DNA of 42,433 nt, taken from contig JASAON010001503.1 in assembly GCA_030849065.1 (NCBI GenBank), positions 1-42,433 of the forward strand, given 5' to 3'. This DNA comes from Jaenimonas drosophilae. Its lineage: Eukaryota > Euglenozoa > Kinetoplastea > Trypanosomatida > Trypanosomatidae. Shown here piece after piece: positions 1 through 42,433 of the stretch; positions within the stretch are counted from its first letter, which is position 1, and each line of letters opens with the position of its first letter. The notes beneath the pieces were generated by a model. It ran no database searches. It saw only the letters and a program-made list of their open reading frames with translations, and had not been told where the DNA came from. Made by a program: the position numbers and the translations under genes.

Positions 1-791
1 GAATCTCAAAAATTGGAGGTTCAATCCACCTCCTCAGTGAACGCACACACACACACAGACATAAACCATCTGCCCTCGCACAGATGGTACCGAATATGGA
101 AGAGAGTACTTTTTGGATGAACAGCGTTACGAAAATTTGATGTTAGACTAGTTTCGATTGATTTGATTGAGTTCTTTTTTTGTGTTTGTCTGATTGGTGC
201 GTGCTTCTTTTCGTGGTTGAGCACACCCAAGCTATGCATCCATTGAAGTTGCCCTTGCGAAGATGGGAGGTCAATAGTCGTTGGGACTTTGGTGAATGCA
301 ACGCTCCTGGAAACAGCAGAAGCTAAGATTCCACTTCTTCGTGTTAATTGGATTGATGTGACCATGAGTCTGCTCCCTTCCTTCAATATATCTGCATTTG
401 TTGGGCACACACACACCTTCTCTCTCTCATGTTCTGTGTTCCCGTCAAAGTATTGTCGTGGTTCCCCTTCTCAATCCGTGCCAATGTGGTGTCTGGCCTC
501 TGAAAAAAAAGAATTCGATGAATGAGCATCTCTCTCTCGGACGGTGAGCCTCAAGACCTTTCCTTCGACCAGCATTATGAGCAATGCAAAAGTCCCACTA
601 CACAATTCTTTGATCATCTCCTGCACATCATTGAAACTTCAGCACACCCGTGATGTCGTCACGTGCGCTTCACTTCTCCACTCCTTTTATCTTGTGCATT
701 AGATCTTCGTACAGCACGAAAATTCTTCAACTTTGCATAATCATCATCCATTCGTGTCGTTGTTTATTCACCCTACTTCATTGTACTTAGC
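1..791. other. Intergenic/UTR sequence upstream of the first gene
   Basis: I see no convincing gene here. The stretch holds CA/GT-rich simple sequence (about 42-57 and 403-416) and pyrimidine-rich tracts typical of processing signals between genes of a polycistronic unit. Small reading frames exist on both strands but are composition-driven and lack family resemblance. The last 120 bases probably contain the trans-splice acceptor and leader of the gene starting at 792. Confidence 0.6.
668..702 (+). promoter_or_regulatory. Candidate spliced-leader acceptor for the 792 gene
   Basis: A pyrimidine-rich run (CTTCACTTCTCCACTCC and following T-rich bases) ends in ATTAG with the AG at 701-702. It would give a leader of about 90 bases before the ATG at 792. 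A second AG at 789-790, one base before the ATG, is possible but would leave almost no leader. The trans-splicing context is inferred from the organism type. Confidence 0.45.
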
Positions 792-1772
792 ATGGATGAC
801 CACGTCACACCTCACCTCCACATTGGTGGGGCACGCCGACAACCAGTAGGCCGGGCCACTTTTGTTGCCTCCGACTCTGACTCCTCCTTCACGGAAGAGG
901 ATGACCGTGCGAGCGTGGAAGTCTCCGGCAACCCCACCAACACCGCGCAACGTCAGTCATCCTTCGCAAAACAAGCGTCCACCGCATCCATGATTGGGCA
1001 GCCACGCACTAACAGGCGTGGCATAGGAAAAGAAGATGACGACGTAGCGCAGTCACCACCCATGCCTGGCCACGACACTGTCAAGGTTGAGGCGTCTCAG
1101 AGTGGCTCCGTCAAGCCACGTGCGGTGAGGCTGTGCAGCACAGAGGAGGTGCACCCGATGTCTGCCTTGCGTAATGGGCATTCGGCTTCCACCGGCTCGA
1201 TGGTCCTCGGCGGATCAACCGTCGCTCCGCGGGATGGATCATTGATGCGTGAGGGGAACAGCCGTAGTGCTACTGCAGTGGACCGTGTTGCGGCTGCACA
1301 CCCGTCGTCTTCGTCCGTTGAGCCACTGACTTCGTTTGAGGAGGTTCAGCGCTCCGCGAATGCAGTGCAACGTCCTCCGGAGCCGCAAGAGGAGGCCATT
1401 GTCTTCCGCCATGGAGCACCAACCTTTTCTGGTGATGTGGTGGTCCCCTGCTTTGAGGCTGGGGATGGTGTGCTGTACCTCCTCGCTGACCGCGCCACTG
1501 GACGGCGTGGCTACTACAATGACAGCCGTGATGATGCGATGGAGGTGAGGTTTGTGTTGAGCGCCAAGAGCCGCATCTCCCCACTGGGGAAGGTACGCCT
1601 GACCCTGGATGAGGCACGTGGCCGCTTCTCTGGCGAGGTTGTCGTTCCGCCACATTCGACGGAAATGGTGTGGGTGGGTCATGTGGAGGGTGAGCAAATG
1701 AAGTACTGCCTGCACCACCCCACAACCAGTCATATCCGCCACACCCTGAATTCTACGGAATCTCTTCACTGA
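792..1772 (+). CDS. Soluble DUF1935-domain protein with L-x-S-x-E-E motifs
   Basis: This 326-residue protein has no signal peptide or membrane segment. Residues 1-200 are Ser/Thr/Arg-rich and probably disordered. They include two copies of the window's recurring motif, LCSTEEVHP (about 114-122) and EPLTSFEEV (about 177-185). Residues about 214-306 form a DUF1935 domain: a CFE start, GVLYLLAD, the YYND signature, VRFVLSAKSRISPLG and a GHVEGEQMKY end. DUF1935 is known from kinetoplastid calpain-like and small membrane- or cytoskeleton-associated proteins; its biochemical role is unclear. There is no calpain protease domain. The linker motif matches the EEV flavour of the receptor gene that follows, so I infer a functional pair. 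The ATG at 792 is the first in frame. The family call is confident; the function is unknown. Confidence 0.85.
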   Translation: MDDHVTPHLHIGGARRQPVGRATFVASDSDSSFTEEDDRASVEVSGNPTNTAQRQSSFAKQASTASMIGQPRTNRRGIGKEDDDVAQSPPMPGHDTVKVEASQSGSVKPRAVRLCSTEEVHPMSALRNGHSASTGSMVLGGSTVAPRDGSLMREGNSRSATAVDRVAAAHPSSSSVEPLTSFEEVQRSANAVQRPPEPQEEAIVFRHGAPTFSGDVVVPCFEAGDGVLYLLADRATGRRGYYNDSRDDAMEVRFVLSAKSRISPLGKVRLTLDEARGRFSGEVVVPPHSTEMVWVGHVEGEQMKYCLHHPTTSHIRHTLNSTESLH

Positions 1773-2058
1773 TTGAATGCCTTCGTGACTCATTGGAAAG
1801 AGTACCCATCATACCCTCACATAAATGAACGTATATCCATGAACCTTTGTGCCACTGGACCACAACTACATGTAAGAGTTGCATCAGTGTTCTTTTTCAT
1901 GGCTCAAGCCCTTGTTGTTGACTTAACCCTATGGCTCTCTGTTGATCTTGGCGCAGGTATGAGACGAAGTGGTGTTTGGTTGCGTTCCCTGTAGTGTACC
2001 TTGTGGTGTTGGTTCGATTGTTGCTTGTTGTGCCTGAGTATGATGCTGTGAAGAGGTC

Positions 2059-2292
2059 ATGATGATCAGGAACAACAGGTTGTTGTTTTTTTCTCGTATC
2101 GCCTCCCTTTGTTTTACCGTAAATGTTCTTTGTTTTCCGTGGAGTTCAGCAGTTCCACCTCAACTACCCATTATCACTGTTGCTTCAATTTCTTCTGACG
2201 GTGGACGTGCTGTGTGCTCCACCTTGGCAATTAGGCGTCGGTCGTGTAAGCGAATGTTCGGGTGGGGCATTTATTCCACCTTGGCAATGTGA
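2059..2292 (+). pseudogene. Possible relic of a receptor ectodomain N-terminus
   Basis: A 77-codon frame starts with a basic then hydrophobic leader and continues PQLPIITVASISSDGGRAVC. The downstream receptor begins its mature part with QPTITVVTLHDGNMAC. The DNA also matches at 15 of 16 bases (CCCATTATCACTGTTG here, CCCACTATCACTGTTG in the receptor). The frame then ends, with no cyclase, linker or DUF1935 region following. It could be a truncated paralogue left by unequal exchange or a chance frame in a spacer. The resemblance is short, so confidence is low. Confidence 0.22.
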
Positions 2293-2516
2293 AACCATTC
2301 CATGCCCCTTTTCATCTTCTCTTCAATCTCCACATTCATTCATAGAGACCCGTTGTGCTAGATCACCTTCTCGCTCTTTTTTTTTGTTTCTTCCACGGGT
2401 GGAAGTGTTCTTCATTGCGTAAGTGTACGGGGTTGGTATACTAAATCATTATTGATATCCATTGCGTGCGTCATAGCACAAGGATTCACTCGCGCAATCT
2501 CCATTGGCTTCTCCGA

Positions 2517-2559
2517 CCCCCTCTCTCTTTCTTACTGGGGGCCTGACTTCATTCTGTAG
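2517..2559 (+). promoter_or_regulatory. Candidate spliced-leader acceptor for the first receptor gene
   Basis: A C/T-rich run (CCCCCTCTCTCTTTCTTACT) and a second short T-rich stretch end in CTGTAG, with the AG at 2558-2559. It lies five bases before the ATG at 2565, so the leader would be very short unless an upstream AG is used. Confidence 0.4.
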
Positions 2560-2564
2560 AGAAG

Positions 2565-5500
2565 ATGGCACCCTCGTCGTCATGGAGGGCCAACGTCGTC
2601 GGTTTGGTCGTACTTACCTGGTTGATGGTGGTGCACGCGCAACCCACTATCACTGTTGTTACACTTCACGACGGTAACATGGCCTGTCTGAACTCACCCA
2701 TTTCGGGGGTCCTCACGGAGATGACCTCGGACGTGGAGTTAAAGAAGCTACTTACGCAATCGTTTGTTTCCAGTACTGCGACTGACGCAGCCGCGTGCGA
2801 CAGCTGGCAGCACAACGCTAGTGATTCACACACCTCTATTGTGAGTGGTGTCATTCCAGATTCCTTCGCAATCTCAAACAATCTCATTGTGATGGACCCC
2901 ATCAATTTAACCTCAGGTCTGCACCAATCCAACAACAACTTCATCTACCTCTTTGCTGTTCTGGAGCAGCAGCTGCACATGGCCGCTTACTACTGCAAGA
3001 ATGAGCACATCAATGCCGCAGATATCCGTATACTCATCCGCAGCAGCAGCAACAGTGGTGCCATCAGTGCTGCTGCTAAAGCTGCCTTCGCGTACTACGG
3101 CATTGCGCTTCCGTCGTCATCGCTGGTTGCATCGTCTGCCACCATCACCGATGAGCTGCTGACCACCGGCTTCACCTTTGTGGTGGGTCTTGCCACGTCT
3201 GACGTTGCCCCACTTGTGTCCTTCCTGGATACCCAAATCGCTGCCACGGTGATGGTGGACTTCNACCCAAATCGCTGCCACGGTGATGGTGGACTTCGAC
3301 GACTTGACGCTTCTCTACGACACCTTTGTGACGTCCTTTGGCACGGTGGTGAAGCCCTCCATGTCACGGCTTCTCTACGCCACCAACCTGCCTCGCTGGA
3401 CGAACGCATCAATACCAAACACGATGGTTGCCGTTCCTTCAAGCACGACCGGCGCTGGGGATGATGTGATGGAGATGTTCTTCGCTCACATGCCACATGT
3501 GTATCACTCCCCAGCAGGTCTTCGGGCATTCACAATGATGCTCTTTGCAGATGCCGTCGTGGAAGCTGCTGGAGCACACAACACAAGTGACGTGATTAAC
3601 TTTATTTATAAGTCAGGTGGCTTCGATGTTGCTGGGCAGCACTACGGTACGTTTTCCACAGCCTGTGCAGCCCCTGTTGCTCAAGGTGCTACTTGTGCCA
3701 AAAATGTTGGTGCGATGCAACTCAGGATGTTTTCCTATGCGGGTGCTGTGGTGGGTGGTGTGTTCCATGCCAACACCCCTGTTGGTGTGCCCAGTGCTGA
3801 TGCCCCGGATGAAGTGAACTCCGACAAGAACATATTCTTGTGGGCTATTCTGGGAGTTATTGGCTTGATGCTTGTGCTTCTTGTGATACTCCTCTTCATG
3901 TGCTGCTGCTACGGTCAAGAGGACGACAAGGATGAGGTGACGGTGGTTGTGGTTCAGAAGCCCAACGGAGATGATGAGGGTGTTCTACAGGGCTTGATGC
4001 GTGGGCTCATTGCCCAGGATGGATGCAAGACGGATGAATCTGGCGCACTGTGGGTCCTGTTGGCTGCCTCTCCCTTGGCAGCCATCAAATTTGCGGAGAA
4101 GCTACGTACATCAGTGGCAGAGGTGGTGTCGGAGTCCATCCATCCCGTCATGGTGGGCATTCACACGGGTCCGGTGAGTGGTGACGCGGCTCCACCCGCG
4201 GGGATGTCAAAGGACTTTGCCGGTTGTGCGGAGGTCGTGGCTGTGGCCCAGTCCACTGCATCCATGTGTGATGGCACCCAATTTCTTGTTACCTCTGAAA
4301 CTCACGGCCTCCTCACTCCTGGTGAGTGCAAGATGTATGGAATAGTGCACCACCGCAGCTGCCGCATCTCTGGCACAACGATGGAGATTTACCAACTTTG
4401 TGGAACCGATGAACCGGCCAAGGACAATGAAGATCCGCTGACGCGCCATACCGACGTGGTGGACGCGGACGGCAACACGGAATCCATGGATGTGGATAGG
4501 CACCTGCCACCGCCCCTCTCCAGTGAGGAGGTACGTGTGCGTGGAGAGGCGCAATCTACCATGGTCATGGTTCCTGAGCCCCTGACGACAGTGGAGGTGA
4601 TGCCACGTCGCGGGGAAGATGGTGCAGTGGTCGAGGAGGTAGTGCCGTTGCAGAGCTGGGAGAGCGTGGCAGCTGCGGCACCACCCCCTGTGAAGATTGT
4701 GGAGCCACTTCAAAGTTTTGAGGAGATTAAACCTGGTGGCGAGCGGAGAGTGATGGCAGCCCCCATTGACGACGGCAGGCCACCCACACCGCTCTGCAGC
4801 TTCGAAGTGGTGAAGCCCGACGGTCGGCGCACACTGGTGTCTGAGAAGGTGGAGGAAGGCCCTATGGCAGCACTTCACAGCTACGAGGAGGTCAAGCCCA
4901 CGGGAGAGCGTTACGCACATGCGCCTGCCGTCAAAGCAAACGAGGATGCCACGGTTGTGCCGGCTCTTCACAGCTATGAGGAGGTCAAGCCACGAACTTC
5001 CGAGGGAGCTCTCGTGAAGAAAGTAGAAGAAGCACTACCAGTACCATCAGCAGATCCTGAGGAGATCGTTCCTCTGGAGAGCTTCGAGGAGGTGCTTCCC
5101 CGCTCCGTTGTGCGTGAGGACGCATCTGCACGTGCGCCATCAAGGACGGATGAAGCAGCGCGACTTGCGTCGTCCATCTCAAGAACCGTCGCAGTGGATG
5201 AGCCATCGACCCCACTGGAGAGCTGGGAGTGTGTTCCGTCCAGCCATGTATCACGCAGACGCGTCACCTACGTCAGCGCTGGTGCCCAGACTGAAGAGGG
5301 CATGTACGTACCTCCAGCCTCCACACGCGAGCTTCAAAGTGGTGTCATGGCGGAACGGCGAGATGCTCGAGAAGAAGCCGCGACTGTGGGCGCTGCCCAC
5401 AACGAACACACGTCGGGGGTGTCGGGGCAAGATGAGGTGGCCAACACAGCTTCTCCAGAGAAGGTCCAGACTAGGGTGGTGCCTGATGTGGCCAGTAACG

Positions 5501-6690
5501 TCATGGAGGAAGAGACGGAGGCGAAACACATTCCTGAAGAGCCGGTGGAACAGCTTCATGATAAGGAATCTCAACGTGCTAGCGTACACAGTGAGCGAGA
5601 CCCGACAGAACCTGAAGGGATGCCCACGGAGGACGCCGCCGCTCAGTCCGTCACGCACCCCCCAGCGGAGGATGCAGCACCGGAACTTGATGTGGTGGAG
5701 GCACCTCTCAACCAAGGAGCTCACACATCCCCTGAACGCTATGCTACTTCACAGGACTCCGCCCCATTCCGCGATCCAAGCTCCGCTGACGAAGCCCCTG
5801 AGGAGGAGAGTGGCACCCACGAAGAAGCTACGGCGCATGTACCTGAGCCAGTCGAGGCCCAGGTGGAAGAATGCATCGGTGAAGACGTGCACGAGCAGCC
5901 CTTCGAAGCATCTCATGAGGCCTCCATGGACCAACTCCCCGAGGAACACTCTCCGGCACGCACGGGACGCTCACACGAGGATGAACCCGCGGACGAATAT
6001 GTTGAAATTCATGCGGCTCCTGTGAAGGGGGCCGAGGAAAACCTTCTGAAGGAGGTTGTGCAGGACCACGATGATACGGAGGAGGTTCATCACAGTGCGG
6101 TGGAGGAGCCACCCGCCGAGCAGGAAAAATGTGCCACACCTTTTGCCGATGACAACGATGCCCACATGGCTCCATCCCGCAGGACCCCCGAGGTGGCGGA
6201 GGAAGATGTGGCGGCAGCACAGGCAGAAGAGCTGCGACGCATATCTGGAGGTGAAGTGGCTCCTTCTGTTCCGGCGAGCCACATGCCTCCGCGTCGGATC
6301 GCAGAGAACGCCGCACTTGTGGAACCCGCCGCTGGTCCAGCCGCCTCACCCTTTGTGCGTGGCCGGCCCACCGCCGTTGGAGATAAGATGGTTCCCTGTT
6401 TTGAGGTGGAGAATGGTCTGTTGTTCCGCATCACTGACTCCGAAAGTGGCAAGTGGGGCTTCTACAATGACACGGATGAGTACATCATGCACGTGCGCTT
6501 CTCCTTGGGCAGGAAGAGTCGTGTGGTTCCGCTTGGATCGATGGTGATCCAGGAAGACCCAGAGACGGGCCGCTTTGAAGGAGAGGTGATGCTGCACCCT
6601 GGATGCACAGAGATGGTCTTCATGGGTCATGTCAATGGCCACCGCATGCGCTACTACGCCATCCCAACCTCACGTGAGTGCCACGCCTGA
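2565..6690 (+). CDS. Receptor-like pseudo-cyclase with C-terminal DUF1935 domain (frame split by assembly N)
   Basis: As given, the frame breaks at 3264. Counting the duplicated 33 bases once (34 fewer bases with the N) gives one continuous 1363-residue protein. A signal peptide ends near VHA-Q (25/26). An ectodomain to about 410 resembles the periplasmic-binding-like ectodomain of trypanosomatid receptor adenylate cyclases. One membrane segment follows at about 411-435 (LWAILGVIGLMLVLLVILLF), then a CCC cluster. Residues about 445-603 keep the C-terminal half of a class III cyclase fold (VGIHTGPVSG, then GCAEVVAVAQSTASMCDGTQFLVT), but the metal-binding aspartate motifs are gone, so I predict no cyclase activity. 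Nine L-x-S-x-E-E-like motifs lie at about 636-880. A Glu-rich disordered linker runs to about 1250. DUF1935 at about 1262-1355 has FYND and VRFSLGRKSRVVPLG. The domain order is seen; the receptor role is inferred. Confidence 0.85.
3231..3297. other. Unmerged assembly overlap: 33-bp direct duplication around a single N
   Basis: Bases 3231-3263 and 3265-3297 are identical, with the window's only N at 3264 between them. Dropping one copy and the N removes 34 bases and restores the receptor reading frame. The merged protein then aligns through this point with the paralogue at 12113-15862 (PLVSFLD...VMVDFDDL against PLIVDFLE...VMISFDDL) with only a one-residue length difference. This fits two contigs joined without collapsing their overlap better than a biological frameshift. 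Confidence 0.9.
4504..5238 (+). repeat. Array of nine degenerate L-x-S-x-E-E motifs, EEV flavour
   Basis: Within the cytoplasmic linker of the first receptor the motif recurs at irregular spacing: LSSEEV, LTTVEVMP, LQSWESV, LQSFEEIKP, LCSFEVVKP, LHSYEEVKP twice, LESFEEVLP and LESWECVP. An aromatic residue usually sits before the acidic pair, and K/L/M-P follows. The sequence between copies is unrelated, so the motif itself appears to be what is conserved. Confidence 0.8.
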
Positions 6691-7517
6691 AACGTCTTCT
6701 TAACCATGTACGCAAGCATTCTGATATAGATTTGTTTTTCATGTCATTTTGTTTCCTGTATATGTATTCTAGCTTCAGCCCTCCTCTCTACCTCCACCTG
6801 AGTAGCCCTCGCACATCAGCGGGAGAATCTGATGAAGAGATGGGGTGCTATGATTTCTTTGTTCTTTGCCTCTCCTTGGTCATGTATATTGTGCGGCAGA
6901 CCACCACCATCAAGTTAACCACCCTCATTTTGTATGCATTCCGTGCGTGTTGGTGAATGAGTATTTGGTGTGTGGCTCCGACGCATGTTTCCAGGAGTTC
7001 TTAATCGATGCATGGGGATGAAAACGCTAACGTGTGCAACTCATCGCTCACACACCCAAGATCGCTCAACCTGCCCCATACACTAGTCATTGTAGATAGT
7101 GTGATGAGGAAGAGGGTAGCAGCACATGCTGTGTCGTAGCATGTGGTTGTTGTTGTGTTTTTTTCTTCATTCGTTCGTAAGTGTCTCACTTGACCTATTC
7201 CTCTGCCAGTGTTATGTCTGTGTTGTTTTTTTATGATTTGTGTTCTCATTTTTTCTGGTAGAGTGAATCCACATCGATGGACAATCACAACAAGTGACGG
7301 GAGTAGCCCCTGAATGCCAACGTGGAATGTGCGTGCCGCATCTCTTTGTTGTGTGTCTTTCTCTTATATTCTGTTTCTCGTCCTATACTTTCTTGCAATT
7401 CACCAGTGTTAGTACTTGTGTATCTGTGCGGTGGATGAAGGTATCCGCACAGCCAACACCTTCGCAGCCGAAAAACATCTTTGCTTCCCTGTGGTAGTGA
7501 GTAGATACGTGTACCCC
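6691..7517. other. Spacer between first receptor and second soluble gene
   Basis: The spacer is T-rich and A/T-homopolymer-rich, with no supported gene. The longest small frames are hydrophobic and cysteine-rich, as expected from T-rich sequence. The 3' part contains the candidate acceptor region of the gene starting at 7518 and a short upstream frame at 7435-7497. Confidence 0.55.
7341..7406 (+). promoter_or_regulatory. Candidate spliced-leader acceptor for the 7518 gene
   Basis: A long pyrimidine-rich tract (TCTCTTTG, then CTTTCTCTTATATTCTG and TTTCTCGTCC) ends in CACCAG, with the AG at 7405-7406. It leaves a leader of about 110 bases containing a 20-codon upstream frame (7435-7497). A weaker alternative AG at 7496-7497 would remove that frame. 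Either choice makes 7518 the first usable in-frame ATG. Confidence 0.45.
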
Positions 7518-10500
7518 ATGAACGAGGAGTACAACACGCACAATATATCCCCTGAGCGCGCTCAGCGGCGCAACAAGAAGAAGCGGAATCGCCGCCATCG
7601 TCAGCGAGAGGTGTATGTGCCACCAACACCGCTTCACAGCGAAGAACGTGTGAGTTGGTTCGATCGCGAGCCATCAACCCCGCCGGCTGCGGATGAACAT
7701 CCACGACATGCATCATTTGATGCTGCCGTTCCGGCTCTTTCGAGTGTGGAGGAGAAGCTTCATCGCCCTCACAGCGACGAGCCCGCTCAACGTAAACATC
7801 GCCATCGTCATTCGGTGGAGCCCGTAGACGCTCTCACGAGTGTGGAGGAGCGGCCGTGGCATCCGCACGTTCAGACCGCCTCCCGACGTTCATCATCACG
7901 AAAATCCTACGATGATCTCCATCAATCCATGAATTCTCTTCCACGGCCACTCACCAGCTTTGAAGAGCGCCCGCGCACCGCGATGGATGAGCGGCCGATC
8001 AGCAACGCCAGCAGAAACCGTGAGGCCCGACGCCGGCGCTCAAGCAGCATCCATCATCAGGCTCCACCTGCCCTCAGTAGCGTGGAGGAGCGACCGCCTA
8101 CGGTTCGTGATGTACGTCAACATCACCATCATCATCATGATTCAGATGAGGTTCTGAATGATGAGTATGCACCGCTCTACCTCTCCAGTGTGGAGGAGCG
8201 CGCACCACAACGGCGGCACACCTCCATCACCTCAGCGGTGCACGGCAACTCCCACGTGGAGGATGATCCTGTGCCACTGCACAGCGAGGAAGAGGTTCCG
8301 CGAAAGCGCCGCAAGCGTGCTCGTCGGAGGCGTAGCACAGCCAGCCGGCCCGAAGAGGAGGAGCGCCAGCAGCATGATGAGGTGATGGAGCCGTATGCGC
8401 GGCAACGTGAGGTGGTGGATGAGGAGAGAGCGGCAGCAGTACCTCCTGCGGATGACTTGGGAATGCAGGAGCTCGGCATCCTTCTCGCCCCACGGAGCCA
8501 CAACATCGTTGCGCACTCCACGCATCTACGCGACCGTGTGGCCTCTCAGCGGGAGCTCTCCTGTGAGATGGAGCGAAGCGCCAGCTTTGAAGCCAGCGAG
8601 GAGGAGGCAAGCGTCGAGGAGCGCCGACGCAGCTCCTGCGCATCGCTCAACCTTCGTCGGCCATCGACGATGGTCCATGCACGCGAACGTGAGCTCTGCG
8701 ATACGCCCAAGAATACCGCGGTGCTCGAGACATCCATGATGGAGGTATTATCGGCCAATGAGCACCTGAGTTGTGGCTTATTCAGCGACCGCTCAGAAGA
8801 TGTGGAGATGGGGGATGAGCGTGAGCTCGACAACGACGATGGCGAGGATGCCCATGTTGTGGGATCCTCACGCGCCATGGAGCAAACGCCTGTGTTGCCC
8901 ATGAATGAGAGGTCTATCGTGGTGGGGGAGCAGGAGATGCGTACCACCTCACCCGAGGCGAAGGAGATGATGGCCGATGCCATGATGGAGGCACACCATC
9001 ATGAAGAGGATGAACGTGCTGCACCAAAGGAGGCAGCCTTTGACGGAGAATCGTCGGTTAATATGGAGCAGGACCAGAGCATCTTGTGCGATCCTCGTGA
9101 ATCCATGATGTTTCAGAGTCTGGAGGAGAAGGCAGCTACGGAACAAGTTGCAGAGGAGGCCAACAATTTGGCGGAGCCCACTCGGCTGGAGCAGGATGAG
9201 GAGGCGGAGATGGAATCCACCACGGAGGCCGCCGACGACGTTGGCGAGTCATGTGTCCTGCGCCAGACTCCCCAACCTCCTCGCCAGAGTATCTGTGAGT
9301 ATACCGAAGTGGCGGAGATGGCCAGCAACGCCCCCGAAGAACCTGCTGAGCGTGAGGATGGTGGGCAGGACGCTCCGCTCGACGAAGAAGCTCATGGCGA
9401 TGTTGATAATGATGATATGATGGAGAAGGAAGAGGCCTACGTCGCTCATGAAGAGGGGGTGGATCTCAGTAGCAACGCTGCACCAGAGGCAGAAGAGCGC
9501 GAGACGACGGTGCAGCGCACTCCATCTCCCGTGGCGGTACATCCGGAGGATGCAGATGTGGCCCAAAGTGATGAGGTGGAGCTTCGTAGCAACGGTGCTG
9601 CCGAGGCAGAAGAGCATGTGGCAGATGCGTTGCGCGCCTCTCCCGAATACCCGTCTGAGAGCACCATCGAGGAGATGGATGAGGTGGTATTGCCACACAA
9701 CCCTACGGTGGAGCCGCGTGTGGAGCTCATTGGTGGCGAAGAAAACATTGACGATGATATACGCTCACCGCCCCGCTCGGCCGATGTGGCCGTGGATCGC
9801 GCGGCGAGCTACGAGCTCGATGCCACTGATGTGGAGGAAGCACCGATGCTCCACGGGGCGGCGTTGCGTAGCTCACCCATTCTTCCCATGTCAGTGGAGT
9901 GTGCGACGGCGGAGGAGTGCGTAGATGAGGAGGCGGAGGAAGATGTTCTCCCAGAGCGCTGCACCACTGCACCAACAGCTGAGGCCAGGCCACCAACTCC
10001 CATCGCGGAAGGAGATCATGATGATGTGGAGGAGAATGATGATGTAGCGGAGGAAGACGATGGCGTGCCGACTCCCGACGATGGCGCGGAGGGTTTTGGG
10101 CAGACGATGCCCTACCCAGAAGATGTGGAGGAGAAGCCCGTTGAGGAGCAGCTCCCCACGCTCTATTCAACGGATGAGATGCCTCCACGAGAGGTTGTGC
10201 CCCCACAGCGTGTGCCATCCGCCTCCATCACTTCCTCCGCCGCTCTTCAACGCTACATGACGCCCGTGAGCTTCGCGCACGGCTACCCCGCCATGATGGG
10301 TGATGGCATCCGCAAGGTGCTCGACGTTGGGGATGGAGCTCTCTATCGCATCATGGATAGCCAAACAAGCACCTGGGCATACTACAACGACAGTGCGCAC
10401 TACACCATGCACGTACGCTTCTCTCTCGGTAGCCGGAGTGTGGTGGAGCCCCTCGGCAACACCATGATGGTGATGGATCCCTCCACGGGCCGCTTCAACG

Positions 10501-11189
10501 GCGGCATGCTCGTCTATCCGGGTGAAACGCAATTGATGCTGACGGGCAACGTGAAGGGCCTCACAGCACGCTACAACGCCTGGGATGAGCGGGCGCTCTC
10601 TCGTCGCGGTCTCTCCCGTAGCCCATCCATCGCCACCTCAGCCCTCCCCAGCCCACGGGCCTACAGCGAATCCATCACCACACCGCGGGCCTTGATGAGT
10701 GAAGGGGGGCGCGTCTCACCGCCACGCAACACACGCTACGTTGCCCCACCACGACGCCTCATTCATCCACAAGATGGCGCCGACTCCCCCGCACAAGAGG
10801 ACCAGCCCTCGCAACACCAACAACAACAGCAACAACAACCAGAGCAGCAGCAGCTCTCCTTGGCGGCTCATGCAGCGCCGAAGCCACCCGTGGATCCCAT
10901 CAGCAGGGAGGTGTGCTTCGAGGTGGAGTCGGGCTCACTCTTCCGCATCACAGACAACAACACGGGCAATCACTCCTTCTACAATGATTCAGATGAGTGC
11001 GTCATGCGTGTTCGCTTCTCACTAGGCCGTAAGAGCAAAGTCACCGCCCTCGGCCGAACCATCTTGGAAACCGACCCGGTGAGTGGGAAGCTGGAAGGAC
11101 GCCTCTACGTCCCGCCACGCTCAACGGAGCTCTTCCTCGCTGGCCACATTGAAGGCCAGCGTCTGCAGTACAACGCCATCACCATTTAG
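7518..11189 (+). CDS. Soluble protein with L-x-S-x-E-E motifs and two DUF1935 domains
   Basis: The reading frame is open from 7416, but the first in-frame ATG is at 7518, giving 1223 residues. There is no signal peptide or membrane segment. A basic N-terminus (RRNKKKRNRRHRQR) is followed by seven motif copies (LHSEERV, LSSVEEK, LTSVEERP, LTSFEERP, LSSVEERP, LSSVEERA, LHSEEEVP) among basic and His-rich stretches. A very acidic Glu/Asp/Met-rich region runs to about residue 900. DUF1935 copy 1 (bases about 10270-10583) has GALYRIMD, YYNDS and VRFSLGSRSVVEPLG. After a Ser/Pro- and Gln-rich spacer, copy 2 (about 10909-11180) has SLFRITD, FYNDSDE and VRFSLGRKSKVTALG. The length and acidic linker suggest an extended scaffold; this is inference. 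The VEER motif flavour matches the receptor downstream, not the one upstream. Confidence 0.85.
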   Translation: MNEEYNTHNISPERAQRRNKKKRNRRHRQREVYVPPTPLHSEERVSWFDREPSTPPAADEHPRHASFDAAVPALSSVEEKLHRPHSDEPAQRKHRHRHSVEPVDALTSVEERPWHPHVQTASRRSSSRKSYDDLHQSMNSLPRPLTSFEERPRTAMDERPISNASRNREARRRRSSSIHHQAPPALSSVEERPPTVRDVRQHHHHHHDSDEVLNDEYAPLYLSSVEERAPQRRHTSITSAVHGNSHVEDDPVPLHSEEEVPRKRRKRARRRRSTASRPEEEERQQHDEVMEPYARQREVVDEERAAAVPPADDLGMQELGILLAPRSHNIVAHSTHLRDRVASQRELSCEMERSASFEASEEEASVEERRRSSCASLNLRRPSTMVHARERELCDTPKNTAVLETSMMEVLSANEHLSCGLFSDRSEDVEMGDERELDNDDGEDAHVVGSSRAMEQTPVLPMNERSIVVGEQEMRTTSPEAKEMMADAMMEAHHHEEDERAAPKEAAFDGESSVNMEQDQSILCDPRESMMFQSLEEKAATEQVAEEANNLAEPTRLEQDEEAEMESTTEAADDVGESCVLRQTPQPPRQSICEYTEVAEMASNAPEEPAEREDGGQDAPLDEEAHGDVDNDDMMEKEEAYVAHEEGVDLSSNAAPEAEERETTVQRTPSPVAVHPEDADVAQSDEVELRSNGAAEAEEHVADALRASPEYPSESTIEEMDEVVLPHNPTVEPRVELIGGEENIDDDIRSPPRSADVAVDRAASYELDATDVEEAPMLHGAALRSSPILPMSVECATAEECVDEEAEEDVLPERCTTAPTAEARPPTPIAEGDHDDVEENDDVAEEDDGVPTPDDGAEGFGQTMPYPEDVEEKPVEEQLPTLYSTDEMPPREVVPPQRVPSASITSSAALQRYMTPVSFAHGYPAMMGDGIRKVLDVGDGALYRIMDSQTSTWAYYNDSAHYTMHVRFSLGSRSVVEPLGNTMMVMDPSTGRFNGGMLVYPGETQLMLTGNVKGLTARYNAWDERALSRRGLSRSPSIATSALPSPRAYSESITTPRALMSEGGRVSPPRNTRYVAPPRRLIHPQDGADSPAQEDQPSQHQQQQQQQPEQQQLSLAAHAAPKPPVDPISREVCFEVESGSLFRITDNNTGNHSFYNDSDECVMRVRFSLGRKSKVTALGRTILETDPVSGKLEGRLYVPPRSTELFLAGHIEGQRLQYNAITI
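7629..8303 (+). repeat. Array of seven L-x-S-x-E-E motifs, VEER flavour
   Basis: Seven copies occur in the N-terminal third of the soluble double-DUF1935 protein. Most read L-[ST]-S-V-E-E-[RK], commonly followed by P within a few residues. The V-E-E-R form is shared with the receptor at 12113-15862 and differs from the aromatic-E-E-V form of the first receptor. Confidence 0.8.
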
Positions 11190-12112
11190 GCACGAACACA
11201 ACACAACATGATCATGTGTGTGTGTGTGTTGTGGCACTGGAAGAGTCCTCTTCTTTCCTCCAGTGAGTAGCACCAGCTCTCTCAGCTTTTGTATGATTTT
11301 TTTTTATTTTTTTTGTAAATGCGATGTGGTGACCTCCATGTGGTAAGCGTGTGGAGCAGGGCCGCGAAGGTTTGTGGGCTCATGTATATACAAGCATACA
11401 AAATGTGGCGATGCACGGGCGTATGGAGGAAGATCAGCACGCACGCACGCACACACACACTTCTGGTCTAGGCAATCATGAAGTGATACCATGTGAAGTG
11501 CATACCACCGATGTGGGGCACCATTAACCATTAAACAGAAAACAGCGCACGCTACAACGCGTGGCCTCCCTATCACGTGGGGGCCCCCCACACACCCTTC
11601 ACGGCGAGCCCATCACCAACGCCACCAACTCAGCCACGAACATCTCCTTGTTGGTCAGGGATGTTGGCCGTAGACGTACTAATGTTGGGGTACTTTCTTG
11701 GCTCACTTCACCCTTTTGTTGTTCTTCACTGTTTAATGGCTGAGAATCTCATGCATCGTGTGTTTGTGTGGCTGCACCACCACCCATGGATACTCTGTAC
11801 GCATCATCACCATCCATCTCACTCAATCTTCTTTTGCTGTTTTTAGTTGGTTTTCATACACGACTGACACCTACATCTACATTTTTTTTTTGGCACACAC
11901 GCATACATTTATTATAGATCGGCATACACCAAACACAAGAGATTATCTTCTTCTTCTTGGACCGTACGTGTACGCACACATACACACTTAACACGACCCA
12001 GCATACCCGCGATTTTGAGGGCAACGGATTCCAGACACAGATATAGAACATACACGTACACACACAACAACAAAAACACAACTACTATTATAGATTCTTC
12101 GAACAATTTCTC
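11190..12112. other. Spacer between second soluble gene and second receptor gene
   Basis: This 0.9-kb spacer has GT/CA repeats (about 11216-11230, 11437-11460) and T-runs (11298-11312, 11881-11890). No full gene is supported. At 11547-11564 there is an 18-base stretch differing at one base from the end of the first DUF1935 domain of the preceding gene (10566-10583), in the same coding sense (ARYNAW). This may be a domain relic or chance. Candidate acceptors for the next gene are CCCAG near 12000 and TTATAG near 12092. Confidence 0.5.
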
Positions 12113-15100
12113 ATGATGTGGAATTCTTCGCTGCCAAGACATCGTCAGCGTGTTGGCACGATGCCATGGTTCCTCATGATGGTGGTGACGGCGTACCTGC
12201 TGTGCTCCACGCTTGTTGTGGCTGCGGATGAAATTGTGGTTGGTGTTGTGGATATCACGTCCACCACCATCTCCAACTACCTAAGTGATCAAACGATGGG
12301 TGTGGCCCAGGCGGTGGGCAGCACGCCCTCCCTTCGCTCGCTGATGAGCGCAGACTACACAGCCAAGAACATCACCATGACGGCTGAGGATGAAGAGATG
12401 GCGAATGTGTTTCTCACTGAAGTGCAGGATAATGAGTCCATCTCCTTCATGGAGGCATCGGTGCCTGGGAATCTCAGCGCGGGCACCTCTCTCTTCGTTG
12501 TGGATCCCATCAACATAACGACCGCAAGCCTCCCGAGCGGCTCCTCATTCATGTTGTACTTCTTCCCCACCTTACCCGAGGAGTTTTATGTGTTTGGCTA
12601 CTACTTCGCAGCCAACAAGATACCAGGCAGCAGCATCAACGTAGTACTCCGCCAGGACGAGACGACGTCGATGATATACAACCCCATCTTCAATGCCCTA
12701 CGCACCGCGTTATCCGTCTTTCGTGTGCAGGGTGCGGCATACATCACGAGCATGGCATCGCTGAGCAGCCTTCTCAAGCCCAGTGGCACCACAATTCTCA
12801 TCAACACCTCCGCCGAGGATGTACCGCTCATTGTGGATTTTCTCGAAGCACACGACGATGCCGTGGTGATGATCAGCTTCGATGATCTCACGAAGCACTT
12901 CAATGACTATCGCACCTCATTCGGCACCGCCTATGTTCCCGCGATGGAACGCCTCCTCTTCACCACCAACCTGCCGCCGTGGAATGAAAGCACAACGGGC
13001 AGCGGAGGGCCAGCCATGGCAATGGCCACCACAACAACAACTAGCAACAAGAAGGACATCAGCACCTACATGAATCTCTTCTATAAGGATGTGGCGGACA
13101 CCTTCCACAGTCCTGCTGGCCTACGTGCCTACTTCACGGCGCTCATTATGAATGAGGTGGCCACAACGGCTGCCAACACCACAGCCCCCGCCATGCAGCA
13201 GGCCATTTACCGCGCACATACAGTGAAGATTGGAAACATCAGCTTCGGCCCCTACTCCTCAGTCTGTGCCGCACCTACCCCGGACGTGAATGCGTGCACC
13301 GTCAACCGTGGTACCACCAACTTGATGTTGTGGCCCTACGCAAGTATGGCGTTGGGCAGAGGTGTTGGCCGAGGTCCACTCACGGGCTACGTCGTGGCGC
13401 CCTACTACACCGTCGATGGCAGCGGAAACGGCTTCTACGGCGGAGGTGTTGCGGCGGGCCAAGGATCATCCAGCTCCGACAACGCCATCTTGTGGGCAAT
13501 TCTTGCCATTATTGGAGTGATGTTGTTGCTGCTGTTGCTGCTGCTGCTTCTGTGCTGCTGCTGTGGAGACTTGGGTGTGGTGTGCTGCGCGTGTTGCCGT
13601 GGCCACAAGGGCAGCGAGCTCACTGTACTCCATGTGGCATTTGTTGGCGAACGCCATCGTGTGGAAGTGGATGAAGGTATCGCCTCCTACCGTCGTGATG
13701 TGCATCGTGTGTTGGAGCATCACCGCTGTCGCGAGGTGGAGGAAACACGTTTTGGCTTTATTGTGGTGCCACCAACGGCCCTGAAGGCTGTGGAGATGGC
13801 GAGCGATTTGCAGGAGCAGTGGCAGCCACGGAGACGTGAGGAGCGCTACATCTCCTACCGCATTGGCATGCACTCCGGCCCAAGAGACCCCATTGACCCG
13901 GAATATCGCCAGCATCATCATCATCCACGCAAGGAAGGTGTGTTGGCCTACGCAGAGACTGTGGCACGTGTGGCTGCTCGTACTGCCAACCTGGGTGATG
14001 GAGCGGAGGCACTCCTCACGGAGAATACGCAGAGCCATCTCAGCCCGATGGATTGCCGCCACTTTGGGGTGATGCACAAGGGCCGCTACGGCTACCACAT
14101 GGATGGAACGGAGACGGAGATGGAGGTCTACGAGCTCACGTGTTGTGGATCATCCACGAACGCCTCTCCGCTGGCGGCGGCCGATGATGAGCATGAAGGC
14201 TCCCGGAGTGTGTTGCCCAAGGAGGTATCTGAGCTCCAGACGTACACCTCGTCCTCCTCCGCTTCACCACACAGCCGCCCGGTGAGCTCCGACGCTGCTG
14301 GCGCGATGCGCTCCGATGAAGGGGAACGCCAGGTGGAGATGCCACTTCATCGGCAAGATGCAATCCACGAATCATTTCCGGTGCGCGAGTACACGTCGGA
14401 GCAGCACGCCCAACGTGAGCAGCCGCAGGATTCGCCACGCTACATGTTTGTGGAGCCTCTTCACAGCGTTGAGGAGCGACCGCATCAGCCCTACATCACC
14501 CGCGATGCGGCACCCGCTACAGAGTACTACTGCCGCCACAACAACCATGAAGAAGATGTGGAGGCTATCCGAGAGCGGGAGCTCCCGCACGATGATACCC
14601 ACGTCATTCATCATCACCATGAGCAAGTCGCGCCTCTCCACAGCGTGGAGGAGCGGGCCCATCAAAAGCGCTCCATTGAGGATCCACACGCCACCAACAA
14701 AAACAACACCGTCCCGCCACTTCACCTTCATGATACGACGCTGCATCAGCACGAGGGCATGTCCTACATCTCCCCACCTTTTGCAGATACGATGATTTAT
14801 ACGGCACGAGGAGAGCGGTGTGTGGAGCCACCCGCCTCCGTCCGTGCAGCTCCGCAACACGTCTATCTCAGCAACAACCACTCCGCCGAGTACTACCGCA
14901 GCAGCTCCTCACCCTCTCCCTCTCCGGTCTACGAGAGCGCCTCACGTGAGCGCTGCATCGTACGCACAGCCCCACCGGAGGAGCCCCTCTTCTATCGCCA
15001 CGAAGAGGTGAAGGAGCATGCAGAACACAGGGAAGCAGTGCGCGAGGAGCCCGCACCGGTCATGGAAGATGTTGGTGAGGCTCGAGCTCCATCCACACTA

Positions 15101-15862
15101 ACCATGGATGGCACCCCACACAATCAGTACCGCTCACTGCGCTCATCGATCGTCTCTCCTGCGGCCCCGCGCCACGACTCCAGCGATGAGCGCTTCTTTC
15201 ATCCGCCGCCGCCATCTGCAGAGAAGCGTCGCGATGCACGTGAGGATCGCGTGGTGATTGAGCAAAGTAGCTCACCCCGCCCCACTCCCGCACATGGCAC
15301 AGATGCCAACGAGCCACATCAGCCATCGCCACCGACGCCCACACGCACCGGCATCATGCATATTGTGATGGAGAACCGTCAGAGCCAGCCACGCCCTTCC
15401 GCCTCTCCCGACTTACCAAGCCAGTGGAGCTCACTTCCTCGGGAAGAGAGCCCGACATCTCCGCAACACACAGCCCCAGCCACAACCACGCCGCCACTAC
15501 CTGCTGCACCCACGCACTATCGCAGAGGCGGGCCATCCTTTCATGGCAGCCGCATCGTCTCATGCTTCGAGGTGCCCAACGATGGTGCGCTGTATCGCAT
15601 CACCGACACCTCCACCGGCAAGTGGGCCTTCTACAATGATTCTACGGCCTACCGCATGCACGTACACTTCAGCCTAGGCAAGAAGAGCCGCGTGGCACCT
15701 CTCGGGCACACAGTGATGCATGAAAACCCAGAAACAGGGCTGTTGGAAGGCCATCTCTATGTGGAGCCTGGCACGACGGAGATGTTGTGTGTTGGCAATG
15801 TGGTGGGGCACAAGATGCGCTACTACGCACGGCCATGCGGTGAGCGGAGGCGCAGCGACTGA
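12113..15862 (+). CDS. Receptor-like pseudo-cyclase with C-terminal DUF1935 domain
   Basis: The 1249-residue protein parallels the receptor at 2565-6690. A basic N-terminus precedes a hydrophobic signal sequence (about 17-38; a start at Met17, base 12161, is also possible). The ectodomain (about 39-455) shares VDPIN, SFDDLT, TSFGT and HSPAGLRA with its paralogue. The membrane segment (about 458-482) ends in ten leucines and then CCCC and CCACC. Residues about 500-680 look like a class III cyclase domain: YRIGMHSGP, then YAETVARVAARTANLGDGAEALLT. The expected FTDI-type aspartate is replaced in HVAFVG, and the second aspartate (GDSF in active enzymes) reads RFGF, so both metal ligands seem lost. 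Two LHSVEER motifs follow in a disordered linker. DUF1935 occupies about 1144-1240 (GALYRITD, FYNDS, SLGKKSRVAPLG). Sensing at a membrane is inferred; ligand and output are unknown. Confidence 0.87.
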   Translation: MMWNSSLPRHRQRVGTMPWFLMMVVTAYLLCSTLVVAADEIVVGVVDITSTTISNYLSDQTMGVAQAVGSTPSLRSLMSADYTAKNITMTAEDEEMANVFLTEVQDNESISFMEASVPGNLSAGTSLFVVDPINITTASLPSGSSFMLYFFPTLPEEFYVFGYYFAANKIPGSSINVVLRQDETTSMIYNPIFNALRTALSVFRVQGAAYITSMASLSSLLKPSGTTILINTSAEDVPLIVDFLEAHDDAVVMISFDDLTKHFNDYRTSFGTAYVPAMERLLFTTNLPPWNESTTGSGGPAMAMATTTTTSNKKDISTYMNLFYKDVADTFHSPAGLRAYFTALIMNEVATTAANTTAPAMQQAIYRAHTVKIGNISFGPYSSVCAAPTPDVNACTVNRGTTNLMLWPYASMALGRGVGRGPLTGYVVAPYYTVDGSGNGFYGGGVAAGQGSSSSDNAILWAILAIIGVMLLLLLLLLLLCCCCGDLGVVCCACCRGHKGSELTVLHVAFVGERHRVEVDEGIASYRRDVHRVLEHHRCREVEETRFGFIVVPPTALKAVEMASDLQEQWQPRRREERYISYRIGMHSGPRDPIDPEYRQHHHHPRKEGVLAYAETVARVAARTANLGDGAEALLTENTQSHLSPMDCRHFGVMHKGRYGYHMDGTETEMEVYELTCCGSSTNASPLAAADDEHEGSRSVLPKEVSELQTYTSSSSASPHSRPVSSDAAGAMRSDEGERQVEMPLHRQDAIHESFPVREYTSEQHAQREQPQDSPRYMFVEPLHSVEERPHQPYITRDAAPATEYYCRHNNHEEDVEAIRERELPHDDTHVIHHHHEQVAPLHSVEERAHQKRSIEDPHATNKNNTVPPLHLHDTTLHQHEGMSYISPPFADTMIYTARGERCVEPPASVRAAPQHVYLSNNHSAEYYRSSSSPSPSPVYESASRERCIVRTAPPEEPLFYRHEEVKEHAEHREAVREEPAPVMEDVGEARAPSTLTMDGTPHNQYRSLRSSIVSPAAPRHDSSDERFFHPPPPSAEKRRDAREDRVVIEQSSSPRPTPAHGTDANEPHQPSPPTPTRTGIMHIVMENRQSQPRPSASPDLPSQWSSLPREESPTSPQHTAPATTTPPLPAAPTHYRRGGPSFHGSRIVSCFEVPNDGALYRITDTSTGKWAFYNDSTAYRMHVHFSLGKKSRVAPLGHTVMHENPETGLLEGHLYVEPGTTEMLCVGNVVGHKMRYYARPCGERRRSD
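13520..13565 (+). repeat. TTG/CTG trinucleotide run coding for poly-Leu
   Basis: A slippage-prone run of TTG, CTG and related triplets encodes the leucine run at the cytoplasmic half of the receptor's membrane segment and runs into the cysteine codons. Triplet expansion is a likely reason this helix is almost pure leucine, unlike the mixed composition in the paralogue at about 3835-3900. Confidence 0.6.
14453..14671 (+). repeat. Two L-x-S-x-E-E motifs, VEER flavour
   Basis: The second receptor carries two near-identical copies, EPLHSVEERPHQ and APLHSVEERAHQ, about 60 residues apart. Both match the VEER flavour of the soluble protein just upstream. Confidence 0.75.
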
Positions 15863-16486
15863 GGAGGACGAGAGTCTGTGAAGCAGTTAGCGTCTTGCTT
15901 GCCTCCATCCAACTGCACATACATACTACATTGATACATTCATAGATATAAACACGATGTGTGTTGTGGTGTGTGTGTGTGTGTATGTATGTACCACAAT
16001 GATGATGTCGTGTGTAGAAGATTATATTTCTTGAAGTTATTCTTGTCCTTATTTATGTTGGTGTTGCGTCTTGTGTGTCGTCATCACCTCCGTCAAAGGC
16101 TGACGGGGGTAGATGATGCCTCCTACACAACCTCTACCGCCACACATCGCCGTATTCTTTTGTTTATTCTTTTTTGTTGTTGTTGTGCCAGCATGTGAAT
16201 CATGTTCTTATGCGGCGACGAGTGACGAGAGCTCCACTCAGATGGAGGAGCACAAGGAGGGGGTGTTGTTTCGGCGAGCAGTGCCCCCCTCCCTCCACAA
16301 CAACACATTGATCTTCTAGAGTTGAGTACATGATGATCTATCCAAGATATTCATGAAGAGCAAACGACATTGTGGTGATGCAGACGTGGATTTCTGCAAT
16401 TGTGTGACTTGTGCCCCCTTGTTCTTGTCTTGTGCTGATGTAGTTACTACAACGTGTTTTTTTTAGCCGGTGAGTGGAGACTTGTG
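15863..16486. other. Spacer upstream of the m-AAA protease gene
   Basis: The spacer contains a GT-rich stretch (about 15958-15992) and T-rich sequence. No gene is supported. A small frame at 16113-16319 is low-complexity and unconvincing. The 3' end holds the acceptor of the protease gene. Confidence 0.6.
16455..16466 (+). promoter_or_regulatory. Spliced-leader acceptor that fixes the protease start
   Basis: Eight T's are followed by AG at 16465-16466. The reading frame is open upstream to 16454 but has no ATG there. The first in-frame ATG after the AG is at 16487, leaving a 20-base leader and placing a basic presequence at the N-terminus. Confidence 0.6.
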
Positions 16487-19174
16487 ATGCTCAAGCACGG
16501 CCTCTGCCGAACTATGCGGCGGCATTCAATCAGTAGCGCGTACATCTTCTCTATTGCGGCAGGAAGTGGTGCAATCCGTCTCGTCCACAGCCCCGCTGAT
16601 GTTGGCGTGTTGGAGAAGAAGGTTGTTTCTGCTCCGGACAACGCCATCGACTTCACGCGCTTGCGTGCGTGGTGGCGCCCAGATACCTCCACGTTGCTCA
16701 ATGGGAGCCAACTCTCCACCTCCTTCCGCTCCGCGCTTCTTCGTGCATCGGGCGGGCCCAACAAGAACAATAACAGCGGGAAAAACAACAAGAAGGATGA
16801 AAATGGCGGAGATGGCGAGAACGAAGGTGATGATGATGCCCCAGAGGCGTGGATCGTTCCCCGCACCTGCCTCTTCGTTGTGTCGGTGTTGCTGATGAGT
16901 TTCTTGCTGTGGAAAATGGCCCAGCCACGTGGGGTTCATACAGGGTGGGCCTCCATGCTCCAACATGCGGGTGAGATTGAGCTCATCAAGCTCTACGAAC
17001 ACTACGCGCAGGTGTACGCGACGGACCGCAAAGTACATTTGGGTCTTGTGAGCGACGCCGACACGCAGCAGCACCTGGATCAGCTGAGTGATGCGCGGAT
17101 GAAGGCGGTGGAGAAGGCCAAGCAGGAGAGAGCGGAGCTGCTCGCTCAAAAGGCCAAACAACCGCAGCCAGCAAGCACAGACGCCGCGGCCAAGGGAACG
17201 GAGCAGAAGCCTGCAGTTGTGGAGGAGGAGGTGCTGCCAGAGATTAGTGAGGCGGAGCTGCAGGTGATGCTCGCTGGTCGGCCCATGGCGGAGTCGGCGC
17301 TCTACGGCCTTGGCGTCTTTGCCTGGGTTGTCCCTTTCGTCTTCTTCCCCGTCTTCGTGATGCTCCTCTCGCAGTACATTGGCAAGTCGTTGAGCTACGC
17401 CGTGGATTCCACCAAGGGCAAGACCAAGGCGAAGGAGATGATCTTCAAGGTGGAGCGCGCGTGTGGCACCAAATTCAGAGACATCGCGGGCATGAAGGAA
17501 CCAAAGAAGGAGATCACGGAGATTGTGGACTTCCTGCGCCACCCGGAGCGCTACACGAAGCTCGGGGCCAAAATCCCCACCGGCGCGCTCTTATTGGGCC
17601 CACCAGGTACTGGCAAGACGCTTCTCGCCAAGGCGGTGGCGGGGGAGAGTGATGTTGCCTTCATCCCCGTTTGCGGGTCGGACTTCGTGGAGCTCTACGT
17701 GGGCATGGGTGCCCTCCGCGTGCGGCAACTCTTCAAGGTGGCCAAGAAGCAGCGCTGCATCATCTACATTGATGAGATCGATGCCATTGGTCTGAAACGT
17801 CAGGGCTCTGGACACGGTGAGAAGCAAGAGCAGGAGCAAACGCTCAATGAGCTCCTCACGCAGCTGGATGGCTTCAAGACGGGAAAACGAGGGGAGGTGA
17901 TGGTGCTGGCGTCGAGCAACGTGGCGCAGGAGGCCTTGGATCCCGCCCTCATCCGCCCGGGCCGCTTCGATCGCATCATTCATGTGGATACCCCGGTAAT
18001 TAGCGAGCGCATCGATATCTTCAAGGTGCATCTCAGCAAGCTGAAGCTGACGGAGCAAGCGAGCTCTGTGGAGGAGGAGGCCAAGGAAGCGGAAGCCACG
18101 GACAAGACAGAGAAGGAGGAAGAGGAAGAGGAGGTGTTGGTGGCAACAAGCAACGCCACAACTCCTGCCGCCACTGCCACTCCCGTTGCTGGTGCCGAGA
18201 CCAGCACCCAAGAAGCAGCAACGGCAACAACATCAGCCACCTCCTCCGTAGATGCAGCCTCACCCACAACCAAGGACGCTCCCACCTCCGACGAGACGGC
18301 CGTTGTTGTGAGCACACTCACCGACCCCGCTGATGCGGTTGATCCGGCGGACTACCACTTTGATTTTCACTCGCTCTTGGCCAACAAGTCCGAGACGGAA
18401 CGCGCGCTCATTGACGCCTACGCCGACCGCATGAGCAATCTGTGCCCTGGTTTTGTTGGCGCCGACATCGCCAACGTGTGCAACGAGGGCGCCATCCTCG
18501 CCGCACGCGAAGATGCCAGCCACGTCCACATCCATCATCTCGAGCGCTCCATTGACCGTGTGTTGGCAGGCATCGAGCACCGCAGTCGGGCCATGTCGGA
18601 CTTTGAGAAGAATGTCGTGGCACACCATGAGGCGGGCCATGCTGTGGCGGGTTGGTTCCTCAGCCGCGCAGACCCGCTCATGAAGGTATCCATCGTCCCA
18701 CGCGGGGGCAGTGCGCTCGGCTATGCGCAGTATCTCCCGTCTGAAAACCGCAATCGCACCGCGCAGGAGATCAAAGACTCCATCGCAGTTACTCTGGGCG
18801 GTCGCATCGCGGAGAAGATCTTCTTTGACCACCTCAGCACCGGTGCAAGTGATGATCTCCGCAAGGTGGGCCGCATGGCCTACGAGTACGTGGCCTCCTT
18901 CTACCCTGGCTCCGTCTACCCAGCACCGGGAAGCAGCCACACACGTTATGTGAAGCCGTTTGGTGAGCGGAGGTCCAACCTCTTTGATCAACGCGCAAAG
19001 CAGCTCGTGGATGAGGTGTACCAGGAGACCTACGCACTGCTCCTCTCCCACAAGAAGGATATGGAGATGTTGGCAGCCCACCTCCTGAAGCACGAGCTCC
19101 TCACGTACCAGGATGTGGTGAAGTACCTCGGCGCCCGAAAAGACCGCCCCACGGACCGCAAGAAGACGGTGTAG
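16487..19174 (+). CDS. Mitochondrial m-AAA (FtsH/AFG3-like) ATP-dependent zinc metalloprotease
   Basis: This 895-residue protein starts at the ATG after the acceptor and opens with a basic, Ser-rich presequence ([16 protein letters not shown]), as expected for mitochondrial import. Two membrane segments lie at about 123-144 and 273-299. The AAA module has Walker A GPPGTGKT (371-378), pore loop [14 protein letters not shown] (about 400-413), Walker [10 protein letters not shown] (about 424-432) and the arginine-finger segment RPGRFDR (about 490-496). The M41 protease has HEAGH (714-718) and the distal zinc aspartate in GASDDLRK (about 790). m-AAA proteases degrade and process inner-membrane proteins from the matrix side. 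Unusual is about 105 residues of Glu- then Ala/Thr-rich sequence (about 525-625) inserted in the AAA lid, where relatives have a short loop. All catalytic residues are present. Confidence 0.95.
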
Positions 19175-19338
19175 GCCGTCGAGCAGTCCAGATTGCATAA
19201 CATTCATGATGGTGATGGGCGTACGGTGCATGCGTGCGCGATCCACAACTAAAGCAAGGCTGTTGTGCTGAGGGGCGGTACTCCTCACCTTCTCACGCCA
19301 AACGGCGTGTGCGTCCTGAATGTTAGTTGTGGTTGTTG

Positions 19339-19391
19339 TTCTTCAATCCTCTATTCTCTCTTTCCCTCTCTATCTCTCTGTGGTTAAGTAG
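19339..19391 (+). promoter_or_regulatory. Spliced-leader acceptor for the 19408 gene
   Basis: A strong C/T tract (TTCTTCAATCC and TCTCTCTTTCCCTCTCTATC) is followed by AGs at 19387-19388 and 19390-19391. The ATG at 19408 follows 17-20 bases later. The open frame continues upstream through the tract to 19327, but that part would not be in the mature mRNA. Confidence 0.6.
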
Positions 19392-19407
19392 TGCTCGTGT
19401 GGCCGTG

Positions 19408-20325
19408 ATGTACCGCACCTCCGAGGCGGTGGAGCCCATACTTCACGCACGTGTCTGCGATTTGGTGCTGCTGCAGTCGCAGCCCGCCTCCCTACCCATG
19501 GTTGAGGGCTTGTATATCGTCCTTCGTGTGGGTGATGCGGTGCACCGCACACCCTGCCTCAGCCAGCCACGAGAGTCTTCCGCCATGGCAGAGGAGGCCC
19601 GCTTCCCCGATGCCCCACTCGATGCCGAGACGTGGTCGTGGAACACACTCGTCCAGCTCCCAATCACCCCCTCCGCCGAGGCACGCAACACCAACGCCAG
19701 CGGATTTCTCCTGCCACAGCCTGCCACACGCTCCGTGTCGGGAGAGTCCAGCCTCCTCGTCTCACCCGCCTTGGCCAGTGCCATGGCACCTCCTGCGCCA
19801 GCGTCTCCCAGCCTCCCCTCCATCTCCCCAGCGGCCACCCCACGTATTTGCTCCCCACATGTGGAGGTGGAGCTGTGGCGTAGCACTACATCTGCAGAGC
19901 ACTGCATCGGCCGGCAGGTGCTCTCGCTCGCCAATGAGTTTCATCAAGCCCGGGCGAGCATTGAGGCCACGCTGGATCAAATCATCCCGCTTCCCACTGC
20001 CACAGCCTATGGAGCGACGTGGGGTGTTCGTCTGCGACTGAAGGTTGTCGGGATGCAGCTCTCCCCCAGCCAGCCAAACAACCTCTTCCCCGCCCAGGCA
20101 TATGCCTACGTGCAGGCGGGCTTTTCACCCGCCATGTCGCAGAACCTCCGCGGAGGAGGTCTGCGCTCACCGGGAGGCAGCACCTACGCCGGGTACGCAC
20201 CACGTGTATCTCCGCCCATGGAGGCGTTGCCACACCCCGCCACCCCACCACGTGGAGTGGAGTCCATCTTCAAGGCAGCCCCGAGAGGCGTGCTCCCGAC
20301 CTACGCGGACGTGAAGCAGTCATGA
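19408..20325 (+). CDS. Probable diverged C2-domain protein
   Basis: The protein has 305 residues from the first ATG after the acceptor. Alternating hydrophobic strands suggest a C2-like beta sandwich: residues about 8-24 (VEPILHARVCDLVLL), 33-52 (GLYIVLRVGDAVHRT), 76-86 (WNTLVQLPI), 151-172 (VEVELWRS...CIGRQVLSL) and 205-215 (GVRLRLKVVG). A Pro/Ser/Ala-rich insertion of about 60 residues splits the putative domain at 87-148. The C-terminus (about 217-305) is Pro/Gly/Ser-rich. I see no Ca2+-binding aspartate cluster. The next gene is an unmistakable C2 protein with a Pro-rich tail, so an old tandem relationship is plausible. The fold is inferred from pattern only; the function is unknown. Confidence 0.6.
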   Translation: MYRTSEAVEPILHARVCDLVLLQSQPASLPMVEGLYIVLRVGDAVHRTPCLSQPRESSAMAEEARFPDAPLDAETWSWNTLVQLPITPSAEARNTNASGFLLPQPATRSVSGESSLLVSPALASAMAPPAPASPSLPSISPAATPRICSPHVEVELWRSTTSAEHCIGRQVLSLANEFHQARASIEATLDQIIPLPTATAYGATWGVRLRLKVVGMQLSPSQPNNLFPAQAYAYVQAGFSPAMSQNLRGGGLRSPGGSTYAGYAPRVSPPMEALPHPATPPRGVESIFKAAPRGVLPTYADVKQS

Positions 20326-20582
20326 TGAGGAAGCCCGTTTTGCTTGGCTGCCATGCATGGAATGCCGTGTGAGGTCCGTCTAGTCTGTGTAGTGGTGTTT
20401 CATAAGATTGTGTTCGTGAATACTGAATGAAGCTATGGAACTGAAACAAGTGTCTTCCTTCACCTTCATCCCTATATTCGTATAGCAACACCAGTCTGAT
20501 TGTGTCTTAGTCATCTCTCATACCCAACAAACACACAACACACACACACACACAAAACACCAACACACAACACAACATCATC

Positions 20583-21416
20583 ATGGGACGTGTCGAGATC
20601 ACAGTAGTTGCTGCACGACGGCTGAACAATGTACAGGTTATTGGCATGCCCGATCCCTACGTACGCATCATTTGCGGGGATAAGAAGTACGTAACTCAAG
20701 TGTGCCCCAACAACCTCAACCCCGAGTGGAATGCCACCTTCAAGTTCCAGATCCCAGACGAAATGAGCACGCAGCTCCGGCTGGAGGTGTGGAACAAGAA
20801 CCCCATCAGCGACGACTTGATGGGCACCTACACCCTCTCCCTCGCCGCCCTGCAGCGCAGCATCGTGAAGGACAAGTGGTACCTCCTCGAGAAGTCCAAG
20901 ACGGAGGCGGAGCTCCGCGTGCGTGCGCTCGCCATCGACTTTGGCGGGCCGCACTCCGCCGATGAGGAGTGGATGGTGACGAGCGACATCACCAAGGACC
21001 CTGTTGCCTCCGCTATTGAATTTGGCACGTGGCGCCCAGGTCAGAAGGCACCTCCCCCACCCTCCGGACCTCCACGCCCGCAACAGCCGCAGGTGATGGC
21101 CTACGCCCCCGTCGCCCCCGTCCCCGCACCCGCACCACAGGTGGCCTACCCGCAAGGCCAGCAGCCCGTCTATGCCCAGCAGCCCGTGTACCCGCAACAG
21201 CAACAGCCAGCCTACGCACCTGCCCCACAGCCCATGTATGCTGCCCCACCCCCACAGCCCATGTACGCTCCCCCACCTCAGCCCATGTACGCCCAGCCCC
21301 AGCAACCCATGTACGCGGCCCCACCCCCACAGCCCATGTACGCCCAGCCAGCCTATCCCCAGCAGCCTGGCTATGCGCCACAGGCCTACGGCCCTCCCAG
21401 AGGCTACGGCTACTAA
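20583..21416 (+). CDS. C2-domain protein with Pro/Gln/Tyr-rich tail
   Basis: The protein has 277 residues. Residues 1-120 are a C2 domain: VEITVVAARRL, then the MPDPYVRI strand, NPEWNATFKF, LRLEVWNKN, DDLMGTYTLSL and the closing KWYLLEK. C2 domains bind phospholipids or proteins, often with Ca2+. Here D24, D77 and D78 remain, but the usual WDxD aspartates are asparagines (N71, N73) and the early loop aspartate is absent, so Ca2+ binding is probably weak or lost. Residues about 121-150 are a short linker, and 155-277 a low-complexity tail with five QPMYA units and other P-Q-Y-rich sequence. Such plant-like C2/Pro-rich proteins are thought to act at membranes or in assemblies; the exact role here is unknown. 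The ATG at 20583 follows a candidate acceptor AG at 20509-20510. Confidence 0.88.
   Translation: MGRVEITVVAARRLNNVQVIGMPDPYVRIICGDKKYVTQVCPNNLNPEWNATFKFQIPDEMSTQLRLEVWNKNPISDDLMGTYTLSLAALQRSIVKDKWYLLEKSKTEAELRVRALAIDFGGPHSADEEWMVTSDITKDPVASAIEFGTWRPGQKAPPPPSGPPRPQQPQVMAYAPVAPVPAPAPQVAYPQGQQPVYAQQPVYPQQQQPAYAPAPQPMYAAPPPQPMYAPPPQPMYAQPQQPMYAAPPPQPMYAQPAYPQQPGYAPQAYGPPRGYGY
21228..21344 (+). repeat. QPMYA-type coding repeats in the C2 protein tail
   Basis: Five QPMYA units separated by short Pro/Ala/Gln spacers occur in the tail of the C2 protein. The underlying DNA repeats the core CAGCCCATGTAYGC at irregular intervals, so slippage or unequal exchange probably expands it. The same C-rich DNA gives long repetitive frames on the opposite strand that are not genes. 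Confidence 0.75.
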
Positions 21417-22074
21417 GGGCAGTATATCCCCAACATACTTCTCTGGCATGAGAGATTGGCGCTGCACACAGCCGTCCATCTTCCACTCCTGCGTTCAATG
21501 GGCCACATACCTCCCACAACGACGTCTTCTTCACCTCCGTCGTGCCGCGAGGGTTGATGATGCAGCGTCCGTGCATGTTTGCTCGCTTTGATTCATTGTT
21601 TGTTCTTGTTTCTTCTTCCACCACCTTTTATTGCGTCGGTACTCGATGCCGTTGCTGCCTCCTTCCGTCCCCCTGCACCCGACGATATCCACTAGTCACT
21701 GCAACTGCCTATACGATGGTGTGGGGGAGCAACAGGATGAGGGGGAAGTCGTTCTGATCAGCTCCACAAACACCGCAACTGCACTCATCAATGTCCATGA
21801 ATGGTCTTGGCATGGATTTACACCACGTTATGCCCAACTTTCTTCTCCTCCTCTTCTCTTCTCTACCAACACATTCCAATGATTCTTCATTTTGTTGTAT
21901 AGTGCGTTCATTGTGTTTGGAGTCTCGTGCGGCCTCTTCAGACAGCACCCCGCTCTGTTTTTCACCCGGGACCCACACATCTCCAGACACAACAACAACA
22001 ACAACGGCTGGACGTACGCCACCCACGGAGGAACGTGGAGCGAACAACCACCGGCTGGTCCACACGACCGCGGC
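21417..22074. other. Spacer and leader upstream of the pseudokinase gene
   Basis: No gene is supported. The first 470 bases are mixed-composition 3' flank. A pyrimidine-rich block (about 21840-21902) leads to the acceptor at 21901-21902. The sequence from 21903 to 22074 is open in the downstream frame but has no ATG, so I read it as leader. It includes an (AAC)n run at about 21988-22005. Confidence 0.55.
21839..21902 (+). promoter_or_regulatory. Candidate spliced-leader acceptor for the 22075 gene
   Basis: C/T-rich sequence (TTTCTTCTCCTCCTCTTCTC) and a second T-rich run end in GTATAG at 21901-21902. No ATG occurs between it and 22075. The leader would be 172 bases, or shorter if AGs near 21938 or 21985 are used. 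Confidence 0.5.
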
Positions 22075-25000
22075 ATGCCCAGTGGCAATGAGGTTGGGTC
22101 TTCGTCCTTGTTAGACCCCATCGCCCACCACCTCGGCAACCGTGGAGATGGACCTGGCTGCTTAGCCACCTGTACACCTCCAACTTCCAGATGCCCCTCC
22201 ATCATTCTTGTGGCACCTGGGGAAGATGTTTCATCAGCACGACAGCCCATTCGCAGCCACACTCCCATCCTTGATCAGATGCCCTGTCCAAATTACCAGG
22301 AAGAACGGCCCAACACGTGGGCGGATGCACACCTACGCTCCCCCTTCTTCACCGCCGCTCATCCAGCCTCTCACATTCTTCATCATGATCCCATCACCTC
22401 GAGCCAGAATGACTCCACCTCGACCGCCTCCTTCCACCTTTCACGCCGCACCACACAGGCCTTCACCCAATCCATCCAGAGCGATGCCGCCCACACAGTG
22501 GGTGCTCCTGCGCGGTCCTCTCAGCTGTGGCATCAGCACCCAAGCAACACGCGCAGCCACCACAACATGATTCATGATGAGGTGGAGCACAAGTCACCGT
22601 CGCGTCCGCTCCCTGAGGTGGACGACCTCCTCCTTCAGCGCCTCTCTCCCGTCCCACACGCCCTCATGGATATGGCGAGTGAAGAAGACGGGGATGATTC
22701 CATGGATGATGCGCTGCTGCTGCCAGAGTCGGTGGTGGCCAATTGTGGTGGCGAGGAAGCATCCTGTGGCGGGGCGGCGTGTCGCACCGACGTGTGTACG
22801 CCCGTTGAAAACCTCATCCCGAGCGTGGGCCAGAGCCCCCACCTCTCCTGCGCGCCAGGTCCATCACGCACATACACGCCGCGGCTCTTCCTGAGCTCTC
22901 GGCCTACCACCCCACGCAAGCGGCGGCGTCGTGCCAGTACGGCGGAGTCCATGCAGGGCACACGTCGCAGCGCCAGTCGAGGATCGCGGCGTGGCGCTGG
23001 AGTGATGGAGGGGGTGGAGTACGTGGCTCCCAATCGCAACCCATTCTCGCACTATCGCGGAAGCCCGGGGTGGATGGTGTTGGGGGAGGTCCCGGTGATG
23101 GACCGCGACTTCAGCCCAGATACCGCCACCTTCCGCTCCCTCCGCCCCGAGGCCGCCGTGGTACACTACGAGCAAACCTTGCCCCCACCCGCCACGGCAC
23201 CCACGGCCAACCTCCCACGCGGGGCCACGGCCATTTGGCAGGACGACCTTATCCACGATACAAGCGGACATTCCACCCTGAGCGAGGCCGACCCTCTGCG
23301 GCCACCGATGCCACGTGGCAAGCCTCCGACACCGCAACTCTCCGCGGGCTCCCTCACCCCCGTGCGCGGCGCCGCCACCTCCCCGGGATGGGGCCACTCC
23401 CCCGTCTCCGGCACCGGCGCAGGCCTCTCCATCTTCCCCCTCCTCCCGCCCGCCACCTCACATCTCAGCCGCAGCAACAACTCCCCAACCTTGGCCGCAA
23501 CCACCACCGCCTCGTGGACGGCCACCCACCGTGGCACCGCCCGCTCCGACCGCGAGGCGGGCAGCACACAGCGGCCGTCCTCCTCCGTCGGCTCGCCCAT
23601 CCTCCTCGGCATGCCAAGCAGCGAGAGTATCGCCCCACAGCCCAACCCCACACGCTACAACTCCCTCCCATGCAGCCCACCACTCCGACCTGCACCACCC
23701 ACATATCAGCCAACCAAGCAGCCACTGCCGCTCCCCGACAGCCCTGGGCTACTACGCGCACGAGAGCCGCTCGCATGGCATTGGCCGCGCAGCCTAGACC
23801 AGAGTCTGGAGGGCCTCATTGACTGGCCGCCCATGCTGCCCGCCGCCCTCGCTGAGTCAGGAACCCCACGCCTCTCCGACGGAGAACACGACGGGGAGAA
23901 GGTGATGATGCTTGACGCAGATGAGGAGGAGGAGGAGGCAGGGGCACGTTTCCGACGATGCGGCCGCTTTCAGTATCTCCACCACCTTCCCGGTGGGCCG
24001 CGTTTGATGCCGCTCAATCTCGACCACAACGGCATTGTGTGGCTCGTCTGCAACCGTCTGGACGGCCTCCCCTACGCCCTGAAGGAGGTGCGTGTGGAGC
24101 ACATGAATCCCGCCGAGATCGCCGCCCTCTCCCTCAGCAGCAACCCACGGACGATGCGTGATCTCTGGTCGGAGCGTTTTATTATGCGCTTCCACCATTG
24201 CCCCGCCGTCAGCCGCGATGGCCGCGGAATCGTCTGCCCCGCCGCGTCGCAGGTACGGCTCCTCCAAACTGAGTTTTTCCCCCGCGGCAGCGTGTGGGAG
24301 TACGCCCTCGACCCCTTTGGCCGGCGTTCGGCTGCCACCGCGGCGGTCGTGCCGCGTGTGGTGGCCCTGACGGGGGATGAGTGGCGGACGATTGCGATAC
24401 ACGCATTGATGGGCCTCTCTGCCCTTCACGGGAGCGCACTCATCCACGGCTGCCCGCTGCCCTTTAATCTCTTCCTGAGTGATGTGCTGTGCGCCAAGTG
24501 GGCCAACTTTGGGGCGGCAGTGAAATGCCCGGACGTGTACCCCGACACCATTCCATCCCCGCTGCTCCCAACGGCGGCCTCGATGAAGTCGGCGAGCCCC
24601 TTTGAGATGGAGGTGGCCATCTTTTGCCGCGGACTACTAATGCTGATGGAAGCATGCGAGCAGCGTGCAGATGGTAGGCTGAGCACCTCCGAGATCCTCC
24701 ACAAGTCACCGTGGGAATGGTTGCCGAGCTGCATGTTGGCCGATCCGCTCGACGCAACAGAGCATTGCGACCCCAACACAACAACCTTGATCTCCGTGCT
24801 GCACCGGGCAACATGGGATCCCACCTCGGCAGAGACCTTGCTGCAGCGCCTTCATCCTCCGTCCATGGAGGAGCTCACGACGACGTGGATGCTCGATCTG
24901 GAAATACAGCGGCTGTCGTGGGAGTTGGTGGCATCGCGTCCGCCCCTCCATGCATCAAAATGTGTGGAGGAGCGGAGCTCCGACAGCTCCACCCTCACCA

Positions 25001-25326
25001 CCTCTGGCATTGAGGCGTCGCTCCTCCTCGCACGCCCGCTGGATGTCAGTGGTGGGAGCCAACGACGACCGCAGGACCACAGCGGAATGTCTTGCTCGCA
25101 CACCTCCATTGATGCGCATGTGCGGCGTTTTGCGGAAGCACAGCTTCTTGCCGCCTTCAATCCATCAACAGGGATGCATTGGCTCATTAGCCAAGTGGCT
25201 GGGGTCCTCCTCGACGGAGACGCAGCTGCTGCCACGGCGGTGATGGCCTCCCTTCGCCCGCCAACGTGGGCAGCCGCACGGCCACTCTGCTGTCGTGAAG
25301 GACTACCGCCTACCCACGTCAAGTGA
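22075..25326 (+). CDS. Large disordered protein with C-terminal pseudokinase domain
   Basis: The frame is open from 21892, but its first ATG is at 22075, giving 1083 residues. Residues 1 to about 620 are Pro/Ser/Thr/Arg-rich and look disordered, with possible SP/TP phosphosites. From about 640 a protein-kinase-like fold appears: PYALKEVRV with a candidate ATP-site lysine at 670, a hinge-like EFFPRGSVWEYA, and a helix GLSALHGSALIHG. The catalytic HRD reads HGC (791-793), the loop keeps an asparagine (PFNLFL), and DFG reads NFG (811-813). Losing both the catalytic and the metal aspartate predicts a pseudokinase. The residues around the lysine and hinge recall Wee1/NEK-type kinases, but I cannot assign a family. 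The last 200 residues show no recognised domain. Function is probably scaffolding or regulation, by inference. Confidence 0.78.
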   Translation: MPSGNEVGSSSLLDPIAHHLGNRGDGPGCLATCTPPTSRCPSIILVAPGEDVSSARQPIRSHTPILDQMPCPNYQEERPNTWADAHLRSPFFTAAHPASHILHHDPITSSQNDSTSTASFHLSRRTTQAFTQSIQSDAAHTVGAPARSSQLWHQHPSNTRSHHNMIHDEVEHKSPSRPLPEVDDLLLQRLSPVPHALMDMASEEDGDDSMDDALLLPESVVANCGGEEASCGGAACRTDVCTPVENLIPSVGQSPHLSCAPGPSRTYTPRLFLSSRPTTPRKRRRRASTAESMQGTRRSASRGSRRGAGVMEGVEYVAPNRNPFSHYRGSPGWMVLGEVPVMDRDFSPDTATFRSLRPEAAVVHYEQTLPPPATAPTANLPRGATAIWQDDLIHDTSGHSTLSEADPLRPPMPRGKPPTPQLSAGSLTPVRGAATSPGWGHSPVSGTGAGLSIFPLLPPATSHLSRSNNSPTLAATTTASWTATHRGTARSDREAGSTQRPSSSVGSPILLGMPSSESIAPQPNPTRYNSLPCSPPLRPAPPTYQPTKQPLPLPDSPGLLRAREPLAWHWPRSLDQSLEGLIDWPPMLPAALAESGTPRLSDGEHDGEKVMMLDADEEEEEAGARFRRCGRFQYLHHLPGGPRLMPLNLDHNGIVWLVCNRLDGLPYALKEVRVEHMNPAEIAALSLSSNPRTMRDLWSERFIMRFHHCPAVSRDGRGIVCPAASQVRLLQTEFFPRGSVWEYALDPFGRRSAATAAVVPRVVALTGDEWRTIAIHALMGLSALHGSALIHGCPLPFNLFLSDVLCAKWANFGAAVKCPDVYPDTIPSPLLPTAASMKSASPFEMEVAIFCRGLLMLMEACEQRADGRLSTSEILHKSPWEWLPSCMLADPLDATEHCDPNTTTLISVLHRATWDPTSAETLLQRLHPPSMEELTTTWMLDLEIQRLSWELVASRPPLHASKCVEERSSDSSTLTTSGIEASLLLARPLDVSGGSQRRPQDHSGMSCSHTSIDAHVRRFAEAQLLAAFNPSTGMHWLISQVAGVLLDGDAAAATAVMASLRPPTWAAARPLCCREGLPPTHVK

Positions 25327-25996
25327 GTCGTGATGCATCATCATCATCATCATCATCATCATCTACCGTTGATTGTGCTTCACTACTATTGCCAATAATA
25401 CTGCGGTATCTCCGCACCGTGTGTGGCTGAATCACACGAGTGTATCAAGACTGTTTCACTTTTTTTTTCTTTTTTTCATGTTGTCTGTGTTGTGGTCAGT
25501 ACCTCAGCACATCTGCCTCTCCTCCACTCTACAATGGTGTGGTTGCCGTCCGTGCTGCATGCGGTACGTCGAGGGGGGGCGGTACGTTTCTCGGATTCTG
25601 TACTACTACTTCTACTACTACTACTACTACTATACTTTCAAGGTTTTGGGGAAATGCATCGGTGGCTTGTGTGTGTGTGGTGTGGCGACCGGCGCCCCCT
25701 CCCCCTCCCCCTCCCTCCCCCCTTACCCCCCCCCTCCCCTTCATCTCTTCATTGCCACGAACGCCCCATCATGTTTCGTGGACGAGCATTGACATCAATT
25801 CAGTGCGTGCATCCAACACGCACCATACCAAGAGCATCGTGCAACGGGATGAATGAATGTGTGGGGCTGTATACGATGCCGAGGTCATCCTCGTGTGTTT
25901 GTGTGAGTGATGCGCAACATGCCTAGCCAACCTTCATATTTTTTCACTTCGTTTTCTGGTTTGTTGTTCTTGTGTGTATGTTGAAGGAGAGCGAGC
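25327..25996. other. Spacer with CAT and TAC triplet repeats
   Basis: No gene is supported. The spacer holds a (CAT)9 run at 25336-25363, a TAC/CTA triplet run at 25601-25633, T-runs near 25459-25478 and a C-rich block at about 25692-25745. Overlapping small frames here are low-complexity products of these tracts. The T-rich sequence at about 25936-25974 followed by AGs at 25986-25995 is the likely acceptor for the next gene. Confidence 0.6.
25336..25363. repeat. (CAT)9 microsatellite
   Basis: Nine perfect CAT units sit ten bases after the stop codon of the pseudokinase gene, in its likely 3' UTR. It is a simple repeat with no inferred function. Confidence 0.95.
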
Positions 25997-27880
25997 ATGG
26001 AGGGCACGGAGGATGCCTCCCCTCAATGGGATTGTATCGGCGCCACCTCCACTCGCTTTGACAAGGGTACCGATGCGTGCTTCGCGTGGCTTCTTCATTC
26101 ATACGCCCCATCATGGCGCCACGCCATCCTTCGTGGCGAGCCATCCACCGATGCGGAGATCGAGTCTGATAAACACCTCCGCCGATCGCTTCAAGATGGA
26201 GTCGCGATGTGCCATGCCTCACGCTGGTCGCGCTTCTCCTTCCCCTCCGATCCACAGCGAGCATTGGCATCGACGTACGCATCGCATTATCTCATGATGC
26301 CAGCGGTGCAGGCCACGGAGGGTCGTGCGCCAACATCCACCATGGCAGCACCACAGCCCATCATTCTTGCCGATGATGATGGTGGTGGTGGTGGTACTGC
26401 TCAGCCTGCAGCACGTGGAGTTGGTGTTGATGCTTATACGGCAGAGCCCTCACGACACTGCTTCACCTACGCTCGGCAGCACACACAGGCTTCTTCTCGT
26501 CATGATGGCGAGGCTCATGTTCCCCGCCCGTGGTATGGCGGTTACGTGAGCGTCGAGCGCAATCTTCGCGGTGCTGATGCCTGCCGCTTCCTCATCTTCC
26601 CCCAGCACCATCATGCACCGCTCTTGAAGAGATCTACAGCGCAGGAGGTGCCATCTTTTTGCCAAGGTACGCTACGATTCTTGTACGAGCACCTCAATCC
26701 ATCCTCCTCATCCGTGAAGGGTCGTGAGGAGGGACGTCAACGCCACGGTGGTTTGGCGCAGGCCTTCACCTTCGCCATCAATATCGCGCACAAGTTCCCA
26801 CGCCCCGACGCATGTGGTGGTGCCGGCTCATGGATGAGCATGTTTCCACTGGATGACTCCAGCATTGATCTCTTCTTCAACGCCACGAAGATAGATCGCC
26901 GGTACAACGCCGATCGCAAGATCGTGGAGCGACACTCACGTCGTGAAGATGGCATCTCCTGGACCCTGCGCTATCGGCACCCGTACTACAGCACTAACCT
27001 GCGTCTGGCCTTGCTGAGCCCCTGCGGGACATCATCATCCACCGCAGCGCTGGACGCCTCAACTTCTTCACTTCAAGCGTGTGGCGGAACGCCGCACACC
27101 CCGTGGCTGCACGGACGCATTCTCGCGCTCAGCATAAGCGACATCTACACCTTCACGGGCCACCTCGCCAACCTCAGCCGACTATGGCGTCGGTGGATGA
27201 GGATGGAGGATGCCGTTGTGCGGTGTGGGTGGGAGTGTGCCGCCACACCAGGATTAGATGTTTCCTGGATAGATCGCTGCGCCACCATCTTTGCCAAGCT
27301 GAGCTCCGAAGGGTGGATTCAGCTGCCCCTCCCGACCAACGTGGATGTGTTGCTGCGCCATCAGGCGGCGTGGGTGGCGCCGGTGGAGTTGGATGGCCTC
27401 AGCCCGCGTCTTCGTCGGCACCGCCACTTCTGGGCCACGCAAGGGCCCTCGTGGCGGCCATCTCTCCTCCGCGGCATGGAAAATGACTATGAGCACCTCC
27501 ATCTGGCCGAGAGGTGGTTTGCCCTGTGCAGTGTGGAGCTCCATCGTGGAAGCCGTGGTGGCGGCCTGCTGCCCTCGGGTTTGGTGCCTTTCATCAACTT
27601 GTGCTTCTCGGACGGGCTCTCCACCCCTCCGCGGACGACCGTTGGTCTCGCGCAGAGCGCCGCCACCCCGCGCACCACCCGAGACGCCTTCAACCGCATC
27701 ACCCCCTTTCACTTTGAGTGCTCCTTCAGTTGGTGGCTGGATGCCACACACCCCACCTCTCTCCTTCACAGTGGCATCAAGCCCGACGTGGCGGCAGACA
27801 AGCAGTACCTGCGCACCTCGCCAGTGGAGGTCATGCGCCACTTTCGTTGTGGGCTCACGTGGAAGTTTGATGATGGGTGA
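25997..27880 (+). CDS. Conserved-looking protein of unknown function
   Basis: I do not recognise this 627-residue protein. It has no signal peptide, membrane segment or coiled coil. Residues about 100-180 are low-complexity (Ala/Gly/Pro, with a poly-Gly run near 129-133). The rest is rich in Trp, His, Arg and Phe and looks folded, for example WYGGYVSVERNLRGADACRFLIFP (about 179-202, here shortened by one reading as a beta-rich block), AFTFAINIAHKF, SWTLRYRHPYYSTNLRLALL and FHFECSFSWWLDATHP near the C-terminus. The ATG at 25997 follows a T-rich tract and several AGs. Balanced codon use and length support a real gene. Its neighbours, a pseudokinase gene and an SBP2-like gene, give no clear hint of its role. 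Confidence 0.75.
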   Translation: MEGTEDASPQWDCIGATSTRFDKGTDACFAWLLHSYAPSWRHAILRGEPSTDAEIESDKHLRRSLQDGVAMCHASRWSRFSFPSDPQRALASTYASHYLMMPAVQATEGRAPTSTMAAPQPIILADDDGGGGGTAQPAARGVGVDAYTAEPSRHCFTYARQHTQASSRHDGEAHVPRPWYGGYVSVERNLRGADACRFLIFPQHHHAPLLKRSTAQEVPSFCQGTLRFLYEHLNPSSSSVKGREEGRQRHGGLAQAFTFAINIAHKFPRPDACGGAGSWMSMFPLDDSSIDLFFNATKIDRRYNADRKIVERHSRREDGISWTLRYRHPYYSTNLRLALLSPCGTSSSTAALDASTSSLQACGGTPHTPWLHGRILALSISDIYTFTGHLANLSRLWRRWMRMEDAVVRCGWECAATPGLDVSWIDRCATIFAKLSSEGWIQLPLPTNVDVLLRHQAAWVAPVELDGLSPRLRRHRHFWATQGPSWRPSLLRGMENDYEHLHLAERWFALCSVELHRGSRGGGLLPSGLVPFINLCFSDGLSTPPRTTVGLAQSAATPRTTRDAFNRITPFHFECSFSWWLDATHPTSLLHSGIKPDVAADKQYLRTSPVEVMRHFRCGLTWKFDDG

Positions 27881-28109
27881 CGGATCATCATCAACAACAA
27901 CATCATCACACACACACACGTACATACTCGACGTGCTGAGAAAGAGATTCTCATACGACGTACCATAAACGTGTCATTGGCCTTGGAATTAGTTTTTATG
28001 TGTGGAGCTGCCTTCTTCCATCACAAACATCGTCATGCATACAGGATGCCACTTTTTGTGTCTGCCTCTCTCTCGATGAAAAGTACGGTAGCTGAAAGTA
28101 GTGAAGAAG

Positions 28110-29375
28110 ATGGCCACGCAACAACAAGCGAGATCGTCCTCATCTCGCCACGTTGACGCGGTGAATGTGGCCGGCGATCTCCGACGTAGCGCGAGCAATC
28201 ACACCCACCACCTCACATTGGCACCACAGCGCCAACGCTTCCACTACACCGCCATCAAGCGCCATGTGCTGGAGGCCAGACGGTGTGCCATCTCACGTCT
28301 CAAGGCGGAGAACATGGCCACCCTCTCCAAGGCTGCGCATGGACGACTTCTGCGAGCGCACGTTCGATCTCAACCGTGGAAGTCCGCGCCACGTGTGCGT
28401 GGAAAACCGCAACAACAACAACAACAGCAACAACAACAACAACATTCATCATCATCTGGGGTCGATGTATGCGCTCCTCCTCGTCGTCGTCAGCCGCTCA
28501 GCATCACCATGTTGGGTGTTGGGCGGCATCCTCATGAAGATGTGGTGGATGGTCGCTCTGGCCGCTACCCGCGCAAACTGAACGAGGCAGAGGTACAGGC
28601 ACTCCTGAACGCCCACATTGGCTGCGTCGACGGCAGCTCAACGGCGGAGGACCACGAACAGCGATGGAACACGTTGGTGGAGCACATTCACCGCCACTTT
28701 GATGAAGGCCACAAGGAACGTCGGCACCGCTCAGCCGCCAAAGTTGGCCATCTCTTTGCCGCCAACTACTGCCGCAACCTCATGACGGATGCTCTCGATG
28801 ACGTGGCCTTCACAACACTCCAGAGCATCTACGCCGAACAGCGCGCATGTCGTGAGAAGGCGGGTTTGATGTATAACAGCCGTCGGCGCTATGTGGTGGG
28901 GATCCACGAGACGGTGAAGGCTCTACGTACGCAGCAGGTGGCGTGTGTTTTGCTGGCTGCCGATGTGGAGGCCTCTTTGCTGGGCAATGAGGAGCCACCA
29001 GCTTCAGATGTAGCGGGTGCGCATCATGGCCGACGTCGAGCCATCAGCCTCCACGAATCCCTGGAGCTCCTCCACGCAGCCTGTGCCGGGCCAACACCGA
29101 TGTCGGCGCTGTGGAGCAGTTCCGCAGGCCAACAACCATCCACCAACTCACTCATTCCGTGCATCACCTGCCTCTCACGACATCGAATGGCCTACGCGGT
29201 TGTTCGGAAGGGTTGTGGGGTCTCCGCGGTGGCCATCTTGCGCGCCGAGAAGAGCCACACATTCGTCAAGCTCTTGAAGCTGTACGCCTTTGGCTGCTTC
29301 TACGCCTACGAACAAAAGATGCGCGAGTGGGAGGAGGAGGAGGAGGATGGAGAAGGTGGTGCCACCTCAGGTTGA
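28110..29375 (+). CDS. SBP2-like protein with L7Ae/L30e RNA-binding domain
   Basis: The protein has 421 residues from the first ATG (a GTG nine bases upstream is in frame but unlikely). Residues 1-100 are basic. An 11-glutamine run (101-111) and a Ser/Pro stretch follow. Residues about 228-380 resemble the SECIS-binding region of SBP2: a helix with LDDVAFTTLQSIYAEQ, then RRRYVVGIHETVKALRTQQ and ACVLLAADVEA, then SLHESLELLHAACAG, and IPCITCLSRHRMAYAVVRKGCGVSAVAIL. The order matches the L7Ae/L30e fold, with extra loops of about 20 and 15 residues. SBP2 binds the SECIS element of selenoprotein mRNAs and recruits the selenocysteine elongation factor. A different L7Ae protein, such as a snoRNP or ribosomal factor, is less likely because the upstream helix and the YVVGxxExxKxL start fit SBP2. 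The C-terminus is acidic. Confidence 0.75.
   Translation: MATQQQARSSSSRHVDAVNVAGDLRRSASNHTHHLTLAPQRQRFHYTAIKRHVLEARRCAISRLKAENMATLSKAAHGRLLRAHVRSQPWKSAPRVRGKPQQQQQQQQQQQHSSSSGVDVCAPPRRRQPLSITMLGVGRHPHEDVVDGRSGRYPRKLNEAEVQALLNAHIGCVDGSSTAEDHEQRWNTLVEHIHRHFDEGHKERRHRSAAKVGHLFAANYCRNLMTDALDDVAFTTLQSIYAEQRACREKAGLMYNSRRRYVVGIHETVKALRTQQVACVLLAADVEASLLGNEEPPASDVAGAHHGRRRAISLHESLELLHAACAGPTPMSALWSSSAGQQPSTNSLIPCITCLSRHRMAYAVVRKGCGVSAVAILRAEKSHTFVKLLKLYAFGCFYAYEQKMREWEEEEEDGEGGATSG
28410..28442 (+). repeat. CAA/CAG run coding for 11 glutamines
   Basis: A nearly pure CAA run with one CAG encodes poly-Gln between the basic N-terminus and the folded part of the SBP2-like protein. It is probably a flexible linker. 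Confidence 0.9.
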
Positions 29376-29638
29376 TGAGGTGCCATCTGATTGGGACATT
29401 CACACAGCAACCTTGTCGTGTATGAATAACCCTCAGTGTTGTGTGTTGTTGTTGCTGTTGTTGTTGTTGTGTCATTCACACGAGGTACATCTGCTTCTTC
29501 TGTGTTGCTTCATGTACTCTCTTGCGTGTTTGGTTGTTTTGAAATTGGAGGCAAGTACACGACAACACAAAGGAAGGAGGTCAGACCTCACTTGCACATC
29601 ACCGCCCAGACGTTAGCATAGATTAGGCTTCAACATAC

Positions 29639-30394
29639 ATGAGTGCGGAGCTGTGTTGTGATGAGGCCACCTTGGCAGAGGCCGCACGTCTTCTTCCACT
29701 GCGTGCGGAGATCGTCTCGCTGCAGGTGCGTCTGGGCCGCACGTTGGAGAAGTGTGCCGAACAGCTCCTTCATCCTCCCACTCCCGACACAGACCAACAT
29801 GTGCTCACGATACATCAACGGCTGCTGACTTCCTACGTACGTCGTTTGCGTATTCAGCGAGAGCAAGCCGTAGAGCTCCTGAGCCGCGTAGATGCACAGC
29901 CTTCATCTGGTTCTCTGGCCCTTCGTCCAGCCGTGGAGCCACCCTTCCTCTCCAGCGATGAAGCAGAGGAGGAGGAGGAGGAGCTTGCGCAGTTTGCCGC
30001 AGATTTGTGCCGGCGTGAAGGTATTCTGCGGCGTTGTGTCGTGGACGCCGATGAGCTTCTGAAGAGCCCAACACTGCCAATCGCGGAGCGTGCTTTTGAG
30101 TTGGATGATGTAGGGCCATCACCCGCCGCCACCGCCGCCACCTTGACGACTCCTCCTCGTGGAGGTTCAACGTTGGCAGACGTACGTCGGACATCCACGA
30201 CCTCACTTCAAGATGATGGTTGCCGTCCTGTCGTTGGTCAGGCAGACGCATCACGTTCAGGGCTGCACAAGGATAAACCAGCCCACATTGAGGAGACCTC
30301 CGTCGTCGCCTTGGCCACGCCCTATCAGCAACACCTCTTCGTCCTTGTGGTGGTGTTTGCTGTTCTTGGATGGGGTCTGCTTCTTCTGCTCTAG
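29639..30394 (+). CDS. Tail-anchored membrane protein of unknown function
   Basis: The protein has 251 residues. It has no N-terminal signal and a single C-terminal hydrophobic segment, QQHLFVLVVVFAVLGWGLLLLL, ending at the stop codon. This is the layout of tail-anchored proteins of the ER, outer mitochondrial or other cytosol-facing membranes. Residues about 15-85 are helical and Leu/Arg/Glu-rich (IVSLQVRLGRTLEKC, YVRRLRIQREQAVELLSRV) and could form a coiled coil. An acidic run follows near 106-116, then a second helix and a Ser/Thr-rich linker. A SNARE or tethering factor would fit the shape, but I see no SNARE zero-layer pattern that I could defend. The likely acceptor is near 29550, after a T-rich tract. 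Confidence 0.7.
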   Translation: MSAELCCDEATLAEAARLLPLRAEIVSLQVRLGRTLEKCAEQLLHPPTPDTDQHVLTIHQRLLTSYVRRLRIQREQAVELLSRVDAQPSSGSLALRPAVEPPFLSSDEAEEEEEELAQFAADLCRREGILRRCVVDADELLKSPTLPIAERAFELDDVGPSPAATAATLTTPPRGGSTLADVRRTSTTSLQDDGCRPVVGQADASRSGLHKDKPAHIEETSVVALATPYQQHLFVLVVVFAVLGWGLLLLL

Positions 30395-30759
30395 TGCGTT
30401 CATCCGAGCCTCTTGTGCTCATCCTCTTTGACTTCACTTCCTGCAGCACTTGATGTGTGCCACGCAGTTGGTGGAGAGAGGTACGCACAGCTAGTGGAGG
30501 GTAGCGCAACACATACACACAAACTTGGCTGCCCTCCACCAACTCACCCGTGCACATCAACTTCATCGTCGTATGATTCTGTGTGTTCATGCTTCCACTC
30601 ACAGACAGCACTCACACACATTGTCCTGTTCTTCATTTTTCCATCTTGTACAGCATTCATCACTTCATTTGTTCATCAAATCCATTCATTAACTCCGCTC
30701 CCACATCATCATCCAGTTGCCCAGTCTCTCCATCATCCCTGAGCCCCCAAAACACAACG
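30395..30759. other. Spacer and leader before the fatty acid hydroxylase gene
   Basis: The sequence is open in the downstream frame from 30583 but lies partly upstream of the acceptor at 30652-30653. No ATG occurs from there to 30760. I see nothing else in it apart from CA-rich sequence. Confidence 0.6.
30622..30653 (+). promoter_or_regulatory. Spliced-leader acceptor that fixes the hydroxylase start
   Basis: TGTCCTGTTCTTCATTTTTC and the following pyrimidine-rich bases end in GTACAG, AG at 30652-30653. It excludes the in-frame ATG at 30589 and makes 30760 the first ATG, with a leader of about 106 bases. Confidence 0.6.
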
Positions 30760-31674
30760 ATGAGCATGGCACTCGCAGGTATGGATGTGGGCTCAATTGT
30801 GTCAGCCATCCAGCAAGGACGGATGAGCACGCTTCCTGTGGAGGTGAAGGCGGTGTTGGATCTCCTCTTCGTTGCCATCATCTTCATTGGTTTTGGCTTT
30901 TACAACCGCGCCGTCATTCCGCTCGTGGCGGCTATCGTGAAGGGCCGCATTCCCGAGCGTGCCAAGCCACTTGCCGCCCTGACGTGGAAGGATCATCTCT
31001 ACATCGCCTTCGCCAAGGCCATCACGGCCCTCTTTGTGTATCACACTTACCAGTTTGTCATGGCCACAGAAGTAAGCCGGATGAGCGTGGACTTCAGCTC
31101 CATGGAGGCCATCACCCCAGCCTTGTGTTGGCTGCCCGTGCACCTCCCCGCCCTCTTCCTCATTTATGACTTCTTCTACACACTCTTTCACTGGGCCCTC
31201 CACTGGCCGCCCATTTACCCGTGGATTCACAAGCACCATCACCGCCAAATGAGCCCTTTCCGCGGCAACAGCGACGCCATCAATGACAACCCCATCGAGT
31301 ACGTCTCGGGGGAGTACCTCCACCTCTTGGCGCTCTTCCTCCTCACCCGCATGACACCAGTGGGCCAGGTACACGCCATCACCATCATCCTCTTCATCTT
31401 TTTTGGTGGCACACTGGCCAGCCTCAACCACACACGCGTGAATTTTCACATTCCCTACTGCTTCAACGTGAACGCACACGACTACCATCACCGTCAGCCA
31501 CAGGTAAACTACGGGCAGTACATCATGTTCTGGGATTGGGTCTTTGGCACCTTCCAGGCGGAGGGAAGCCTGCCAAGCGACCGCCTTCGCGCCGCGCTCG
31601 CGGAGGAGTCTGTGGCGGCAAAGAAGAGTGTCAGCAACGCAGCAGCACGTGGTCGGGCTCGCAAAGAGAACTAG
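30760..31674 (+). CDS. Fatty acid hydroxylase / sterol desaturase superfamily membrane enzyme
   Basis: The protein has 304 residues. It shows the three histidine clusters of the di-iron membrane hydroxylase/desaturase superfamily: HWALH (144-148), HKHHH (157-161) and HDYHH (240-244), plus NHTRVNFH (223-230). These ligate a non-haem di-iron centre used with O2 and electrons from cytochrome b5 or a reductase. Hydrophobic segments lie at about 33-56, 78-100, 118-142 and 186-222, as expected for a multi-pass ER membrane protein. The C-terminal tail is basic and Ala-rich. Family members include sterol C-4 methyl oxidase, C-5 desaturase and sphingolipid or fatty acid hydroxylases. I cannot choose the substrate from sequence alone. 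All expected histidines appear present, so activity is likely. The start is set by the acceptor at 30652-30653. Confidence 0.88.
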   Translation: MSMALAGMDVGSIVSAIQQGRMSTLPVEVKAVLDLLFVAIIFIGFGFYNRAVIPLVAAIVKGRIPERAKPLAALTWKDHLYIAFAKAITALFVYHTYQFVMATEVSRMSVDFSSMEAITPALCWLPVHLPALFLIYDFFYTLFHWALHWPPIYPWIHKHHHRQMSPFRGNSDAINDNPIEYVSGEYLHLLALFLLTRMTPVGQVHAITIILFIFFGGTLASLNHTRVNFHIPYCFNVNAHDYHHRQPQVNYGQYIMFWDWVFGTFQAEGSLPSDRLRAALAEESVAAKKSVSNAAARGRARKEN

Positions 31675-31844
31675 CAAGATGAAGAGCTGCTGTGTCTGTG
31701 TGTTGTGCCGAATGGCTGTGGCAGCACAGCACTCTCAGTGACGTGGAAAGGTCGTGATTGCACCAAAAGTGAGGTGCCAGGCGACGTCAATACTCGGACT
31801 CCTCGTTGGGTGTACTAGGGCTGGGACCATGCTATTCACGGTTG

Positions 31845-31896
31845 TGGTTCTTCAATCTTGATTTTTCTCATATTTTTTTTCTTCAATGATGTATAG
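31845..31896 (+). promoter_or_regulatory. Candidate spliced-leader acceptor for the first transporter gene
   Basis: A T-rich tract (GGTTCTTCAATCTTG, then TTTTTCTCATATTTTTTTTC) leads to GTATAG, AG at 31895-31896. It gives a leader of about 72 bases before the ATG at 31969. Confidence 0.5.
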
Positions 31897-31968
31897 TATC
31901 AAGGCAACAGCTCTTACCACACACAAACACATACACACATACCCCACACTCTTCAACATCCTGCAACG

Positions 31969-33372
31969 ATGCCCCAAGATTCTGCTCATTTCTATGAGGA
32001 GGACTCCGAGACACACCCCATTGCACACCGCGATAGCCCGACCGATGACATCGCCCCCGTCAAGAAGGTCCATGGGCACGACATCACCTCCCACGACCAA
32101 CTCTCCGAGGAGCAGGACGAGCCCGATTGCTGCTTCTCCCGTGTGGTGAACTGCATCATTCCTCATGGTGGTGTCTTGTCGGGCATGTTTAACCTCGCCA
32201 GTGTAACCCTCGGGGCGGGCATCTTGTCCATCCCCTCCGCCTTCAACACCTCAGGTCTCGTGATGGCCATCATTTACCTCGTTGGCGTCACCTCCCTCAC
32301 CGTCTTCTCCATCCAGCTCCTCGTGATGGCCTCAGACAAGTCGGGCTTCCGCAGCTTCGAGGAGCTCGCCCGAGGACTTTTTGGACGTGGCGTTGATATC
32401 TTCGTGGCCTTGTTGTTGTGGCTCTTGTGTTTTGGTGGTGCCGTGGGCTACGTCATCGCTGTGGGCGACGTTCTCACGCCCATCTTCGACGCCGACGGAG
32501 CTCCAGACTTCCTGAAGAAGCGCAGTGGACGGCGGGTCATCACGAGCTGCATTTGGTTCTGCTTCATGCTTCCGCTCGTGCTGCCCAAACAGATCAACTC
32601 ACTCCGCTACGTCTCAGCCTTTGGAGTCTCCTTCATCATCCTCTTCGTCATTTGTGTGGTGGTACACTCATGCCAGAACAGCTTCCACGATGGCATCCGA
32701 AATGATCTCGTCATGGTTCAGAGCGGCAATGGCGGTATCTCAGGCTTGTCCATCTTCATGTTCGCCTACCTCTGCCAGGTGAATATCTTCAAAGTGTACT
32801 ACGAAAAAAAGCGGCCAACTCCGCGCAAGATGACGATTGAGGCAGGACTCAGCTGCACCATCTGCGGCGTGATGTACTTCCTCACCGGATTCTTTGGTTA
32901 TGCCGAGTTTGGCCCAACCCTCACCGGGAGCATCTTGACCTACTACGACCCCTACGCACAGCCCATCTTCTTTGTGTGTTTCTTGGGCCTCATTGTGAAG
33001 TTGTGTGCCGCCTTCTCACTCAACATGCTCGCCTGCCGCACGGCCCTCTTCCAGGTCTGCCGCTGGGACGTGGATACGATGCCCTACTGGAAGCACACGC
33101 TGTGCAGCGTGCCCATGGCCGTAGGCGCCCTCCTTCTCGGTCTCTTTGTGGCCGACATCAACGTCGTCTTTGGTTTGGTCGGCGCCTTCTGTGGCGGTTT
33201 CATTGGCTTTGTGTTTCCTGCCCTCTTCATCATGTATGCGGGTGGCTGGTCACGTGCCTCCGTTGGATGGGGATACTACCTCGCCACCTACTTCCTGCTC
33301 ATGGCCGGTGTGGTGGCCATTGTCTTTGGCACCGGAAGCACCATCCTCAGTACGGTGAAGCAGTACAGCTAG
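31969..33372 (+). CDS. AAAP-family amino acid transporter (divergent member)
   Basis: The protein has 467 residues. A hydrophilic acidic cytosolic tail (1-65) precedes about 11 membrane segments. The first carries the family hallmark GAGILSIPSAF (about 82-92), also called the Aa_trans signature region. Other conserved blocks are LPLVLPKQINSLRYVSAFGVSF and the C-terminal GGFIGFVFPALFIMYAGGW. Kinetoplastids have large families of such secondary amino acid transporters at the plasma membrane and on organelles; the substrate cannot be read from sequence. It lacks the LDGSILLQYDPLHQPDVM block shared by the three downstream copies and has LTGSILTYYDPYAQPIFF instead, so it is the oldest split in this array. 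The ATG follows a clear acceptor. Confidence 0.93.
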   Translation: MPQDSAHFYEEDSETHPIAHRDSPTDDIAPVKKVHGHDITSHDQLSEEQDEPDCCFSRVVNCIIPHGGVLSGMFNLASVTLGAGILSIPSAFNTSGLVMAIIYLVGVTSLTVFSIQLLVMASDKSGFRSFEELARGLFGRGVDIFVALLLWLLCFGGAVGYVIAVGDVLTPIFDADGAPDFLKKRSGRRVITSCIWFCFMLPLVLPKQINSLRYVSAFGVSFIILFVICVVVHSCQNSFHDGIRNDLVMVQSGNGGISGLSIFMFAYLCQVNIFKVYYEKKRPTPRKMTIEAGLSCTICGVMYFLTGFFGYAEFGPTLTGSILTYYDPYAQPIFFVCFLGLIVKLCAAFSLNMLACRTALFQVCRWDVDTMPYWKHTLCSVPMAVGALLLGLFVADINVVFGLVGAFCGGFIGFVFPALFIMYAGGWSRASVGWGYYLATYFLLMAGVVAIVFGTGSTILSTVKQYS

Positions 33373-33818
33373 TGACAGCCCAGGCCATTGTTTGGTTCCT
33401 CCTTCTATATAATACATGCAAATTTCCTTCCCTTTTTGGTTACAATATTCTCACTTTTTTGAGCGCCTTTTTTTTTATTTGTAAAAAATATAAACAAAAG
33501 ACGTGGTTGGAACATCTTGTCTGGATGAGCCTCCAATTCCTTTGGTAACACAGAGAGTTGGTCCTCTCCATGACCAGACAAGACGGCGCTGGCTTCGTTT
33601 TTTGTTTTTTTTATGTGTGTGCCACAAGAAGATGATTGATCTACATGGCGTTCATCGCGAATCCATCAATGTTTGATGACGGTGTCATCCGCACCAAACA
33701 TGGCAATGCTAGTTAGGATGCATGTAGAAGAGCGTGCAGATGAGGCACACATCCAATGTGTTGTTGTTGTGTGGGTACCGACCTCGTCTTGCCATCATTT
33801 CTGCTTCTTCGTGTGTAG

Positions 33819-34196
33819 ATGCATTCTTCATACCTCTCTTACCCTCGATCTCCGCCTTACCCTCATGTTTTTTGTTTTTTGTTATCGCTCATGTTTGTGT
33901 TTATTTTGCTTGTCGTGGAGCGTTTCTGCGCGGTGTTCTTTTTTTCATTTCATGTGTCTGAAGTAGGTAAGTTCATATCAATTCGCAGGTTGCTCAGCAT
34001 GCTCTTCGTTGGAATGACGTTTACAGTCGCACATGGTGCCTGGCTTTTCGTCATCCACGCAGAGGTGAGCCACCCCCACTTCCTCTTTCTCTCCCTGAAC
34101 ATGACTGAGTACCACACATCCTCGGCCTGCCGTGTTTTTTTCCCTGTTGTATCGCCCGCTACACGCAACGCACCCATCATCGAAGTAATTCGATGA
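33819..34196 (+). CDS. Possible small membrane protein (weak)
   Basis: A 125-codon frame begins with an ATG directly after a T/C-rich stretch and TAG (33817-33818), which could be an acceptor. The product has two hydrophobic stretches (VFCFLLSLMFVFILLVV and LLSMLFVGMTFTVAHGAWLFV). T-rich spacer DNA readily yields such sequences, and I recognise no family. Its last codons and stop lie inside the hairpin at 34166-34207. I list it only because a spacer of this size could hide a small gene. Confidence 0.22.
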   Translation: MHSSYLSYPRSPPYPHVFCFLLSLMFVFILLVVERFCAVFFFSFHVSEVGKFISIRRLLSMLFVGMTFTVAHGAWLFVIHAEVSHPHFLFLSLNMTEYHTSSACRVFFPVVSPATRNAPIIEVIR

Positions 34197-34207
34197 TGGG
34201 TGCGTTG
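34166..34207. repeat. Perfect 19-bp inverted repeat with GTAA loop
   Basis: The arm CAACGCACCCATCATCGAA (34166-34184) is followed by GTAA and then its exact reverse complement (34189-34207). The transcript would fold into a stable hairpin. It lies in the spacer between two amino acid transporter genes, either in the 3' UTR of the first or the processed-out region before the second. Confidence 0.95.
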
Positions 34208-34568
34208 ATGTGTGGTGATGATGGTGGGTCTCCGTCATACCAGAAGATTGGTGATTGCGCGTGCGATGATTCATCACGAATGCGTCTTTCTCCTCATTCT
34301 TTTTCTTGTGTGTGTACGGGTGTGCCTCCATAGGCATCAACGGTCGCCCGTCGGTGGCGGCAAACGTCGCTTCCTCCGTGGCACGCGCATCCTTCTTCGC
34401 TGTCCGGCGAAGATGCTACGTGCGTCGGGTGAATTTTTTCATCTTTTATTTACCTTTTTTTTGATTGTTTTGTTGTGGAAACATCATGCTCTTCATCTTC
34501 ATCACTCTCCGTCTTTGGTGCTCCTCACACAGTCTGTGCAGGGATGTCATGATGGCCCACGACAGAAA

Positions 34569-34611
34569 CATTCTTCTTTTCTTCCTTCGTTTGTTTCTTT
34601 TTTTTTCAAAG
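34569..34611 (+). promoter_or_regulatory. Candidate spliced-leader acceptor for the second transporter gene
   Basis: A long T/C tract (CATTCTTCTTTTCTTCC, then TTTGTTTCTTTTTTTTTC) ends in AAAG with the AG at 34610-34611. Further AGs occur in CTGCAGTAG just downstream. The ATG at 34670 is the first in frame. Confidence 0.6.
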
Positions 34612-34669
34612 CTGCCCTGCAGTAGTCGTTGACACCTCAACAACACACATCCATTCTTCTCCATCATCA

Positions 34670-36058
34670 ATGGCCGACCTTCACTCCTCCGCTGACCACG
34701 ATGACTCCGCCAGTCCGGTGTACCCGGCAGAGGTCTTCGCCACAAACCAACAGAAGGAGCTCCATGTCGCGAGCCACGCAAGTGATGACCACAGCACCGC
34801 GCCAACCAAACCCTCCGGCATCTTCGCCACCTGTCTTGTCATGTTAGCAACCGTCATGCCCGCTGGAGGGATGTTGGCCACCTCCTTCAACATGGCCTCC
34901 ACCGCTATTGGTGCTGGCATCCTTGGACTACCCGCCGCCACCGGCAGCACCGGCTACATCATGACGCTCATCTATCTCATCGCCATCACAGCAGAGACGG
35001 TGTACTCGATGGTGCTCCTCGTGGAGGCCTCACAGCTCTGTGGTGAGCGTACCTATGAGCGCATGGCGAACAAGCTCTTCTTCCACGGGGCAGACTATAT
35101 GGTGGCTGCCATCCGCTTCGTCTACTGCTTTGGCTGCTGCATTGCGTACGTCATTTGTGTCATGAACCTCGTCACCCCCATCCTCACCGATGACAATGAA
35201 AGTGACCCATCCTTCTGGCACAACAAGAGCACTGGCGTACGTCTCATCACCTTCATTTTGTGGTTCTGCTGCATGCTTCCACTGGTCATCCCACGCGACG
35301 TCAACTCACTGCGCTACGTCTCCACGGTTGGTGTCATGTTCTTCTTGTACTTTGTCATTGTCATTGTGGTGCGCTCTATCTCTGGTGGCATGGATGGAGA
35401 AGGTGTGGTGCCTGTGGTCACCGGCAACGATGCCGTCAGTGGCATTGGTGTCTTCATATTTTCTTACATGTGCCAAGTAAACTCGAATGACATTTTTTAT
35501 GAAATGACAAGTGGCAGCATTAAGCAGTTTGCCCTTTGCACCATCATCAGCATGTCTATCTGCGGCTCACTCTACTACATTGTGGGTCTATTCGGCTACC
35601 TTCAATTCGGATCCGCGCTGGATGGATCCATTCTGCTTCAGTACGACCCTCTGCACCAGCCTGACGTCATGATATCCTTTGTTGGTGTCTTCATCAAGGT
35701 CTGTGCGTCCTACGGCCTGCTCGCCAACGCCTGCCGCAACTCACTCTACCACGTACTTGGCTGGAATCCCATGACGGTCGCATTTTGGAAGCACTGCATC
35801 GCAGTGGTCATCCTCTCTGTTGGCTTCCTTCTTGCCGGTCTCTTCATTCCCAACGTCAACCTCGTCTTTGGTTTTGACGGTGGTGTGTGTGGAGGTACCT
35901 TGGCCTTCATCTTCCCTGCCTTGTTCCGCATGTACGTTGGTGACTGGACCCTCCAGAAGGTTGGCTGGGTCAACTACATCTTCACCTACCTGACCTTGTA
36001 CGGCGGCTGCGTGGGCATCGTCTTTGGTACCATGTCCACCGTCTACAGCGTCATGTAG
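34670..36058 (+). CDS. AAAP-family amino acid transporter, tandem copy 2
   Basis: The protein has 462 residues: a hydrophilic tail (1-48) and about 11 membrane segments. The GAGILGLPAA signature lies at about 81-90. LPLVIPRDVNSLRYVSTVGV and LDGSILLQYDPLHQPDVMIS are shared with the two following copies. The arginine and glutamine of the usual PRQINSLRY block differ here (PRDVN), which may affect substrate choice. It shares a 70-base identical run with the gene at 37644-39068 and a 68-base identical run with that at 40291-41769, so the array has exchanged sequence. It is likely a proton-coupled or exchange transporter of amino acids at a membrane; the substrate is unknown. Confidence 0.93.
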   Translation: MADLHSSADHDDSASPVYPAEVFATNQQKELHVASHASDDHSTAPTKPSGIFATCLVMLATVMPAGGMLATSFNMASTAIGAGILGLPAATGSTGYIMTLIYLIAITAETVYSMVLLVEASQLCGERTYERMANKLFFHGADYMVAAIRFVYCFGCCIAYVICVMNLVTPILTDDNESDPSFWHNKSTGVRLITFILWFCCMLPLVIPRDVNSLRYVSTVGVMFFLYFVIVIVVRSISGGMDGEGVVPVVTGNDAVSGIGVFIFSYMCQVNSNDIFYEMTSGSIKQFALCTIISMSICGSLYYIVGLFGYLQFGSALDGSILLQYDPLHQPDVMISFVGVFIKVCASYGLLANACRNSLYHVLGWNPMTVAFWKHCIAVVILSVGFLLAGLFIPNVNLVFGFDGGVCGGTLAFIFPALFRMYVGDWTLQKVGWVNYIFTYLTLYGGCVGIVFGTMSTVYSVM

Positions 36059-37643
36059 ACGTGATGCAACAGGGCATCTTCGCTTTTGGTGGCGGCATAC
36101 ACTGGCCACTATGAGTGGAAAAAGAGGAGCACACCCTGATCAAAAGAACACAAGAAAGACGAGGTTTGTTGTGTGTCATGTACTGCTCTGTGGTGGGAGC
36201 CTGTCACCACCGGCGTTGTATGTATCTCTGGCACCACATTGTGCGCTCTCATCTCAACACCACCGCGCAACTCCGCAACACAAGCGGCTGTGTGCTCCAT
36301 TGGGGTCGTGGTGTCGTGATGGAGTTGCAGTTTTTCCGTATATGCATCATTTTTTCTCTGTGACATGTCTTTGTGCCACCTCCTCATGTGGCAACTCTGC
36401 TGCGTCGTGGGTGGATCTCCACCCCGCCTGGTAGGGACCCGTGGAAAAACGTCAAGGTCGAGCTAGAATCCAGCATCTTTTTTTTTCTTTCTTTGGTTGA
36501 TGTCTTCTTCTATTTACTTGTTTGACGTGTGCTCTGTGAGACCTCTGCGAGGAGGCCGCGTCTACTTGGTTGTTGCCACCCCTTCCTCCCCTCTCCTTCC
36601 TTCCTCCTCCCCACGCACCCCTTGGTGCAGTTTTTTGCTGTAAAGCACAACGTGGCGTTTGATATGTGCAAGGTTGGTTTGTTGGTATCTTAACGGGTTG
36701 GTCTTGCGGATCAACGTGTTGTGCATCCTTTCGCGAGCACATACCAACATACCTCACCAAGTTCTGCATCGTCAAGCATCTCCACGTGACAACAGTATGG
36801 GTAACGAAGAAATGTTTGTGGGCATATCTTGTGGTGAGATCTCTCGCGCATAGACGTGTCATGAGATAGGGTTGTTTTTTTGATGCTGTTGATGTTTCTT
36901 TGATTTTGTTAGTCATCGTTTCGTACGTCACAGCAGATTGAGACTTGTCCTCATGCCTCAGACAGCCGCACCTGTGTGACGTTCACTCCTCATCAGACAA
37001 CCTTAAAACAGGGTGGCGTGATCCACCGCAAACCATGACCGAATACAAGAACTGCCCACATCCACCTCACCCAATCTCCAGGTTGCAACGCTCAATGTCC
37101 TCAATTATGTTGCTTGTTTGTTGTTGTTTTCTTCTTTCGGCCCTCTATAACTCCCCCCCCCCAACGTTCTTCCTCTCCTCCGTGTTGCCACTGGCATTAA
37201 TGGGGGCGCGATGTGCCACGAAAGGACAGGAAGTGAAGACGCTTACCTCTGACGGCCGTTACCTGTTGTTCTTTTTAGTTTATGTTTTTTTCTTCCTTGT
37301 GTGCGTGTGTAAGGATTGATTCCTTCTTTGAATGTTGTTTGCCGTCGTACTCCATGTCTTCTTCGACAACACAAACACCCCGTCGACATTTTCTGTTGAG
37401 AAGGAAATACATGCCACAGAAGCTACCCAACTCATTTTTCTTTTTCGTGCCCCCCCCCCTGTGACCAAATTCACATGACGCACATGTCATATCTCACGCC
37501 AACATGAACATGACACCAACTGCACGTTGAGCGGCACATCTCCATCCATCACTGTCTCCCACCTTCTTCATCACCCGAAGACTAACACACAGTGTTCTAG
37601 CATCTTCTTCTACTACCACACGCCAACCTCCTCAGACTGACTC
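36059..37643. other. Long spacer between second and third transporter genes
   Basis: At 1.6 kb this is the longest gap in the window. It has several T-rich and C-rich tracts, for example a T-run at 36477-36496, a C-run at 37148-37162 and a C-run at 37449-37460. A frame with an ATG at 37035 encodes a short hydrophobic protein, but T-rich composition explains it and I do not call it. Candidate acceptors for the next gene are the AGs between 37580 and 37635. I found no transporter relic in it by eye. Confidence 0.55.
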
Positions 37644-39068
37644 ATGGACAATAATCCGCAGTCAAACACGTCACGCCGCGTGTTCGTGGACGATGTCTCC
37701 GACGATTTGCCCCGGATGGACCCCGGCTTGGAGATCCGCCAGGTTTCCTCCTCAGACGGTGAAAAAAAACCCGATGCGTTGATTCTCCACACACCAGACC
37801 TCAGCTCGCCCACCCGCCAGCCCGCTGGTTACTGCGCGACGGTCTTTGCGATTGTCGCCACTGTCATACCCGCCGGCGGTATCTTGGCCACCTCCTTCAG
37901 CATTGCCTCCACCTCCATTGGTGCAGGCATCCTGGGTCTCTCTGCCGCCACCGCCGGTACAGGGTACCTCATGACCTTGATCTACATTGCTGCCATTTCT
38001 GCAGAAACCGTCTTTTCCATGGTCTTGCTGATTCAGACGGCAGAGTTGTGCGGGGAGCGAACCTTGGAGAATATGGCACGAAAGCTCTTGTTCCCCAAGG
38101 CAGGATTGATGGTGGCCATCATTCGTGTTGTGAAGTGCTGCGGCAGCTGTATCGCGTACGTCATCTCCGTCAGCAATCTCATCTCACCTCTTCTCGTCGA
38201 TAAGAATGACATGGACCCAACCTTCTGGCGCAACAAGCATACCGGTATTCGTCTATTGACTGCCATCATGTGGTTCTTCTGCATGCTGCCACTTGTTCTT
38301 CCACGCCAAATCAACTCGTTACGCTACGTGTCAGCCTTTGGTGTGTCCTTCATGATCTACTTTGTCATGGTAGTGGTGATCCGATCCATCACCAGTGGCA
38401 TGCATGGCGAAGGGCTCGTTCCAGTGGTGACGGGCAACAACTCTGTGAGCGGTATTGGCGTCTTCATATTTTCTTACATGTGCCAATCAAATTGCAACGA
38501 CGTCTATAATGAAATGACCAACGGCAGTGTCAAGCGCTTTACCATTTGCGCTCTCATCAGCATCCCCTTCGTTGCCACACTGTACTACGGTATTGGCTTG
38601 TTTGGCTATCTCCACTTCGGCTCCAGCCTCGATGGGTCCATTCTACTTCAGTACGACCCACTGCACCAGCCTGACGTCATGGTATCCTTCATCGGGGTTT
38701 TCATCAAGATCTGCGCTTCCTACGGACTGATTGCCAACTCCTGCCGCAACTCCATGTACCACATCATTGGTTGGGACCACAGGACAGTGGTCTACTGGAA
38801 GCACTGCATCGCGGTCATTTGCCTCTCCATCTTCTTCCTTCTTGCCGGTCTCTTCATTCCCAACGTCAACCTCGTCTTCAGCTTCGAAGGTGGTGTGTGT
38901 GGAGGTACCTTGGCCTTCATCTTCCCTGCCTTGTTCCGCATGTACGTTGGTGACTGGAACGTCAAGACCGTTGGTTGGGTCAACTACATCTGCACCTACT
39001 TGACCTTGTACGGCGGCTGCGTGGGTGTTGTCTTTGGTACCCTCTCGACCATCTACAAGGTCATGTAA
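37644..39068 (+). CDS. AAAP-family amino acid transporter, tandem copy 3
   Basis: The protein has 474 residues. The N-terminal tail (1-60) is unrelated to those of the neighbouring copies. The hallmark GAGILGLSAA lies at about 93-102, followed by a membrane core of about 11 segments with LPLVLPRQINSLRYVSAFGVSF, IFSYMCQSNCNDVYNEMTNG and LDGSILLQYDPLHQPDVMVS. The C-terminal region is very close to copy 2 at DNA level (70 and 45 identical bases in two runs), while the middle is closer to copy 4 in places (DVYNEMTN block). The divergent cytosolic tail with a similar core suggests different regulation or placement rather than a different mechanism. Substrate unknown. Confidence 0.93.
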   Translation: MDNNPQSNTSRRVFVDDVSDDLPRMDPGLEIRQVSSSDGEKKPDALILHTPDLSSPTRQPAGYCATVFAIVATVIPAGGILATSFSIASTSIGAGILGLSAATAGTGYLMTLIYIAAISAETVFSMVLLIQTAELCGERTLENMARKLLFPKAGLMVAIIRVVKCCGSCIAYVISVSNLISPLLVDKNDMDPTFWRNKHTGIRLLTAIMWFFCMLPLVLPRQINSLRYVSAFGVSFMIYFVMVVVIRSITSGMHGEGLVPVVTGNNSVSGIGVFIFSYMCQSNCNDVYNEMTNGSVKRFTICALISIPFVATLYYGIGLFGYLHFGSSLDGSILLQYDPLHQPDVMVSFIGVFIKICASYGLIANSCRNSMYHIIGWDHRTVVYWKHCIAVICLSIFFLLAGLFIPNVNLVFSFEGGVCGGTLAFIFPALFRMYVGDWNVKTVGWVNYICTYLTLYGGCVGVVFGTLSTIYKVM

Positions 39069-40290
39069 GCCACATGCATCCGCAACATGGAGAAGAACCT
39101 GTTTCCATGTTCATGATGATGGGGAACATCCTTGGCTGCCATGTGTTGGGCTATCGCCATCACCATATTCCCCTCACCCAGTCGTCTCCCTTACCCGTGT
39201 CCTTTTTTTTCACAAAAGACGTCATTTTGATTAGGATGTGCGGAAAGTCATCCAATCTCCAATTCATTCCCTTATGTGTTTTTTTATTGGTTCCTTTCTT
39301 TTGTCGGGTTGATGTATCTTGTTGTTCTCCAACGAAGTGCCTCAGAAACACCCACAGCACTTCAGGTAGTCAAGATTTGTGTGTCTTTTTGGTAATCGGT
39401 GGTTTTTGTGTGCGCCGTTGTTGATCGGTCAAGCATTTTTTTCGGGCACAACGGAGAAAACCTCTCAACCATAGCACCTCCTGCACATGAATGTGTAGCG
39501 TTGGGTGCTCTGCGATTGACGATCTCCACCCTACCTTGCCTCATTACATTGCCACTCGTTACGACTATGCACGACGCACACTTTTCTCTCATCATATTCT
39601 TGTGTCATCGGCATCGATGCCTGTGGGATGATGCGATTCTTTTGTTCTCCTTTCCCACACACTTGTGGGCAAATCGTTTAGTTTTCATCTTTATTTTATG
39701 ATTAACCGCCCTCACACTACAGGAGAAGGTCCAGGAGAGAATGTTGTCATGTTGTCGGTCACGAGCAACGCCTTCTCCCTACCACACATGCAGCAGGGTT
39801 GTCTGACGGCCTCTCCCAATCTCCCTTCTCTCCAGTAATTGCCAAAAAGAAGGTCCACTTCTTCTACGTCCTTTGATTTCCGTTGATTACGTAAGAACTA
39901 ACACTGCGAGCACATGAATTTTTTGCGCGTGGAGGAGCATGAATCGCCACCCTACAACCACGTTCTCTCTTGCACCACTTTTCTACCTTCTTTGTGTTCA
40001 AGCACATCAACTCCCACACACATACACATGCAAATGGATGCACTTTCTAGAGCCGAATATCGTGGAGGCGGTGTCTCCCTACGATGAAGTGAAACAATTC
40101 GATCAGCTTGATTGATACCCGTGGCATGCACAGTTCTCTACGCTCATCCCCCGCCACCTTCACTGCGTACGTGTTGGTTGATCTGCTGGGCCTTATGTCC
40201 CTTCTTGTCGCTCTCTGTTGGAGACCTCCACGTCATTGACACCACCAGCTTCTACCCATACCACACTTCTCCACCCTTCACTTTTCATCC
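39069..40290. other. Long spacer between third and fourth transporter genes
   Basis: This 1.2-kb spacer is T-rich in its first half and CA-rich near 40015-40030. No gene is supported; frames at 39399-39701 and elsewhere are weak. A candidate acceptor for the last transporter is ACCACCAG, AG at 40247-40248, with pyrimidine-rich sequence on both sides. Confidence 0.55.
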
Positions 40291-41769
40291 ATGAAAGGAC
40301 CTTCTCTCTTGACTACATCCTACCAGAACACTGTACGTGGCACCATTGGCACCATCAGCATGGACACCCACACCAACACTCCGGAGCATGTCAGCTGCCA
40401 GGCGTCCTTCAGTTCTGCTCCAATTGACACAGCCGTTGCCTCTGAAGTACCCACAAGTCAATGCAAGAGTCACATTCACATGGACGTGGACAACACAAGT
40501 GCTGGAAGTACCCCATCCACCAACACCGGCTTCTTCGCCACGGTCATCGTCATGATGTCCACCATCATGCCAGCGGGAGGTATGTTGGCCACCATGTTCA
40601 CCACCGCCTCCACCTCCATTGGTGCTGGCATCTTGGGCCTGTCAGCCGCCACGGCAGACACAGGATACCTCATGACGCTCGTCTATCTCATGGCAATTGG
40701 AGCCGACACCGTCTTCTCCTGCGTCCTTTTGATTCAGGCATCAGAACTCTGCGGTGAGCACACGTACGAACGCATCGCAAGCAAGCTCTTCTTCAAGCGG
40801 GCAGACATCATGGTAGCAGCTGTCCGTATCATCAAATGCGCTGGCTCCTGCATCGCCTACGTCATTTGCATCGTGAATCTGCTGACGCCCATTTTGGTGG
40901 ATGACGACGACAGTAACCCAAGCTTCTGGCGCAACAAGAACACCGGCATCCGTCTTCTTGCCTTCATTTTGTGGGCATGTTGTATGCTCCCGTTGGTCAT
41001 TCCTCGTCAAATCAACTCTCTCCGCTACGTTTCCACCATTGGTGTTGTCTTGATGCTCTACTTCATGGTTGTCGTGCTTGTGCGGTCCATCACTGGTGGT
41101 CTCCATGGGGATGGAGTGGTTCCCGCAGTCACTGGAAACAATGCCGTTGGCGGTGTTGGCATCTTCATGTTCAGTTTTTACTGCAGCTCCAACGTTCATG
41201 ACGTCTATAATGAAATGACCAACAGAAGCGTGAAGCGCTACGCTCTATGCTGCGGCTTCAGCATGATCCTCTGCACCGTCCTCTATTACGCCATTGGCTT
41301 GTTTGGCTACCTGCACTTTGGTGCTAACCTGGACGGATCCATTCTGCTTCAGTACGACCCTCTGCACCAGCCTGACGTCATGATATCCTTTGTTGGTGTC
41401 TTTGTCAAGGTCTGTGCGTCATACGGACTGATTGCCAACGCCTGCCGCAACTCACTCTACCATTTAATTGGGTGGGACCACAAAACAGTTGCCTTTTGGA
41501 AGCACTGCATCGCAGTGGTTTGCCTCTCGCTCTGCTTCGTCGTGGCCGGGCTCTTCATTCCCAACGTCAACCTCGTCTTCAGTTTTGAAGGCGGCGTCTG
41601 TGGTGGCGCACTCGCCTTCATCTTCCCTGCCTTGTTCCGCATGTACGTTGGCAACTGGAACGTCAAGACTGTTGGTTGGGCTAACTACATTGCCACCTAC
41701 CTGACCTTGTACCTTGGTTGTGTGGGCATTGTCTTTGGTACCTTGTCCACGATTTATAGTGTCGTTTGA
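40291..41769 (+). CDS. AAAP-family amino acid transporter, tandem copy 4
   Basis: The protein has 492 residues and the longest cytosolic tail of the array (about 80 residues, Thr/Ser/His-rich). An internal ATG at 40360 is a possible alternative start. The GAGILGLSAA signature is at about 111-120. The core has about 11 membrane segments with LPLVIPRQINSLRYVSTIGVV, YCSSNVHDVYNEMTNRSVKRY, LDGSILLQYDPLHQPDVMIS and GGALAFIFPALFRMYVGNW. The 68-base run identical to copy 2 covers the LQYDPLHQPDVM block. The protein probably moves amino acids across the plasma or an organellar membrane; the substrate is not predictable here. Confidence 0.93.
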   Translation: MKGPSLLTTSYQNTVRGTIGTISMDTHTNTPEHVSCQASFSSAPIDTAVASEVPTSQCKSHIHMDVDNTSAGSTPSTNTGFFATVIVMMSTIMPAGGMLATMFTTASTSIGAGILGLSAATADTGYLMTLVYLMAIGADTVFSCVLLIQASELCGEHTYERIASKLFFKRADIMVAAVRIIKCAGSCIAYVICIVNLLTPILVDDDDSNPSFWRNKNTGIRLLAFILWACCMLPLVIPRQINSLRYVSTIGVVLMLYFMVVVLVRSITGGLHGDGVVPAVTGNNAVGGVGIFMFSFYCSSNVHDVYNEMTNRSVKRYALCCGFSMILCTVLYYAIGLFGYLHFGANLDGSILLQYDPLHQPDVMISFVGVFVKVCASYGLIANACRNSLYHLIGWDHKTVAFWKHCIAVVCLSLCFVVAGLFIPNVNLVFSFEGGVCGGALAFIFPALFRMYVGNWNVKTVGWANYIATYLTLYLGCVGIVFGTLSTIYSVV

Positions 41770-42433
41770 TGGCCACCTCTCTCTCTCTCTCATCTGAAGG
41801 TTGAGATGATCTTCTCCACCATCGTTGTACTGTGGTACCTGGGGTGACGATCATCCATGTCTGGAGTCGCTTCGTGTGGCAGACCTTCCCACAACGCTTT
41901 TCACCCCTCCGAAAGATTTTTTGTTACTGTGAAAAACTGCATGCCCCTCATGACAGGTCAAGACTTCTGTGGATGTCTTGGTATATGATTTTGAGTGTGT
42001 TTTGCTCCCGCCCCATTCTCAATGGTCAATCACGTCGGATTTCTGATGATTTAGGGCACATCTGTCATTTCATTGAAGCATGTTGATGCACACACTGTAA
42101 GTTGGTGTTTACGGTTGCTTTTTTTTGTGCTATGCACTGTTCTTTCTGTCTCCATCACAATGCGGTGGTGTGTATGCACTCGAGTGCCAACGAGCTCTTC
42201 GATTCACTTGTTTTGGTACGTTGACCTACCTTCTTCCTGGAGCACGCCATCAAACGTAAGTTGGTCGGCCTAATCCAGAAGTGCTCTTCTTCCATGGCCA
42301 CCCGAGTCATTCCTTTCTTGTTTTACGAGAATCCCGAACCACGACGTCAGCGCATGCATGCATTGTTGTCTTCGTACACTTTGAATGTCGGTGGTCATTG
42401 ACACACACACAGACACTCCTCCTCCATATTTCA
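41770..42433. other. 3' flank of the last transporter gene to the window end
   Basis: The sequence begins with a (CT)n run (41777-41791), becomes T-rich near 42118-42127 and ends with a CA-rich stretch (about 42402-42413). No gene is supported. A next gene on the + strand may begin beyond the window. Confidence 0.55.

Follow-up and report, generated by a model that had tools for sequence, protein, structure and literature searches.

Gene content of the window

The analysed window, a 42,433-nucleotide stretch of contig C212 from Jaenimonas drosophilae, encodes two degenerate receptors, each consisting of a flytrap ectodomain, a transmembrane (TM) helix, a pseudo-cyclase, a disordered linker, and a DUF1935 domain, together with two soluble proteins composed of the same tail parts. 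The genome (18.8 Mb) is that of a trypanosomatid, and all four predicted genes were confirmed at the following coordinates.

792..1772, + strand: P0001, soluble (326 aa); linker motif in a disordered N-terminus, DUF1935 at the C-terminus
1404..1706, + strand: DUF1935 of P0001
2565..3464, + strand: 5' piece of receptor R1; hydrophobic N-terminus and first part of the flytrap ectodomain (PF25493, E 8.5e-31, residues 42-234)
3231..3297, no strand: single N (3264) flanked by a perfect 33-bp duplicate; probable scaffold join
3286..6690, + strand: 3' piece of R1; flytrap remainder, TM helix, pseudo-cyclase, motif-rich linker, DUF1935
to about 3744, + strand: end of the R1 flytrap
about 3847-3903, + strand: R1 transmembrane helix (limits rounded)
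about 3928-4410, + strand: R1 pseudo-cyclase (limits rounded)
about 4471-6351, + strand: R1 motif-rich linker (limits rounded)
4870-4892, 4963-4985, 5071-5093, + strand: three R1 linker motif copies from the genome-wide codon-pattern scan (further copies by protein regex)
6352..6666, + strand: DUF1935 of R1
7518..11189, + strand: P0004, soluble (1223 aa); motif repeats in the N-terminal part, a disordered acidic middle, and two DUF1935 domains
7830-8296, + strand: P0004 motif repeats, among others
10272..10580, + strand: first DUF1935 of P0004
10908..11180, + strand: second DUF1935 of P0004
12113..15862, + strand: receptor R2 (P0005), intact open reading frame, 1249 aa
12368..13342, + strand: R2 flytrap ectodomain (PF25493)
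13499..13555, + strand: R2 transmembrane helix, followed by a Cys cluster
13601..14146, + strand: R2 pseudo-cyclase homology domain (model residues 497-678)
14456-14478, 14633-14655, + strand: two R2 linker motif copies
15518..15835, + strand: DUF1935 of R2

The gene originally predicted at 2565-6690 is present but is not a single reading frame. Its two pieces overlap in different frames around the N at 3264; the 33 bases to the left of this N are identical to the 33 to its right, and the frame of the 5' piece is lost after it. The break is probably a contig join, that is, an assembly artefact, and the two pieces were analysed separately with no frame restoration. Single Ns also occur in contigs C222 and C79, there without a duplicate of this type. 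A scan for one spliced-leader pattern yielded 0 matches.

Domain architecture and predicted folds

All four proteins matched the DUF1935 profile PF09149 above its curated cut-off (E-values: P0001, 3.7e-21; R1, 1.8e-27; P0004, 1.3e-46; R2, 2.6e-27), with the fold checked on P0001 only. The expectation of one DUF1935 per gene held for P0001, R1, and R2, but P0004 carries two. In the predicted structure of P0001, pLDDT was 92-97 over most of DUF1935 and low elsewhere, the motif region was modelled as a low-confidence helix, and Foldseek matched the model to 1r75 (E 1.1e-9) and to SMP-1 (2fe0, E 2.0e-9). The same model also showed a weak Foldseek match to a VAP MSP domain (E 0.07).

Both receptors contain the PF25493 flytrap followed by one strong hydropathy-called TM segment, as do receptor adenylate cyclases (RACs); in the predicted structure of R2, the TM helix spans residues 454-484. 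An N-terminal hydrophobic segment also exceeded the threshold in R2, and the N-terminus of R1 is hydrophobic by eye only. No TM segment was called in P0001 or P0004, in agreement with the proposed alternation of soluble and membrane forms. The TM segment lies at residue 463 in R2 versus 830-888 in the receptors on C201, C274, and C368, and PF25495, which together with PF25493 makes up a two-part ectodomain, had no listed match in P0002, P0003, or P0005 at E up to 1. The calpain-like peptidase domain CysPc (PF00648) was likewise not listed for P0001-P0005 at E up to 1.

Profile searches, the check suggested with the original prediction, thus placed PF09149 and PF25493 but not the cyclase profile PF00211, which scored under its cut-off in R1 (16.5 bits vs 21.9, E 0.0065) and was not listed for R2. 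The predicted fold of the R2 pseudo-cyclase region is a cyclase fold.

Loss of catalytic residues

We scored six catalytic positions, which we take to be the two metal Asp residues, the Lys, the purine Asp, the Asn, and the Arg. R1 kept none of the six and R2 only one, the Arg, so that neither has the residues of a class III cyclase; the same-genome receptors C201 and C165 kept all six. The alignment covered neither C222:2634 nor the tails of C108 and C234, and its C347 row, which had been cut in the wrong position, was disregarded. Receptors of both the C222/C79 and the window type have a shortened, divergent cyclase domain. Judged from their sequences, R1 and R2 are catalytically degenerate members of the RAC family, with a predicted loss of cAMP synthesis. 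The proposed descent from RACs with a decayed catalytic domain agrees with these residue counts and with the predicted folds of the ectodomain and cyclase region of R2, and we regard this identity and descent as nearly certain.

Comparison with known systems

The original prediction named no described system of this architecture, and no paper describing it was found in searches of an open-access library. The annotated Leishmania mexicana protein "RAC a-like" (P0007) nevertheless carries PF25493, PF00211, and a C-terminal PF09149 in the same order, and C201 in the present genome is likewise a RAC-DUF1935 fusion with intact catalytic residues. P0007 also led us to reject a fusion unique to this genome. 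The window receptors share with P0007 the domain order and a receptor-clade DUF1935 located C-terminal to the cyclase domain (same clade, 96/94). Unlike them, the Leishmania protein retains FTDIE, KTIGD, YDYYG, and NIAAR, so that its catalytic residues look intact; it also lacks the strict linker motif and has a longer ectodomain, with PF25493 at 480-784. Its nearest counterpart here looks to be C201, rather than the window genes.

With the Trypanosoma and Leishmania RACs GRESAG4, ESAG4, and rac-A/B, the window receptors share the flytrap ectodomain, a single TM helix, and the class III cyclase fold, but they have lost the catalytic residues, have a shorter ectodomain, and have gained a long linker and DUF1935. 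Among the 30 PF25493-bearing matches listed (7979 candidates scored), PF09149 was also listed only for P0007. Whole P0005 had no relative at E <= 0.001 among the roughly 8000 scored candidates sharing most words with it, and a search with its residues 36-700 gave a single T. brucei gambiense RAC, 20% identical (roughly 8000 candidates scored); because both searches scored only roughly 8000 candidates, window-type receptors may exist elsewhere.

The soluble proteins share the DUF1935 fold (2fe0, 1r75) with SMP-1 and the small kinetoplastid calpain-related proteins (SKCRP), which are DUF1935-only proteins with an N-terminal acylation site, but they do not begin with Met-Gly, and their clade differs from that of the C170 MGCGSSNE genes. 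Calpain 1.3 of T. brucei also carries DUF1935. This protein is located at the flagellar tip with RACs (PMC9481589, PMC8141408), and the CARP3 authors report no evidence of direct interaction. In T. brucei, calpain 1.3, CARP3, and the RACs are separate proteins, whereas here DUF1935 is either fused to the receptor or encoded by a gene beside it.

A linker motif common to receptors and soluble proteins

The predicted shared linker motif was found by a strict regex in all four proteins, receptors and soluble proteins alike (one copy in P0001, five in R1, six in P0004, and two in R2), by a definition made after reading C212 and C188. Its copies include sequences of the PLHSVEER and ALHSYEEV types. 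In composition-shuffle controls, the mean count was at most 0.062, and 0 of 1000 shuffles reached the real count for any linker. The strict motif was absent from 12 hand-picked other open reading frames of the window (6127 aa), from 30 reference RACs (40198 aa), and from the linkers of C201, C274, C368, C292, and C253.

A genome-wide codon-pattern scan, which misses the copies of variant spacing on C222 and C79, returned 25 places (9 in C212, 9 in C188, and 7 elsewhere; reversed control, 10), and all 18 in C212 and C188 lie in frame within these receptor and soluble genes. A first scan, with Ser as TCN and Ala as GCN, had returned 2 places and missed these genes altogether, since Ser is here mostly AGC or AGT.

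Phylogeny and recurrence in the genome

A branch supported at 90/91 sets apart every receptor-linked and array-soluble DUF1935 included in the tree; its side comprises 28 of 49 rows, after removal of 3 short domains from 52 (C79_13739, C222_44570, and C274_56967). In the tree that includes the Leishmania protein and additionally omits the 4 longest branches, the corresponding side comprises 29 of 46 rows (96/94). The trees place the receptor-linked DUF1935s, that of Leishmania included, in one clade apart from the SMP-1/calpain DUF1935s. By this placement, the window proteins belong to a RAC-tied DUF1935 lineage; RAC a-like, whose catalytic residues look intact, is a relative.

The receptor-soluble-receptor block of the window has a paralogous copy on C188, with two full-length receptors of the window type. 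The DUF1935 of P0001 groups with C131/C201:36500 (90/85; weaker, 81/82, in the second tree) and not with P0004. Thus, the idea of a soluble-receptor pair duplicated once within the window was abandoned. A single clade of DUF1935-bearing receptors was also rejected, as this label needs 4 changes on the receptor trees; DUF1935 is missing from many dead receptors (C222, C79). Since these trees are midpoint-rooted, the pattern may reflect either loss from an ancestral tailed receptor or repeated gain.

The predicted receptor/soluble neighbourhood recurs at other loci. Among the soluble clade genes, 8 of 12 have a PF25493 match no more than 10 kb away, compared with 0 of 18 other DUF1935 genes; these counts are non-independent (C212/C188 and C222/C79 are paralogous blocks), omit C222_44570 and C274_56967, and include C131 and C354 (2 of the 12), read from partial sequence, as putatively soluble. 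In one of the 8, C222_10879, the N-terminus is hydrophobic and part of the sequence is cyclase-like, giving a strict count of 7 of 11.

Constraint on individual domains

Between C212 and C188, dN/dS was 0.084/1.363 (R1) and 0.221/1.457 (R2) for DUF1935 and 0.45/2.269 (R1) and 0.405/1.029 (R2) for the pseudo-cyclase, with dS close to or beyond saturation in several comparisons. On these values, DUF1935 is the most constrained receptor domain, with the exception of the R2 TM stretch (34 codons, 0.181/2.408), which is under tighter constraint than the R2 DUF1935. DUF1935 is conserved also in the soluble partner.

Discussion

The explanation that we modestly favour is that the window receptors are non-catalytic subunits acting through tail scaffolding. 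R1 and R2 would reside in the surface, probably flagellar, membrane; a ligand bound to the flytrap would act through the helix on the pseudo-cyclase, which would serve as a dimerisation module, and the output would pass through the tail, where DUF1935 and the repeated motif would form a docking scaffold. The soluble tail-only proteins may join the receptor tails or compete with them. On whether scaffolding is the main output, we remain nearly evenly divided.

Regulation in trans of active RACs is a strong rival, although we consider it somewhat unlikely. The dead cyclase domains would pair with active RACs and tune cAMP in a dominant-negative or allosteric manner, and the DUF1935 tail would serve only to direct the receptor to the correct membrane domain. 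Class III cyclases function as dimers (PMC6027212), Leishmania rac-B1 has been reported as a negative regulator of rac-A (review, PMC4413820), RACs with intact residues (C201, C165) exist in the same genome, and the pseudo-cyclase retains the cyclase fold with dN below dS. However, this domain is shortened and diverged, and DUF1935 is more constrained.

It is improbable that the ectodomains alone matter, in adhesion, ligand scavenging, or antigenic display, with vestigial cytoplasmic parts. PF25493 has expanded to 94 matches on 46 contigs (fragments included), and in many receptors all cytoplasmic parts are degenerate, as a surface repertoire or decoy would predict; yet among the domains of the compared receptors DUF1935 evolves most slowly, it is also conserved in the soluble partner, and the soluble tail-only genes would be left without a role. 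Pseudogenes or misassembly, which the broken R1 and the single Ns in C222 and C79 might suggest, can hardly explain the locus, because R2, P0001, and P0004 are long intact reading frames, dN is below dS, and the C188 copy with its full-length receptors largely refutes it.

What looks new is a derived branch of dead, shortened receptors with repeated motifs and tail-only partners. A broader and more doubtful proposal is that DUF1935 has long been an integral part of trypanosomatid RAC complexes and has here become the main output, such that dead receptors signal without cAMP through a DUF1935-motif scaffold common to soluble partners. If this is true, free DUF1935 proteins such as T. brucei calpain 1.3 may be direct RAC partners that fulfil in trans the role of the DUF1935 fused in cis in this genome and in Leishmania RAC a-like.

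Trypanosomatid receptor cyclases are leading candidates for surface sensors, and calpain-like proteins have repeatedly been found beside RACs. A genome in which the receptor is fused to DUF1935, the cyclase is dead, and DUF1935 is conserved makes the question of a second output through DUF1935 testable. The fused Leishmania RAC a-like gene offers a laboratory handle, as may the three genes also named "a-like" RAC in the laboratory model Crithidia fasciculata (PMC11520290), which are candidates by name. The locus gives a hint of receptor signalling that is independent of the usual small messenger.

The DUF1935 array and its linker motif

As the original prediction had proposed, DUF1935 (PF09149) was matched in each of four neighboring genes, which alternate between soluble and membrane forms.

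792-1772, + strand: P0001, soluble protein; no transmembrane (TM) segment called; one DUF1935
2565-6690, + strand: R1, receptor; one TM segment after the ectodomain; flytrap ectodomain (PF25493) and DUF1935
7518-11189, + strand: P0004, soluble protein; no TM segment called; two DUF1935 copies
12113-15862, + strand: R2, receptor; one TM segment after the ectodomain; PF25493 and DUF1935

The proposed cyclase decay was likewise borne out: catalytic residues are lost in the receptors, and the Pfam scan matched the cyclase domain PF00211 among the four proteins only in R1, under the cut-off. The R1 reading is broken by a single N at 3264 within a perfect 33-bp duplicate, most simply an unresolved contig join, and was left unrepaired.

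The predicted shared linker motif, [PA]Lx[ST](x)EE, commonly with V or R next and a Pro after that, was defined after inspection of C212 (the window, C212:1-42433) and C188. Strict matches were found in P0001 (1), R1 (5), P0004 (6), and R2 (2), in the C188 receptors (6 and 1), and in the soluble proteins of C222 (3) and C79 (2). None occurred in the related proteins of C201, C274, C368 (two), C292 (two), and C253, in the tested C188 soluble fragment, or in C222 frame 8365-11265. A further 12 ORFs of the window and a reference set of 30 receptor adenylate cyclases (RACs) also had none. Looser variants were present in some proteins lacking a strict copy, and the C188 soluble gene has three in-frame copies 5' of the tested fragment (by hand arithmetic). 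A first genome-wide codon pattern matched no window or C188 gene; a codon-pattern scan returned 25 places, 18 in C212 and C188 and 7 elsewhere, versus 10 for the reversed control. SxEE also fits a CK2 site.

Directly downstream of the array lies an AAA + M41 (FtsH-like) protease (16487-19174); according to a review, a metalloprotease, possibly its counterpart, flanks the Leishmania rac array (PMC4413820). A C2-domain protein (20583-21416) is overlapped by a tandem repeat (21223-21349), and four tandem amino-acid transporter genes (PF01490; 31969-41769) share the strand of the array.

Related loci in the genome

The genome (18.8 Mb in 370 contigs) yielded at least 52 DUF1935, 33 PF00211, and 25 amastin matches, with 94 PF25493 matches across 46 contigs (fragments counted). 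Its trypanothione reductase scored 974 bits against its own family model and, together with the amastin matches, marks the organism as a trypanosomatid; PDB chains 1typ, 1fea, 1tyt, and 2tpr, which we take to be Crithidia, scored best (905-898 bits), followed by groups presumed to be Leishmania (857 bits) and Trypanosoma (823-812 bits). The PF25493 count recalls the RAC expansion of T. brucei, though the reductase is nearer the Crithidia/Leishmania chains. About 80 adenylate cyclases are given for T. brucei (PMC6027212).

The receptor/DUF1935 system is real and more extensive than originally seen. Eight receptors end in DUF1935 (two in the window, two on C188, one each on C201 and C274, and two on C368), and DUF1935 frames near contig ends on C234 and C108 may be further receptor tails. 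C188 repeats the window's order of receptor, double-DUF1935 soluble protein, and receptor. Three TM-cyclase-DUF1935 proteins lack the flytrap, two on C292 (L021, 2347-7101), one of which keeps 5/6 catalytic positions, and one on C253 (L015, 5713-8007). The C222 and C79 arrays contain flytrap-TM-degenerate cyclase receptors without DUF1935 adjoining a double-DUF1935 soluble protein. C222 frame 8365-11265 (C222_10879) comprises a pseudo-cyclase (likeness judged by eye), a motif-like linker, and DUF1935 with no ectodomain, and upstream lies a tail-less receptor (5481-7418) grouping with R1-type receptors; C222:5481-11268 (L016/L017) is the receptor plan divided between two genes. Receptor and tail therefore occur fused, split, and separate.

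Of the 12 soluble genes in the receptor-linked DUF1935 clade, eight have a PF25493 match no more than 10 kb away, versus 0/18 other DUF1935 genes (Fisher p 8e-5); sequence this close to such a match makes up at most 5.4% of the genome. The counts are non-independent because the blocks on C212 and C188 are paralogs, as are those on C222 and C79. The eight include the ectodomain-less C222_10879 (7/11 excluding it), and the 12 include C131 and C354, which are presumed soluble from partial sequence.

Phylogeny and known relatives

In the maximum likelihood tree of 49/52 DUF1935 domains, a branch supported at 90/91 set 28 rows, among them all receptor-linked and array-soluble domains, apart from SMP-1-like (MGCGSSNE starts) and calpain-type domains; many forks within the 28-row clade were weakly supported. 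The domains of five long proteins encoded on C37 (L024) and C85 (L025), with one DUF1935 each and no TM called, formed a separate, strongly diverged group. The receptor tree split full-length RACs from short dead receptors at 99/98 (100/98 in a repeat). Ordinary RACs of T. brucei, T. cruzi, Leishmania, Novymonas, and this genome formed a group (96/99), which C201, a receptor with intact catalytic residues, and the Leishmania RAC a-like protein adjoined without falling within it. Roots are midpoints for drawing purposes only.

Using C201 as the query, we found 43 proteins (7979 candidates scored), 30 of them listed with PF25493. One of these 30, the annotated L. mexicana RAC a-like protein (P0007), also carried DUF1935, as a domain scan confirmed, and its catalytic motifs are intact, whereas the window receptors have lost the catalytic residues. 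Adding it to the DUF1935 tree and removing four long branches placed it inside the clade (29/46 rows, 96/94). The domain order sought in other kinetoplastids thus exists in Leishmania, and the RAC-DUF1935 fusion is already in public annotation, so the architecture is not categorically new; the claim that it was undescribed stands only in that no paper discussing the fusion was found in the literature searched. The window system is a new, derived variant. Three a-like RAC genes are reported in C. fasciculata (PMC11520290).

Constraint and possible mechanism

Between C212 and C188, dN was lower than dS in every segment compared, and DUF1935 was the most constrained domain, with a 34-codon R2 TM stretch more constrained still; the ratios are rough because several dS values are saturated.

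dN/dS between C212 and C188
DUF1935: R1 0.084/1.363; R2 0.221/1.457; P0004 first 0.212/0.893, second 0.101/0.946
R2 TM stretch: 0.181/2.408
Ectodomain: R1 (3' part) 0.529/1.385; R2 0.299/0.952
Pseudo-cyclase: R1 0.45/2.269; R2 0.405/1.029
Linker: 0.627/2.024 and 0.818/2.74

Beyond the established domains, catalytic residue loss, common tail parts, linkage, and constraint, the receptors would sit in the surface or flagellar membrane and sense ligand, the pseudo-cyclase may mediate dimerization, and output would pass through DUF1935 and the motif together with the soluble partners. In T. brucei, calpain 1.3 co-localizes with CARP3, a reported RAC binder, and is present in a RAC proximity proteome, but its authors report no evidence for a direct interaction (PMC9481589, PMC8141408). 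The strongest rival is that the window receptors regulate active RACs in trans, for which the review offers a precedent in Leishmania rac-B1 acting on rac-A (PMC4413820). With its receptors and DUF1935 partners, the window system is a good test case for the role of DUF1935 in receptor-cyclase signaling.
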